DNA from: Tridacna crocea
Lineage: Eukaryota > Mollusca > Bivalvia > Cardiida > Cardiidae
Assembly (NCBI GenBank): GCA_943736015.1
Contig: OX031066.1
Coordinates: 9,552,245 to 9,616,244, forward strand
Direction: 5' to 3'
DNA: 64,000 nt
Position numbers and translations under genes: made by a program. The notes beneath the pieces are model-generated. The model saw only the letters and a list, made by a program, of their open reading frames with translations, had not been told where the DNA came from and did not search any database. This document shows, one piece after another, positions 1 through 64,000 of this stretch (the first letter of the stretch is position 1; every line of letters begins with the position of its first letter).

Positions 1-152
1 GGTGGTCTTCAAGGCGCCTCTACACTATAACCAATTGACCTAGTGCATTCCAGTGTTCGAAGATATTCAGTCACCGGCTTGCATGTCCTAGGACCCGTCG
101 CAGTGTGTTATCTCATCTTACTAACCTTTCCAAGAGTATCTGAAGCTGACAT

Positions 153-250
153 TTAACCCTTTACCAAACAATCCCTGGTCTTCAAGACCCAAAGGAAGAA
201 GCCCTCTGAAAACATTGTGGGAAGAGGAGAAAATGCTGGTACCCAGCAAA
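153..250 (+). mobile_element. Family A MITE, 5' fragment
   Basis: Starts TTAACCCTTTACCAAACAAT and continues to the first hairpin arm (GAAAATGCTGG). The second arm and the right half are missing after about 246, so the copy is truncated inside its palindrome. Confidence 0.8.
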
Positions 251-455
251 GTAAGAAAGTAGAAAGTATGTGTTAATTATTGATTAACCCTTAACATATA
301 TACCATGTTCCCCTGGTCAAATTGTCTCCCTCGCTTGTTTAACTATTAAAAAAGTGTGTTAAATCAAATATAAATTGATTTTTTTTAAACGATATATACC
401 TTTTTCGACAGCAAATTTCTCAGAAACTACCACTATGACCCACAACTTTTTTACT

Positions 456-682
456 TTAACCCATTACCACACAATACCTACTTTCGATGACCCAAGGAAA
501 GAAGCCCTTAGAAAACATTATGGGAAAAGGAGAAAATGCTTGTAACCAGCATTTTCTCCTCTTCCCACAATATTTTCTACCCTTCACACAACAAATTTTG
601 AATTTTAAGTCACTTTTATTTTGTCGTCTGCAAAAACCTCTTAACTACAAGCCTAAAATATTATTGTTTGGTCATCAATTAA
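456..682 (+). mobile_element. Family A MITE, complete
   Basis: A full-length copy of 227 bp between TTAA at 456 and TTAA at 679. The left end reads CCCATTACCACACAAT. The central palindrome is about 513-578 with a few mismatches between arms. The right-hand part (GTCGTCTGCAAA...) is diverged. An apparent 70-residue reading frame is simply translated MITE. Confidence 0.85.
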
Positions 683-2289
683 ATTTCCTAGCCGTATGAT
701 AGGCTTTGTATAGGCACTTTTATTTTTAAATCTGTCAATTAGAAAAATTTGTAAGATGCCTCATTAATAAACTTGTCACGTGTTAGCCATGTAATGACAA
801 GAATACCTAGGCAGTGTCCTTTTAACTTTTTTACTTTCAAAACTGATCAAGAGCACACGCAGAGAGCATTAGTTGGGAGATCGTTGATATTCGTTGACTT
901 AGGTTTCGCTCTTGTTCATTAAAATGTAGTTTCTAATAAACTCTTTCTGGTGTTCTCTAAACTCCATATTTAAGTTCGTTATGTGTTATTACCATCTATG
1001 AAAACATAATTTGTACCACTACGTATTTCCGCACTCGCAAGGCCAACTCTTTTGCAATCGTCGTGAAACGATCTCCAAAATCGTCGTTGGGTAAATAAAC
1101 TACGAACATATCCGAAAAGATGTAACCAATTCGTAATTGGACTAAGCCAAAACATATGTCAATGAATCGGAAAGTGAGATCAGTGTGAAAGTACTGTTCA
1201 GTTTGACCATGATTTACGACATCCGTAAACAAAACGGTATAAATCGCCTTTATTTGTGAAAAAAATATTATGATTGAAACAAAAACTGAAACTGCTGGTC
1301 TTTTAAACCCTCAAGTGTCAAAATAAGAGGAAGTGATAGGTATTAACTCCAATTCTAAGAATGCTTTATGAATAGTCCAGATTATACCGCAAAGCATCGG
1401 AATGTGTACATCTAAGATCAAATCGAACATTCTATGCAGTCTAATCTTAAGTGGCAAAAGCAATTTAAGTTGTTCTAAAACCTTCAAAGGTTATCGAGGG
1501 AATCCATCTAAAAAGTAATTCTGATTTTCGTAATATCAGTACTGCACACGCAAAGGCAATAAATCCCAAAACAAAATTGTATTTAGAAGAAAAACCTTTT
1601 AATTGCAAAGCTGGCAGAAACTCGCCATAAAATGAACAATTTAAAATGATGCAAGGAATTTAATGGCCCATTAAACTTAATAACTTAATATGTTTTTGGA
1701 TAAAAGTTTCTTCCAAATCAATACCATATGGAAAATCCGATGCCTGAACAAAACATTCTGATGGATTTAGTATTATCACTTTAAAGAAAGTCCCCCCCCC
1801 CTTCTTTATTCTCGGCAATATCTCTGGAAGCTGCATTGTCTTTAATTTTTATTTGGGACAATGTTAAAAAGTACCGCTTTCAAAAAGGTCTTCGTTTCAA
1901 AAATGCAATTACAGGGAAATATAAATATGAAATACAAATTTCAAAAACCAAGAGCAATAATTTACTTTTTTCATTGTGTGTCTGATATGACGTATTATCG
2001 AGAAAGGACAAAATAAGGATAAAAAATAAACAATTCTACAGCTTTTCTAGAGCCATAAACGCTTGCCATAATTGTAAGATTGACTTAAATGTGGGTTTTG
2101 AGAGTGGAATAAGATCTTTGATTCACACCTTCAAATACAGCCAAACTGTAGGTAGCGAGCAATTAAAAGTCATAGCGTTTGCATGCACAATGCAGATGGC
2201 CACTCCAAACAGGTTTTACTGTATATTGTAAGATAATGTCTGTATATTTTAACTCTTATTCTTATTTGTTTCTCGACAATAAAACTCCC
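683..2289. other. Non-repetitive AT-rich stretch
   Basis: I recognise no repeat family here. It holds one candidate minus-strand exon (996-1247) and a short C run near 1792. The rest is AT-rich with stops in all frames. Confidence 0.5.
996..1247 (-). CDS. Candidate internal exon, unknown protein
   Basis: On the minus strand an open frame of about 83 codons follows a plausible acceptor: a T-rich tract, then ACAAATAAAG, then the frame from 1247. Residues include HTDLTFRFIDICFGLVQLRI and MFVVYLPNDDFGDRFTTIAK, which read like ordered globular protein rather than translated repeat. Possible donors are GTAGTG or GTACAA near 1010-1020; otherwise a stop follows at 996. It vaguely recalls a periplasmic-binding-type ligand domain of animal receptors, but I cannot name a family. 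No neighbouring exon was found, so it may be an isolated or dead exon. Confidence 0.25.
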   Translation of the reverse strand, partial: AIYTVLFTDVVNHGQTEQYFHTDLTFRFIDICFGLVQLRIGYIFSDMFVVYLPNDDFGDRFTTIAKELALRVRKYVVVQIMFS

Positions 2290-2505
2290 GAGTGCTAACT
2301 ACCTTGAGGAAGAAGGCTCTTGATAACATTGTCAGAAAAGACAGACTATGCTTGAAAGCAGCGTTTCCTCTTTTCCCTGCAATGCTTTGTACCATTTCAA
2401 AGAAATTTTCTTCAATCTGAGCCACATTCAGTTTATTTTCTGCTATGCACCGTATTTGGACAAATCAAACCTTTGGTGTCTGTTAAAGATTTAGACCTAC
2501 CTTTA
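2290..2505 (+). mobile_element. Family A MITE, strongly decayed
   Basis: Order and spacing match family A: GAGGAAGAAGGCTCTTGATA, then CATTGT, a broken hairpin around 2335-2390, then GTATTTGGACAAATC. The ends have lost a recognisable TTAA. An old copy. Confidence 0.6.
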
Positions 2506-2579
2506 ACAAAAACCTTTTGTTCAAACATATCACTGTCTGGGGCAACAAGATCCAAATGCAATAACTTTATAGAGCGACA

Positions 2580-2795
2580 ATAAAACCAAAAGCGGGTTAT
2601 CACTTATTGTAAGAATCCCGAGACGCTATCTTTCATCGTTAATCAGACAAGATCTACTTAAGTGACAATAAAGTACCTTCTTACAGAAATATAATAGATG
2701 TTAGGGAAGTATTTTATGCTAAAAGAGTGCGAAGAGATGCTTCTATGAGAGTAAGGCCCTCAAAGTCGGCGATTCCTCTGTGTATTAGACTGATA
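2580..2795 (+). repeat. Local direct duplication, copy 1
   Basis: This stretch resembles 3043-3252 in order along its length: AAAACC at the start, CCGAGACGC/TCGAGACGC, TCAGACAAGATC, TTAGGGAAGT, and GTGCGAAGAGATG/GTGCGAAAGATGG. Small indels break any common reading frame. The offset is about 460 bp. Confidence 0.65.
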
Positions 2796-2923
2796 TTTAT
2801 TACATGCAAGAACCATATTTCTAGTAATAAATGAATTCGGAGTCATATCTATTTCTGTCACGGAATAGGACTTTCAATTCCATCGAAGCAGAATAATTTA
2901 GATTTTTGTCCGAATAAACAACG

Positions 2924-3265
2924 TTGATAAATCATGACATGAATCTCCAGCTGACCGCTGATAACCTTAGCAACAGACTGATCATGGTGCAATCCAAAAA
3001 TGCAATCTTTCATCACTTGTTACCTGCAATACTAGATAGATGGGAAATAAAACCGAAAGATTGTTATTACCTATTGTTACAATCTCGAGACGCAGTCTTT
3101 CATTGTAAGTCAGACAAGATCCACTTAGTTATCAATAAAGTAACCTTTATACAGAAATTAGGGAATAAAGAATTTAGGGAAGTGTTTAATGACAGAATAG
3201 TGCGAAAGATGGTTTTGCAAGACAAAAAACTCAAAATCGGCAAATTTTCTGTACTGAAAACATAA
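2924..3265 (+). CDS. Unrecognised 113-residue reading frame over duplication copy 2
   Basis: An open frame from an ATG at 2924, covering 3043-3252, the better-preserved copy of a local duplication. It is rich in Lys, Leu and Ile, with no signal peptide, membrane segment or known motif. No splice or promoter context is evident. The related copy at 2580-2795 is not open, so this frame may be chance or a relic of an unknown mobile element. I do not recognise it. Confidence 0.15.
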   Translation: MINHDMNLQLTADNLSNRLIMVQSKNAIFHHLLPAILDRWEIKPKDCYYLLLQSRDAVFHCKSDKIHLVINKVTFIQKLGNKEFREVFNDRIVRKMVLQDKKLKIGKFSVLKT

Positions 3266-3912
3266 TTTCGACTCACTGTAAAATTTAGTCAATCATTTTC
3301 TCTAACAGTTAATTCTTTATAAAACGTAAAAAGCTAAATTGTACAAAATGAATATGTTGATATGTAGATATGTCTGATATGATGACATCTGTCTTTACAG
3401 GGATAAAAAATATTGAAAAAAAAAAGAGAAAATATTGTTTACTGACATTTTCTTTTTTTTTTTCTAATATGTTTTCAAAAAGCCCTTTTGGTCACGGTCG
3501 TTGATAAAGGCGAATACAATAGTTCAAAGGCTATTCCTGTTTCATTATAATTCACGTATTATACAGAAAATGATCAGACGGAGGAAAATACATTTTATTT
3601 TGGCAAGATTTAGCTACGACATAACCATCAAAACGTAATGTAGTCACCCTGAACCGAGGTCATAAAACGTCACGGTGCCGGTCTTGTGTGTATAGGAATC
3701 TTCTGATTAAAATTTATCGCTCATAGCCTTGATATTCAGACACATGACATGAATATTATATATATAGATATATACCATATCTTTATCATGTATTGTCATG
3801 AACACATGCAGTCAAGCTTATTGCCCCAGAAACTCCACCTATGTGAACTATGCTATCATCTTGGCATTCCATATTTCTTTGTACCTTTGTATGTAAAACA
3901 AAATGGCCGCAT
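3253..3912. other. AT-rich stretch, no feature seen
   Basis: Contains poly-A and poly-T runs (about 3415-3470) and a short TATATA tract near 3760. No gene or known family is visible. Confidence 0.5.
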
Positions 3913-4142
3913 TTAACCCATTACCACACAATCCCTACTTTTGACGCCCCTGAGAAAGAAGCCTTTTGAAAACACTGTGGGAAAAGGAGAAAATGCTGGT
4001 AACCAGCATTTTCTTCTTTTCCCACACTGTTTTCTACCCCTCCCAGAACAAATTTCTATTTTTCAGTCACTTTTTTTTTTGTCCTCTGCAAATGCTTTCA
4101 ATTTGGACAAGTCTAAAACTTTCTCGAGTGGTAATGGGTTAA
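3913..4142 (+). mobile_element. Family A MITE, complete
   Basis: A 230-bp copy with TTAA at both ends (3913 and 4139). Left CCCATTACCACACAATCCCT; right GGTAATGGG. The hairpin at about 3973-4038 has paired changes (CACTGTGGG / CCCACACTG) and a TTCTTCTT difference on one arm. Confidence 0.9.
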
Positions 4143-4567
4143 CAGTCATATATAATGGCGCCCAAAAAGTAAATATTTCTGCGTGCTAACCACAATAAAT
4201 CCCAAATTGTATTTTACAGGTTGGGTATTTTCCCTTTGCTCAGTAGCACGAGAAAGGTTTGACAGAACAATTTGGCGTTTTGCATTATTGTGTCAGAGTA
4301 AGATATACACTCCAGACGAAACTTATAAAGATTTTATCGAATAACTGACAGCATTGGCACGTAAGCATGCAAGGGCGGGTATATAATTTTATGGTTCTGC
4401 ACAAAGATCACCATTTTCGACCAGCTCGAATGGGGTTTTATGTGACTATAAACAATATTTCAGTCAAATCACGTCGAAAACGCTTGATATCTACGTTGCA
4501 ATTCACTAATAGTTTTCTTTTTTTTAAGTTTTCTGTCCAAGGACACTTCCATGTATTCACGGGGATT

Positions 4568-4801
4568 GATTGGTTAGGTTTTAACGCCTCTTTAACAGCT
4601 AAGGTCATATCATGGCGGTCAGTGACGCACATGTGTTTCCTGGATTTCTCATGCCTGTACTAACACTACTTCTTTCCAAAGCCACCGACTACTTTCTCAC
4701 TTGCTTTAGCAGAGGTGAGAGGCGAAAATACGCAGGAAAGAAAGTTTGCCTCAACCGGGTATCAAACTCACAATGCTCACCACAAAGCCGACCGGGCGGG
4801 C
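4568..4801 (-). mobile_element. tRNA-derived SINE, family N
   Basis: Read on the minus strand, a degenerate tRNA-like head (GCCCGCCCGGTCGG...GAGTTTGATACCC) is followed by a conserved body (AAGTAGTCGGTGGCTTTGGA) and a tail of AACCTAACCAATC. Flanks TCACGGGGATT (4557) and TCATGGGGATT (4802) look like an 11-bp target duplication. The A-box region is partly deleted. Confidence 0.75.
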
Positions 4802-5181
4802 TCATGGGGATTTCTTCTATCAGTACTTTGCTCTTTAGTCTTTCCAAGCCACTGGCTGCCTTCCTACCTAAACCATCGCGAAAAAATCTGATTAGGACTC
4901 ATATTGTAAAAGGCTATTACATATTCCACGTTTAGAATAATTTGATTGTAACCATCCCCACCCCCACTTTTTCGTGGAGAGACCGGACTGTTTGGCTAAA
5001 ATATGGATTCTTCATCTCCTATTGGCGACGTTTTTCTATCTGGTTTCCTCCATTTTCTTCTTAGAAATAGATTTAATTCAGTCTGGATATAACTTGCAGT
5101 ATGATCCACTGTCAACTGAAGGTGTTTCGCCGGGCACTCTGATCAAAATACTACCATGATAAGATATTCTGGGCGCTGACA

Positions 5182-5266
5182 ATATCGTCAATTTACTTCA
5201 AAAACCTCGTAACTACAGCTTGAAACAAGCTGTAGTTACTAGGTTTTTGGAGTAAACCGACGATAT
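5182..5266. repeat. Family F palindrome, copy 1
   Basis: A hairpin with arms TTTACTTCAAAAACCTCGTA and its complement, centre AGCTTGAAACAAGCT. It sits in a directly duplicated unit of about 122 bp with copy 2, including the flank ATTCTGGGCGCTG. Confidence 0.85.
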
Positions 5267-5305
5267 ATGTTTCACCATCCTTATAAAATATCCTGGGCAC
5301 TGAAT

Positions 5306-5390
5306 GTATCGTCGATTTACTTCAAAAACCTCGAAACTACAGCTTGAAACAAGCTCTTGTTACGAGGTTTTTAAAGTAAACCGACGATAC
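5306..5390. repeat. Family F palindrome, copy 2
   Basis: Second unit of the F tandem pair. The flanks (TCCTGGGCACTG before, CGTTTCAC after) match those of copy 1, so the duplication happened after insertion and included neighbouring DNA. Confidence 0.85.
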
Positions 5391-5399
5391 ATACGTTTC

Positions 5400-6640
5400 A
5401 CTTACACTCCTGTGGTAAAGGAAATTCAATACGTTGAGACAGCCTCTTGAAGCTCGTCAAAAAAGCGAGAGGATTGAAGACAGAGAAATCTATAAAACCC
5501 ATCAAAATCCAACAGCTATTTACCATTTTCGTATAAACTGTGACATTTGATAGATATTATCTAACATTTCTGACAAATCCATCTATTTTTGTCACCCGGT
5601 ACTGAAGCTTAAAAAACCTCCCGACATCTCAAAACGAGTCTCTCGTTTTTTTTGCAAGTTATATATTGTTTCCATTTAGAGAACGTCGGGAATAAAACTG
5701 CATACAGTGCAGAACGAACGAAATTGAAATTTAATGTCAGTATCAAAAAGGACCTTTATCAAAATGTCAAGTTCGTGGTAATAAGAGGACGTTTTCAGCG
5801 TCTATGCTATGGTGTGACCCATGCTCTGTGAAAAACCGGGCTTAATGCATCTGCTGAAAGTTGCGATCCAGATTAGCCTGCAAAGTCCGCGGAGGCTAAC
5901 CTGGAACGAAACTTATTCTGTTTGTGGTCAATTTTCTACGAGTCAGAACACCAATGCAAGCATCTAGAGTCTCAGTAGTTGTCAGACATAACTAACTTTA
6001 TCTAACCATTCAGTCATTGCCAATCGAATTGCTTGTCCAAGAGTTTATTACTGGAAATACCATTTAGAATTTGGCTGCTAGCTCTACGCAAACCAGACAT
6101 TATATAACTGACGATACAGAGTCAATATGATACATGTACGCCATTTTCTGTGCAGTCTGATTTCGAGTTACTCAGTCCATACAAAGCACGCCATGATGAC
6201 CTTCGTATCCTAGAACTCCATGCCGTACCAGCTACGATCGCAACGTTCTATCTTAAATGTGCAATGCAGTTGACAACTTAGGTAAAAGCAGTAGTACCAT
6301 TTTTCATCCAGAAACAAGGTCGACGACTTAAACCAATCCCTCTTGATGAATGTTTTCTGGAAACCCTACTAAATATACTTAAAGCGCTAAAAGATGAACA
6401 TTTTCAAGGGTTTCATAAACTGATCGTGGAATTTGAAAGAATAACTCCTGGTATAGCGTTTCCGTTCAAGACTTTTGGATTGAATGATAGATTGATATGT
6501 ATTTTATATGGCTTTCAACATCAGTTCGATCAAAGCGTGGCGACAACTCGCATGTATATCCAGTGCTTCAACAGTACTTGGTAAGGCTCGAAAATGTCTT
6601 CGCAAGGACAATCAGCTCATCAAGCGAAGCTCATTCTGAC
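5400..6640. other. No gene recognised
   Basis: Unique-looking sequence apart from a short C/D-type core at 5866-5913 (AGATTAGCCTGCAAAGTCCG...). No supportable exon. Confidence 0.45.
5866..5913. repeat. C/D-type hairpin core fragment
   Basis: TTAGCCTGCAAAGTCCGCGG and AGGCTAACCTGG form an imperfect inverted repeat like the C/D core. No outer stem or termini remain. Confidence 0.5.
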
Positions 6641-6898
6641 CAACAACACGCAAAAAGGTGCATTCGGACTTTTGCGTAAGGTGCCGTCTCGTATCAGCTT
6701 TCTGAGTCAGCGCAGACTGATCCGAAACAAAATTGTCTGTTTTTATATTATTTTCTGTTTTGTGCAAGTCTACTGTAGGACAATATCTAATGTAGTCGTA
6801 AAGTGTCGTGTCGGATTACCTTGCAGGGACTGCGCAGGCTGATCCGAGACGACACTTTAAGCAAATGTACGAATGCACCTTTTAGCTTGTTGCAAGCC
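6641..6898. mobile_element. Family C element, two-hairpin MITE
   Basis: Left end CAACACGCAAAAAGGTGCAT; right end ATGCACCTTTTAGCTTGTTG. Inside are two hairpin cores (about 6670-6730 and 6795-6860) separated by a T-rich spacer. The first core is eroded; the second keeps GGCTGATCCGAGACGACACT. Confidence 0.8.
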
Positions 6899-7059
6899 AT
6901 CCTGGGACCTCAAGATTACAAGTCATACACTTTATCACTGAGCCACGCAGAGACCCGTCTTCAACAGTGTAGCAGTAATACATAGGCAAATTGGAGTTGT
7001 CATTACATACCCCCGCCAGTGCTTTGACAGAAATAGGTAATTGCTAGTATTTTGTACTC

Positions 7060-7112
7060 AAATGGACACACGGACGGACACACGGACAGACAGGCTGATT
7101 CCAGTATACCCC
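7060..7112. repeat. GGACGGACA-type short tandem repeat
   Basis: Tandem ACACGGACGGACACACGGAC followed by AGACAGGCTGATTCCAGTAT. A similar GGAC-rich tract occurs near 29750-29800. Confidence 0.6.
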
Positions 7113-7343
7113 AGAAAACACTGAATGACAGCTAAACATTGTATACACATACGTTGTCTAACAGTAACAGCGTTACTGTCTATATTGTGGGAGTTTCATC
7201 CCCAAACCACTTACAGGGCTCTCTTTGAGTGGCAAGCAATTATTGGTCAATTCAATTACATGCATTTATGGTCTATTGCAGGCGCAAACAGAGAGAATCT
7301 GCGTTATAACAAATAATATTCGTCAATATCTTCGTCCTTTTTT

Positions 7344-7555
7344 TCTTTACCAAATACTCCCGTGTCTTCATCACTGAAAGAAAAGATCGCTTTTTCAAAA
7401 TATTTCGGGAAAAGGACACCAGCTTTTTCTCCTTTTCACATATTGATGTTCGTCCTTCACGAGACAACTCCAATAATTTACAACCCATGCGATTTGTTCT
7501 TTGCAAACCGCTTCAATTTAAATAAGTCCAAAATTTGGCGACTGGAAAAGAGGAA
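7344..7555 (+). mobile_element. Family A MITE, decayed
   Basis: The A framework is visible: TTTACCAAATACTCCCGTGT at the left, a damaged hairpin (GGGAAAAGGACACCAGC / CTTTTTCTCCTTTTC), and TTCAATTTAAATAAGTCCAAA at the right. Terminal TTAA sites are lost. Confidence 0.65.
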
Positions 7556-7592
7556 ACCCTTTGGCTTCAGAGCGCAATTCACTGATCTTCTG

Positions 7593-7659
7593 CGGTCACT
7601 GTAGATCAAGATCAGACTGCACAGAACGTACAGTCTGATCTTGGATCTACAGTGTCCGA
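7593..7659. repeat. Family E palindrome
   Basis: Arms GATCAAGATCAGACTG and its complement meet at a CACAGAACGTA centre. Longer flanks (ACTGATCTTCTGCGG before; TTTAGCAGGATAAGGATTCG at about 7745) are shared with the copies at 16.3 and 19.1 kb, showing that E is the centre of an element of about 200 bp. Confidence 0.85.
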
Positions 7660-7799
7660 CTAGTAGTATCTTTTAATAAAAAATGATTTTGAAGTAGCAT
7701 CATTTGAGTTTATACTTTCGGTTTGAAAGTTTCATTTAAGTTGTTTAGCAGGATAAGGATTCGGCTCTACACTTAATGAGAAAAGCCTACAATTTGGGT

Positions 7800-8640
7800 T
7801 TTCTGTTAATGCATGACATAAAGAAATAGAATTATTTGTCTGTTTAAAAGGTTTTTAGGCTGAGAATTGTTTTTTTTTTTGTTCTGACTTTTACTAGCTA
7901 TTGCAAGGTACCAGGGTACATTTTTGTCCACAAAAACTGTTGCCTCGATAAAAACTGAACTTGTACCAAAGTTTTTCATATACGTCGAACTTTCTATAAC
8001 TCGAAGTTTTTACGAGTGTCCCCCGAACTTCGAGGTATAGAGATTCGACTGTATCTACAAAGTTTGTGGCTCAAACGTATGCATCGTAAGTGGAAAGCAT
8101 CAGACACAACAGAAAATCTTGTCTAATAGTATCACATACTTTCCCAATTATGGTATGATGACATGATCCGTGTGCGGACTGCTTCTAGATTTGTTTCAGA
8201 TTTGACTGGTCACGGAGGTTTCACCTTTAATTCTTATCGTTTTCCAAAGTTTGGTCAATAAATACAGTATTTTGACTTTTTTTAAATTTATTTAGCAGTT
8301 ACAAAATAAAATGTAAGTCGTAGTAACTCCTTTTGGCTTGTATAGATTTACTATTCGTTGTGTGGGAAAATTTTGACCTAGGTCTCTCGAGGTATCTAAT
8401 TTTCCTATGCAGCACGAAACAAACACCCACTCCAGGAAAAATTCTACAACATAATATTCCATTTTAACGTAAAATGCATAAGAACAATTTTGGCAAGAAA
8501 CGTGTTATTTAAAAGTCATTGATTTACACCGCCACAAAAATTGGAACAGGCAACATATTAACCAGAAATTCTCGCATACTCCTGCCCTGAGGACTTTCAG
8601 AGTAATCGTTTAGGCTCAATTTTGTCCGGAATAAGACTTG
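7800..8640. other. No gene or repeat recognised
   Basis: AT-rich unique sequence. ATAACTCGAAGTTTTTACGA / CCCCGAACTTCGAGGTATAG near 7995-8040 is a weak inverted repeat. Nothing else is supportable. Confidence 0.4.
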
Positions 8641-8649
8641 ACATTAGGT

Positions 8650-9290
8650 TTAACCCTTTACCACACATTCCCAGGTTTGATTGACTCATACAGAAGAACT
8701 TTTCTGCCCTTCTTAAAGACAAAATTCCTTATTTCAGCTATGTATAGCCTGCAACATGCGAAAAGGAGCATTTGGACATTTGCGTGAAGTTTTGTCTCGT
8801 ATCAGCCTGCACAGTCCGCGCAGGCTAATCCGTAGACTGGTGTCAGTCCGTTAAATAAAGCCTTTTCATTAAAACAAAATCATCAATTAAAACTGCTTAA
8901 CGAAAACTCTGTGTTCTCAATGTTCTGAATGTCTGATTTCAGAAGAAGGGCAAATAACAACACATATTTCTGTGACTTTACTGTAGTTGTGTACCTTGTT
9001 TATTAGAATGACTTAAATGCAGGGCCTGAATGGCAGGCTAGCTAATCCGAGACGGAACTTTAGGACTACATTAGATTTTGTGCTTCAGCAAGACAGAAAT
9101 TTACATAAAAACGTAAAGTGTCGTCTCGGATAAGCCCGCGCTGACTGCGCAGGCTGATCCGAAACGACACTTTACGCAAATGTCCGAATGCCCTTTTTTG
9201 CGTTTTGCAGATCATATATTATATGTCGACTTCAAGTGCTTTCAATTTGGACAAGTGTAAATTTCGGTCGTTCGGTAGACTGAAAATATA
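8650..9290 (+). mobile_element. Family A MITE lacking its hairpin, split by a family C element
   Basis: The left half (TTTAACCCTTTACCACACAT to about 8744) goes straight from AAGAACTTTTCTGCCCTTC with the central palindrome missing. The right half resumes near 9220 with GTGCTTTCAATTTGGACAAG. Between lies the C element at 8746-9210. Confidence 0.75.
8746..9210. mobile_element. Family C element nested in A
   Basis: Begins GCCTGCAACATGCGAAAAGG and ends CCCTTTTTTGCGTTTTGCAG, the family C TIRs. Two hairpins: about 8780-8835 (second arm damaged) and 9115-9175 (GTAAAGTGTCGTCTCGGATA ...). About 190 bp between them look foreign and may be a further insertion. Confidence 0.75.
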
Positions 9291-10930
9291 CTTCAATTTT
9301 CAAACAATTTAACGTAATTGATGGAACTTCCGGTACAACTAAATCACTTCTATTTCTGGGATTCAGCATCAACTTTGCTGAGTCTCATTTCAACCTAAAA
9401 TGTTTCCGTGAATCAACAACAATACATTTGATGTGACGTTTCCCTAGGAGAAAAAAGATAATTTTCCTCAATTCTCTTTCCAAATAAACACGTTATTTGT
9501 TTCGATCCATTCCATTGCCATCAACATTTGGCGTCGAACCAAGTTTAGCAGAAATACTTGCGTGTACTCTAGGGAGGATTTCGGTGCAATTTGTCCTTCT
9601 CGATTTTATGTCTTCAAATGTACTGGTGTATTATTCTTATCTACACTGTCTGTGATTTTGATTTATTTGGACTTCACTGTTTTTGCGCTTAAATAAACCT
9701 AACCTCTCTCGACGACGGGAAACAAGATCCACTGGTAGTGGGAAGTATGTTTTATCACATAACTCTCTTTGTTTTCAATGTAATACAGCCATTACGAATT
9801 TTCTTGTCTCACACACATGTGATATAAGAAAATAGTGTTGTTTTTGGTCAAAACTCTGATATTATACGCTTCATTCTATAACACTGCTGACCTATGTTTC
9901 TGAATGAAATTAGCGCTAAAAGTTCTTAACGTAATAAAGTTGTTAATTTAATCACTGTTAGATTCAAACAAAAATCAATATTATGCAAGTATCATCGGAA
10001 CTTTTTTCGTTCGTAATGTACCTGTCAAAGTAAGTGCACAGGCTTCATGTCAATTTCACTACACATGATACATTTATGCCTCTAGTTTAATACATTTTGG
10101 ACTATAATTCTTGTTATACAGAAATGTTATAAAACACCTGACAGTCGTTGGTTTTTGAGGTAAAACTATTAAACTCCTCCACAAAAAATGTTATTAAGCT
10201 CGCCAAAGGCTCGCTAAATAACTTATTTGTAGACTCATTTAATAAGATTTTATCTTAATAACCAACTCATGTCAGAACCTATACATATTCTGGTACTAAT
10301 CTGTACTGTCCGGAAAAGGCATACTTTTGGCTATAGCGCTGAAAGAATCTAAATAAACGGAGTGAATGTGTCCATATAAATTTTCGGAGTTTTTAAGGGG
10401 TACCGTCTGCAGGACGTTAAAACTGCGCTTTGGGCGTTTGTTTGGTTTTATAACTGCAACTTATCTTCTTCGTGATTTCATCAGTGCTAACCTAAGAATA
10501 TGCAGTTACCTGCCTAGGATAGCATTACCGCTAGATATGATCAAACCTAAAGTTTTTGGAGTGAAACTTTTTCAACAGCTTTTTCTCATAACCTGGCACT
10601 GACCCGAAGAGGATCTAAGATGACTCCTAGGCAATCCATACAAATCGTATTTTTTTCTTTGTAAATCATCATAAAATGACCCAAAAATTATTCATGCAAC
10701 TCTTACATCAAATACTGTGACCAAGAGGTCGATATGAAAAACACTGTTGTCGATAATAATTCAATAGACAAAAATGAGACCATCGAACCATACTCAGAGT
10801 ACACTACTTAACAGAGTCAAGTCGATAAAGATCCCATCAAGGAGGCCGAAACCAATTGACGATCCTTTTGTTTATTGCTACACTTGATAGATATCAGTCA
10901 TACCCTGGGAGAAGGGAGATTAATGCATTT
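9291..10930. other. Long stretch without recognised features
   Basis: Looks like single-copy AT-rich DNA. A 78-residue frame at 10366-10602 has no recognisable motif and no convincing splice context. No hairpin family is present, unusual for this window. Confidence 0.45.
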
Positions 10931-10976
10931 GCAAAAAGCATTCCGCGCAGGCTGACATGGGTTGATACTTTTTGCT
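10931..10976. repeat. Family D hairpin, half copy
   Basis: GCAAAAAGCATTCCGCGCAG then GCTGACATGGGTTGATACTT: the second arm is intact, the first nearly all deleted. A poly-T/poly-G tract follows (10990-11025). Confidence 0.7.
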
Positions 10977-11098
10977 GTTGGTCATTCTTTTTTTTTTTCT
11001 TTTTATTCTTTGGGGGGGGGGGGGGCAAGTCAAAGGGCAAGTCTGCCTCCCTCATGATTTAATCCACTCTTAAACAAAAATGGCTTTGATGGATCCAT

Positions 11099-11415
11099 TG
11101 ATTGGTTAAATGATTGTATGGTGTTTAACGCCGTTTCCGACATTATTTCAGTTATATCGCAGTGGCCAGAGCTCCTATCCATACGTTCCTGGAGTTTCTT
11201 TTACCAGTGCCTCGCGCAGTTTTCTTTCCAAGCAGATGTCTACTTTCGCCACATGATCATCGTCGAAACAATGGTCAGGAATGAATCCTGTCACAGTGAA
11301 TATCATCAATGCTCGGAAAGAGATTGGCCGAGCCAGGGGGTCGTAGCCAGAGATTGAACCTTGGACCCCGTGTTCTCAAGTCCAGCACGCTACCGACTGA
11401 GTTATCGAGGCTGGG
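11099..11415 (-). mobile_element. tRNA-derived SINE, family S1, full length
   Basis: On the minus strand: A-box-like TAACTCAGTCGGTAGCGTG, B-box-like GGTTCAATCTC, a body, then a tail with GGCGTTAAACACCATACAAT. It is flanked by TTGATGGATCCAT (11086) and TTGATGAATCCAT (11416), a 13-bp target duplication with one mismatch, which fixes the ends. Confidence 0.85.
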
Positions 11416-11724
11416 TTGATGAATCCATAATTACATGACAAATTGCCTTGTATAGTGCATCACGGAGACGTGGAGAACTTAAATCCCTCTTCCATCAGCG
11501 CCACTCGATTGTATGTTACATTTTTGACAGGTCCATCTATTTTTGCCTCCTGCATATAGGCAATAATCATTTCCATAGAAGTTTGAGTGTATACTCATGA
11601 GAACGTTTTCACACTTGATGTACATCTAAAGTATAATTTATCGAATGGTGTTTAACCGCTTGCAACTATACTTTATATCACAATAGAACCTCACATATTC
11701 ATGTATGCCCTAGGTTTCATCAAT

Positions 11725-11850
11725 TATAGCTTTTGGCTCCAGGGAGGTTTGTCTCAAGACACCCTCACAAAAGTCCCAGTACTTCGACTGAGATTCGAAT
11801 CAGGGGTTACGAGTCCTACATTTTCCACTGGGCTACACATGACCCCTTTT
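11725..11850 (-). mobile_element. tRNA-derived SINE head, family S2
   Basis: The minus strand reads GGGGTCATGTGTAGCCCAGT...GGACTCGTAACCCCTGATTC: tRNA-like A and B boxes (TAGCCCAGTGG; GATTCGAATC). The same GGGGTCAT start occurs at 59.58 kb. The 3' boundary is not defined. Confidence 0.65.
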
Positions 11851-12503
11851 GAGAGTGATCAAAAGAAGAAACCCTCTGACATAAGGTCAAGTAAGTCAAT
11901 TGGTCAAGGTCATTTGGTTATTAAGTTAAAATGTGTCGATTGGTAAGTGTATTGGACCTTATGTGCCGTATCGGTCTTGATGTGGCTCAACCAGACTGGT
12001 GGTGCAGATTTCAAGTACAGTAGTGGCCACTTTATTGGGTGAGACCGACAGTCTGTCCCAGCCAATTAGAGGGCTAGTTGTTCTCTTCCGTAAATGGAAG
12101 TCCATTCTTGGGTTTAAACAGACAAGTTTCGAAGAGCTCCTGAAAGTCAGGATGAAAAGATGCAGCAGCTTTCAACATATTAGTCACGTTTGGGAAACCA
12201 TACTGCTCTATACGTGATGTTCCCCTCTTTAGTCGATGCTGTTTAAAAGTGGCCTCCTGCAAAATGAACAAAAATCATCTGTGTGACTGGGGAATTAAGG
12301 AGAGCAAGCCATTCGCGCCAAATTCAATTACAGTGACCGATGGTGAAAATAACAATGACAAACGGTGTAGTTTGGCGCCAAAAAATCGTCATTCTATATC
12401 ATTGGCCAATCCTTCGCAATGGTGTTATGGTATTTATGATACACGACTTCTTCAGAATATAATAATCCATTTTCTCTCTTAGATAAATGATTTGTTATTG
12501 TCT

Positions 12504-12523
12504 TTGTTGTTGTTGTTGTTGTT
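12504..12523. repeat. (TTG)n microsatellite
   Basis: About six TTG/TGT units. Confidence 0.8.
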
Positions 12524-12534
12524 TTCGCGTTTTC

Positions 12535-12875
12535 TGTGCATGTCATATTCTTCAAAGATTCGACCTGTCTCATATGACACATCACTCTTCCCAAAGTTGG
12601 AGGAATTGTAGTAACACATGCAAGTAGCAATGCAGAAGATGGCTTTTATCAATAAGTTTGAGGAGAAATCTGGTCTATTTTAGCTCTAAATTTCTCTAAA
12701 CTGCAGATCATACCTGAATGAATCGAACCAGTTTCCGTTTTATTGAGTAAATGTTAATTTCAGTTTGAATTTCAAAGTAATGGTTCTCGCGTAGTAAAGT
12801 AGTCCGGTTCTGTACACAGAATTCCCAAATTAGATAGATGTGTATTTGTAGAATGCCATCTAGCGGGAGATAATG
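12535..12875. repeat. Family K segment, long version
   Basis: Contains GCATGTCATATTCTTCAAAG at its start and AGAATGCCATCTAGCGGGAG near 12850. Both motifs recur at 45950-46010 much closer together, so one copy has a deletion or this one an insertion. Function unknown. Confidence 0.5.
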
Positions 12876-13110
12876 GTTGTTGTCGTCGTCGTTACTGTTT
12901 TTATTGTTGGACAGCTCCGAAACTAGCAGAATTTTGGAATGAAAATCATCGTCTCTGAAACATTTTATTCCTTTCAGCCCCATTCGGGCAGAAATAGGGG
13001 CTTTGCAGACGGTATAGATTAAGATTATACTGCTTAGAAAGTGCAGTCTACCAGTCAATTGGTAAATGGAGCGAGTAGATGAAAATCTTAGTTTAAGTGT
13101 GTAACTGGTT

Positions 13111-13327
13111 TACAAAACGCCAAAAGGGGCTTTCGTACATTTGCGCAAAGTATCGTCTCGGATCGACACTTTTCGTTTTGACCTAATTTTTCTGTTTTGC
13201 GCAAGTCTATTGAAGAACCAAATCAACTGCAGTCGTAAAATGCCGTCTTGGATCAGCCTGCGCAGGCTGATCCAAGACGACACTTTACGCAAATGTCTGA
13301 ATGCCCCTTTTTGCGTGTTGCAGGCTT
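13111..13327. mobile_element. Family C element
   Basis: Left TIR AAAACGCCAAAAGGGGCTTT; right CCCCTTTTTGCGTGTTGCAG. The first hairpin has collapsed to one arm (CGTCTCGGATCGACACTTT); the second (13228-13290) is perfect at its core but without the usual loop bases (CAGCCTGCGCAGGCTG). Confidence 0.85.
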
Positions 13328-13559
13328 TATAAAACCATCCAAAGCGGTCGAGTTTATGATTATATTTAGCTCTGAAAGGTAAAAAACGGGTTTCAGCATC
13401 CAGACACATTAGGCTGGCATTCTTTAGAAAGGATGGGCATCAAACTTTTGTAATTTTCTTTGACCTTTGCATGACAGTGTTTGGGGTCGAACCACAATCC
13501 CACAAAAAGTGGATCACTTTCATCATTTTCTATTTTTATTCCCCACTTCCGGAAGTTTA

Positions 13560-13718
13560 ACCACACCTCAAAGCAAACTTTGAGGTTGTCAAACTTGAAA
13601 TTACTTGCAGATAACAAATCGAATGTGGTTAAAAGAATGATAGGGATATGTTTTAGTAGGGTAGAAGATATATTACAAATAGAAAATACTGGTAACAAGC
13701 ATTTGTGACCCATCACGG
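13560..13718 (-). mobile_element. Family A MITE, decayed
   Basis: Inverted-orientation A remnant: TTGTCAAACTTGAAATTACT, TGCAGATAACAAA, TAGGGTAGAAG, then GAAAATACTGGTAACAAGCA. It is interrupted on the right by the SINE at 13730. Confidence 0.6.
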
Positions 13719-13729
13719 GACAATCTGGG

Positions 13730-14015
13730 TTGGTTGGTTGGTTGGTTGGTTGGTTGGTTGTACTGAGGTTTAACGCCACTTTAACAGCTAAGGTCATATC
13801 ATGGCGGTCGGTGACGCACATCTGTTTTCTGGCTTTCTCACACCGGTACTTACATTACTTCCTTTCCAAAGCCACCGACCACTTTTATCACATGCTTCAG
13901 CAGAGGTGAGAGGCGAAAATACGCCGGAAAGAAAGTTCGCCTCAACCGGGTATCGAACTCACAACCACCAGGTCATGAGTCCGACACGCTTACCACTGAG
14001 CCACCCGGGCGGGCT
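13730..14015 (-). mobile_element. tRNA-derived SINE, family N, full length
   Basis: The best N copy. On the minus strand: GCCCGCCCGGGTGGCTCAGT (A box TGGCTCAGTGGTAAGCG), B box GAGTTCGATACCC, body, then a (CAAC)n tail. Target duplication GACAATCTGGG (13719) / GACTATCTGGG (14016), 11 bp with one mismatch. Confidence 0.9.
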
Positions 14016-14148
14016 GACTATCTGGGAACTCTGTACATCAATTTGACGAATAAGATCAACGACAGTGCAGGTCAGTCTAAGATGATAATTCAAAAATTAT
14101 TATATAACAAGGTACAATTACCACTTTTCATACAGAACATGTCATGAA

Positions 14149-14218
14149 AGCGAAAAGTGTCAACCTTGGTCAGCTTGCGCAATTCGCACAGTCTGACCTG
14201 GATTGACAATTTTCGCAG
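14149..14218. repeat. Family D hairpin, diverged
   Basis: AAGCGAAAAGTGTCAACCTT ... ATTGACAATTTTCGC around the core CAGCTTGCGC/GCACAGTCTG. Several stem mismatches. Confidence 0.75.
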
Positions 14219-15654
14219 TTCCCAGAAGGTCCCGTTTTTCGTCATAGGTCATCTTTACCCCTACTTCTTTCCTCACAGAAGCCTGTTTCGTCGTGGTCCA
14301 TGAATCATGGGGTTATTAGGTAAAAGGTAAAGAATAAAATCTAAAACTTCACCACGGAGGACTAAACGACCTTTCAAGTTTTAGGCTTGTTTCAAATTAA
14401 CCCTTATTCTGCCCAACCTTCAAACCTGGTAAAAAACATACAATTCCGTGATGTTAAAAGATATTCGTTTGTTTTCCCCAAAGTTTAAAAGCTTTTAAAC
14501 AAACTTGATATCTGTTATATACCATTCGGTGTAACCAATTAGAAGTTGTGTTACTTACAAATGTAGAAAACCTTGGAGAGTAAGACTAAGAATATTTTTA
14601 AGAATGGTACATGAATATGGACCCTGTTGATCTAAGCATCTCACAAAACCAGCTAACAAAAGTTATCTGTGTCGTTACTGAAAGTAAAATGGTTGAGTAA
14701 GGAAATATGACAATAATTTCCTGAACATAACACTGAAATTGGGCCACAATATACATCAAAATTAGATCAGTCGTTGAATAGGCTGGTGTAGCCGAAATGA
14801 TGGGACACAAATCCAGCGGGCACTTAATTCATTATACCCTGCAGACGCTGTGCAGACGACATTTTCACGATGAAAATCTTTTTTGCTAGATCGCAGTATT
14901 GGCGTATGTCTCTATCTGTATGCCCACAATTAATCCCTTTGCTTGGTGCCTTCTTCGCTATGTTTGTTTCCCGTCTCATTGGCTTAGTCAAACAAATATA
15001 AGAGAATATTTTACAAATCAGAAATGAATATATATCCATCAAACGCCAAAACTTTGCTCCTGCAGAAACTACAAGAAATCTTTATCGACAGAAACATACC
15101 TATATCTAAATCGGAAGAAAATTAACGACCTGTGTTTGCTCGGTTGCATTGTGGTTCCCACCAAATAAGTATTGCAACGGGTCGGTATAAATAAGTATTG
15201 AAACTGGTCAGTATAATGAAGACACTATTGAAAATAGAGTGTTCACCGACTGCAATAATTCTGGTATGGAAAATAAAGTCAATGTTGAAGCTTTCTGGTG
15301 ATGTACAGGACAAAGATCATTTTACACTGTTATCTCCCTTTGACAAACTCTCATCTCGTGAAGAATCCTGTCACCTCACTTGCGAAATTCACTGGTCACG
15401 CATTCGAGAAACTACAAAAAACTATTTACCTACTTCTATTTTATCGAATTATCGCATTCTTTTATTACTATCATTATCATCGTAATTATTGTTTAACCTA
15501 TTATCCGACGTAATGAGTTATCATACATATACTTGTTTAAAACTGACAGTGACTTATAAGCCCATGGGGCCGGGTGTACCTTTTTCATTAATCTTGTTGA
15601 ACCTTTCTTTATTGCAAAATTTTATACATGTCACTTTAATAAAGTACTTATTTA
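14219..15654. other. Mostly unrecognised sequence with an I fragment
   Basis: Apart from a half family I copy (14527-14640), I see no gene. Small frames at 14.6-15.5 kb lack motifs or splice context. Confidence 0.4.
14527..14640. mobile_element. Family I element, half
   Basis: CGGTGTAACCAATTAGAAGT, GTTACTTACAAATGTAGAAA, AGACTAAGAATATTTTTAAG, AATGGTACATGAATATGGAC: the right arm of I ending at its terminus. The left arm is absent. Confidence 0.7.
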
Positions 15655-15812
15655 CACAACACCACAAGCACCTCAACCAGATTCGGCACCTACGGCTAGT
15701 CAGAGCCTTGAATGCAGGCAATAAGACGGCGGCATCTGGTATTGCAAAAGAACTTGTGCAACATCAAGGCTTTACTTTATACACTTTGAAATACGTAATG
15801 TTCAAATGCTTC
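15655..15812 (+). pseudogene. Possible Tc1/mariner-type transposase HTH fragment
   Basis: Within an open frame at 15489-15839, residues HLNQIRHLRLVRALNAGNKT, then AASGIAKELVQHQGF, recall the second helix-turn-helix of Tc1/Tc3-type transposases (basic start, Thr-Ala before a helix, Ile-Ala..Glu-Leu, then a Thr-Leu-containing recognition helix). The match is from memory of the family pattern. No catalytic domain follows; a SINE tail begins at 15813. Confidence 0.3.
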
Positions 15813-15898
15813 TCAGGAAACAGAATCGAGAGAGATTAGTGTATGTTGTTAGAACTTGTTGCTCAATCGAAGTAAAATAAATACGTTTAAACTAAACT
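15813..15898 (+). mobile_element. Family O SINE, 3' end only
   Basis: GGAAACAGAATCGAGAGAGA ... GTTGTTAGAACTTGTTGCTC ... GTTTAAACTAAACTA matches the 3' part of the O SINE at 41231-41441. It appears to be a 5'-truncated insertion. Confidence 0.75.
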
Positions 15899-16009
15899 AA
15901 GTGCGTCTTCCGCTCTGTACCAGTTGATCTCGTTTACTTATTATAAGGCGTGCAATAAAGGGGATAAGAGTAAGTGTAATAATACGCTCAACGTTTTTTG
16001 TGTATCAAA

Positions 16010-16240
16010 AAATACTGTGACCGGGTAACTTAGTGGCTATAGCCTATCTGACTCCTGACCTGGTGGTTGCGTGTTCGGCACCCTCTAGAGAATAACTTGC
16101 TTCCTTGCGTTTTTTCGCCTCTGATGCATGTGAGAAAAGTAGTCAGTAATATTATTAGAAAGTTTGCTCAGTACTGGTGTGAGTAAAGCCAGAAAACGCA
16201 CCCGGAGGTGCATGCACTGACCATTGTGATTTGGCCCAAG
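16010..16240 (+). mobile_element. tRNA-derived SINE, family N
   Basis: Plus strand: GACCGGGTAACTTAGTGGCT (A-box remnant), GGTGGTTGCGTGTTCGGCAC (decayed B box), then ATGCATGTGAGAAAAGTAGT and GTACTGGTGTGAGTAAAGCC. An old copy. Confidence 0.7.
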
Positions 16241-16249
16241 ATGCTACCC

Positions 16250-16350
16250 TGTAGGCTGCAAAACGCGACTCGCTGACCTTTTGACGACTGTGTAGATCAA
16301 AATCTGACTGCACAAAACGTGCAGTCTGATCTTGGATCTACACTGTCCGA
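16250..16350. repeat. Family E palindrome with flank
   Basis: TAGGCTGCAAAACGCGACTC and CTGACCTTTTG lead into GTAGATCAAAATCTGACTGC and its complement ending CACTGTCCG. The flank matches 19.07 and 43.59 kb. Confidence 0.85.
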
Positions 16351-16817
16351 TAAATAGATATAATTCTCCAAAACATATCTTTGAAATAGAAATTTCTATG
16401 GAAATGAAAATTTCATTTTACCTATTCAGCAGGATACGTGTTAAAACGGCTTCAAAAAGAAACAAAGCGTGCTCAACCTTAGCTAATGACTTAACTCTCT
16501 TACCAAATAAAAGCTTGCGATTGAGAGAGGGTTGAAGTCTGGGGAACGAGACAGTCTAGTGAATATCGAGGAGTGTAGGTAACGATCAGACTATGCAGAT
16601 ATACGGAGCCGGTCTTGATATATACACTAATAGCTTTGAGAGTCCAAGATCGCTATACAAAGTCAAAAAGTAAACATGGGTTCAGAGAGTAATAGTCAGT
16701 GAAACGTACGGACGTCAAGAATTAAGTAAAACTTTAAAAGCATTTTTACACCTTTTAATTGTTAGCGGATTTCCTTTGTGCATCTTTTTATTGAAAACCA
16801 TTTTACTCTAGTCATCA
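16351..16817. other. E flank, then unrecognised sequence
   Basis: The first 80 bases belong to the E element (TTCAGCAGGATACG near 16427). The remainder shows no gene; GATCAGACTATGCAGA at 16586 is a possible decayed E arm. Confidence 0.4.
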
Positions 16818-16897
16818 GAATTTTCTTCTTTTCCTACAGTGTTTACAAAAGGCTTCTATCTCAGGGTGGTAAAAACCAGGGATTGTTTGAGAAAGGG
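16818..16897 (-). mobile_element. Family A MITE, terminal fragment
   Basis: TTTCTTCTTTTCCTACAGTG, AAAAGGCTTCTATCTCAGGG, AACCAGGGATTGTTTGAGAA: one hairpin arm plus the terminus. Confidence 0.75.
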
Positions 16898-17153
16898 TAG
16901 GGGAGGAGGGTCCGATTAAATTTCGGATTGTGAAGGAATAATTAATTCAGTGTTCAACTTTGCAACATAAAACAACTCTGAAAATGTCTTTGAACATCAT
17001 GTCCTATCGCATATTGATAAACAAAATTGACAAGGGAAAGGGAATACATGTTGAAACATTGCGAAAAAGATAGTAGATCTATAGGTGCAGTTCTTCCTAT
17101 TACCACAATTTAATTGACAAATATTATCTATATTACAAGGCTAAGAAGTCATT

Positions 17154-17382
17154 TTAACCCTTTCCCAAACTATCCCTGGTTGTTACGTGTCTGGACTAGT
17201 AGCCTTTTGAAAACATTGTGGAAAAAGGAGAAAATGCTGGTAACCAGCATTTTCTCCTTTTCCCACAATGTTTTCTACCCTATCATAGACAGAAATCATC
17301 TTTTCAGCAAGAGTTAAATTGTCGTCTGCAACTGCTTTCAATTTGGTGTAGTCAAAAAGTTTGTTGTTTGGGAAGGGGTTAA
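17154..17382 (+). mobile_element. Family A MITE, complete
   Basis: A 229-bp copy with TTAA at 17154 and 17379. The 65-bp hairpin (about 17209-17273) has a single G/A mismatch near its base and the centre GCTGGTAACCAGC. Confidence 0.92.
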
Positions 17383-17757
17383 TGAGAAAATGGGTTACAA
17401 AACAAACATCCAGATTAGTTTCACGGCATAAAATCTGCACCACATAATGCAGATAATGTTGATGAAATGTTGACTCCTTTTATTTCTTTAACAGTTAAAG
17501 GTTTCATCTGGCATTCAAGTCCTTTTCGTGGCTAATTACTTTTCAACCAACGCGTATTTTGATCCTGTTTTATGATAGAATTCACTTAGACTTTTTGAAT
17601 ATATAATTGCGAGAGCGTTTTGCAATGAGTATCAGGTAAACAAAAACAATGCATTTTAGCACTTTTGCAGGTGTCACGTCTTTTTATCGTTATTCGTTCT
17701 ATACCAAACAACACTATCCATTCCACAGACGGTTATTCGTTATAAGAATGTCTATCG

Positions 17758-17788
17758 CCGCCCTCTCTCTCCCTACCTGCCCCCTCTT

Positions 17789-17820
<32 letters not shown>

Positions 17821-17977
17821 CCTCTCTCTCCCTCTTTCATTCTTTCTTTCTCTCTTCCCCTCTCCATCTCTCCATCTCTCTCTCCCTCACTCTCTCCCAT
17901 CTCTCTCTCCCTCACCCTCTCCCATCTCTCTCTATCTCTCTCTCTTCCTTTCATTCTTTCTTTCCTTCTCTCCCCTC

Positions 17978-18075
<98 letters not shown>

Positions 18076-18082
18076 TCTCTCC
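17758..18082. repeat. Long (CT)n microsatellite
   Basis: About 325 bp of CT dinucleotides with CCCTCT, TTTCTT and CCATCTCT interruptions. It yields spurious Ser/Leu-rich and Arg/Glu-rich frames on either strand. A homopurine-homopyrimidine tract of this length could adopt triplex structure. Confidence 0.97.
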
Positions 18083-18128
18083 AACACGCCCAATCTCAGC
18101 CTCCACCCACAACACCATGTCGAGCACG

Positions 18129-18305
18129 TTTAACTCTGACAAAACAATCGAAATTTGTTTTGGAAAGGATATAAAACATTGTGAAAACATTTTGAAAGGA
18201 TAGAAAACATTAGTTACCAGCATTTTCTCCTTTTCCCACAAAGTCTTATAAAAAGGCTTCTACCTCAGGGTCATCAAAAGCCGTCACTGTGTGGTAAAGA
18301 GTTAA
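18129..18305 (-). mobile_element. Family A MITE, internally deleted
   Basis: TTAACTCTGACAAAACAATC at the left; GGTAAAGAGTTAA at the right (TTAA 18302). The left interior is shortened, and the first hairpin arm is replaced by two GAAAACATT/AAAACATT stubs, so no full stem remains. Confidence 0.8.
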
Positions 18306-18680
18306 CTGGAACGAAGTCTATCCAGGGAAATGGGAAAATATTCTTTAGAACTTAGAGAACAATATCAAGGAAAATCATACTGATATAAATCATTACTGTT
18401 ATCTCGGGTGCACCCGCTCATTGCATCATTTGTTCTAAGATCTTGTGTCAGTTCAAAGAATGTATTATAGTATCTATTGCCCTCCTTCATTTACTAAACC
18501 ACTTTCGTTACCTGTTATACCTGGCTTAAAGGTGGCCCTTCAGATTTTAGGGTGAAAATTTTACAAGAATACAAAAAAAAATCATCCGTATTCTCCAAAA
18601 GCCTTAAATTTTTCATTCATGAAATCCCAGTAGTCGAAAACCATCCGACAACATGAGAAATTAGAGATTTACTACATCCC

Positions 18681-20320
18681 AGGTCGACACCGACGGGAAA
18701 CACGGTCTATTTTTACATGAGCAACTCGCTCATTTAAACACCGGAAATATACAGACGAAGCTTCAGACATAGCATCTGACGAAGACATTGTGGAAAATAA
18801 TAACATGTTTGTTGTGTTATGGAATTTCAGAGTCATCCGTCGCTTAACATTCCCACAATGCGTTTTCTATTTTTGGCAGGAAATCTAAAAATAGAATAAG
18901 AGGCTACGTAGCCTTTTAAGGGAAAACCATTAAAAAAAAATTGTAATTTTGTGATTCTTAATCATTGATGATTTTTATTGTTTTTTTCATGTAAATTTCA
19001 GTGATGTATATTTTCTTAATTTGGTGTGATGTGGAAATTCTAGATACCCACCTTTAAAGCCCCATATCTTAATCCCTAGGCTGCTAAACGCGATCCACTG
19101 ACCTTTTGAGGACAGTTTTGATCAAGATCAGACTGCACAGAACATGCAGTCTGATCTTGGATCTACAGTGTCCGAGAAGGAGATATTAATCCTCACGGGA
19201 AAGCTTTGAAATATCAATATTTGAGTTTTTACCATGGAAATTAAGTTATATTCTGGCAAAGCCAGAAGGGTGGGGGATGGAGTTATGACAGTCACTCCCA
19301 TTATTCCTTATCCTGCTAAAGATGGGTAGATCTATTTAGATTTTTTCACATCTCATCAAATTAAAGAATTTACATATCACCTAAACTTGTATGAATCAAA
19401 GCGTTGAGAACGCTGAAGTGGTATTTGTCGAGGAAACCCATTGTGCGGAATTAATATTTTGAAAGAAAAAGAGACATATTGTTCAAATACTGGCTTAAAA
19501 GTCAACCCATTAAGCAAATGAATAACTTGTCGGTTGAAGGGAGAGTACTCATGTACCTTAAAACTATAGTTTTGAAATATCTTTAGCCTTTTACATTCAA
19601 TTTCCAATATTACAATCAATTACTTCGATCTATAAATATTCATGAGCAATCAAATGGAGTGGCATGGAATTTTAGGACGAACAAGCCATGGAACAAATTG
19701 GGTTTGGAACGAAAAAGCCCAGGGTCAGTTGGCAAATTCGTATCATTGCACCAAATGAGCGAGAGAAGCTACTTTCAATCAAAAATAAGTATCTCAACGA
19801 TCGATTGCTTAGCCCATGTAATTTAATATGCCATTTCAAATTACATATCTGAGTGCCACCGAAAACCTCATCTGACCGAGAAAAATGAGTTTAACCGGGT
19901 TTATTTCCTTCGGCTTTGCACAAAATAAGATACATGTACATGTACATGATGATCAAAATTCAATCTTGAACTCATAGTGGTATTGTCTTCGACAAATACC
20001 ACAAAAATCAATACAAATCATCAAGTATTTGGAATAATAGAATTACCAGAAAAATATTTTTGATGGTGTTCCCTTAAAGTCTACATATCCTTTTAAGTTA
20101 CTTTTATATTTCGCGCCAAAAATAAAAAAAAGCGTTCCGGGAATGTCAAGTTACTGGTATATGACTAATGGCGCTTAAATTCCATAACATTACAAATATG
20201 TAATTATTTTCCATAATGTCTTTTTCGGACGTGAAGCTTCGTCTGAGTATTTCCGGTATGTAAATGGGCAAGTTGCTCATGTAAAAAAAAAATAGACGGT
20301 GTTTCCCGTCGGTGTCGGCC
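18681..20320. mobile_element. Foldback element M, about 1.64 kb
   Basis: TCGACACCGACGGGAAACAC at 18684 is mirrored by GTGTTTCCCGTCGGTGTCGG ending near 20318. The inverted similarity runs inwards for roughly 150 bp almost without a break (ATGAGCAACT..., CAGACGAAGCTTC, GACATTGTGGAAAATAATAA, TTATGGAATTT). It continues more weakly to about 18995 / 20010 (CTACGTAGCC..., TTAAGGGAA). The interior codes for nothing and includes an E palindrome at 19110. Consistent with a non-autonomous TIR or foldback transposon; the target duplication was not identified. Confidence 0.7.
19110..19174. repeat. Family E palindrome inside M
   Basis: GATCAAGATCAGACTGCACA ... CAGTCTGATCTTGGATC ending ACAGTGTCCG, with the standard upstream flank TAGGCTGCTAAACGCGATCC at 19078. 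Confidence 0.85.
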
Positions 20321-20381
20321 GTAGAAAAACTGCAGTCTGGTAATAATCAACGCTTGATACTTAAAAAAGTTGAAAATTATT

Positions 20382-20606
20382 TCAACCCTTGACTCTATAG
20401 ATACTCATTTCTACGCATTGCTTGTAGGAGCCTTTGGAAAACATTGTAGCAAAAGGTGAAATTGCTCGTGACGAGCAATTTCACCTTTTGCCACAATGTT
20501 TTCTAAGCTATCAAAATGTATCATATACACATAAGAAATATCTTCATCCTTGCTGTTATTTAGGGACTAGAGATACCATAGAAATGCCTTACGGGGTAAA
20601 GGGTTA
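20382..20606 (+). mobile_element. Family J MITE, complete
   Basis: Left TCAACCCTTGACTCTATAGA (terminal TTAA mutated to TCAA); right GGGGTAAAGGGTTAA. The hairpin arms TAGCAAAAGGTGAAATTGCT and complement centre on CTCGTGACGAG. Same architecture as A with a different stem. Confidence 0.88.
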
Positions 20607-21016
20607 AGGGTCTCTATGAATTGCGGGGAGAGAGGGGGGAGGGGTTTACCATGACCAAAGGATCATTGCTCTTTCATTGATAAAATCACGGTATTCAACC
20701 TGACGATTTATTCCGTATTATACAAATTATGTGATAGCTATATAGATGCTATCATCGGCAATTTAGATATTTGTGCGAAAATGTGAACGAAATCGTGGAA
20801 ATAGAGGCATTTTCGTGTTATTGCGTTCTGTATAATAATACAATGTACCCGTCTGTTTTTTTTTTCAGAAAGTCTCAATAAATGTGTTGTTAGTTTACCC
20901 TTCAGCGCTACAGGCGAAAATGAGGGCTTTTGCGAATGAAATAAAACCACGATAAGTTGCTCATAATTTGCAGTTAGATCTTAGAATTATGATATAGAGG
21001 ATATTTGTTTGTTTTT
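20607..21016. other. No gene recognised
   Basis: A G-rich run (GAGAGAGGGGGGAGGGG near 20629) and AT-rich DNA. A short minus-strand frame at 20738-20950 has no motif. Confidence 0.4.
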
Positions 21017-21435
21017 CGGTGAAAGATCGAAATTTATTTCATCGAGTGAACATCATTGGTAATATTTTCTTGAGTGGCGCAGTCATTCGTGAAAATATTA
21101 CCGATGGTGTTCACGAGGAAAAAAACACAAATATTCTATTCATTTCATGCTTTTAAACCTATCTTGAAGGAACTTTATCACAGTCCAGTACAGTTCTTTT
21201 CAGTTATTCCCCGTGGCGTACCCCCTCCGCATAGCAACGCATTACAGTATTACGCCAAGCGCAAGAAATGTATAATTAATGACGTCATATTTCCATCTGG
21301 TTGTGACGGTCACATGGATTTTACATAGGTAACTAGAATAAAAACATCAGTATTTTCACTGGTCGTACCCGTGAAATATCGAAAAATATTTTCACCACTA
21401 AAAATTATTTTCTCCGCCATTTTTCGATATCCTAC
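21017..21435 (+). mobile_element. Family L element, copy 1
   Basis: Begins CGGTGAAAGATCGAAATTTA, passes GTGAACATCATTGGTAATAT and its inverted partner AATATTACCGATGGTGTTCA, then about 230 bp matching the reverse complement of 30915-31275, including GTGGCGTACCCCCTCCGCAT and the palindrome TGACGTCA at 21280. Ends in GAAATATCGAAAAATATTTT. Unknown class; non-autonomous. Confidence 0.75.
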
Positions 21436-21484
21436 CTGAAAGCATAAAATAAGTTCACTTATTTAGTCAAACCGATACCGATAG

Positions 21485-21531
21485 GTGAGTGCAATATTAT
21501 TCTAAGTGCCTTAGAATAGTATTGCACTCAC
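21485..21531. repeat. Isolated hairpin
   Basis: GTGAGTGCAATATTATTCTA then AG-TGC-CT then TAGAATAGTATTGCACTCAC: arms of about 22 bp with one mismatch and a 3-base loop. It belongs to none of the other families. Confidence 0.8.
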
Positions 21532-21639
21532 ACATTGATACTAATTCTTACCAGTTTCTGACTGATGTATTTTCTCAGCCGACAAAAGAGTTCGAGCGAT
21601 TCTTATCTATTTTTTTTTCTAGAGGAGTTTAACCGTAGG

Positions 21640-21686
21640 CTGCTAAGCTCATTCAGACGACATGATCTTGGATCTACACTGTCCAA
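21640..21686. repeat. Family E, half copy
   Basis: AGGCTGCTAAGCTCATTCAG joined to CATGATCTTGGATCTACACT: the first arm is deleted. Confidence 0.65.
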
Positions 21687-22184
21687 TAAGTTTCTTCAAA
21701 AATAAATTTGAAATATGAACATTCAGGTTTTTTTTGCACCCAAAACTATATGTTTAAAAAAAGGAAAAGGTAAACCGTTTACATGTTAAAAAAGTGGGTC
21801 GAAAATTTCCAGCAAAAATCTACATCCTAAAATAAGCTTCTCATCTCAATAGACAATGTGGAGCGAGAATAGGACTGCACGTTTCGTGCAATATTATCTT
21901 GACATACACTGTCTGCACAATCCGCAGATAGCCGTGCTTTGCAGCATAAAGTGTTGGAGGGGAGGGGGGTAAAGATTCATTCCAGCGGAGCGATTATGAA
22001 GTGTGCATGTATGAACATAACTGCTGCGAATAGATATCCGTAGCATATGAGACCCTTGATGCTTACTCCAGCACAAAAATTACAGTACAAATCTTAACTC
22101 TTTCAGCCCGAAGTATGTGATGTAAGCTAAAATCAAAATCAACTGAAACTCAGAAAAACTATCCTGCAGAATTAATTAAACTAG

Positions 22185-22250
22185 CGGACGGTATAGGTCC
22201 AAGATCAGACTGCACATTCCGTGCAGTCTGATCTTGACCTATACCGTCCG
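22185..22250. repeat. Family E palindrome, near perfect
   Basis: CGGACGGTATAGGTCCAAGA ... ACCTATACCGTCCG. The outer stem differs from other E copies (GGTATAGGTC rather than AGTGTAGATC) on both arms alike. Confidence 0.88.
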
Positions 22251-22501
22251 GAAAGGCCCATAAAGTCGCTGAAAGCGTTAAAAGAATCGTATAAAATCAC
22301 AAAAAGAATAGGGTGGGGGTACAAAAAGCATCTTTAAATTACTGAAGGAGGATAAAGTACCGGGTGTTATGCACTTTCAAGTGAAATCTGCCACACGTGC
22401 AAGCAATTGAAATAATAGAAATGGAGAAAAAAATATCAATCTAAAGAAAATACGACCTGCGCTAAATGTGTTTATAGGTACCCCTCCCTCCCTAGACAGT
22501 T

Positions 22502-22742
22502 TGACCCTTTACTTAATGATCCTGTGGTTTTTTGATTCAGAGAGAGTCAGCTAAATGAAGATATCGTGGTAAGCGAAGAAGATGCTTATAACAAAACAAA
22601 AAGGTTTTCGCCCGTATTCGGAGAATATTTTCTACTCTTAAAGGGAAAAAACTCTGACCCACACCAAATGCACAACCTGAAAATGGTTTCAATACAAAAC
22701 GGGTACACATTTTTTTTTTTTTTCGCCTGGTAAAGGGTTGAC
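22502..22742 (+). mobile_element. Family A MITE, decayed
   Basis: TTGACCCTTTACTTAATGAT at the left; CCTGGTAAAGGGTTGA at the right. The interior is diverged, with TTTTCTACTCTTAAAGG and GGTTTCAATACAAAACGGG in A order. The hairpin is largely destroyed. Confidence 0.6.
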
Positions 22743-23185
22743 GCATATTCTACCTGGAAAATTGTCTGGAAAATACCGAGTTATGCAGTTAATGACGACC
22801 TAGTTGATCGAAAAGTGTTGCAACGTTTTGGTGGATGAGGAAAGTGAAATGTAAGGAAAGGAAAGAAACGCATTTCAAACGGTAACTAGTAAGTCTATGA
22901 GATTGAGTTGCTCGGGTGGTCGGTCGGCCGACGTTCGATTGGATGACTGATTGTTTTGTTAACATGTTGATTATCATTTGATTGATTGATTTCAAAATCA
23001 TCTCTTAGTCAAATTACGACAGTACCTCATATTCGTGTATTTCAAAAATATGACCAAAACTGGGTTTTGGCCTACAAGTAGATTGCCCTCAAAGGCACAA
23101 AAGGCACTTCCACCTGCCACAAGTGAAAATAGGATATAAATTCCTTAACTCTATCCTTACTGTTCACAGTAGAAGGAGACCTTAT
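22743..23185. other. No gene recognised
   Basis: Contains a short TTGATTATCATTTGATTGAT tract and GGTCGGTCGGCCG; otherwise nothing recognisable. Confidence 0.4.
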
Positions 23186-23250
23186 GGACAGTGTAGATCA
23201 AGATCAGACTACGCTGAACTTGCAGTCTAATCACATATCTACAGTGTCCA
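23186..23250. repeat. Family E palindrome, one arm eroded
   Basis: GGACAGTGTAGATCAAGATC on the left arm; the right arm TCACATATCTACAGTGTCC has mutations. Confidence 0.8.
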
Positions 23251-23793
23251 CCATTTTACTTTAAATGAAGGCCAGACTATCTATTATTCTTGCAATGGTA
23301 CCATATTTATAGCCAATGTAACAATGTAAATCATTTACTTGGTAATGAAAGAATAAATAAAAATTCTGACTTCTTTATCACTGGACTACACGGGGTCTTT
23401 GGTATTTGTTTGATAGTGCCTATCACCAAGGACCATATTTTTTGCATTACAGATCGTGTTTGCTGCTGCAAGACAAGACCAAAATTAGAGCTTAGGTCAA
23501 TTTGTTAGCTGTGGGCATGATTGTATGTGAAAAGATTTGATAGAAGAGAAACAGCTCGTAGGATGTATGTGAAAAATTTGAAAGAAGAGAAACAGCTCGT
23601 AAGGAGCGTTTTATTGATGGATACCATCACATGACCAAAGCAGCCAATCAGGATCGAAACGAGATTTCAAGCCACAGATCCAACTCCATATCAACCGCGC
23701 CACAAATGACTCCTACCATTTATCTTATGCTGCATGGTCTTCTTCACACGTTATATATGAGCCATGGACAGTGGAAAGAGGGCTTAATCCATC
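23251..23793. other. No gene recognised
   Basis: A local direct repeat: GAAGAGAAACAGCTCGTAGG near 23546 and GAAGAGAAACAGCTCGTAAG near 23584, 38 bp apart. No family otherwise. Confidence 0.5.
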
Positions 23794-23885
23794 AACAAAA
23801 AGTTTCCATCCATGCCAGCCTGCGCAATCCGCGCAGGCTGACATGAATCGGAACTTTTTGCCATCGGTCGATTTTCTGTATGTCA
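23794..23885. repeat. Family D hairpin
   Basis: AACAAAAAGTTTCCATCCAT ... core GCCTGCGCAATCCGCGCAGG ... CGGAACTTTTTGCCATCGG. The flank ATTTTCTGTATGTC is typical of D. Confidence 0.85.
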
Positions 23886-24427
23886 AAGTTGCAGTGTACT
23901 CATGGTTGTTATACAAGACGGGTTTTAGGGATGTATGACGCCATGATGACTTGTTTGGCATCATGCATTGCCGAGATGGCAGAGCAAGTCCCATATCGAT
24001 AGATGATTCTTTGGATCGAGACAAGAAAAACTATCTTAACCTTGAATTCGTGCATGAAAGTCCATTTACAATCAAAACCCAATTGACAGAAACAAACAAT
24101 ATCCCTTCGGTAACGAGTTTTACAAATCAATGATTTGTTATTAGATATTTGTTGGGGCTAACTTCACATCTCCGCTCGCAGCTTTTCTCCAAGCAGACAT
24201 TCAATTAGTCTGACGGATGCATTTACTGTCAGAGTTAGTCATGGCGGCCGAATTGATCTGTCAATTCATTCAACATTTTAGACAGCTCATTTTTATACTT
24301 GAATCTACGTCCAGACGGTAAAATGTCGTTTGTTTGGTTGGTCGGTTGTTTCTGAACAGTTCTCTAAGGTGATTTCAACAATATTAAAGCCATATCACTC
24401 GTTTTAGCCAAGGGTGTTCCATACATC

Positions 24428-24617
24428 CAGAGCTCGAGATAGAGGGAGTGATTTCGATTTCAAAATTGAAAACATCAACTGTTCTCAATTAAACCCAATG
24501 TTGTTGGTACTCATTAGAATCATCTCGTCGAGACGATTCTGATGAGTACCCACCACATAGGGTTTGGAAGAGAAATAATGAATTTAGAATACCATCACTC
24601 CTTCTTATCTGGAGCTT
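24428..24617 (+). mobile_element. Family G element
   Basis: Ends AGAGCTCGAGATAGAGGGAG and TTCTTATCTGGAGCTTTG form imperfect TIRs. The centre is a palindrome around ATCTCGTCGAGACGATT (24510-24548) extended by AACCCAATGTTG / CACATAGGGTTT. Confidence 0.8.
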
Positions 24618-24625
24618 TGACGCCT

Positions 24626-24720
24626 GTAAGAAAAATATTGGCAGAGGTCAACCTGTGCAGTCCGTGCAGGCTGACCATTATCGAAACTATTTCCTTTTGG
24701 TAAATTTTCTGCATGCCTAA
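24626..24720. repeat. Family D hairpin, diverged
   Basis: Core AACCTGTGCAGTCCGTGCAG with a poorly paired outer stem; flank TTTTGGTAAATTTTCTGCAT is typical. Confidence 0.75.
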
Positions 24721-24826
24721 GGACCGTTCTACTTGAGGATTAGGCCGACTGTCCAATAAAGTGGATTTTATAGATCTATTACTATGTAACAAATCCTTTT
24801 GTATAATGCATGACGGGAAAATATCA

Positions 24827-24926
24827 AACATTTTACAAATCGTCGGTTTACTTCAAAAACATCGTAACTACAGCTTGTTACAAGCTGTAGTTACGAGGTT
24901 TCGAGGTAAATCGACGAAATGTTTGA
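24827..24926. repeat. Family F palindrome, extended
   Basis: CAAACATTTTACAAATCGTC ... GTAAATCGACGAAATGTTTG encloses the F stem, centre AGCTTGTTACAAGCT. Pairing extends beyond the other F copies. Confidence 0.85.
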
Positions 24927-25223
24927 CTAATTTATGTTTTTCTTAGGTTTCATTAAAGGTTCAAGTTGTGTCATGCATTAAACTTGTGAAAATACAGAAA
25001 TATTTCAATTCATCCAAATAAGATTAACTCTCTATTCGGGTTTAAGACATAAAATGTGAAAGAGATATTAACGAAACACACTAAAATAAGTATACAGGCA
25101 GCGTTCGAGGAAAAAACGGGTATTTATGACATCTTGGTGATGATACAAAACAAACCAAGCAATTCGTTATTTGACTCCATTTAATCTAAAAATTGTCTAA
25201 ACCGGAAGTAGAGTGGTCCTCTG

Positions 25224-25312
25224 ACATGCAGAAAATTTATCAGCAGCAAAACGTTTCGACGTAGGTCAGCCTGCGCGGACCGCGCAGGCTGTCCTACGTC
25301 GAAATGTTTTAT
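25224..25312. repeat. Family D hairpin
   Basis: Core CAGCCTGCGCGGACCGCGCA with outer stem TTTCGACGTAGG / CCTACGTCGAAA, paired but different in sequence from other D copies. Confidence 0.85.
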
Positions 25313-25750
25313 AGATACCTTAAACCCCCTTTTCATAGAACATGGCTCAAAAAGTGGGTTCCAAAAAGAGTTGAATTCTATATTGAGAACTCAAAACACA
25401 GTCAACTGAAACTAAGACTTTTCACCTCATAACAATACCTAAAAAATGGCCATGGTCCCCTAAAAAATTCAGGTGAGCGATCCAGGGCCATCTTGGCCCT
25501 CTTGTTTGTGTAATTTGGCTACTTAACTCTATGTTCAATATTGTCTCCGTTTTTACAGCACCCAAGCCATTTGTAGACCTGTGACCAATAAAAAGTTAAA
25601 AATCAACATTTATACTGATAATTTCTATTGAGCAGACTCTAAAAGAAATTACATAAATCTGAGAAAAAAGATATTATCAAGCATCAGATGAATGAATTTT
25701 TTAATGAACTGACCCACTGTTAAAATCTATTTGCAAGTGAATTTCTAGCA
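25313..25750. other. No gene recognised
   Basis: Contains GGTGAGCGATCCAGGGCCATCTTGGCCCTC near 25472, a short inverted motif. No coding signal. Confidence 0.4.
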
Positions 25751-26086
25751 TCACCTTCTATTAGTGTTTTCAGTACTTTGATTCAATATATTTCCCCCAT
25801 TTACTTGGTTGCACTTGGCCCACTTTTCTTTCAGACTGACTATACCGTTAAAATAGAATTTTTCGATTTGGTCCTCAAACCATGCCTATTTGGCATCCTT
25901 GAGTTCAACATCATCGTCATCACGAAATCTGGTTCCCCGCAAATGAGATTTCAAATTTCTAAATAAATGTAGGTAATAATCACTGGGAGCCAGATCTGGG
26001 CTGTATGGTGGGTGATCAAGTTGATCAAACTTACATTCGAAAATAACAGCTTTTGCAATCCTTGACTTGTGCCCAAAACTCAACAT
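25751..26086 (-). pseudogene. Mariner-type transposase, C-terminal remnant
   Basis: Minus-strand reading gives HKSRIAKAVIFECKFDQLDH, PPYSPDLAPSDYYLHLFRNL and FRDDDDVELKDAK. An in-frame stop (25886-25888) follows, then AWFEDQIEKFYFNGIVSL and KCNQVNGGN to a terminal stop at 25751. YSPDLAPSDYYL is the hallmark around the third acidic residue of the mariner DD34D triad. The first two catalytic aspartates and the N-terminal DNA-binding domain are absent: similarity begins just after the usual second-aspartate motif. A dead, 5'-truncated copy whose continuation across the stop shows it decayed by point mutation. Confidence 0.88.
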
Positions 26087-26559
26087 TCTGATTTTCCATC
26101 ATTGCTTTATGGTCAGTAACAAAGAGATTTTGTGTTACGCTTGACCCAAAACGCTGTTCTATGAACTTTCTGACACTCTCTCGTAGATCTATAGCGTCCG
26201 TAAAAACCACATGTTTTTCCGCAATCACGCTGAAAGGGTGAAACTGTAAAGCATAATTGTCACTTGAAGTTCGCCGTCGGGAGCCCATTCAAAATACATA
26301 AATTGTGGCATTTACTGCAAATAGCGAAAATGCACTTCGCTGTTTTATTTTATTAAATAATTGTGCACGTAATAAAACTTCCCAATCATTAAGATAATGC
26401 ATTTTTATTATTACTGATTACGAGTTGACACTATCATTTATTATCTGTTTAGCGTACTCATCGCCACCTGGCGCAAGTTCTCAACGGACAATTTGAAAAC
26501 ATTCAATCAAAATGCAGAGAAACCCATTGCGGTTGGGAACCTCTAGTATCCTTATAACT
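26087..26559. other. Sequence upstream of the mariner remnant
   Basis: A minus-strand frame (26031-26288) overlaps the mariner fragment in another frame. Its upstream residues (AEKHVVFTDAIDLRESVRKF, FGSSVTQNLFVTDHKAMMEN) look protein-like but I cannot assign them; they may be another part of a rearranged transposon. No mariner TIR seen. Confidence 0.35.
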
Positions 26560-26782
26560 CAACCACACAATAACTGCTTTTAGCACCAGTGTATGAGAAG
26601 CCTTTAGAAAACATTGTGGGTAAAGGAGAAAATGCTGGTAACCAGCATTTTCTCCTTTTCCCTCAATGTTTTCTTCCCCATCCAAAACATAAAATCATGA
26701 TTTCAGTTACATTTAATTTTTTCGTCTGCAAATCCTTTCAATTTGGACCAGTGTAATGTTTTGTCGTTTGGTAAAGAGTTAA
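26560..26782 (+). mobile_element. Family A MITE, first of a head-to-tail chain
   Basis: The left end is degenerate (AACTCAACCACACAATAACT). The hairpin at about 26606-26671 is nearly perfect. The right end GGTAAAGAGTTAA has its TTAA at 26779, which also starts the next copy. Confidence 0.88.
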
Positions 26783-26910
26783 ACTTTTACCACACAGACC
26801 CGTGTTTTAACGACAATGAGAAATAATACTTCTGAAAATATTGTGGGAAAAGGAGAAAGTACTGGTGCCCAGCATTGTCAACTTTTCTGACAATGTTTTC
26901 TAATCTTTAA
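26779..26910 (+). mobile_element. Family A MITE, truncated, middle of chain
   Basis: Shares TTAA 26779 with the previous copy and runs through a damaged hairpin (GAGAAAGTACTGGTGCCCAG ... TGACAATGTTTTCTAATC). It is cut at 26907 where the next copy's TTAA begins. Confidence 0.8.
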
Positions 26911-27133
26911 CCCTTTTACTGAAAAATCCCTGTTATTTTTTCTTTTACGACACTGAGATAGAAGGCTTTTAAAAATATTTTGCGAAAAGGAGAAAATGCT
27001 GGTAAACAGTATTTTCTCCTTTACCCAAAATGTTTTCTACCCTGCTAGAAACAGATTTCAATTTTTGTTTTGTCGTCTGCTAGTGCTTTCAATTTGGACC
27101 AGTCAAGAATTGTCTCCTTTGGTAAAGGGTTAA
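26907..27133 (+). mobile_element. Family A MITE, complete, third in chain
   Basis: TTAACCCTTTTACTGAAAAA to GGTAAAGGGTTAA (TTAA at 27130). Hairpin centre GCTGGTAAACAGT with a few arm mismatches. Confidence 0.88.
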
Positions 27134-27169
27134 AGAACAAACTCAATCATTTTGGGCACATAATATAAA

Positions 27170-27398
27170 ATGTCGTCTAGAAAAACTTTCAATTTGGACC
27201 TGCCTAAAATTTTGTTGTGTGACAAATAGGTATCAAACAACAAACTCTAGACTTGTCCCAATTCAAAGTAACTGAGGACGACGCAATAAATGTGGTTCAA
27301 ATAAGACATTCCCTTTTGGAGCAGTAAAATATTATGGGAAAAGAAGAAAATACTGATTCCTTCTGTTGTTAAATGTAGAAGGATTGTGAGGTACAGAG
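27170..27398 (+). mobile_element. Family A fragments
   Basis: 27170-27235 is a right-end piece (GTCGTCTAGAAAAACTTTCA, GGACCTGCCTAAAATTTTGT). 27300-27398 has GGAGCAGTAAAATATTATGG and GAGAAAATACTGATTCC, a one-armed remnant running into the next TTAA. Confidence 0.55.
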
Positions 27399-27616
27399 TT
27401 AACTCTTTACCACACAACAATGATTTTAGACCGGTCCAAATTGAAAGCATTTGAAGACAACAAAATAAACGTAACTCAAAAATTGAAGAGGTTAGAAAAC
27501 ATTGTGGTAAAAGGAGAAAATGCTGGTTACCAGCATTTTCTCCTTTTCCCAAAATGTTTTCAAAAGGCTTACACCCCAGGGTCGTAATAACCAGGGATTG
27601 TTTAGTAAAAGGTTAA
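27399..27616 (-). mobile_element. Family A MITE, complete, opposite orientation
   Basis: TTAACTCTTTACCACACAAC at the left, then TTTTAGACCGGTCCAAATTG. Hairpin at about 27495-27560 with centre GCTGGTTACCAGC. Ends AGTAAAAGGTTAA (27613). Confidence 0.9.
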
Positions 27617-28107
27617 GCTAGCAACGTTGTCCTTTGGTTTTAGGTATTTAACGACCTTTCAAGATGATTACATTATACCACAGCTTTCTAAAACAAATTC
27701 TTTGTGCATTTTTTTCCTCAGCTATTAGCTGCTTTCTCACAAATACATAGTCGAAACGATGTTCAATCATGAAAAAAGCACAATATTAACAAGACAATCA
27801 TTCCCCAATTCTCGAAAAGATATGGGCAAAGCTGAGGCTCGGGTCAGAAACCCATGGGTTCATATAATAGACGGTGCCACTGGGATTGGCGTATTTCTAG
27901 CAAATGCAAAGATATTGAAATGTACTAGTATAAAGCAATCATTTATCTAAAGCAAGCAAATATCCTATGTCCATTAGGCGTTTGTTTATTACAGGTTCGG
28001 CTGTATATTGTATAACATTCTAATACGGATTTATCGTTTAATGGTGAGGTACTTGTTAAAATATTGAGGTAAAAGGAGAAATCGCTCTCTAAGAGCACTC
28101 CACACTT
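27617..28107. other. No gene recognised
   Basis: A plus-strand 63-residue frame at 27759-27950 has no identifiable motif. ATATTGAGGTAAAAGGAGAAATCGCT at 28062 hints at a lone A arm. Confidence 0.4.
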
Positions 28108-28116
28108 AAATGTTTG

Positions 28117-28519
28117 CATTTTCGCAAGCCAAGGCCGACGATTCACTACGCTACTCGACCCTTGGCGGATCGAGCTTGATTTTTACGTTCACCCGATACG
28201 CTTTTTTATTGGATGCAGCCAGCTCCAGCTGCAACGAAATCGCTCGTAGCATTTTATCTTTGATAAAAATAGAACAAAGTCTCTACCTTTCGAATAGAAG
28301 GTAAAACATGGAAACCCACGTGGATGTCTGCTTATCGTTTCATGTATATTTGTCAGCGGTCTGTTAAACGATATTTCATTTGCTTTTAGAAATATGATGT
28401 AAATGGGGGTTATAACTAGCATCCAATAGAGGGCGCATCGCAGGAATCTCGAAATCGGGCTCAATCAGCCAAGGTAAGAGCCACATATATAGTGATCGTA
28501 AACTTGGCTCGCGAAGATG
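28117..28519 (+). mobile_element. Family H element, copy 1, with perfect 9-bp target duplication
   Basis: Starts CATTTTCGCAAGCCAAGG, ends CTTGGCTCGCGAAGATG, and is flanked on both sides by AAATGTTTG (28108-28116 and 28520-28528). Inside: GGCGGATCGAGCTTGATTTT, GGATGCAGCCAGCTCCAGCT, and on the minus strand a short open frame starting MSPISRFLRC. A 9-bp duplication fits Mutator-like or Merlin-like transposition; there is no transposase. Confidence 0.88.
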
Positions 28520-28599
28520 AAATGTTTGAGACTGCTTAATAACTATTCAAAGTATTTGCAGGCATCAATTAAAAAAAGGCTATAAAGACAAGGTTTGTT

Positions 28600-28697
28600 T
28601 TTCATGTGGTAGAAAAAAAATCTGGTTACAAGCACTTCTGTTTTATTTTTTTTTTGTTTTTCACAATGTTTTCAAAAAACTTTCTTTTAAAGGATTG
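28600..28697 (-). mobile_element. Family A fragment, decayed
   Basis: GTGGTAGAAAAAAAATCTGG, TTACAAGCACTTCTG, TTTTTCACAATGTTTTCAAA: half an A copy abutting the intact copy at 28698. Confidence 0.55.
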
Positions 28698-28926
28698 TTA
28701 ACCCATTACCACACAATCCCTACTTTTGACGCCCTTGAGAAAGAAGACTTTAGAAATCATTGTGGGAAAAGGAGAAAATGCTGGTAACCAGCATTTTCTC
28801 CTTTTCCCACAATGTTTTCTACCCTTCACAAAACAAATCTCAAATTTTCAGACACTTAAATTTTGTCGTCTGCAAATGCTTTCAATTTGGACAAGTCTAT
28901 AATATTGTCGTTTGGTAATGAGTTAA
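28698..28926 (+). mobile_element. Family A MITE, complete, near-perfect hairpin
   Basis: A 229-bp reference-quality copy: TTAACCCATTACCACACAAT ... GGTAATGAGTTAA. The stem from about 28757 to 28821 is perfect through CATTGTGGGAAAAGGAGAAA, with a one-base centre. Confidence 0.95.
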
Positions 28927-29349
28927 GTACAGTATGAAATATCTAGGCCAAATTTAAAATGTCAGAATAATGTCGACAGGCCGTAAGAGCTTTTTCTCAT
29001 TAGCATAACTGATGCATCTTTTCAAGATGAATGCCTGTTTGCCAAAAGAGCCTGTTTAATTATTATTCTTAACGAGTTTCCTTAAGTTTATTTCAGGAAT
29101 TTAAGTATTCTTATATTTTTTAATCCTATTTCAAAAGCCCTTTTTCGTCGTCTTGCAGCAGGGCTGGTCATATTTGAAAAGACTGCGGCAAAAGGGGGAG
29201 AGGGGTTCTAGTAATACGTAAGTCCATTTTTTGCGCCCCCCCCCCCCCATGTCTCAATAAAATTCATTACCGAAAGAGAATTTAGTTTTTTTCTTTCAAA
29301 TTTACAAGGATGTTTTTGAAGTCATCTTCGGAATTTGTCCTCTGATTTA
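28927..29349. other. No gene recognised
   Basis: AT-rich DNA with a C-run (29238-29248). Nothing supportable. Confidence 0.4.
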
Positions 29350-29577
29350 TTAACCCTTTACCGCACAATCCCGACTTTTAACATCCCAGTGAAAGAGGCC
29401 TTTTGAAAACATTGTGGGAAAAAGAGAAAATGCTGGTTACCAGCATTTTCTCCCTTTCCCACGATGTTTTCTTCCGTTCCCAAAACAAATTTCAATTCTT
29501 TAGTCACATTTTTTTTTCTGTCTCCAAATGCTTTCAATTTGGACCTGTCTAAAACTTTGTCGTTTGGTAAAGAGTAA
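29350..29577 (+). mobile_element. Family A MITE, right TTAA mutated
   Basis: TTAACCCTTTACCGCACAAT at the left; GGTAAAGAGTAAA at the right, so the right TTAA is lost. Hairpin centre GCTGGTTACCAGC. Confidence 0.9.
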
Positions 29578-30349
29578 AGAGGATGTGACCTTTGACCCTT
29601 TGCTGTGACCCTAAGCTCGCAGATAGGTGTGTGGATCATCTGCTCCGGGCGTCGTTCCATCAAGATGGACAGGTGTTGGGAAGTTGTATTTTTTTTCAAA
29701 CTCGGGCAAAGGGATCAGGATATATTGAGTAGACACGAAATGCAATCAGACAGAAGGACGAATAGACGGAAAAGTAGATAGATGGAAGGACGGACGACTA
29801 TGGCATGTCATAATACACCCCTTCAGGCGTATAGAAATATCCACCAGAAAAGGCATCAAAGCAAAACTTTCGGAAACATTTAGTCGTGGAGATGGCGAAC
29901 AAGAAGCGCAACCTATCATCTTGCAATCTTTAATCAGGCATTGCCGTTTAGCATTGCACAACCTTCCCGTCAGGCTTAGTCCCATCATGCACTGTGCAAC
30001 CTTCCCGCCATGCTTTGTGCAACCACGTGATATGTAAAAATGTCATCATTTCCCATTTTTACGAGGTTCGATGAACTCCGGAATCTAAATTGAAAATTTA
30101 CATATGACAAGTAAGCTATACAACTGCACAGTTGTGGAATTAATCTTGTCTGCGATGCATCAAACTGGTCTCAAATAACGGATCAAAAAAAGGACTAGGA
30201 TAAATAGGAGACAGAGGAAAAAACAGACAGAGAAAAAGATAAGGAAGTATCTGCAGACTGTGAGACGGCTGGACGGAGAGATAGATGAATAAATGGAGAG
30301 ACAGAAGAGGGGACAGGCGAACCTCCAGGCGGACGGACGGATGTACAAA
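29578..30349. other. Degenerate short repeats, no gene
   Basis: GGAC/GATG-rich tracts (AGAAGGACGAATAGACGGAA, GATGGAAGGACGGACGAC) near 29750-29800 and AGACAGA-rich sequence at 30210-30340. A local repeat CAACCTTCCCGTCAGGCTTAG / CAACCTTCCCGCCATGCTTTG at about 29960 and 29998. Confidence 0.5.
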
Positions 30350-30393
30350 AAGAGAGAGAGAGAGAGAGACAGGGAGAGACACAGAGAGAGAGA
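30350..30393. repeat. (GA)n microsatellite
   Basis: AGAGAGAGAGAGAGAGAGAC and related units. Confidence 0.9.
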
Positions 30394-30914
30394 ACCTTCA
30401 CACAGAAAGGCCAATGTTTGTTGGTTTGCTGCTTGGGGCGTTGGTTTGGTAGCTAGTTGGTTGGCTGATCGGTTAGTTTGATCATAATCAATAGTATTTT
30501 GATGTTTTATCCTGCTGTCAGTGTGTTCTGGTGCTCTTCTTCGCCTTTTACCGAAGTACTGCATTATGTGTATTTGGAAGCCAGTTCTATACATATTTCC
30601 TATCGTCTTGCTATTCACATTAATAAACTTTTGAAATGTTAACATTTGTATTGTCCAATTGGACGTAGTCCAATTTCATCGATATCAATCATAAAAAGAG
30701 CTTAAAACTCAGACAACAGATATTCAAAATGAATCCCTTTTTAAGTCGTGTCTTAGTCAAAAGTCTTTAACTAAATAGCATATCACGCACAAGGAGAACA
30801 CAATGGGTTAGAAAACATTAAACTGACGGTTGATAGATGGGTTCTACCAAGTGTTGTTTGCATCTGAATTCCTCTACTTATAAATTTCATGCTTTCCGGT
30901 AGGATATTGAGAAA
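30394..30914. other. No gene recognised
   Basis: A GTTGGTTTGCTGCTTGGGGC-type TTGG-rich tract at 30420-30475, then unique AT-rich sequence. Confidence 0.4.
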
Positions 30915-31275
30915 TAGCAGTGAGAATATTTTTCGATCTTACACTGGTACCACCCGTGATGCGCGTGCCTCACAACCGGATGGGAAATATGACGTCATAT
31001 ACGTTAGGCTCGTACATTTCTCGCACTTGACGTAATATTGTAATACGTTGTTATGCGGAAGGGGTACGCCAAGGGGAATAACGGAAAAGAACTGTACTGG
31101 ATTTTGATAAAGCTCCTCCCAGAAAGGGTTAAAAGCATGAAATAAATAGAATATTTATTTTTTTCCGTGAAAGATCGAAATTTATTTCATCTCGTGAACA
31201 CCATCGGTAATATTGAAATATTAAAATATTACCAATGGTGTTCACTTGATGAAATAAATTTCGATCTTTCACCAA
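30915..31275 (-). mobile_element. Family L element, copy 2
   Basis: Inverted relative to copy 1 at 21 kb. Shares GAAATATGACGTCATATACG (TGACGTCA at 30990), GCGGAAGGGGTACGCC, AAGAACTGTACTGGATTTTG, AAAAGCATGAAATAAATAGA, and the hairpin GTGAACACCATCGGTAATAT / AATATTACCAATGGTGTTCA with AAATTTCGATCTTTCACC at the end. Confidence 0.78.
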
Positions 31276-31477
31276 AAAAACCCCAAAATATCCTTTATAT
31301 GTTATAAAAGAGTTTCTATGGAATTATGGCGTTTTCTAACATTTTTAGGACCAATCCATTCTTTCTTGGTATTTGTATGCCACTACTTTGCAAACCGTCT
31401 TTCCTAGCCTCTGGTTTTAAAAAAAAATCGAAAAGAGAATGTTCAGCGGTAGAATAGAACTATTAACAATTATAGTT

Positions 31478-31552
31478 GAGCTGGGAAATCAAACGACCGA
31501 CCCCAACATTTTAATTCTAGCATGCTACCGACAGAGCTTAAGGGCTCGGCAT
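31478..31552 (-). mobile_element. tRNA-derived SINE head
   Basis: The minus strand reads CATGCCGAGCCCTTAAGCTC, TGTCGGTAGCATGCTAG, GGTCGTTTGATTTCCC: A- and B-box-like elements with tRNA spacing. Body not delimited; a GA repeat abuts it. Confidence 0.55.
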
Positions 31553-31622
31553 GTAGAGAGAGAGAGGGTGATAGAGACAGACACACAGAGAGACAGAGAG
31601 AGACAGAGACACAAAGAGAGAG
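31552..31622. repeat. (GA)/(ACAG) microsatellite
   Basis: GTAGAGAGAGAGAGGGTGAT then GACAGACACACAGAGAGACA. Confidence 0.85.
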
Positions 31623-31691
31623 GTACCCCAACTGATCGCCCTGACAAGATATCTAAATTGATCAAACGCGCTAACACACCAAGTGTTATGA

Positions 31692-31918
31692 GTATTCTCT
31701 TACCACACAATCCAGGGCTTTTACGACCCTTACAACAAGACTGATTGAAAACATTGTGGGAAAAGACGAACTGGTAACAAGCATTTTTTTTTCTTTTACC
31801 GCATTTTTTTCTATTGTTTCTGATACAAATCCTATCATGAGAGGGAAATTTAATTTTTCATTAGCAATTGCTTTGCATTTGGACTAGTCTAAAACATTGT
31901 TGCTTGGTAAAGGGTTAA
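31692..31918 (+). mobile_element. Family A MITE, decayed hairpin
   Basis: CTTACCACACAATCCAGGGC at the left; GGTAAAGGGTTAA at the right (TTAA 31915). The hairpin is degraded by a T-run and a deletion (AAAAGACGAACTGGTAACAA). Confidence 0.8.
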
Positions 31919-32093
31919 TTAAAACGTATATAATTTATGTAACTCCCTCATATTGACTCTGCCATTCTTTGAACACAGTGGACGCCAAAGTGTACAGTGC
32001 GTGACGAGTTATTTCCGTTGACCTGGAATGATGGGAATTCAGAATTCCTACAGTAACTCTTTCCTTTATTGTAGACGAAACAAGATCTTTTAG

Positions 32094-32158
32094 TGGACAG
32101 TGAAAATCAAGATCAGACTACCTGTCGTGCAGTCTGATCTCTGATCGACACTGTCTAC
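32094..32158. repeat. Family E palindrome
   Basis: GTGGACAGTGAAAATCAAGA ... GTGCAGTCTGATCTCTGATC ... ACACTGTCTAC; the loop is shortened. Confidence 0.8.
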
Positions 32159-32262
32159 TCTTCTATATTCTAGATTATGATCAAACTGTATCATCATCCT
32201 GTAGAGGGAATATACTTGCTGCCATTGATAACATGTAGGTTATTTATTTAGAAGTGAAAGAG

Positions 32263-32493
32263 TTAACCTTTTACCAGACAATCCCTGGTTTATAGGACCC
32301 AGAGGAAGAAGCCTTTTGAAAACATTGTGGGGAAAAAGGAGAAAATGCTGGTAACCAGCATTTTCTCCTTTTCCCACAATGTTTTCTACACTTCTAAGGC
32401 TAAGTTTCAATTCTTGAGTCACTTTTATGTTGTCGTCTGCAAATGCTTTCAATTTGGATAAGTCTAAAATTTTGTCGTTTGGTCAAGGGTTAA
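32263..32493 (+). mobile_element. Family A MITE, complete
   Basis: TTAACCTTTTACCAGACAAT to GGTCAAGGGTTAA (32490). The left arm has GGGGAAAAAGGAG, one extra base against CTCCTTTTCCC on the right. Confidence 0.92.
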
Positions 32494-32746
32494 AGCCGTC
32501 ATGCTATATAAAGCCCGCTCTTCAAACAACACATGCTTACAACAAAGAACAAATAGACTGGTTTTCGGCGAGTCTGTATAAAAGTATTTTCAAATGTTTA
32601 TATTATCTAAGGAAGGTGTTTCACGCGACATAACATAAGATTCTTTTATTTTTTCTATAAAAATTGTTCACAACTTTTGTCATGGACGTCCTATATTACT
32701 TGACAAGAAGTAAAACCAGGGGCTGAATAGGCGTCAGCATGACTTA

Positions 32747-32972
32747 TTAACCCTTTACCATACAATATCGACTTTTAACGACCCTGAGAAAGAAGCCATT
32801 TGAAAACATTGTAGGAAAAGGAGAAAATGCTGGTTACCAGCATTTTCTACTTTTCCCACAATGCTTTCTACCCTATGAAAAAAATGGTACATTTGAGACA
32901 CACTGAAATTGACGTCTGCAAATGCTTTCAGTTCGGACAGGGCTAAAATTTTGTCGTCTGGTAAAGGGTTAA
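32747..32972 (+). mobile_element. Family A MITE, complete
   Basis: TTAACCCTTTACCATACAAT to GGTAAAGGGTTAA (32969). Hairpin mismatches at GTAGGAAAAGG / CTACTTTTCCC. Confidence 0.92.
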
Positions 32973-33316
32973 AAGCTTACGCCATTGCCTTAATAAAAGA
33001 GTATCTACTTTGCTTGAAAATAATATAACTGAACTGTTATATTGACAGGAAAATGTTTTACCCCCCAAAAAATTTTTTTTCTCCATTTTTATTTTAATTT
33101 TACATACTTATTCGTCACAACGGAGAAGGTTCGATTTTCTGAAGAATAAAATACGAGATTTAATCATTTTTTTTTTTTTTGAAGTTAAGAAAAGAAAAAA
33201 AAAAAGACTTTTCGGAGAAAAAACATGTAGACGAAATTGAATTATACGCTAGCTTGGAAAATAAAAAGAAAACTGACGATAACAGTTTGCCTCCGCTAGG
33301 ATTAGAACCTACTACC

Positions 33317-33545
33317 TTAACCCTTTACTCCATAGATACTCATTTCTACACATTGCTTGTAGGAGCCTTTGGAAAACATTGTGGCAAAAGGTGAAATTGC
33401 TCATGACGAGCAATTTCACCTTTTGTCACAATGTTTTCTATGCTATCAAATGGTATAATATACACATAAGAAATGGTTTCATCCTTCCTGTAATTTAGTG
33501 TCCATTAGAGGCACCATAGAAATGCCTTATGGGGCAAAGGGTTAA
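33317..33545 (+). mobile_element. Family J MITE, complete
   Basis: TTAACCCTTTACTCCATAGA to GGGCAAAGGGTTAA with TTAA on both sides. Hairpin GTGGCAAAAGGTGAAATTGC / GCAATTTCACCTTTTGTCAC, centre CTCATGACGAG. The left flank AGGATTAGAACCTACTACC resembles a reversed tRNA T-arm, so J may sit inside an old SINE. Confidence 0.9.
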
Positions 33546-33647
33546 ACGTTCAAATAAGCCTCTGTATATCAATTAAACTATCCGGGCAACTGTTCATATT
33601 TCCAGCTCAAAATGACCCATACTATGTGAAAATGGGTTATAATGTAT

Positions 33648-33735
33648 TTGGATCGACACAAACAAGCCTGCGCTATCTAGGCAGGCTGATCTGAGTTGAA
33701 ACTGTTTGCCATTAGTAAATTTTCTGGGTGCTAAA
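33648..33735. repeat. Family D hairpin, diverged
   Basis: GGATCGACACAAACAAGCCT, GCGCTATCTAGGCAGGCTGA, TGAAACTGTTTGCCATTAGT; flank AAATTTTCTGGGTGCTAAAG. Confidence 0.7.
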
Positions 33736-33749
33736 GGACTGGAATAGTT

Positions 33750-34344
33750 AGTTTTCTTTTAAAAAGTTGCAGGAAAAGGAGAAATGCCGATAACCAGTGT
33801 TTTCTCCTTTCTCAAAAGTGTTGTCTACACTTTCACCATCTTCGCTTGCCAAGGTTACGATCACTTCGTGGATCTTCCCTTGTCTGATTGAGCCAGATTT
33901 CGATATTCCTGCAATGCGCCCTCTATTGGATGCTGGTTATTATCCCCCTTTACATCATATTTCTAAAAGCCAAAGAAATATCGTTTTACAAACCGCTTAC
34001 GAATACACATGAAGCGATAAGCAAACATCCACGTGGGTTTCCATGTTTACCTTCTATCAGAAAGGTAGCGACCTTCTTCTGTTTTTATCAAAGATGAAAT
34101 GCTACGAGCGATTTCATTCGTTGCAGTTAGAGCTGGCTGCATCCAATGAAAAGGCGTAGCGGGGGAATGTAAAAATCAAGCTCGATCCGCCAAGGGTAGA
34201 GTAGCGTAGTCAATCGTCAGCCTTGGCTTGCGAAGATGCACTTCCAGTGACAAATCTCATCGATTCAGATACATTAAATGTGTCACTTGCGACTACTTTC
34301 AAATCGAACAAGTATAAAATTTTGTTGCGTGGAACATAGTTGAA
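33750..34344 (+). mobile_element. Family A MITE split by an H insertion
   Basis: The left part carries a worn hairpin (GGAAAAGGAGAAATGCCGAT / TGTTTTCTCCTTTCTC). After the H element, A resumes at 34248 with GACAAATCTCATCG, GCGACTACTTTCAAATCGAA and ends TTGCGTGGAACATAGTTGAA. Confidence 0.75.
33837..34238 (-). mobile_element. Family H element, copy 2, nested in A
   Basis: CATCTTCGCTTGCCAAGGTT ... CCTTGGCTTGCGAAGATG, flanked by CACTTTCAC (33828) and CACTTCCAG (34239), a 9-bp duplication with two mismatches. The copy-1 frame reappears here on the plus strand (CALYWMLVIIPLYIIFLKAK). Confidence 0.85.
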
Positions 34345-34683
34345 AGAGCTTGCTGATCATTAAAGCTTCTTCATGCACGAGATAAGCAAACTCTCTAGAC
34401 ATTTGAAGTAAACACGTGCTATATCATCTTCACAAATAACCTGTCAAACCTGATTCATTGTTTTATATGTGATCGGACATTCAACTACTAACCGAAACAG
34501 CTCCTACATTCAAATACGAAATAAGTATTCAAAGAAATGGCTTTGCCTCGCCCAATTCCACTTGCACTTTTCACTATGTCCATTCGCTTATTTGATTTTG
34601 GGTCGGCGCTGTGGGAGAAGAAGTTGTGTAGGGCTTTTTTGTAAGTTGCATTGTAATTAGTTCAAGGCTTTTTCACGTAATAT

Positions 34684-34795
34684 CAGGGCCCGTATTCACC
34701 AACCATTCATAGGAATATTTTCAGTCTTATTCCCCAAAAATTTCCAAATTTGAAAGTAACACAACTTCTGATTGGCTAAACCATTTGGACAAATA
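34684..34795. mobile_element. Family I element, left half
   Basis: CAGGGCCCGTATTCACCAAC, CTTATTCCCCAAAAATTTCC, GTAACACAACTTCTGATTGG, CTAAACCATTTGG; it stops at the palindrome centre. Family E begins 17 bp later. Confidence 0.75.
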
Positions 34796-34811
34796 TGAAT
34801 TATCACCTTAT

Positions 34812-34878
34812 TGGACAATGTAGATCAAAGATCAGACTGCACGTTATGTGCAGTCTGATCTTGATCTACACTGTCCGC
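34812..34878. repeat. Family E palindrome, near perfect
   Basis: TGGACAATGTAGATCAAAGA and GATCTTGATCTACACTGTCC; loop ACGTTATGTGC. The trailing flank CAAAAGGTGGGTAAGCCGCA is shared with 45.4 and 56.5 kb. Confidence 0.88.
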
Positions 34879-36080
34879 AAAAGGTGGGTAAGCCGCACTT
34901 AGACGCTTAAATGTTAAATCATTATTAACCAATCTCTTATTCTATCAGTTCCAATGGTAACTATTTTTTATGCAGCGTAGTTATACGTATGTCTACAATG
35001 AATAATCAACCTTTTCCCGCGTTTAGACAGGTTGACGCCCATAGAGCAGACATCTCCCGAAAAACGATTCGTTACATAGGACAGATTAGATTGATAAGTG
35101 TTTTTTCTCTAGTTACAATGATGTTTCCGAAGATCTTTTTTATCCAAATTATATGTTTTCCTTAGAACGGTCCCTGATTTCGCGTCAATGAAGACACTCT
35201 TTGTAGTCTTGTCTTGCATTTGGTTGATATTTCGATAGAAGAAGTCGAAGCACTACAGAGTATTGGGTCCTCTTTAGACACATTACCAAGCAGCGACTGT
35301 TTTTCGAAAAACAATTTTAAATATCCCTAATTTTTGTTTACTTGCATTCGAAAACTGGAAACTACGTTTAAAAAAACAAAGATACAATTTCGAAAGTTAA
35401 CGGTGTGATCGATATACATTTAGAAACATCACTTATATCTACGATACCGGACGTGACGTCATCGAATCTGACTGGATACGATCCCGCATAATTACGCTCG
35501 TTATTTGTCAGCAGTGTAAGCTCAACTAAAAAATCGAGGGAATTAAAATCTCAGGGTACTTGAGGGTGCAGGTTTGATTCTTACAGCTGGTTAACTAAAA
35601 TTACTAACAGTTTTTCGAATGATGCTTAAAAGTCTAGGCCTTGTTTCCAAGGTGCTATATGCCAGGTATGTTAAGAGCCAGGAACCTCGGGTTAGTTTCG
35701 TCCAGTAAAATTTCACTATCCTACATTAATTGACTAACATTATTTCAACAATTTCGGCTTCTACAGGAAAATATATCCTTGCCAGGTACAGGCTGACAAC
35801 TGCACAGATATGGCCATTAGGAAAGGTTTTACTGTAATCAATGTAAACAATGGTCATGACCTGACTAATCTCCGAGATTTCCTCCTATATTTAGAATTAC
35901 CAGTTTCTTACACCTAACTTTCAAGAAAACTTTCTACCTCGCCATGACAAATGGGATAGCCTTTTCTTGCAGTGTAGATAAAGGTCACACTCTGAATACA
36001 GCATTAGTCGTACTTGAAAACTTATTATACTGCAAAGAAATTTCTCATGATCTAATTGTTTATTATGCCAGGAACACATT
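34879..36080. other. Long stretch without recognised repeats
   Basis: Unique-looking. CRE-type TGACGTCA at 35454. A minus-strand 90-residue frame (35921-36193) overlaps the inverted arm at 36081-36190. No convincing exon. Confidence 0.4.
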
Positions 36081-36190
36081 CCCTGACAAAAAGCACGTAA
36101 AGCCAGTTTCCCTTTTGAGTGCCCCTTAAACATCACTACACGTGCAACACAACATCCAGAATGGCGGCGTCGATCGATCACTAGACAGCA
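36081..36190 (-). repeat. Inverted duplication, left arm
   Basis: The reverse complement resembles 36586-36720: ATCGACGCCGCCATTCTGGA / ATCGACATCGCCATTTTGGA, GTTGTGTTG, AAAGGGAAACTG. The open frames of both arms align as DRRRHSGCCVARVV... and DRHRHFGSCVDGVV... followed by KGKL. Confidence 0.6.
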
Positions 36191-36371
36191 CATTTATGTA
36201 CCAAACTGCATGTTTTAGTGACGTCAGTTCCAAGTGACGTCGGTTTTCATTGAATTGGGGCACTCTGAAGGGAATTTCTTTTTCGTCAGCATACTCGATT
36301 CGTGAGATTATAATACAGGAAAAATTCGCTTAACGTGATTTGAAAGGGTAAAACTTTGCAGTTTGATAAAT

Positions 36372-36519
36372 TTGTTGTATGGTCACGTGGCAGGGGACTT
36401 GGAAACTTGTTCACGGCTGTTTCAAATCATGTCGCCACCTCGCCTTCGGCTCGGGGCGATATGATTCATCACAGCTGTGAACAAGTTTCCAGGTTTCCTG
36501 CCACCTGACAGTACAACTA
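36372..36519. mobile_element. Palindromic foldback MITE, 148 bp
   Basis: TTTGTTGTATGGTCACGTGG ... GGAAACTTGTTCACGGCTGT is mirrored by ACAGCTGTGAACAAGTTTCC ... AGTACAACTAA. The arms continue inwards (AAATCATGTCGCC / GGCGATATGATT) almost to a small centre, CTTCGGCTC. A partial second copy follows at 36525-36590 (TTCACGCCTGTGGTGATTCA; CGACATGATTCG). Confidence 0.8.
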
Positions 36520-36585
36520 ATATTGTTCACGCCTGTGGTGATTCATGTCGTCCCGAGGAGGATGCGAGGTAGCGACATGATTCGT

Positions 36586-36720
36586 ATCGATAGATGGCGT
36601 ATAATCTTGATGTGTATCTTGATCGACATCGCCATTTTGGAAGTTGTGTTGATGGTGTAGTCTTGAACACAGGGATCCCGAAAGGGAAACTGCTTTTTCG
36701 TTGGTTTTTCCCAGTGTACC
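36586..36720 (+). repeat. Inverted duplication, right arm
   Basis: Partner of 36081-36190. It lies in an 89-residue plus frame (36594-36863). Together the arms flank the palindromic element at 36372. Unknown function. Confidence 0.55.
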
Positions 36721-36960
36721 TGATGTATATATTCGGGGCATATTATCCAATCAGTTCGCGAAAAAAAAATCTTTGCATTGTTGTAAAAAATGTTGTCCGA
36801 TGTCAGATGTTACAGGGCCCGTATGAGTATCTGTATGAAAGAATTAAGCATATTTCTAAGTGACTCAAATTGTAAATATGCCTTATCTATAACCTTAAAA
36901 CGTACTTAATGTTTTCCATCAGATCGGCTCATTTGCACCTATTAGCAACAGCAAACTGCA

Positions 36961-37007
36961 AAGTTTAAGATCAGACTGCACGTGACTTGTGGTCTGACCT
37001 TAAATCT
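36961..37007. repeat. Family E palindrome, short and diverged
   Basis: TTTAAGATCAGACTGCACGT ... GTGGTCTGACCTTAAA; the GGACAGTGT base of the stem is missing. Confidence 0.7.
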
Positions 37008-37519
37008 TCAACCTCCAATGTTAGATCTATTGATTCTCAAAGATTCTTTTCAGAATTTCCTCAAAATTGCAAAACAAAATTAGGTAAAACTATTTCACGT
37101 CCTGGAAATGTCCTATTTCCATTCTAGCGCTCGAAAAAGTAATTATGAATTTAGTTGATTTTGACATCCGGGTAATTAACCATGATTATATAATTTACTT
37201 TCGGTGGTATTTATTTCATTCTAGCAACCCCTCGAGCCGAGGTCCATTATACGCTTCGATACCATATTAAATCAGGCACGGAACGGCGTAATTAATCAAG
37301 TGCTAATGTCTGAAACCCGGCACGTGTAAACCCCAATGTCTGTAAAATGTCCTTTCTTCCCTACTGTTACATGCAATACAACAATCCCTCATTTTGAAAA
37401 CTCGGCATCCATATGCATTTTTGTCCAGCTTAGATGACTTAGGTCTATTAATTCTTGCGATAAAATATGAATTTTGTTAGATTAAAAGTGCATTAACAGT
37501 ATCAACGTAGATAAAACAC
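37008..37519. other. No gene recognised
   Basis: Single-copy-looking AT-rich sequence. No motif noted. Confidence 0.4.
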
Positions 37520-37747
37520 TTAACTCTTTATTAAACGACACAGTTTTAGACTTGTCCAAATTCAAAGGATTTACAGACAAAAAATATAAAAGTGAATCAA
37601 AATTGAAACTTGACTTTAGAAGAGTAGAAAACATTGTTGGAAAAGGAGAAAATGCTGGTTACCAGCATTTTCTCCTTTTCCAACAATATTTTCAGACGGC
37701 TTCTTCCTCTAGGTCGTAAAAACCAGGCATTGTTTGATAACGGGTTT
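37520..37747 (-). mobile_element. Family A MITE, complete
   Basis: TTAACTCTTTATTAAACGAC at the left; the right end ATAACGGGTTTA has lost TTAA. The hairpin has CATTGTTGGAAAAGG / CCTTTTCCAACAATA: the GGG-to-TGG change is matched on the other arm. Confidence 0.9.
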
Positions 37748-38032
37748 AGAAGGATACACCAAAAGTTTAGAGTCGCTCAAACTGAAAGCGTTTCTAGGCT
37801 AGTTTTCTGCGACTCAATGATGGGAGACATCTTTGAAACAGCATTAGCCACTTGTCTTGAAATATTTTATAGGGGTGTTTTTCCCTGGGTCATTAAACAT
37901 AGAATTGTTCAATTAATTGTTAAAGCCACCGTTACACCAAACTAGATCTTAGAACGTCTTCCCTTGTCCTTACATGATCAGAAAAGGGGTTGCGGTCGGG
38001 GTAGAACGTGTACATGCAAGGCCGTCGGAAGC

Positions 38033-38620
38033 GGTCCGGCCGGTCCGGCCATGGCCGGACCAAATTTTCGGCCGAAAATGAAAAATAGCCAGACCAATTT
38101 TCGAAAAAAAAGAGCGTAATATAAACCTCAAAAAATGCGCCAGAATGCACCAGAGAGCGTGTTATTTTCAAAATTTTTCCAGGGGAGCATGCCCCCGGAC
38201 CCCCTAGCATGGATAAATGCGTAATATAAACCTCAAAAAATGCGCCAGAAATGCACCAGGGAGCGTCTTATTTCTTAAAAATTTCGGCCGAAATGAAAAA
38301 TAGCCAGACCTTTTTTCGACAAAAAAGAGCGTAATATAAACCTCAAAAAATGCGCCAGAATGCACCAGAGAGCGTGTTATTTTCAAAATTTTTCCGGGGG
38401 AGCATGCCCCCGGACTCCCCTAGCATGGCTAAATGCGTAATATAAACCTCAAAAAATGCGCCAGAATGCACCAGAGAGCGTCTTATTTCTTAAAAAATTT
38501 TCCGGGGAGCATCCCTCCCTCCGGAAAAAAACTTAGTATGGCTTATATGTATAATATAAACCTCAAAAAAAAATGCGCCAGAATGCACCAGAGAGCGTCT
38601 TATTTTTAACATTTTTTCGG
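38033..38620. repeat. Tandem array of 105-113-bp units
   Basis: AATATAAACCTCAAAAAATG then CGCCAGAATGCACCAGAGAG recurs at about 38118, 38221, 38331, 38438 and 38551. Units alternate between two endings: one with GGGGAGCATGCCCCCGGAC and CTAGCATGG, the other with TTTCGGCCGAAA and AATAGCCAGACC. The left edge is a palindromic GGTCCGGCCATGGCCGGACC. Not a gene; it resembles subterminal repeats of a DNA transposon. Confidence 0.85.
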
Positions 38621-38693
38621 GTATCATAACCTACGAATGATGGATGAAATTACATGTCATGTAATTTCATCCATCATTCGTAGGTTATGATAC
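38621..38693. repeat. Perfect 73-bp palindrome
   Basis: Arms of 36 bp (GTATCATAACCTACGAATGA onwards to ...TTACATG) around a single central T, with no mismatch. It sits directly at the end of the tandem array. Confidence 0.95.
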
Positions 38694-39000
38694 GTATATA
38701 CATTTTTAATTCCTACTTTTTGTAAAATGCAGTCCCAAATTGTTTACTTATTTCTCCTCCCCCGTCTATGGTACGTCCATTATTGCTATTTTCTCTCTAT
38801 TTCCGACATTGTTATGCTCCGACAGACTACCTTTTTTACTGTGAAAACAAATCTTTTAGCTTCTTTTTCTTTATCTTACTCCCTATAATGACTCCTTTTT
38901 TCCCCGAACCGCATAAGTTGTATTATTTCCCCATATTGTAATGTAAAAAACTTGGGTTCAATAAAGAGATAGGTTATGTTATATTGTGTTATGTTATGTT
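38694..39000 (+). other. Possible 3' end of a retroposon
   Basis: Pyrimidine-rich DNA ending in AACTTGGGTTCAATAAAGAG, then a TTATGTTATATTGTGTTATG tract. A polyadenylation-like AATAAA followed by a short (TTATG)n run recalls a LINE tail; no coding part is present. Confidence 0.3.
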
Positions 39001-39069
39001 CTGACTACTTTCTCACATACAATAGAGGTGAAAGGGCGAACGACCGTCAGAAAGAAAGTTTACCTCAAC
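39001..39069 (-). mobile_element. Family N SINE fragment
   Basis: CTGACTACTTTCTCACATAC, AGAGGTGAAAGGGCGAACGA, AAGAAAGTTTACCTCAACC matches the N body. Both ends are missing, and an A copy joins at 39069. Confidence 0.7.
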
Positions 39070-39216
39070 CAAGAAATTTGTTTTGTAAAGGATAGAAAAA
39101 ATTGCGGGAAAAGGAGAAAATGCTGGTTACCAGCATTTTCTCCTTTTCCTGCAATGTTTTCTAAAGGTTTCTTTCTCAGGGTCGTCAAAAGTAGGAATTG
39201 TGTGGCAATGGGTTAA
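39069..39216 (-). mobile_element. Family A MITE, left-truncated
   Basis: Begins inside the element (AAGAAATTTGTTTTGTAAAG), keeps the full hairpin (GCGGGAAAAGG / CCTTTTCCTGC), ends GGCAATGGGTTAA (39213). Confidence 0.85.
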
Positions 39217-39233
39217 ATGTTATTTTCACCGAC

Positions 39234-39260
39234 ACCCCCCCCCCCCCCACACACACACAC
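39234..39260. repeat. C-run and (CA)n
   Basis: ACCCCCCCCCCCCCCACACA then CACACACACC. Confidence 0.8.
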
Positions 39261-39509
39261 CGCATTGGACATTGCAGATTCAATATTTTACCCTACACTG
39301 TCCGAAAAAGCGCACTTAGTCATGTCTAGCTAAAAGATATGCCAAGCTGTCTAAAGGATTATAAAGCAGACAACAAAAAAAGCTCTAAAAGTGTATACAG
39401 AAATAATTAACTTTGTATCGCGGTATCAAATTTGTCTAGAAAAAGCAAACACAATCAAAACAATCAATATTTGGGCATGTAAAACGGTAGAGGCTGCAAG
39501 AGACATGGG

Positions 39510-39738
39510 TTAACCCTTTACCACACGACAAAATTTTGGGACAGACCGAACTGAAAGTGTTTGAGGTCAACAATTGAAAAGTAGGTCATATGATGATTTC
39601 TGTCTTTGATAGGATAGAGAATATTGTAGGAAAAGGAGAAAATGCTGGTTACCAGAATTGTCTCCTTTTCCCACAATGTTTCCCAAAGCCTTTCTTTCTA
39701 GAGTCGTGAAAACCCGGGATTGTTTGGTAAGGGGTAAA
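39510..39738 (-). mobile_element. Family A MITE, right TTAA mutated
   Basis: TTAACCCTTTACCACACGAC to GGTAAGGGGTAAA. The right arm reads CCAGAATTGTCTCC instead of CCAGCATTTTCTCC. Confidence 0.88.
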
Positions 39739-39844
39739 CTCTTTTACCACTAAATACATAATTTCCATTTTCGTACAGGACAAAAAAAAAATATTTCTTT
39801 AGTAAAATCAAGAAACAGTTCGGCACTAATAGTTAACATAGCAG

Positions 39845-39911
39845 TGGACAGTGCAGATCAGAGATCAGACTGCACGTTCTGTGCAGTCTGATCTTGATCT
39901 ACACTGTCCGC
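39845..39911. repeat. Family E palindrome, near perfect
   Basis: TGGACAGTGCAGATCAGAGA, loop ACGTTCTGTGC, GATCTTGATCTACACTGTCC. Confidence 0.88.
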
Positions 39912-40113
39912 AGAAGCTTTTAGTGTCGTCTGTAGTTTGGGAAGAGATTAAGAACATGAATGTGTTTGTAATAAAACTTAGATAACACTGTGAAACATCA
40001 ATAGTGGTAAAACGATGAGGGCTTCTCGATATACGAGGTTCTCTGTAAACACATATTTCTGGGGAGTCACATTAACAAGAAATTTACATTTTTTTTTGGG
40101 GGGGGGGCAGTAT

Positions 40114-40310
40114 TTAACCCTTTATCAACCCAAAAATCCCGAATTTTAATGTCTTCGAGGAGCAAAGTTTATAAAAAAAAAATATTGTAGGGAAAGAAAA
40201 AATATATGATTACATCAGCATTTCATCCTTTTCTTGTAGTGTTTTTTACTCTTTCATGTACATTTTTCATCATTCGGGAAATAATCTGATTTGTCTTTTA
40301 CAAAATTGTC
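40114..40310 (+). mobile_element. Family A MITE, decayed
   Basis: TTAACCCTTTATCAACCCAA at the left; a mutated hairpin GTAGGGAAAGAAAAAATATA / CATTTCATCCTTTTCTTGTA; right end not recognisable. Confidence 0.65.
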
Positions 40311-40672
40311 CCGCTCTGGCATTTCCTGTGATGTTTATACTAAGAAAAACCATCACATTAGTATATATTTGGATCCCCAATAGCCACATTTTTTACTATG
40401 GGACTTAATCAGGAGATAGAATGATCCTTTGTCATACGGAAAACTGAAGGAAAAGTTCCCTTTTCACAGAGTATGACTGAAATAGGCTTAATATATACAC
40501 GATGTTTTTTGTCATGTTTCTGTACTGTCTCCTCCGGACAATACTAACAGTCTTCAGGGGGAATGGCACACTAATGGCGGCTACGATAAATAAACGCAAA
40601 TTCAATCAATAAATCTGTTCCAACCACTGGCCGCTTTCACCCCCTTTACAAGTCTAGTGTATTGTTACTAAA
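40311..40672. other. No gene recognised
   Basis: Nothing identifiable. A (CCTCCGGA)-type short motif and ordinary AT-rich DNA. Confidence 0.35.
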
Positions 40673-40850
40673 TTAACTCTATAATAGACGAGAGAAAGGG
40701 TTCGTATACAACAAATGAAACTTCGTTGAAAGGATAGAAAACATTGTGGAAAAAGGAGAAAATGCTGGTAAACAGCATTTTCTCCTTTTTTCCACAATGC
40801 TTTCTGTAGCGTTCCTCTTCGTTAAACACTGGATTACGAGGTAACGAGAT
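40673..40850 (-). mobile_element. Family A MITE, shortened
   Basis: TTAACTCTATAATAGACGAG at the left. Hairpin GGAAAAAGGAGAAAATGCTG / CAGCATTTTCTCCTTTTTTC nearly perfect. The right side GTTCCTCTTCGTTAAACACT ... GAGGTAACGAGAT is diverged. Confidence 0.8.
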
Positions 40851-41205
40851 AAACAAAAGACACAGTATACAATCTGATGATAGTTTATCGACCATCTTGT
40901 TTTTATCGTTACATTTCCTATTTACACCTAACTTCTCATCAAATATCGTAGACATATTCATGAGATTTATATCAGACGTTGCTTATACGAACCCTTTACA
41001 TGTTTGAACATATGCTGTTAGTTCCTTTTATTGATATGCTAGATCCTAGGCCCCGGTCGCTGAGTCGTTAATGAACAGGGCTTTAAAATAAGGGATGGCT
41101 AGAGCGATCAAAAGTTCTTCCAAATTCTTTAAATATATTTCATTCGATACCAAATTCTGTCTGAAGATTAATGAGAGTCATAGCCAGAGAAATAATTTTT
41201 TTTTT

Positions 41206-41505
41206 TTTCGTAGATAAATATAATTTTCTTGTGTGGTCGTGAGATAGATCGTCGGCCTCGTAGCCATAAGGTCCTGAATTCGATACTCTGGAGCAGGTAT
41301 CAACTTTGGGATTTTTCATTGGCCTACACATTCGGTGCGAGTAGTGCTGTAGTTCCCCGGAAGCAGAATCGAAAGAGATTAGTATAAGTTGTTAGAACTT
41401 GTTTCTCAATCGATTTAAAAATAAGTATGTTTAAACTAAACTATAATTTTCTTTTTCATAGATGAATATAATTTTCTTTTTCGTAGATGTATATAATATT
41501 CAGTG
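41206..41505. repeat. 26-bp tandem repeat interrupted by a SINE
   Basis: TTTTTCGTAGATAAATATAA, TTTTTCATAGATGAATATAA and TTTTTCGTAGATGTATATAA are three successive units once the SINE at 41231-41441 is removed. Confidence 0.75.
41231..41441 (+). mobile_element. tRNA-derived SINE, family O, full length
   Basis: Head GTGTGGTCGTGAGATAGATC with a B-box-like GAATTCGATAC; 3' part GGAAGCAGAATCGAAAGAGA ... TTTAAACTAAAC. Perfect 12-bp target duplication TATAATTTTCTT at 41219 and 41442. Confidence 0.85.
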
Positions 41506-42580
41506 TTTATGTAGAAAAGTAGCTTGGGGAGAAATTTTAGCAAAAACTAACTGAAAAAAGAATGGAAAGGTGCACTTGCCGCCGCGCGACCTACATGAAA
41601 TAATGACGAAAACCCAGTCATCATAGGTTACGTTCTTATATTATACGTCTTAACAGAGAGAAAAAAGCTTTCAGATTGTTTTACTCGTGTTCAGCAGCAA
41701 ATGGTCAAACCATCATAATGTGAGAAAAAAGATGGGGTAATAATCGATTCAGAAGATGATTGGTCAACGTAGTCATGTGATCGAAGTTCCTAATATAGAC
41801 ACTTAAAATCGAAATGCAATTCTCTGTTGAAAAGCATCAGTTTCCCAGCCACTAACACCATTGCATACAGATTTTTAAAAAAAAAAGGCAAATTGCTAGA
41901 TATGAAAGCAAGGGCAAGCCATGAAGGAGCCATACTCTAGCGTAATGGATTGTAACACATCCCTCTGGTGCATTATACGAGAAAAGTCATCAAAGATGGA
42001 TCCATAAATTTTCTTAACTGAATCTTTCCGGTAGACCCGTGGATTGCGCTTGCTGATTTGGGTCGATGCGATCTAGCACATACTAAAGCCCTTTTCTCAG
42101 AGCTTGGCTCATATATATCTATACAATTACTGCACATTAAGAATCTACAACGCTCTCAAAGGGTCCATGAACGTCAATGAGGATGAAAGTTTTGAGTGAT
42201 CTTCTATGTCAGCTTTCCAGCAAAGCGAGGCTGCGTGCGTTTGATGAAAACAGCCACCACTTCATCAAAAATACTTGTACAACAAGAAACTAGGTCTATT
42301 GCTGTACGTTACAAGCCAACGCTTGTTTCATTTCCTCGGTGACTGTTCAAAATATTTTCCCTCGGTCAATTGGCTTTTCAAGTTAATAATAATTATTGGA
42401 AAAAACTAAAAACGATTGTTTTGACTCATTTACCATCTGTCAAGGTTACTAATTTAATAATTGATATCAAGCTTCGAGTGACTAAGAATAATCCAATGGC
42501 ACTAAAGCACGCTATCAACCATGATCGACAAGTTTAATATGCGGAATCCTGATTCCGCCACAATCTTATAGTTCTTACTC
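41506..42580. other. Long stretch without recognised features
   Basis: Looks single copy. GCGGAATCCTGATTCCGC at 42540 is a small palindrome. No open frame of note. Confidence 0.4.
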
Positions 42581-42818
42581 TTAACCCGTTACCACACAAA
42601 CTCTACTTTTGACGACTCCGAGAAAGAGGCCTTTTGAAAACATTGTGGGAAAAGGAGAAAATGCTGGTAACCAGCATTTTCTCCTTTTCCCACAATGTTT
42701 TCTACCCTACTGCACCTTCACAAAACAAATTTCAAATTTTCATTCACTTTTATTTTTTCGTCTGCAAATGCTTACAATTTGGACAAGGCTAAAATATTGT
42801 CGTTTGATAATTAGTTAA
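42581..42818 (+). mobile_element. Family A MITE, complete
   Basis: TTAACCCGTTACCACACAAA to TGATAATTAGTTAA (42815), 238 bp. The hairpin is perfect from CATTGTGGG to CCCACAATG with a one-base centre. Confidence 0.94.
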
Positions 42819-42869
42819 AACACATTTTTTGTATGTTGCAGATGATTTTTTGGACAGTGTAGGTATAAG

Positions 42870-43138
42870 ATGTTCACGATACAAAGATAAACCGGTCAAA
42901 AAACGGCCTTAACTCTCTACCAGACAACAAAATTTTAGCCTTTTCCAAATTAAAAGCATGGGTAGACGACAATTTCAGCGAGGCTTAAATGGTGTAATTT
43001 TTCTTTGATAGAGTAGAAAACATTGCGGGAAAAGGATTAAATGCTAGTTACCAGCATTTTCTTCTTTTCCCACAATGTTTCCAAAAAGGCTTCTTTTCCA
43101 GGAGCGTCGAAAGTCGGCATTGTGTGAGAAAGGGTTTA
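42870..43138 (-). mobile_element. Family A MITE in a locally duplicated block, copy 1
   Basis: A from TTAACTCTCTACCAGACAAC (42909). The block including the outside flank TGTTCACGATACAAAGATAA recurs at 43893-44125. The hairpin carries GGATTAAATGCTAG, a mutated arm. Confidence 0.85.
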
Positions 43139-43324
43139 AATGCAAATATATTGAGTATCTTTGTCTAAAACGAAAATCTTTCGCGCTAAGGATAAGCACG
43201 TTTATTGTAAGAAATAGTTCCATCAAAAGTAAACATTTCATTTCTGCACCCATATCGCATCTCCTTATTTCTGATTTATGCATCTCGAGTTTTCACATTC
43301 ACGTCCATCCAATTATTCTCCACT

Positions 43325-43553
43325 TTTAAATCTTCACTAAACGACGTACTTTTAGACTAGTCCAAATTGGAAGCATTTGCAGATAACAAAATTAATGTGA
43401 CTCAAAAAGTGAAATTTCTTTTGGGATGGGTAGAAAACATTGTAGGTAAAGGAGAAAATGCTGGTTCCCAGCATTTTCTCCTTTTCCTACGATGTTTTCA
43501 GAAGGCTTCTTTCCAAAGGTCGTAAAAATCGAGGATTGTTTGGTAAAGGGTGA
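43325..43553 (-). mobile_element. Family A MITE, both TTAA ends mutated
   Basis: TTTAAATCTTCACTAAACGA at the left, GGTAAAGGGTGAA at the right. Hairpin GTAGGTAAAGGAGAAAATGC / GCATTTTCTCCTTTTCCTAC. Confidence 0.85.
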
Positions 43554-43587
43554 AGGCTTTTTCACACAATCCTGACTATTAACTCTT

Positions 43588-43689
43588 AGGCTGTATGCAA
43601 AGCGCGACCCACTGACCTTTTGCGGACAGTGTAGATCAAGATCAGACTGCACAGAACGTGCAGTCTGATCTTGGATCCACACTGTCAGA
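43588..43689. repeat. Family E palindrome with flank
   Basis: AGGCTGTATGCAAAGCGCGA, CCACTGACCTTTTGCGGACA, then the stem GATCAAGATCAGACTGCACA / GTGCAGTCTGATCTTGGATC. Confidence 0.88.
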
Positions 43690-43754
43690 TGAGGAGCTAT
43701 CTTTCACCCAAAACTACCGTTAGAATAGCCAAATTTGGGTTTTTACTAATCGGC

Positions 43755-43880
43755 TTAACTCTTTACAACAACAGCAAATGATAGACTTGTCCAAACTGAC
43801 AGCATTTGCAGACGACAATTTAAACATAGCTCAAATAATGGAATTTGTCTTTGACAGGGTAGAAAACAATCTAAAAAAAA
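43755..43880 (-). mobile_element. Family A MITE, truncated at the hairpin
   Basis: TTAACTCTTTACAACAACAG, GACTTGTCCAAACTGACAGC, GACAGGGTAGAAAACAATCT: it stops where the palindrome should begin. Confidence 0.8.
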
Positions 43881-43892
43881 TCTTCTATATAA

Positions 43893-44150
43893 AATGTTCA
43901 CGATACAAAGACAAACTGGTAAAAAAAACCCTTTATCTGACGACCAAATTTTAGCCTTTTCCAAACTGAAAGCATGGGCAGACGACAATTTCAGCGAGGC
44001 TCAAATGGTGTAATTTTTCTTTGATATAGTAGAAAACATTGCGGGAAAAGGAGAAAATGCTGGTTACCAGCATTATTTTCTTTTTCTCACAATGTTTTCA
44101 AAAATGCTTCTTTCTCAGGGTCGTCAAATATACGAATTGTGTATTAATGG
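43893..44150 (-). mobile_element. Family A MITE in a locally duplicated block, copy 2
   Basis: ATGTTCACGATACAAAGACA then an A copy with left end ACCCTTTATCTGACGACCAA. Identical signature to copy 1: GCATGGGCAGACGACAATTT, CAGCGAGGCTCAAATGGTGT. Confidence 0.82.
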
Positions 44151-44573
44151 CGTATATCTTTATGCAACTTAGATAGCAGCATAAAGATTAACGAACCTGA
44201 GAAAAAAAAAAAAGCTTTTTGAAAAGATACCTACAAAAAGAGGAGATGCAGGTGCGTCATGCCAATTAAGTCATCGCATAGGTAATTGTGAGGTTCTCTA
44301 AAATCTATTTTGTCCATCAATCGACTCAATCATAAGACAGAATGGCCTTTGACATGCTAACAATTGATCAACAGTAAAAAGCTTTGGACAGTGTCAGCCT
44401 GCATTTACAGCTCAGGCAAAAAGCGGATTAACGCATCTCCGTGTTGTACTATAACAATTAATCCATCACGTGATTATAGATTCATAATTGCCACGCTTTT
44501 CTTATTCTTTTCTTTTTTAACAAACGACTTAATTATGAGGTAGAATGGGCCATTGGCATACAGGAAATTGATA
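44151..44573. other. Repeat debris
   Basis: CCTGAGAAAAAAAAAAAAGC ... AAAAGAGGAGATGCAGGTGC near 44205-44260 is an A scrap; AAAAAGCTTTGGACAGTGTC, AGCCTGC near 44377 is a D/E scrap. Confidence 0.4.
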
Positions 44574-44646
44574 AATTACGAAAAGTGTCAGCCCAGGTCA
44601 GCCTGGGCGGTCTGCGCAGGCTGATCTTGGTTGATACTTTTCGCAG
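44574..44646. repeat. Family D hairpin
   Basis: ACGAAAAGTGTCAGCCCAGG, core CAGCCTGGGCGGTCTGCGCA, TTGGTTGATACTTTTCGCAG. Confidence 0.85.
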
Positions 44647-44719
44647 AAACAATATTATTGGTTCTCTTTCTATTTTTAGGAACGACTGAATGATGAGGTA
44701 CAATGGTCCATTCGCATAC

Positions 44720-44871
44720 GCTGAAGCATGTGAGAAAAGTAGTCGGTGGCTTTGGAAAGAAAGTAGTGTAAGTACCGGTGTGAGAAAGCCAGGAAACACA
44801 CGTGCGTCACCGACCGCCATGATATGACCTTAGCTGTTAAAGTGGCGCTAAACCCCAACACAACCAACCAA
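44720..44871 (+). mobile_element. Family N SINE, 5'-truncated, inserted in a D flank
   Basis: GCTGAAGCATGTGAGAAAAG ... GGCGCTAAACCCCAACACAA ends in CCAACCAACC. Target duplication CCATTCGCATAC (44708) / CCATTGGCATAC (44872). The head is absent; insertion split the D flank GGCATACAGAACATTGACAA. Confidence 0.85.
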
Positions 44872-44883
44872 CCATTGGCATAC

Positions 44884-44972
44884 AGAACATTGACAAATAG
44901 CGAAAAGTATCGGCCCAGATCAGCCTGCGCGGACTGCGCAGGCTGATCTGGGCCGATACTTTTCGCAGATGT
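44884..44972. repeat. Family D hairpin, near perfect
   Basis: GCGAAAAGTATCGGCCCAGA / TCTGGGCCGATACTTTTCGC enclosing the core CAGCCTGCGCGGACTGCGCA. The outer stem GGCCCAGATC is perfectly paired yet differs from other D copies. Confidence 0.9.
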
Positions 44973-45214
44973 ATTAAGTTTTCTCTTCACATAGCATGCA
45001 ACAGTTATGTATTGCATTCAGTTGTCTGGTAATGGGTTAAACAATATGTTCATAAGTCTTCGTAATAGACGGAAGGTAATTCTCCCTGACTATGAAGTAA
45101 TTATACGGAGTTTAACTTCCGGTATCTAACGTCTCGGTTTTTAAGTGCTTAACTTAGCTTCGTATACCTACGCCTATATATAGAGGAATCTTGATTTCTA
45201 TCCGACTTTTTATG

Positions 45215-45310
45215 ACCCTGGGCACAAAGCTCGTAGAAACAATGGAGGGAAAATGAGAAAATGCATTTTTTTATTCCTTGTCCCTCAATGTGTTGTACCC
45301 TTTCTGTATT
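45215..45310 (+). mobile_element. Family A fragment, decayed
   Basis: TATGACCCTGGGCACAAAGC, GAGGGAAAATGAGAAAATGC, TTGTCCCTCAATGTGTTGTA. Confidence 0.55.
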
Positions 45311-45337
45311 TCCTTACATTAAGGAAAGTTTAGATTT

Positions 45338-45400
45338 ATATATAAATCAAAGATTAGACTGCACGTTCTGTGTAGTCCGATCTTGATCTGCACTGTCCGC
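45338..45400. repeat. Family E palindrome, base of stem lost
   Basis: AATCAAAGATTAGACTGCAC, loop GTTCTGTG, TAGTCCGATCTTGATCTGCA. Confidence 0.78.
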
Positions 45401-45739
45401 AAAAGGTGAGCGAGTCGACCTAAGCAGACTATTGATTATCGTTACCTAAAACATAAAACAATTCAAACATGCGATTCTCTAATCAAACCCTTTCTCTCCG
45501 TGTTACCTTTATTTTAATCACGTTAGACTAGGATTTGTGCCATGCCAATCAAATAAAAGCTTGACCTATGAGTGCTTGAAAACTTTCTGAGCCTTACTCA
45601 ATGAAAAGCAGATTTTAATGCATTTTCAAAAAAGTATCCACACAGGATTTTCAAAATATTTGACAAAAATAACTAGTAGAGAAACGGGCTAAAGTTTTAG
45701 AATACACAAAATTTCACTACACTAAGCAGTATATAATGC

Positions 45740-46060
45740 TTTTGAAAAAGGATGGTAAGAGCAGAAAATGCTCTAAAGCAATATTTTCTCCTTCTCCGAC
45801 CATGTTTTCTACAATAAAATCCCATCACGTGATCGCACTGAATTTGCTGTCTGCAATCGACAGTAAGCAGGAATTTTTTGAAAAAAAATAATGATTGTAA
45901 AAGGAGAAAATGCTCTGAGCCATATTTCTACCATAAAACCCCTGTTGTCTGCGCATGTCATATTCTTCGAAGATTCGACAAAGTATTATAGAATGCCATC
46001 TAGCGGAAGATAATGTAAAAACCCATCACGTGATCACACTGAATTTATTGTCTGCTACAA
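45740..46060 (+). repeat. Decayed A copies fused with family K sequence
   Basis: Two one-sided A remnants (GCAGAAAATGCTCTAAAGCA; GAGAAAATGCTCTGAGCCAT) are each followed by CCATCACGTGATCGCACTGA or CCATCACGTGATCACACTGA. Between them lies K (GCATGTCATATTCTTCGAAG, AGAATGCCATCTAGCGGAAG) as at 12.5-12.9 kb. Confidence 0.55.
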
Positions 46061-46110
46061 CTTTCAGTACTGTCATGTATAAAATTCGAGTACGGTTTTT
46101 AAGCAAATAG

Positions 46111-46340
46111 TGAACACTTTACCAAACAATCCACGGTTTTTACAACCCTGACATAGAAGCCTTTTTGAAAACATTGTGGGAAAAGAAGAAAATGCTGATA
46201 GCCAGCATTTTCTCCTTTTCCCACCATGTTTTCGACTCTGCTATTTACAAATTTCAATTTTTGATACACGATTATTTTGTCAGCTGAAAGTGCTTTCAAT
46301 TTGGACAAATCTAAAATTTTGTCGTTTGGTAAAGGGTTAA
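46111..46340 (+). mobile_element. Family A MITE, left TTAA mutated
   Basis: TGAACACTTTACCAAACAAT to GGTAAAGGGTTAA. Hairpin GGGAAAAGAAGAAAATGCTG / CAGCATTTTCTCCTTTTCCC with centre ATAGCCAG. Confidence 0.9.
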
Positions 46341-47280
46341 AACGCGCTGCGCGAATGTCGTGTTGCGTGAAGCCGTTTGTGTTGGCCATTGCACGTGACG
46401 CAAACATCTGTCATAACGGATTTTCCATCATTCGTCAGTGCGAAAAAAAAATCGAAAGTATTGATTTTAATGGTATAAAATCTAAAATTACCAGGCACGC
46501 AGAAGCCGCCAATACTGAGTCAACATGGTTCTGATATTGAAAAAAAGAAAGCCAAAATTAATAGTCATTTAATAGCCCTCTCTGCACAAATAAACCTCAG
46601 AAATGGAGCTGAGAAATTTGATAAAGCAAATTATATCGCCTACAATTCATCAGCACTGACCGTTTTTTTTTATTTTTTAATTTTCGGGGAGGAGGACGGA
46701 TGACGTATGTCAGCCATTATTATAATCAAACTGCGGAGAGAGGTATATGGTCGCTCCTCGAGTACAGCTATAGATCCACGCTGACAGAGGGGAAGCCCAT
46801 TTCCGCCCCCTAGCTCCAGCGATAGGCCTACAGATGCGACGGTTCTCAACTTTCATTGTTTTTGCAAGTTCATTCGAGAGGTCATGCAAATGATCTTGAA
46901 GAGGTCATGCAAATGACCACTCAAATAACTGTAATATTTGATTAAGCAAATAAATCTAAGCAAAAAGAAAATGTAGAATTTCGTTAAAGAAGAGAAAGAA
47001 GACCGCTAGACCAGATCATGCGACTTGAAAACGCGGGAAGAAAGTCAAATCACCGTCATATAAAGCATAAGAGGTTTCTACGCGGCGGCTTTTTTACTTG
47101 TTTGTTTACATGTACCAAATATATATTGAAATTAAAAGCCAATAACATATTTGAAAATACTGATGCTGACCTCTCCTGCCTTCTTTTGTAAAGAAGCCAA
47201 CTTGACTTCTTTCCACTTCTCGTCTTACCAAGACGACATTCTTACGGTGGCACAAAAGTGACATGGAAGATATATTTCAT
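46341..47280. other. Repeat-poor stretch with duplicated octamer
   Basis: Higher in GC than its surroundings in places, with no recognised repeat family. GAGGTCATGCAAATGA occurs twice, 23 bp apart (octamer ATGCAAAT at 46884 and 46907), and a TATAAA-like box sits at 47060. This could be a promoter-like or unique regulatory stretch, but no transcript is evident. Confidence 0.35.
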
Positions 47281-47444
47281 ACTACGTGCGCACGCAGTAG
47301 CTAATACGTGCGCACGTAATAAGTAATACGTGCCCACGCAGTAGTATTACGTGCGCACGGAGTAGCTAATACGTGCTCACGTAATAACTAAACTATTACG
47401 TGCGCACGTATTAGCTACTACGTGCGCACGCAATAGTATTACGC
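47281..47444. repeat. Array of TACGTGCGCACGTA palindromes
   Basis: Seven palindromic units at about 47283, 47304, 47325, 47347, 47370, 47397 and 47419, spaced 21-27 bp and joined by AGTAGCTAA or TAATAACTA linkers. The linker direction reverses after about 47390, making the whole array inversely symmetric. Confidence 0.92.
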
Positions 47445-47510
47445 AATCTGCGCAGGCTGACCTGGGTCGAAACTTTTTGCTTTTGGTAAATTTTCTGCGT
47501 TACAAACGAC
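47445..47510. repeat. Family D hairpin, half copy
   Basis: CAATCTGCGCAGGCTGACCT, GGGTCGAAACTTTTTGCTTT; the left arm is replaced by the palindrome array. Confidence 0.75.
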
Positions 47511-47551
47511 CAGTTTACCATTTGATACTATTGGATGTAAACCCAAACTGA

Positions 47552-47640
47552 ATATCGTCATTTTACTTCAAAAACCTCGTAACTGCATCTTGTTTCAAGC
47601 TGTAGTACTGAATGAAATTTTTGAAGTAAACCGACGATAC
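47552..47640. repeat. Family F palindrome
   Basis: TCGTCATTTTACTTCAAAAA ... TTTTTGAAGTAAACCGACGA; the centre TGTTTCAAGCTGTAGTACTG is mismatched. Confidence 0.8.
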
Positions 47641-47823
47641 GTGGATCCAAAATTATATGGTGACCCCCTATAATCAATCACAGATATCCGTTAAAGCCCC
47701 CCTTTCCTATGGCACGGTTCATTTATTTTACATCAACTGAAAAAGAAAGAGTACAGCTTAGCTCAATCAATCATGGCAAATGCATCCTCAAAAACCTGGC
47801 CAGAATTTGTATGTCGATATGGT

Positions 47824-48334
47824 TTGCACTCGCAAAAAGGAGCATTTGGACATTTGCGTAAAGTGTCGTCTCGGATCAGCCTGCGCGGACTGCGCAGGCT
47901 GATCCGAGACGACACTTTACGACTACATTTTGTGTTTTTTTTTTTACATACATGTACATATCTTTATTTGCATTAAATATCACCATATTCATACCACTGT
48001 GATTAACAATAATATATATTACACAAAGTATATAGGAGATGGAAGATTTAGAAGGGAGAAAATAGGAGAAAAACATGTTAACAGGGAAGAGATATATTGT
48101 TTACTGTTCCCGAATAAATGGCGGGTAGGTAGCTGTGGGATCAATTTTGCATGTACATGCATATTGGTCACAGCCCACAGCCCCAGCTCCATCTGAATAA
48201 ATTATTGGACTTGCCCAAAACAAAATTTCATAAAATCGGAAATTGCCGTCTCAGGTTAGCCTGTGCGGATTGTGCATGTTGATCTGAGACGACACTTTAC
48301 GCAAATGTCCGAAATGCCCTTTTTCATGTATTGC
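47824..48334. mobile_element. Family C element with internal insertion
   Basis: The left TIR and first hairpin (47860-47920) are perfect: GTGTCGTCTCGGATC, core CAGCCTGCGCGGACTGCGCA, GATCCGAGACGACACTTTAC. The second hairpin (48243-48300) is worn. The 300 bp between (ACATGTACATATCTTTATTT ... AAATGGCGGGTAGGTAGC) are not part of other C copies and suggest a later insertion. Confidence 0.8.
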
Positions 48335-48474
48335 TGCCCATATAAGTTGTCCCAACGGTTGACCTTACTATTCACGGGATTCGTACCCAGAATCTACATT
48401 CAACACAGGTAAAAATATGTCATGTGGTTAAATTCGTAGTTGAATATGCATGCACCTTTCGTTTCATTAACTTA

Positions 48475-48559
48475 ATATCGTCGGTTTACTTCAAAAACCC
48501 CGTAACTACAGCTTGAAACAAGCTGTAGTTAGTAGATTTTTTTAAATAAATCGACGTTA
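48475..48559. repeat. Family F palindrome
   Basis: ATATCGTCGGTTTACTTCAA, centre AGCTTGAAACAAGCT, right arm worn (AGATTTTTTTAAATAAATCG). Confidence 0.83.
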
Positions 48560-48876
48560 CGAGCATATAGTAAACGAATTATCAAGACGAATCCACTACG
48601 GACCTTATCTAACATTTGTAAGAAAATGATAGGCGACTCTACCCCATTAAAATTCCATTACTTTTATGATTGATTAAGCAATTTGGGATTTCGCCTTACT
48701 TTGACAGTACAATGATTGATTCTGTTTCCGATGTAAGCAGGATACCTCTAGATTATTGTACTGATGGGACGTTAGTCTTAGTTGATATCGTGGAGGAATG
48801 GCTTCGAGTTCAAGTTGTGATTATATGTCAATGGGGAAATTTGTCATCATAAGCCATATACTCTATGAAAAGGTGG

Positions 48877-49106
48877 TTTAGCTCTTTACCGCACAGAAGA
48901 ATATTGTACCTATCCCAAATTAAAAGCATTTGCAGACGATAATTTCATAGTGGCCCAAATCTTGCAAATCTTATAGTTACAGTAAAAACTTTGTGGGAAA
49001 AGGAGAAAATGCTGGTTACCAACATTTTCTCCTTTTCCCAAAAAAGTTTTCAAAAGGCCTCTTTCTCAGCGTCGTTAAAAGTCGTCATTGTGTGGTAAAG
49101 GGTTAA
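48877..49106 (-). mobile_element. Family A MITE, complete
   Basis: TTTAGCTCTTTACCGCACAG to GGTAAAGGGTTAA (49103). Hairpin GTGGGAAAAGGAGAAAATGC / CATTTTCTCCTTTTCCCAAA; centre GGTTACCAACA. Confidence 0.88.
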
Positions 49107-49116
49107 CGGGTTTGCA

Positions 49117-49205
49117 AAAAAGTATCAACCGGGTCAGTCTGCGCAGTACGCGCAGGCTGACCTGGGTTGATACTTTTTGCTCTCGGTAATTTTTCTGCAT
49201 GTCTA
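49117..49205. repeat. Family D hairpin, near perfect
   Basis: GCAAAAAAGTATCAACCGGG, core CAGTCTGCGCAGTACGCGCA, CCTGGGTTGATACTTTTTGC; flank TTTTTCTGCATGTCTAAGGC. Confidence 0.87.
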
Positions 49206-49229
49206 AGGCCCATTCTAACTTACTGGTCA

Positions 49230-49580
49230 GACGGTTGTTAGACGGAACGGATTTTATAGATCCACAATCAGAGCTCTAGATAAGAAGGAGTGATGATATT
49301 CTAAATCGATTATTTCTCTTCCAAACCCTATGTTGTGGGTACTCATTAGAATCGTCTCGATGAGACGGTTGTTAGACGGAACGGATTTTATAGATCCACA
49401 ATCAGAGCACCAGATAAGAGGGAGTGATGATATTCTAAATCCATTATTTCTCGTCCAAACCCTATGTTGTGGGTACTCATTAGAATCGTTTCGATGAGAC
49501 AATTCTAATGAGCACCCATAACATAGGGTTTAGTGTAGAATAACTAATATTTCCAACTTTGAACTCAAAGTTACTCCGTA
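49230..49580. mobile_element. Family G element with 134-bp tandem duplication
   Basis: GACGGTTGTTAGACGGAACG starts units at 49230 and 49364 with almost identical sequence, including CAATCAGAGC and CCCTATGTTGTGGGTACTCA. The second unit continues through the palindrome GAATCGTTTCGATGAGACAA to the right end GCGGAGCTCTG. Confidence 0.82.
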
Positions 49581-49890
49581 TATGCGGAGCTCTGCACAAT
49601 CATGTGATGCCGTGTTGAGTGTATCAGATCACGGAGATGCATTGAACCCCCTTATGCTAGAGCATGCTTCAAGTAATCCAACAACAAAAGTTCACAAGAT
49701 TATAGTTGCTGTATACTTTATATCATCTATTACAGTTCTAATCACATGTTACAAGTAATATTTTAACTAGTTGGTTTGACCAGTCTTTTGTGTCAATTTT
49801 AACAGGTTTTCGTCATCATATGACAACTCACTCACTCAAAGGTCATAAATGTATAAGACTGGGACTCCATAGGGCTTTGCCCAAGGACAA

Positions 49891-50510
49891 CACCAGGGTC
49901 GATATTCACCGACCATTCTTATAAACATTATCAGTCTTACTCTCCAAGTTTGTCCAAACTGGAATGCAACACAACTTCTGATTGGCTAAACTGAACAGTT
50001 TAGCCAATTAGAAGTTGTGTTTCTTTCAAAAGTAGAAAATGATTGAGAATAAGACTGAGATGTTCTTAAGAATGGTTGGTGAACACCATCTTCGCAAGCC
50101 AAGGCTGACGATTCACAACGTTACTGTGCCCTTGGCGGATCGAGCTTAATTTTTATGTTCACCCGATACGCTTTTTCATTGGATGCAGCCAGCTCTAGCT
50201 GCAACGAATGAAATGGCTCGTAGCATTTCATCTTTGATAAAAATAGAACAAGGTCTTTACCTTTCGAATAAAAGGTAAAAACATGGAAACCCATGTGGAT
50301 GTCTGCTTATCGCTTCATGTGTATTCGTAAGCGGTTTGTAAAACGATATTTCATTTGCTTTTAGAAACATGATGTAAAGGGGAATAATAACCAGCATCCA
50401 ATAGAGGATGCATCGCAGGAATCTCGAAATCGGGCTCAATCAGCCAAGGTAAGATCCACGTGGTGATCGTAACCTTGGCTCGCAAAGATGGGTAATTATC
50501 GACCCTGGTG
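49891..50510. mobile_element. Family I element split by H
   Basis: CACCAGGGTCGATATTCACC ... TTATCGACCCTGGTG are its TIRs. The central palindrome ACAACTTCTGATTGGCTAAA / TTTAGCCAATTAGAAGTTGT has centre CTGAACAG. The H element sits near the right end. Confidence 0.85.
50097..50490 (+). mobile_element. Family H element, copy 3, nested in I
   Basis: CATCTTCGCAAGCCAAGGCT ... CCTTGGCTCGCAAAGATG. Flanks GGTGAACAC and GGTAATTAT both derive from the I sequence GGTGAATAT, an aged 9-bp duplication. Minus-strand frame MSPISRFLRCILYWMLVIIP again. Confidence 0.85.
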
Positions 50511-51008
50511 ACAAATGCGATCTACTCCCCATCCACCCTTTAGAAACATTTCCATTAGATATTTAGCGCAAGAGATATATCAGTCTTTTTAGTGTCTGCG
50601 TTGTAATGCACGAAATCGATAAAATCCGAGATTTTCGAAAAACAGCTTTCGGTAATTTCCGTATATCATCGTCATTACTTACGACGTAAATCAGAAAGCA
50701 AGGTCAAATTATAAAAACATGGTACCTACTCAATGTAACCCTAAACACGAAAATAAATATTATCTGCGATGTGATAGTCTTTTGAAAAAACAAAATAGAA
50801 AAGAGTTGGCAAGCTTCCTTGGAATATTTTGGCATCGTTAAGAAATAGGAAAGCTATAAAATAGTTTATAAGAGCCTTGCAATTTACTAATTCAATATTT
50901 ATGCCCGCTGGCAGTTGCTTAGCATGTGCGAAATCTTATAAACATGTAAAATCTTCAATGTTAAACGAGAAACATTTAACATTAAAAGACCTTTCCGAAA
51001 CAGCCTAG
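50511..51008. other. No gene recognised
   Basis: Unique AT-rich DNA; no motif. Confidence 0.4.
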
Positions 51009-51198
51009 ATTGACTCTTTACCACACACAAGTGTGAAGATTTTTAAAAACATGGTGGGAAAAGGAGAAAATGCTGGTAACCAGTATTTTCTCCTTTTCCC
51101 ACCATGTTTTTTTTCTACTCTTTTAACGGGAACTGCCATCTTTTCAGCTAGATTGATATTTTCTGTCTGCAAATGCCTTAATTTTTTTGTCAATTTAA
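51009..51198 (+). mobile_element. Family A MITE, shortened, joined to the next copy
   Basis: TTGACTCTTTACCACACACA at the left. Perfect hairpin arms CATGGTGGGAAAAGGAGAAA / TTTCTCCTTTTCCCACCATG: the T-to-G change in CATTG is matched on both sides. It shares TTAA 51195 with the following copy. Confidence 0.87.
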
Positions 51199-51431
51199 TC
51201 CATTACCACACAATCCGTACTTTTGACGCCCCTGAGAAAGAAGCCTTTAAAAAACATTGTGGGAAAAGGAGAAAATGCTGGTAACCAGCATTTTCTCCTT
51301 TTCCCACAATGTTTTCTACTCTTCAACTTTCTACTCTTCAACTTTCAAATTTACAGTCACTTTTATTTTATCACCTGCTAATGCTTGCAATTTGGACTAG
51401 CCCAAAATTTCGTCGTTTGGTAAAGAGTTAA
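51195..51431 (+). mobile_element. Family A MITE, complete
   Basis: TTAATCCATTACCACACAAT to GGTAAAGAGTTAA (51428). A short duplication (CTACTCTTCAACTTTCTACT) lies right of the hairpin. Confidence 0.93.
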
Positions 51432-51605
51432 ATGTTTTTATCTGGTAAAGAGTTTTAAAGGCGTTTCAAAGACTTGTGTAAATTAAATTCGTACTTCAAA
51501 GAGCGAGATACTTTTGCTTAAACATTGGCTTTAAATTGCATTACGTAGGATCTATCACAGTTTTACTCTTTGCAGAATTACAATAATATAGAGCTGCAAA
51601 TAGAG

Positions 51606-51800
51606 AAGAGCTCCAGATAAGAGGGAGGAGTGATGGTATTCTAAATCCGTTATTTCTCTTCGAAACCCTATGTTGTGGGTACTCATTAGAATCGTCTCTT
51701 CGAGACGATTCTAATGAGTATCCACAACATAGGGTTTGGTGGAGAGTAATTGATATTTTTAATTTTGAAATCAAAAGCACTCCCTCTATCTCGAGCTCTG
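51606..51800 (+). mobile_element. Family G element, complete
   Basis: AGAGCTCCAGATAAGAGGGA ... CCCTCTATCTCGAGCTCTG. Centre GAATCGTCTCTTCGAGACGATTC, extended by AACCCTATGTTGTGGGTACT and its complement. Confidence 0.87.
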
Positions 51801-52003
51801 TAGAGAGAATGATTTTGAATTTAAAATTTAAAAAATATCAGTTATTATGCATAAAACCCTTTGTTATTGGTACTCATTAGAATTGTCTCAATGAGACGAT
51901 TCTAATTCTCAATGAGGCGATTCTAATGAGTACCCACAACATAGGGTTCGAAAGAGAAATTATGAATTTAGAATACCACTCCTCCCTTTAGCTGAAGCTC
52001 TGA
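51796..52003 (-). mobile_element. Family G element, adjoining copy with expanded palindrome
   Basis: Starts within the end of the previous G (CTCTGTAGAGAGAATG) and finishes CCTTTAGCTGAAGCTCTGA. The centre contains an extra CAATGAGACGATTCTAATTC-type unit, so the palindrome has three partial arms. Confidence 0.8.
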
Positions 52004-52583
52004 ATTATAATCTATACTCGTCTATATCGAAAGTATTTTGGAGACGGTAGGTACAATTAGGCATAAATAATGGAATTTGTGAGTGAAAAGAAATATAACT
52101 GGGAAGAAAATAACGATTTTACAGGTTGATTTTTCTTGTGGTATTTTCAAAAACCTTCTACAGCAGGGTCATTGAAACGAGAGATGGTTAGAAGAAGGAC
52201 TTAGCAAATTTGAACGGAAAAAAATAACTTCTTTGAACTGCCTGTTTCAAATAAAAGATGGAAAACGTCCTATCAAATCTTTTTTACATACTAACTAATG
52301 TTTAACATAACTTATGTTACGTTTAACATTCGATGGATTTTTTTTTTTTTACATTTTATTCTTACATTGTAGATCAAGATCAGATGGCAGTGAATGGCAG
52401 TCCAACAAGCAATTTACATTGCTCAAATATTCCTCACCTGTCCTTTCTGAGAGCAAGCATAGATTTGCAATTTATCATTGGATTTCCTTACCGATTTTTT
52501 TTTCCGTTAGGTTGATTGAGGGCTCGGGGACACTGTTGCATTATGAACCCTTTCGGCTAAAGTGACATGATTCGCTACCTCTG
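52004..52583. other. Repeat debris, no gene
   Basis: 52125-52190 (TGTGGTATTTTCAAAAACCT, TACAGCAGGGTCATTGAAAC) is an A scrap, and TAGATCAAGATCAGATGGCA at 52370 an E arm. Poly-T at 52336. Confidence 0.45.
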
Positions 52584-52650
52584 GCTGACAGAGTCGATCA
52601 AGATCAGGCTGCACAGAACGTGCAGCCTGATCTTTTATCAACTCTGTCAG
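52584..52650. repeat. Family E palindrome, variant stem
   Basis: CTGACAGAGTCGATCAAGAT / ATCAACTCTGTCAG with GCTGCACAGAACGTGCAGCC: AGGCTGCAC replaces AGACTGCAC on both arms, and the outer GACAGAGT is also paired. Confidence 0.87.
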
Positions 52651-53003
52651 ATAATTCTTTTTTTTTTTACTATTCAAACCAAATATCTTAAGATCTTAAC
52701 GTCTTAGTCTTAACTACACATTTAGTTAATCAGTCCCATACATTTGTGGATTATGGACTGAACTATAATTATCTAACGAAAAGGCTGAGAGATTACGCCA
52801 GGGGCGGGAAACTCATTCCACCGATGTACTCCTTTCCCATTAATTATCTCAAAAAAGGTCAAAGCAGAACTAGAAAACTAAAGTCGTGGCCTATTTGTAC
52901 TGTCCTGTAATTACCATAGACTTTAGTGAGCTTATAAACCAAATGAACATTTTTGGCAACCGGTTTGTTTAATAGGTCTATTGTTTTTTAAAACAAAACA
53001 TCA
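52651..53003. other. No gene recognised
   Basis: A CTATTCAAACCAAATATCTT E-type flank, then unique sequence. Confidence 0.35.
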
Positions 53004-53216
53004 TTGATAGATTAATTGATTGATTGATTAATTGATTGATTGATTGATTGATTGTTTGATTGATTGATCGATTGACTGATTGATTGACTGATTTGGTATG
53101 TTGGTTGGTTTGGTCGGTTGGTTGGTTTGTTTCTTTATTGGTTGGTTGGCTGATTGATCGGTCGATTGGTCGATTGATCGATTGATTATTTGATTGATTG
53201 ATTGATTGATTGATTT
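53004..53216. repeat. (TTGA)n / (TTGG)n tetranucleotide array
   Basis: About 210 bp of TTGATTGATTGA with an internal block of GGTTGGTTTGGTCGGTTGGT. The TTGG block could be a SINE tail remnant. Confidence 0.95.
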
Positions 53217-53364
53217 CGTTATCGCTAGTTATCTTTACTAATGGTCCTCAACGGAATATACCTCAGAAGCTCTCCCTCAGCCGAGTGGACGCAACAAGCT
53301 TGACGGTGCGTTCTTTTTGTAGTAATTCAATATATCACTTCAGTTTCCACGACAGATTTTACAC

Positions 53365-53557
53365 GTTTCCAAATCAAAAGCACTTGCGGTACACCTACAA
53401 AATGTCAAATTAAGGATAGGATTTGCATGGAAAAAGGCAGAGGACATCGTGAGAAAAGGAGAAAATGCTGGTTGCATTTTTTCCCCTTTCCTCGCAACGT
53501 TTTCAAAATTCTTCCGTCTCAGAGTCGATAATACTAGAGTTATCTTGAACAGGATTA
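53365..53557 (-). mobile_element. Family A MITE, decayed
   Basis: TTTCCAAATCAAAAGCACTT, AAGGCAGAGGACATCGTGAG, AAAAGGAGAAAATGCTGGTT, GCATTTTTTCCCCTTTCCTC; right end AACAGGATTAAATG. Confidence 0.7.
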
Positions 53558-54138
53558 AATGAAATGAAGCTAATTAATCCCTTTTCTCTAAAAAGTCACC
53601 ACCGCCCACGTCGTTGAAATAATTAAATGAACCATCCTCTGACGAAAGGGGGTTTAAAGAATCTCCGTTATGAATTTGAAAAAAGAAAGTCGTCACATAG
53701 TTATGGATCCTTAAAATCGATGTTGTATTTAAGGTAGTGGTCCTGTAATAGAACACAGCTATTTCCACTGTAATATTATCCTACACGAATTGCTAAGATT
53801 AAATATGAGTATTATTGTACTATTTTAACCGAGCCACTTTTTCCTTTTTTTGCCATCTTAGAATTATCATTTATGAATCTAAAACCATTATATTCTAATT
53901 ATAAAGTGAGATAATGATTACCTCCCTTTTCTGAAAACTAACAAAAGTATCAACGAATAATTGCAAGATAGACACCAAAGGAATTTCTGGTCGATTAAAA
54001 AATGTGCAAAAGTTTTATATCTGTATAAATTCGTATTTATCAACTATCAAGAAATTCAATCCGTGCTGCACCAGAAGTGTCATGGTCTACTTCCTTAAAC
54101 CGACTAAATTATAAGCTATACTAGTCTATTTAAGATGC
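53558..54138. other. No gene recognised
   Basis: Unique AT-rich sequence; no motif identified. Confidence 0.4.
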
Positions 54139-54230
54139 AGAAAATTGACCGATGGCAAAAAGTTTCGGCCCAGGTCAGCCTGCGCGGATTGCGCAGGCTG
54201 ACCTGGGTCGATACTTTTTGCAGAGGCACT
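54139..54230. repeat. Family D hairpin, near perfect
   Basis: CAGAAAATTGACCGATGGCA flank, AAAGTTTCGGCCCAGGTCAG, core, CTGACCTGGGTCGATACTTT, GCAGAGG. Reference-quality D copy. Confidence 0.9.
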
Positions 54231-54544
54231 AAGCTCCCTTTTCGCACATCATGATTCAATTTTTTTTTCAACACATTACGTTCATTATCGGTGAATCACC
54301 CGTTTGGCTTGGTTATTGATTTTCTTCCATCCGTCAATTTTTTTTAATTGCATGTAACTTTATCATTAATTTTAAGAACCGCATCTCCCCACCCGCCAAA
54401 TCGTTTCATTTTTTACTCTATTGGTACTGTTATAGAGGTCGCCACTGATAAACGTTTTTATAGCGCCGGATGAGCGGCGACACCATATTTTTATTCGCCT
54501 TTGAAAAGTACCTATGGAGGCAGCCATGTTGTTTACTCAGCCTC

Positions 54545-54665
54545 AGTCATTTCGTAACTAGGTCATTTCGTGCCAAGGCAATTTCGTACAATTTTGGTTA
54601 TTTCGTGTCCATGGATACTTTTTCTTTTGTTTATTTCGTACTCACTTTGATCATTTCGCACGCTC
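54545..54665. repeat. Degenerate ATTTCGT minisatellite
   Basis: CATTTCGTAACTAGGT, CATTTCGTGCCAAGGC, AATTTCGTACAATTTTGGTT, ATTTCGTGTCCATGG, TATTTCGTACTCACTTTGAT, CATTTCGCACGCTC: the heptamer recurs six times at 16-42 bp intervals. Confidence 0.7.
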
Positions 54666-55700
54666 AGTTTTTAACATCAATTTGATAATTTAGAACCTTA
54701 TTTTAATAATATTTTCTTGTAGCAACTGCCAGTGTACATAGCATGTGTCTTACAATTATTGGCTCTTTCTTTTTTTTAAGTTTTTAGTTTGCATTCCAAA
54801 GCTTGTTTAGGACTCCTTAGTTCATTTCTCACCGAGTTCTGCATGAATTCACTTTGGTCAATTTGAAATGCTGTAATGTGCCTTATTTGGGGAAGAAATG
54901 AGTTGCGGCGTCATTGATGTTATGCACCAAAATTGTCTTGTTCTGTACTAAATGAGACGTAAAGACATAGACTTACCCAATTCCAGAAAGACGGTGAGTA
55001 ACAGTGGAACGATAGACGATCTCTTTATCCACAGAAATATAGGTATTCCCCGCATAGTTGCACACTTGTGATGCTAATCCATTTATAGAATGTACTATCT
55101 ATTCAAATTTTAACAAATTCAGACATTATTTCCCGACACACTCTTTCTTGAATTACTTTCCTTGGTAAACCGTAAAATCTATAAGAATCTAAAGAATTCC
55201 CCGTCTGTTTGACCACACCACATATCCGGAGAGCGCTATATATCGAAGAGGTAGTTTCACTTGAACACAGATGTTTTTTTAGGCAAGTTCGAACTCAATA
55301 TCTTTTCGGTAAAATTCCTGGAAATTTTATCTCACATATTCACATAAAAATCCAAATCCAGAAAAAAAAATCATCTCTTTCTAAAAGTTGATCTAAAACT
55401 GGAAAATTGTAATTCCATCACATTTTGGTCTCCTGTGAAACGGCAACTCTTAACATGCAAAACTACTCACGTAAATTTAGTCCCTTGGCGATCATTAGCA
55501 AGGAAGTAGGTTCTGGAAGCGTTGTTACACAACAACGGCAGTCTAAATGAATTATGTCTGAGGCGTCCCTAAAGTGTCGGTCCCACTCAGGACATCTGCG
55601 TGGTCTGGGAGATTTCGTCTGTCTAAAAAAGAGATTAAATAAATTTAGCACGTTTTGTAATTTCAGTTCTATCACTAAGACAGCTTACCTATGCATGTGC
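54666..55700. other. Long stretch without recognised features
   Basis: A small minus frame at 55463-55675 (TKSPRPRRCPEWDRHFRDAS) reads protein-like but has no family assignment. No repeats identified. Confidence 0.35.
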
Positions 55701-55743
55701 TTAACTCTATACCAAACGACAACATTTTAGATATTTCAATTTT
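55701..55743 (-). mobile_element. Family A terminal fragment, 43 bp
   Basis: TTAACTCTATACCAAACGAC then AACATTTTAGATATTTCAAT nearly repeats the first 43 bp of the A copy at 55967, on the other side of J. Confidence 0.8.
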
Positions 55744-55970
55744 AACCCTTTACCCCATAAGGCATTTCTATGGTATCTCTAACTGACCCTAAATAACAGC
55801 AAAGATGAAGCTGTTTCTTATGTGTATATGACACCTTTTGATAGCATAGAAAACATTGTGGCAAAAGGTGAAATTGCTCGTGATGAGCAATTTCACCTTT
55901 TGTCACAATGTTTTCCAAAGGCTCCTAAAAGCAATGCATAGAAATGAGTATCTATGAAGTAAAGGGTTAA
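55742..55970 (-). mobile_element. Family J MITE, complete
   Basis: TTAACCCTTTACCCCATAAG to GAAGTAAAGGGTTAA. Hairpin GTGGCAAAAGGTGAAATTGC / GCAATTTCACCTTTTGTCAC, centre TCGTGATGAG. Its right TTAA (55967) is also the left TTAA of the next A copy. Confidence 0.92.
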
Positions 55971-56196
55971 CTCTTTACCAAACGACAACTTTTTAGATAT
56001 TCCAAATTGAAAGCATTTGCAGACGACAAAATAAATAAATGTAACTCAAAAATCGAAAGTTGTTTCCAGCAGGATAGAAAACATTGTGGAAAAAGGAGAA
56101 AATGCTGGTTACCAGCATTTTCTCCTTTTTCCACGATGTTTTCAAAAGATCTACCTCAGGGTCGTAAAAACCAGGGATTGTTTGGTAAAGGGTTAA
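55967..56196 (-). mobile_element. Family A MITE, complete
   Basis: TTAACTCTTTACCAAACGAC to GGTAAAGGGTTAA (56193). Hairpin GTGGAAAAAGGAGAAAATGC / GCATTTTCTCCTTTTTCCAC: the GGG-to-GGA change is compensated on the other arm. Confidence 0.93.
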
Positions 56197-56272
56197 CAGG
56201 CTTCTCCACCTCTTCACCACTAGGGTAGGGCGCTGTAGTGCCTCTCCTGTAGACAACCTCCCCCGGAAAAGA

Positions 56273-56318
56273 AAGATAAATAAATAAATAAATAAATCAA
56301 TCAATCAATAAATAAATC
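56273..56318. repeat. (AAAT)n / (AATC)n microsatellite
   Basis: GATAAATAAATAAATAAATA then AATCAATCAATCAATAAATA. Confidence 0.9.
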
Positions 56319-56490
56319 GGAGATCTAAATAAAGTTTTACCTTTAACCATTGAATCACTGCATAGGAATGATGCGTTGAGTTAATGGCCCTTGTCCTGCT
56401 AAATAACTAAAATTAAATTTTGAGTTCGATTTTGATAACCCAAATATTTTTTGTTTCAAAGTTGTGTTTTGGGAAATAATATCTCCTTGT

Positions 56491-56557
56491 CGGACAGTGT
56501 AGATCCAAGATCAGAATGCACGTTCTGTGCAGTCTGATCTTGATCTACACTGTCCGC
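56491..56557. repeat. Family E palindrome, near perfect
   Basis: CGGACAGTGTAGATCCAAGA, loop CACGTTCTGTGC, GATCTTGATCTACACTGTCC; flank CAAAAGGTCAGCTAGTCGCC. Confidence 0.88.
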
Positions 56558-56728
56558 AAAAGGTCAGCTAGTCGCCCTTAGTAGCCGAAGGTTTAATAGA
56601 AATTGTACAGTGAAAACCTGTTAGAGAAGCGCAAAAGATCAAACGGCTTACATATGTAGGCCGATCTTGATCTTCAAATATTCACTTTTTGCATATGAAA
56701 CTCATCAATGTTATCGATGGCTTGATAA

Positions 56729-56956
56729 GGGTACTGTGTGGCTCAGTGGTAAAGTGTAGGACTCATGACCTACAGGTCCCAGGTTCGAGCCTCGGTGGTT
56801 CCACTGGGTTTTTTTCACAGGAGTGTCCTTGGGCGAGACACTTCAGAGCCTAGCCTAGTACTGGTGAAACCCAGGAAACATGAATATGTGAACTGTTGCC
56901 GTGATATGACTGAAATACTCTCGAAACCGGCGTAAAACAACCATTCAACCAAACAA
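56729..56956 (+). mobile_element. tRNA-derived SINE, full length, apparently young
   Basis: A 228-bp element. Head with A box TGGCTCAGTGGTAAAGTG and B box GGTTCGAGCC, body TTGGGCGAGACACTTCAG and GTACTGGTGAAACCCAGGAA, tail CAACCATTCAACC. Perfect 16-bp target duplication ATCGATGGCTTGATAA at 56713 and 56957. The body is related to family N. Confidence 0.93.
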
Positions 56957-56972
56957 ATCGATGGCTTGATAA

Positions 56973-57218
56973 ATGTCACTTTTTAATAACTAATTGATGA
57001 ATAGGTGGCTCATAGTGCCATCTGTCAATTTTATAAGAAAGACAAACATGGACAAAATAACGTGAAAGCTACATCAAACGACTACAATAAAAACGTTTTG
57101 AAGTCTTGATGTTAAAAAGAGAAACCAAAGCCTTTTTACAGTTAAGAATTAATACAAACAGTATTAAAATGAGTAACTACTATTATTAAACTATCACAAT
57201 GAATATAAATTTCCCTTT
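56973..57218. other. No gene recognised
   Basis: AT-rich sequence after the SINE. Confidence 0.35.
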
Positions 57219-57443
57219 TAACATTTTGCCGCGTAATCCCAAGTTTCAACGTTCATCGGGAAAGGAGCTTTGTAAAACAATATGAGAATGTGAGAAAAAA
57301 TGCCAATTCCCAGAATTTTCTCCTATTTTCCCCAATATTTTTCTATAACCCTTCAAAGACAAATTCAAATTCTACAATACTAGATTTGCCCCCCACAAAT
57401 AGTTTCAAAGTGGGTCAGTCTAAAATTGTATTGTCTGGTTAAC
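57219..57443 (+). mobile_element. Family A MITE, decayed
   Basis: TTTTAACATTTTGCCGCGTA, GAGAAAAAATGCCAATTCCC, AGAATTTTCTCCTATTTTCC, ending GTATTGTCTGGTTAACTC. Confidence 0.72.
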
Positions 57444-57463
57444 TCTTTCAGTGCAATGGAAAA

Positions 57464-57736
57464 AGCTTGCAACACGCGAAACGCGACATTCAAGCATTCG
57501 CGTAAAGTGTCGTCTGGGATCAGCCTGTGCAGTCCGCGCAGGCTGATCCGAGACGGCAAGTTACACTACATTATTTTTTGCTTGAGTAGACTTGCAAAGA
57601 ACCGAAAAAGTTACATAAAAATGGAAAGTCTCGTCTCAGATTATCCTGCGAGGACTGCTCAAGCTGATCACTTTAAAAGACGACACTTTACGCAAATGTC
57701 ATCATGCCTTTTTTGCCTCATGCGTGTTGCAGGCTT
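57464..57736. mobile_element. Family C element, both hairpins present
   Basis: AGCTTGCAACACGCGAAACG at the left; TTGCCTCATGCGTGTTGCAG at the right. Hairpins near 57505-57560 (CAGCCTGTGCAGTCCGCGCA) and 57635-57690 (worn, with an inserted CACTTTAAAA). Confidence 0.83.
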
Positions 57737-57742
57737 ATTATA

Positions 57743-57830
57743 TAACGTCGGTTTACTTCAAAAACCTCGTAACTACCTTTTGTTTCAAGCTATAATTACG
57801 AGGTTTTTTTTTTAAGTAAACCGACGATAA
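57743..57830. repeat. Family F palindrome
   Basis: AACGTCGGTTTACTTCAAAA ... TTTAAGTAAACCGACGATAA. Starts 7 bp after the C element ends; centre CCTTTTGTTTCAAGCTATAA is diverged. Confidence 0.83.
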
Positions 57831-58028
57831 ACTCGAACACCTTCGACCGCTAAAAATAATATCCAGTGAAGCCTGGTACATTTTTCTTTTATCTACTGGC
57901 TTAAAAAGTAAAACAACCAGAAGATGTAGCTTAAAGATAGGCCTGAACTATCTTTGAAGTCTGATCTTATTCTATGCCATCCGCAAAAGACTATTTTTTC
58001 GTCTATAGCGTCTATAGCGCTAAAAAAG

Positions 58029-58258
58029 TTAACTCATTACCAAACAACAATATTTTAGGTTTGTCCAAATCGAAACCATTTGCAGACGACAATTGAAAAG
58101 TGAATGAAAATTTGAGATTGGTTTTGTGATGGGTAGATAACATCGTGGGAAAAGGAGAAAATGCTGTTTACCAGCATTTTCTCCTTTTCCCACAATGTTT
58201 TCCAAAGGCATCTTTCTCAGGGGTCGTCAAAAGTAGGGATTGTCTAGTAATGGGTTAA
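58029..58258 (-). mobile_element. Family A MITE, complete
   Basis: TTAACTCATTACCAAACAAC to AGTAATGGGTTAA (58255). Hairpin base TAACATCGTGGG / CCCACAATGTTTTC; centre GCTGTTTACCAGC. Confidence 0.92.
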
Positions 58259-58443
58259 ACAATGGTCAGTATTACCATTAATATAGTACTTTATGTTCTT
58301 TAGTATTGCTTTTTAAGTGCCTACTCGATACCTCAGTAGCTCTTACAGCGTCAAACGATTATAATCGACCTCTCTCGACAGCTCTAGATACAACTCAATA
58401 AAACTTATAAAAGATTTCGATTGTATTAACTTAACTAGACACG

Positions 58444-58509
58444 TGGACGGTAGAGATCACAGATCAGACTGCACGTTCTGTGCAGTCTGATCTTGATCTA
58501 TGCCGCCCG
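58444..58509. repeat. Family E palindrome
   Basis: GTGGACGGTAGAGATCACAG, loop CACGTTCTGTGC, GATCTTGATCTATGCCGCCC. Confidence 0.85.
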
Positions 58510-58629
58510 CGAAAGTCACTCTGAAACTTACCCTGCTAAGGTAGCGAAATGATCATTTTAACCGAATAGTAAGAACCAAAGTTTTGTAATCTCAAATGTA
58601 TTTTCTTTTGAGGGAATATGTGTCCTTAT

Positions 58630-58695
58630 CGGACAGTGTAGATCAAAGATCAGACTGTACGTTCTGTGCAGTCTGATCTCGATCTGCTCTGCCCG
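58630..58695. repeat. Family E palindrome
   Basis: CGGACAGTGTAGATCAAAGA, loop TACGTTCTGTGC, GATCTCGATCTGCTCTGCCC. 120 bp from the previous copy, same orientation. Confidence 0.85.
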
Positions 58696-58802
58696 ATAAA
58701 GGTAATTGAGTCGCGCATATAGAAGCTGAATATTCAACAACACTTAAGCGCATGAATGGAAGGCAATCCTATAAAAACATGATTAATCAACAAGAATATC
58801 AT

Positions 58803-59031
58803 TTAACTCTTTACCTCATGAGAAAATTTTAGACTGGTTCCAACTGAAAGCATTTGCAGACGACAAAGTAAAGGTGACTGATAAATAGAAATTTGTTTTG
58901 GGAAGGATAGAAAACACTGTGGAAAAAGGAGAAAATGCTGGTTACCAGCATTTTCTCCTTTTCCCACAGTGTTTTCAAAAGGCTTCTTTCTCAGGGGCGT
59001 CAAAAGTAGGAATTGTGTGGTAATGGGTTAA
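58803..59031 (-). mobile_element. Family A MITE, complete
   Basis: TTAACTCTTTACCTCATGAG to GGTAATGGGTTAA (59028). Hairpin base AACACTGTGG / CCACAGTGTT: the ATT-to-ACT change is paired. Confidence 0.93.
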
Positions 59032-59399
59032 AACATGACAGAATGTGCAAATTATTTGTCAGATGAAAGGAGATCTCGACATGTTTCTGCTTATAACAAA
59101 ATATTTTCAATATGATATACTGCAAGCCGAACAAGAACTGTCACAAAGCAGACAAGCACCCCCACCCACAGCACCACGTGACCCAAAAACATTACAGCAC
59201 CTCCATGGGTCATGACATATATCTGTATATAGTTTCAGTTCTAGGTCAAATGGCTTTAAAATTTTAGAATCGGAAACGAAAATATGGGTTGATTGAAGGA
59301 CCTCTACTTCGTATGGGGGTAAAGTTATTAAAGAAAAAACCACAGTCTGCATTTGTAACTGTTTTCAAGTGTACCCTGGGTATAAAAAACACCGAATGT

Positions 59400-59590
59400 C
59401 GTTGGCAACGGTAGGACAAGGTGAGAGAGGCATCAACGATACCGTCATTTTTTGTCAAAACCCTGAGTTGCAATGCGTCAAATGTCTTTTTTTTTTTCAA
59501 TATATGAAGTCCACACGTCCAGATCGAATCTGTGGCCGCTAGGAAGCGAGTCTTACGCTTTAACAATAAGCTACGTATGACCCCTTTCGG
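59400..59590 (-). mobile_element. tRNA-derived SINE, same head as the 11.8-kb copy
   Basis: The minus strand starts GGGGTCATACGTAGCTTATT (A box TAGCTTATTGTTAAAGCG) with B box GATTCGATCTGG. The body includes CAACTCAGGGTTTTGACAAA. 3' end unclear. Confidence 0.65.
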
Positions 59591-59724
59591 CAATAAGTCT
59601 TGTCATAATGTAAATGTCTGCAAAACAACTACAGTTGTGCCTAACGCTTCATCAGTTGACTGTAAATGAATTTACTTTTGTTCAGCGCCTACATTCCACA
59701 AAAAATGGAAGTAAAGCCCAAAGA

Positions 59725-60070
59725 TGGTACGTATTCTCCAACCATTCTTAAAAACGTTCTTGGTCTCAATCTCCAAACCTGTCTTATTTGAAAGTAACGG
59801 AACTTCTGATTGGCTAAACCATTTGGTTTAGCCAAACAGAACTTGCGTAACTTTCAAATCTAGAAATTCTTGGAGAATAAGACTAAGAATATCCGATATT
59901 GGATCCAAACTTGTCTAGTTTGAAAGTAACGCAACTTCTGATATGCTAAACCGTTTGATTTAGCCAAACAGAACTTGCGTTACTTTTAAATCTAGAAATT
60001 CTTAGAGACTACGACTAAGAATATCGGATATAGGATCTACATACTCCGTACAATTTCTCGGGCCCCGAGA
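59725..60070. mobile_element. Family I element with internal tandem duplication
   Basis: GGTACGTATTCTCCAACCAT at the left, TCTCGGGCCCCGAG at the right. The palindromic part, GTAACGGAACTTCTGATTGG, CTAAACCATTTGGTTTAGCC, AAACAGAACTTGCGTAAC, occurs twice (about 59776-59907 and 59908-60038). Confidence 0.8.
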
Positions 60071-60337
60071 GAGTGAATCTGAAAATCATTCAAAATAAAT
60101 TGAAATCATCGCCATAGAAAGCTTTTGAATGCAAAAAGTATTTTAATCAATCATTTTTCTGTACAAATCTCCTCCCTGGCAAGTTATTGACTTTTGAAAT
60201 ACTATTTATAGTTTTTCGTTGTATGTAAATCATCCTAAACACGGATGCTGTCATACAGTATTCAAATCTGAGCATTTTCATTGCAGATATAGTCAATATG
60301 TATGGCTGGCAATCTAGATGCCATAGCTGTAATTTAA

Positions 60338-60530
60338 TAAACCATTTATCAAACGACAAAGTGCTAGACTCAACCAAAATGAAAGCATTTGCAGATGATA
60401 ACTTATGTTTACCTTGAAGGACGATTTCTGCCGTTGATGGGTTACCTGTATTTCCTTCTTTTCTAAGAATGTTTTCAAAAGCTGTTGTCTTTCAGGGTCT
60501 TCTTTCTTTCTCGGAATTGTCAGGTAAAGA
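60338..60530 (-). mobile_element. Family A MITE, decayed, hairpin mostly lost
   Basis: AAACCATTTATCAAACGACA, GAAAGCATTTGCAGATGATA, TTGATGGGTTACCTGTATTT, AATGTTTTCAAAAGCTG, GGTAAAGAGTATTTAA. Confidence 0.68.
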
Positions 60531-60608
60531 GTATTTAAAGTGTCCTTATGAGGAGTTCTAGCCCTGTTTGTCATTAAAAAAAACGTGTTTGTCTGCAATA
60601 AGTGCACC

Positions 60609-60727
60609 AGCTAGGCACCCAAGCCGTCTCTGTCTGCGTGGGATACCACATCTAGGCGCCTAAACCGTGCATATCTGCGTTGGATACCACAGCTAGGCGC
60701 CTAAGCCGCGTTTGTCTACACAAGTGG
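60609..60727. repeat. 41-bp minisatellite, outlying block
   Basis: Three units of the type AGCTAGGCGCCTAAGCCGTG joined to TCTGCGTTGGATACCAC, separated from the main array by about 585 bp. Confidence 0.9.
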
Positions 60728-61312
60728 CTTCTTTAAAAAAGAAGCCATGAGAGGACGACATCATTATTTTCTAATAATTTTTATACCTTTAGGTTAAATA
60801 TATCTAGGTACATGTAAAGAAACAAGCAAGACAATAAACGGGTAGTTGAAATCTGTTCAGTTGTAAATACACATTCATCAAAGTGGATGGCAAAAACAGG
60901 ATTCCGTATCATCCGTCCTTGTAATTTATGTAAGTCACATGACCTTCTTCCCACGTTTTAAGGTCACGTGAGTTTTTCCGCTGTGTTCGTTTCTATTTTC
61001 TATTTTTAACGAAATTCTTTTTCTTTTTCTTCTTTTTGTTTAAGATTTAAGACTGTAATACAAAAATTAAAATTGTTGGAAAGGGAATATGCAATTAAAT
61101 CCTTACAATTTTGTTGAAATTCGCAATATAGAAACAAACCACATCTATTTCCTATTTCAGTTTTTAGACTTCGATTTCTTTATAAAATCATGACGAAACA
61201 GACTGTGTATCGGAACAATTCCCCTACAAAGATTGGATTTAGACAGCAATTTCTGAGGCAGTCTGCCTTTTAAACTCAACACTGTTGGAGAGGTCTGATG
61301 ACCTCTCCAATT
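60728..61312. mobile_element. Insertion into the minisatellite, bounded by hairpins
   Basis: Starts with TGGCTTCTTTAAAAAAGAAGCCA (60723-60745) and ends with TTGGAGAGGTCTGATGACCTCTCCAA (61286-61311). The interior is AT-rich and non-coding. Array units lie on both sides. Likely an inserted element or a diverged array segment; no target duplication recognised. Confidence 0.45.
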
Positions 61313-63670
61313 AGATGCTTCAGCTTGGCGCCTAAGCCGTCTTTGTATTAGATACCTAAGCTACGCACTCGAGCTTTCGTTGTATTAGATACCACAGCTA
61401 CAAGCCTAAGCCGTGTTTGTATTAGTTACCACAGCTAGGCACCTTAGCCGTGTTTGTCTGCATTTGATGCCCCAGCTAGGCACCTTAGTCGTGTGTATAA
61501 GTATTAGATGCTAAAGCCAGACGTCATGGCCATATTTGCTTCAATTTTATGCGACAGCTGGGCGCCTTAGCTGTGTTTGCCTGCAGTTGATGCCACAGCT
61601 AGGCACCTTAGCCGTGTTTGTCTGCATTTGATGTGAAAGCTATGGGCGTGGATCATGTTAATCTGCATTTGATGCGACAGCTGGGCGCCTTAGCTGTGTT
61701 TATCTGCATTTATGCGACGGCTCGGCACCTTGACCCTGTTTGTCTGCATTTGATGCGACAGCCAGGCGCTTAAGTCATGTTTGTCTGCATAAGGTATCAC
61801 AGACGGGCGCCTTGGCTGTGTTTGTCTCCATTTGATGCCACAGCCCGGCGCCTTTGTCGTGTTTGTCTGCATTTGATGCGACAGATCGGCGCCGTAACAA
61901 TGTTTTTTCTGCATTTGATGCGACAGTTTGGCGCATTAGCCATGTTTGTCTGCATTTGATGCGACAGTTCCGGCCTTGGCCGTGTTTGTAAGCAATTGGT
62001 TCAACAGCTTCGTGCCTAAGTCATGTTTGTCTGCATTTGATTCGACAGTTTGGCGCATTAGCCATGTTTGTCTGCATTTGATGCGACAGCTCGGCACCTT
62101 AACCATGTTTGTAAGCATTTGGTTCAACAGCTTCGTGTCTAAGTCATGTTTGTCTGCATTTGATGCGACAGTTCGGCGCATTAGCCATGTTTGTCTGCAT
62201 TTGATGCGACAGCTAGGCGCCTAGGCCGTGTTTGTCTGCATTTGATGCGACAGCTAGGCGCCTTGGCCGTGTTTATCTGCATTTGATGCGACAGCTCGGC
62301 GCCGTAACCATGTTTTTCTGCATTTGATGCGACAGTTTGGCACATTAGCAATGTTTGTCTGCATTTGATGGTGCAGCACGGCGCCTTAATCATGTTCGTA
62401 AGCATTTGATCCTACAGCCCTGTGCCTAAGTCATGTTTGCATTTGATACTACAGCTCTGTGCCTAAGTAATGTTTCTGCTTTTGATGCGACAGCTCGACG
62501 TCTTAACCGTGTTTGTCTGCATTTGATACCACACCTCGTTGCCTAAGTTATGTTTGTCTTCTTTTGATGCGACAGCTCGGCGCCTTAACCGTGTTTGTCT
62601 GCATTTGATGCTACATTTGGCGCCTTAGCCATGTTTGTCTGCATTTGATACGACAGCTTGGCCCTTTAGCTTTGTTTGTCTGCATTTCATGCCACAGCTA
62701 AGCTCCTGTGATGTTTGATGTGACAGTTCAGCGCTTTAAGCGTGTTTGTCTGCATTTGATGCGACAGGTCGACGCCTTTGCCGTGTTTGTCTTCATTTGA
62801 TGCCACATCTAGGCGCCTAGGCCATCTTTGTCTGCATAAGATATCACAGATAGGCGCCTTGGCTGTGTTTGTCTCCATTTGATACCACAGCTCGGCGGCT
62901 TAACTGTGTTTGTCTGCATTTGATACCACAGCTAGGCGCCTTAGCTATTTTTTTCTGCATTTTATGCCATAGCTAGACAGGTCAGCCTTCTTTGTCTGTA
63001 TAAGATGACACTGTTCGGGCGCCCTATGTATGTCTACATTTGATGACAAAGCTAGGCACATTAGTCCCGTATGACTGCATTTGGTGCCACAGCTATGCGC
63101 TTCAGCCGAGTTTATTTGTATAAGATGCCACAGCTGGGCGTCTTAGCAGTGTTTATTTGCATTTGATGCCACAGCTAGGCGCATCAGCCGAGTTTGTTTG
63201 TATTAGATGCCACAGCAAGGCATCTTAGCTGTGTTTGTCTGCATTAGATGCCACAGCTAGGCGCCTTAGCTGTGTCTGTTTGCAATTGATGCCACAGCTA
63301 GGCACATTATCTGCGTTTGTCTGCATTTGATGTCACAGCCAGATTCCTAAGCTGTATTTGTCTGCATTTGATGCCACTGTTTGGCGCCTAAGCTGTGTTT
63401 GTCTGCATTAGATGCTACTGTTTGGCGCCTTAGCTGTGTCTGAATTTAATGCCAAGGCTAGGCGCCTTACCTGTGTTTATCTATATCATATGACATAGCT
63501 AGGCGCCTTAGACTTAATCTGCATTAGAAACCACTGCTAAGCGAGTTTGACTTATGTGCCTGCATCTAATGCCCAAGATTAACGCCTTGATCGCGTGTCT
63601 GCATTAGGTTCCCTTGCTACACAACTTAGTTGTGTTTGTCTGCCGTCGGTTCCCGAGCTAGGCTCCTTTA
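61313..63670. repeat. 41-bp minisatellite, main array
   Basis: About 57 units with consensus TTTGTCTGCATTTGATGCCA and CAGCTAGGCGCCTTAGCCGTG. Units vary at the same positions (GCC/GCG, GCTAGG/GCTCGG/GTTTGG, TTAGCC/TAAGTC). At 61984-62229 three unit types repeat in order with an exact 123-bp period. Short open frames through it are translated repeat. Confidence 0.96.
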
Positions 63671-64000
63671 GCCGTGGATGTCAGGCTTGTCTTATTTGCC
63701 GTTGGTACCGAATTCCTTGACGTAACGGTGTTGAGTAATATGCATCTCTAAATTCTTTCTTGGTGTATTTTCACAATTAAAAAACGATCTTGTCTAAATG
63801 TATAAATTACCGAAGAAAAAAAATAACATTACAATGGTTAAGCGCCCATCTGACTCTCGACAGTTCAACAACGGAAGTGATTAAAAATCTAATTAAATAT
63901 TTAACAGAATTGCATCGCTCTTTCTTCCTCCACAATCTCAACAGTGAACTTGATAAATATCGAAAATGAAAGTTTCCACTCGATATTAAAAACCCACACA
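63671..64000. other. Sequence after the minisatellite
   Basis: AT-rich and unique; nothing recognised to the window edge. Confidence 0.4.

Follow-up and report, generated by a model that had tools for sequence, protein, structure and literature searches.

Hairpins A and J of Tridacna crocea lie within short repeated elements in which the palindromic stem is the best conserved part, and the two arms of the stem have changed together more often than chance allows. We analyzed a window of 64,000 nucleotides (contig OX031066.1, positions 9,552,245 to 9,616,244) together with copies from the whole genome. A and J are elements of 226-229 bp that end in TTAA and have CCC termini of piggyBac type. 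In both, the hairpin consists of two 33-bp arms around a 1-nt spacer, a 67-bp near-perfect palindrome placed roughly 55 bp internal to one element end. The piggyBac superfamily is recognized by 5'-CC termini and a short terminal inverted repeat (TIR). When the ends of 98 copies were read, TTAA was exact at both ends in 47 and within one mismatch per end in 82, and 65 of the 98 left ends carried CCCT or CCCA after the TTAA position. The terminal consensus CCCTTTACCACAC agrees with CTCTTTACCAAAC of the opposite end at 11 of 13 positions. Judged by sequence, A and J belong, along with the further lineages K and M, to the piggyBac-type non-autonomous TTAA transposons (MITEs). Kolobok membership was rejected, since the commonest termini are 5'-CC or CT and Kolobok elements combine TTAA duplication with 5'-RR termini (PMC9587614). 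Helitrons, including DINE-1, end in 5'-TC and 3'-CTRR, with a hairpin at the 3' side and no TIR (PMC2374699); they were rejected because our elements are flanked by TTAA, have a TIR and carry the hairpin internally. Genome-wide, 118 matches to the piggyBac transposase profile PF13843 were found. Ends starting TTAACCCT were present at 6 of 12 transposase places inspected (L020, L021, L043, L046, L047 and L050), and the other six yielded no identified ends; no A or J ends, and no autonomous parent, were seen among the 12. The hairpin had no match in viral contigs, and no description of it was found in the titles and abstract openings of open-licence PMC literature.

J elements occupy 20382..20607 (+), 33317..33545 (+) and 55742..55970 (-) of the window. 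The first has TCAA at its left end and TTAA at its right, arms at 20437-20469 and 20471-20503, spacer G at 20470, and a single unpaired stem position, pair 12. The second has TTAA at both ends, the right end reading inward as TTAACCCTTTGC, with arms at 33372-33404 and 33406-33438 and its spacer at 33405. The third abuts an A element and has the complementary spacer (C, in J orientation). Close to the A consensus is the element at 28698..28926 (+; arms 28753-28785 and 28787-28819). Paired stem changes occur in A elements at 26910..27133 (+; G10T), 37520..37748 (-; G12T; end extrapolated), 39007..39216 (-; T11C), 43326..43554 (-; G12A), 48878..49106 (-; A7T), 55967..56196 (-; G14A) and 58803..59031 (-; T8C, a change common to a subfamily), and in a truncated or nested A copy with its hairpin at 51046..51110 (+; T9G). 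The stem is perfect at 42581..42818 (+). It is free of substitutions at 32263..32493 (+), where the left arm has a small insertion and the flanks are about 15% diverged, and shows a single arm change at 17154..17382 (+), where flank divergence is about 28%. Spacer T, the complement, is found at 29350..29577 (+) and 32747..32972 (+). At 3913..4142 (+) both arms are altered at pair 8 yet unpaired (C-C), and at 31692..31918 (+) the hairpin is degraded. The left end was extrapolated in this last element and in those at 26552..26782 (+) and 46111..46340 (+), as were an end at 42909..43138 (-) and the ends at 43927..44155 (-). Further A elements lie at 456..682 (+), 27399..27616 (-), 39510..39738 (-), 51195..51431 (+) and 58029..58258 (-).

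Genome-wide (1.05 Gb), A arms give about 1.07 million matches, or about half a million hairpins, and the elements number in the hundreds of thousands; J flanks give at least 36,180 matches. Within the window, a 20-mer of the A arm matched 63 times at three or fewer mismatches, versus a shuffle mean of 0.04. Searching by arms recovered 35 window copies, of which 10 were dropped as degraded and 25 used. Flank profiles derived from these 25 copies supplied a flank-found set of 98, from which eight copies with gapped stems were dropped and 90 analyzed; the flank-found sample thus favors intact stems. Ascertainment by arms was rejected as the source of low stem divergence, since the flank-found recount gave nearly the same ratio of stem to flank divergence.

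The first-pass annotation of this DNA held that the stem is kept while its sequence moves. Paired change proved real, but no part of the element is better conserved than the stem sequence. Across the 90 flank-found copies, divergence from consensus was 5.9% in the arms (349/5912) versus 17.7% in the flanks (2406/13577). CpG decay does not underlie the faster flanks, as their rate is still 17.5% with CpG sites removed. Window copies showed 16.9% divergence in the terminal repeats versus 5.0% in the stem. With the stem the most conserved part, sequence constraint is the main signal. In flank clusters of at least five copies, the consensus departs from that of A at 3-37 sites of the flanks and at 0 of 66 sites of the stem; thus, the stem sequence has mostly not moved. 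The ratio of stem to flank divergence is 0.33 overall, 0.38-0.41 in pooled clusters and 0.34-0.60 in single clusters, and young J copies show 2.9% in the stem versus 5.8% in the flanks. Because the ratio stays well below 1 inside clusters and in young J, some protection of the stem may operate after insertion. Individual copies nonetheless carry many one-sided stem mismatches.

As first described, four stem pairs separate A arms (GAAAACATTGTGGGAAAAGGAGAAAATGCTGGT) from J arms (GAAAACATTGTGGCAAAAGGTGAAATTGCTCGT): 14, 21, 26 and 31, numbered from the stem base, with each change matched on both arms. A consensus built from 29 J copies shows the four-pair difference as well. All four changes are complement swaps (G-C to C-G, A-T to T-A); a conserved weak/strong pattern was rejected because most paired changes inside A are not of this kind. 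Paired changes originally reported as private to single A copies (T9G at 51009, T8C at 58803 and G14A at 55967) are all real, but the latter two are not private. Paired T8C was found in 5 of the 90 flank-found copies, four of which have flank divergence of 0.078-0.117 and look like one young subfamily. G14A is paired in a second flank-found copy and occurs with a bulge in copy 40770.

Paired stem changes exceed chance, and the covariation effect is small. Among 2942 stem cells of the 90 copies, 272 are changed on one side and 26 are paired, about ten to one, versus 6.7 paired cells under arm shuffling (maximum 14 in 1000 shuffles). Mismatch within a copy is slightly below that between copies (9.6% versus 11.1%; 0 of 2000 shuffles as low). 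Of the ungapped copies, 12 have exactly two stem changes within the 57-mer region; in two of these 12 the changes are matched partners. Unpaired mismatches can also be inherited: G-T at pair 13 is present in 14 of 29 J copies, and one-sided changes are common to two K copies and to two T8C copies. At least one matched cell comes from the A copy at 31692, whose stem is degraded and gapped.

K and M differ from A by paired changes at pairs 26 and 31, a subset of the pairs that distinguish J, and K differs also at pair 8 in two of three copies. Lineages A, K, M and J can be ordered by sequence, without a root, as steps of paired change. Paired G20A in an otherwise perfect 57-mer was found in 307 copies genome-wide. 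Mean flank distance was 0.275 for 20 of these copies versus 0.233 for 20 perfect controls, and the nearest flank neighbor among these 40 belonged to the same class for 13 of 20 G20A copies and 11 of 20 controls. Paired G20A, the one kind examined, recurs on unrelated flank backgrounds. One-sided G20A accounts for nine left-arm and two right-arm cells of the 272. By a rough hand estimate, independence predicts about 17 paired G20A copies versus the 307 found, a figure that rests on the two right-arm observations and was not counted as evidence.

In small numbers, the spacer mutates mainly to its own complement. Among the 90 A copies, A changed to T in eight, to G in three and to C in none; among the 29 J copies, G changed to C in three and to nothing else. 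Against the A-flank spectrum, complement bias was significant at p = 0.005 and 0.011. One T call falls at a 1-nt deletion, and p = 0.012 without it.

The reading we place first, with confidence just short of even, is that the palindrome is kept for mobility, acting as DNA, and that one arm is at times copied onto the other at the DNA level. Conservation across flank-diverged lineages points to a putative cis-acting role in mobility. The palindrome would work in mobilization either as a dyad-symmetric site for a transposase or host factor or as a cruciform, and because it would be needed as DNA, copies founding subfamilies would have retained it. When the stem changed in a successful lineage, one arm would have overwritten the other, in a single event or a few, by template switching at replication or by cruciform processing; both arms would change for this reason, and such copying would invert the 1-nt center as well. 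That such copying and inversion recur across several hundred thousand hairpins is conceivable, and we hold it with clearly less confidence. Template switching has been described as maintaining hairpins in RNA genes, with one DNA event predicting both paired changes and loop inversion, a combination extremely rare there (PMC8794818). A and J, in contrast, are DNA repeats, and about 10% of their copies carry the complement spacer (8/90 A, 3/29 J).

Gene conversion between copies could also act on the hairpin alone, with cruciform breaks repaired off other copies, the palindrome homogenized and variants spread across flanks. Identical stems on diverse flanks, the many flank backgrounds of paired G20A, and stem divergence below that of flanks even in tight clusters would all fit. 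However, flank correlation across the hairpin (0.415 versus 0.291 between halves of the right flank) is as high as inside the right flank, giving no sign of crossovers at the hairpin; a hairpin serving as recombination junction between subfamilies is unsupported on the same figures. Moreover, stems have decayed in several old copies, and conversion between copies does not by itself generate paired changes. We consider it unlikely; short conversion tracts within the stem may occur.

Rather less likely again is that the arms are inverted protein-binding sites whose sequence is kept for binding, with pairing irrelevant and paired changes reflecting co-evolution of recognition sites. Sequence conservation does outweigh pairing, and piggyBac and piggyBat transposases bind palindromes within their own transposon ends through a C-terminal domain (PMC11707139). 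Those palindromes are ~14-19 bp, and imperfect in piggyBat, whereas A and J arms are 33 bp. Independent sites do not predict 16 exactly matched kinds of change or a complement-biased spacer.

Selection for a folded RNA, whether a small-RNA precursor or a processed hairpin, is improbable. The first-pass annotation had offered structured RNA as an explanation, but on the element strand G-T wobbles (62) are outnumbered by A-C mismatches (92) among one-sided changes, and G-U excess is absent. On the opposite strand G-U would exceed A-C, 92 versus 62 (p = 0.019); however, the transition excess consists solely of left-arm G-to-A versus right-arm C-to-T (58 versus 33). Rfam gave no match within the window at gathering scores, and an RNA loop offers no obvious cause of the complement-biased spacer.

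Slightly weaker still is an origin by chance and shared ancestry, in which a few old double mutations were spread by amplification. T8C, G10T and the K pairs each occur in at least two copies (T8C in the five noted above), and simulation on the flank tree without pairing reached at least 26 matched cells in 3 of 400 runs. The same simulations yielded a mean of 3.3 kinds versus the 16 seen, with 16 reached in 0 of 400; recurrence of G20A on unrelated flanks also argues against it. Paired changes are not confined to one ancestral split. Passive arm-to-arm conversion alone, the other early proposal, would account for paired changes and an inverted spacer but is very improbable without constraint, since copying alone should, on theoretical grounds, be rate-neutral and cannot explain a roughly three-fold lower stem divergence, and since paired divergence should near 17.7% if half of mutations were fixed in both arms, versus 0.9% seen (26/2942).

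A and J resemble piggyBac-superfamily MITEs in having TTAA at both ends, 5'-CCC termini, a short TIR (~13 bp) and no coding capacity. They differ in their 67-bp near-perfect internal palindrome, which is better conserved than the terminal repeats are, in their abundance of around half a million hairpins, and in the lack of a matching autonomous element at the 12 places inspected. DINE-1, for which compensatory hairpin mutations have been inferred (PMC2374699), is likewise an abundant non-autonomous element whose stem differs among relatives with pairing retained. Its stem is 7-11 nt, lies near the 3' end and was compared between species, whereas the A and J stem is 33 bp, internal and compared within one genome.

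Covariation is routinely read as functional RNA structure; here, covarying stems sit in DNA repeats. The copy scale of A and J allows a single-event route, template switching, to be weighed against a two-step route. Conservation suggests a cis-acting palindrome in piggyBac-type elements under tighter constraint than their terminal repeats. If arm copying and center inversion do recur, compensatory-looking pair changes can come from single DNA events with no RNA involved and a cruciform selected for transposition, and the genome of T. crocea would represent a natural mutation-accumulation experiment on one 33-bp DNA hairpin.

The A and J hairpins are internal parts of discrete repeats. A measures 229 bp from TTAA to TTAA (left flank of 51 bp, arm of 33 bp, 1-base spacer, matching 33-bp arm, right flank of 103 bp), and its copies are found on either strand. 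J measures 226–229 bp; its ends resemble those of A, and its remaining flanks are unrelated to A except for a few stem-adjacent bases. At window positions 55701–56196 a J element lies between an A right-end fragment and a complete A element, with TTAA junctions common to neighbours and similar A-tail sequence on both sides. The window sequence is intergenic and eukaryotic-looking. Its GC content is 34–42% in 4-kb steps, no tRNA genes were found in it, and it has four open frames of at least 150 aa; a long CT/AG-rich simple repeat at 17640–18203 produces spurious open frames. Counting A and J, the 64-kb window holds 46 palindromes. Near-perfect palindromes unrelated to A or J, with arms of 22–61 nt and spacers of 0–3 nt, lie at 5222, 5346, 24527, 24878, 31219, 38656, 49492, 49993, 51698 and 59821. 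A second family (8803, 13254, 23816, 25267, 44921, 47877, 49135, 54176 and others) has spacers about 5 nt long and arms that end in AGCCTGCGC. Its arms vary widely among copies (e.g. AAAGTGTCGTCTCGGATC versus AAAAGTATCGGCCCAGATC), each copy being largely self-paired, with a mean arm mismatch of 14.7% and 24 members in a 254-kb sample comprising the window and 19 stretches of 10 kb picked regardless of repeat.

Across the genome (1,048,827,098 bases, 31 contigs), the 20-mer of the A arm with up to two mismatches gave 537,647 forward and 535,768 reverse matches, versus 11 and 10 for a reversed control. Because each intact hairpin carries one arm per strand, this corresponds to about half a million A hairpins, or one per 2 kb. 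The perfect A hairpin, as an exact 57-mer, occurs 34,027 times, a 30-mer of the J left flank has at least 36,180 matches with up to three mismatches, and a hairpin profile search of the 254-kb sample returned 194 places. TTAA is present within one mismatch at each end in 82 of 98 A copies. With its CCC termini and 13-bp terminal repeat, A is by its ends a putative MITE of the piggyBac superfamily, not Kolobok. The genome contains at least 118 piggyBac transposase matches. At 12 such places inspected, an end starting TTAACCCT was read in six, no end was recognised in the other six, and A or J ends were found at none. At L021, L047 and L050 the nearby A-type hairpins fall outside the end read there, and those near L022 and L048 could not be placed relative to an end. 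Positions 513–3122 of L050 hold an apparently full-length piggyBac-type element, with inverted TTAACCCTAGTCATGC ends flanking a long open frame (570–2528).

Stem conservation was assessed in a pooled set of 90 of 98 flank-found A copies (24 from the window added to those of the 19 stretches; eight with more than six gapped stem positions dropped). Divergence from consensus was 5.9% at stem sites versus 17.7% at flank sites, and a 10-bp profile showed a dip centred on the stem. Among subfamilies, defined as flank clusters and examined where they held at least five copies, consensuses lay 3 to 37 flank sites from the A consensus, and the stem consensus was the same at 66 of 66 sites. The stem-to-flank divergence ratio, 0.33 overall, was 0.38–0.41 inside pooled clusters and 0.34–0.60 in single clusters, a modest rise of the kind that constraint acting mainly before insertion would give; since the ratio is still far below 1, protection after insertion may also contribute. 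J is a younger family, with 2.9% stem and 5.8% flank divergence in 29 copies.

Stem pairs 14, 21, 26 and 31, numbered from the stem base, differ between A and J with both arms altered, an observation of the first-pass annotation upheld in the window copies and the 29-copy J consensus. Within A, 25 window copies (35 aligned, 10 dropped as degraded) showed nine matched double changes, one unmatched and 63 one-sided; reshuffled right arms gave a mean of 1.8 matched and reached nine in 0 of 5000 trials. The 19 stretches supplied 74 flank-found copies, of which the 66 retained had 18 matched changes versus 5.0 when shuffled (maximum 12 in 1000). The pooled 90 copies, with 2942 cells, yielded 26 matched, at least one of them alignment-dependent in a degraded stem, 10 unmatched and 272 one-sided, against shuffled expectations of 6.7 matched and 7.0 unmatched. 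Arms simulated without pairing on a flank-built tree gave 4.6 cells and 3.3 kinds of matched change, reaching 26 cells in 3 of 400 runs and the observed 16 kinds in 0 of 400. Thus, the matched excess, which survives the phylogenetic null proposed for it, does not arise from relatedness alone. Its size is small (arm mismatch 9.6% within versus 11.1% between copies), and of the earlier statement that the stem is kept while its sequence moves, the pairing beyond chance stands, but the sequence itself is mostly constant.

Matched changes also separate further lineages. In K (L011:9185, L014:6310 and L005:225), whose flanks are A-like, both arms are altered at pairs 26 and 31, and two of the three copies are altered at pair 8 as well; M (L019:6396 and L011:2430) is J-like at its ends and altered at pairs 26 and 31, and J carries changes at pairs 14 and 21 in addition. 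The stem states of K, M and J can be arranged as steps, an unrooted order in which K and M are represented by few copies. Unpaired changes are inherited as well: one-sided changes are common to two K copies and to two A copies with T8C, a paired change at pair 8, and pair 13 in 29 J copies (window and random stretches, L023–L042) is G-T in 14, G-C in 11, A-C in two, C-C in one and A-T in one. Pair 13 thereby presents a wobble step inside a single family.

The matched change G20A (pair 20, G to A), the sole kind tested, occurs on many flank backgrounds, with 307 otherwise perfect 57-mers genome-wide. Twenty G20A copies, from 100 matches listed (contigs C1–C6), lay on several unrelated flank types, at variance with a single ancestral split for this change. 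Mean flank distance was 0.275 among them, 0.233 among 20 perfect-stem copies (all C1) and 0.257 between sets; by flank, 13 of the 20 G20A copies and 11 of the 20 perfect-stem copies had their nearest neighbour in their own set. G20A therefore arose repeatedly or spread by hairpin exchange. Conversion between copies that homogenises the palindrome is unlikely overall, although the low within-cluster stem-to-flank ratio strengthens it slightly at the expense of our preferred reading, and short tracts are compatible with the G20A backgrounds. Crossover exchange is not indicated, as flanks stay correlated across the hairpin (0.415 versus 0.291 within the right flank).

The structured RNA suggested by the first-pass annotation is not supported, though it keeps a small probability. 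Folded RNA tolerates G-U, but one-sided changes in element orientation gave 62 G-T versus 92 A-C oppositions, so wobble is not favoured on the element strand. The A-C excess (p = 0.019) would equal wobble on the opposite strand; among transitions, however, it comes only from left-arm G-to-A versus right-arm C-to-T (58 versus 33 one-sided), and may reflect shared subfamily changes. The left-arm preference in A copies involves stem pairs 12, 13, 14, 19 and 20, and flanks have no such strand bias. Passive arm-to-arm conversion, also proposed earlier, is rejected as sole cause, predicting matched divergence near the 17.7% of flanks where only 0.9% of cells show it; copying is retained as a possible component.

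The spacer is A in 79, T in eight, G in three and C in none of 90 A copies; the 29 J copies have 26 G and three C. Relative to the A-flank mutation spectrum, and with copies treated as independent, complements are in excess (p = 0.005 for A, 0.011 for J; 0.012 for A leaving out one T-spacer copy adjoining a 1-nt deletion). In the template-switch study PMC8794818, loop inversion accompanying a paired change is given as the strongest support possible. J copy 55742 combines a pair-13 A-C mismatch with an inverted spacer, matching the inversion outcome. This hint is weak, since in another J copy (L028) the A-C mismatch accompanies an uninverted spacer, and pair 13 is G-C in two copies whose spacer is inverted.

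Conservation, the matched excess, lineages that matched changes set apart, the recurrence of one such change and the complement-biased spacer are best, if tentatively, explained by a palindrome constrained for mobility together with arm-to-arm copying in DNA. One arm would be copied onto the other by template switching or cruciform processing, and the palindrome would act as DNA in mobilisation of the element. Broken stems are present in several older copies, and selection on mobility is tentatively favoured over upkeep at each locus.
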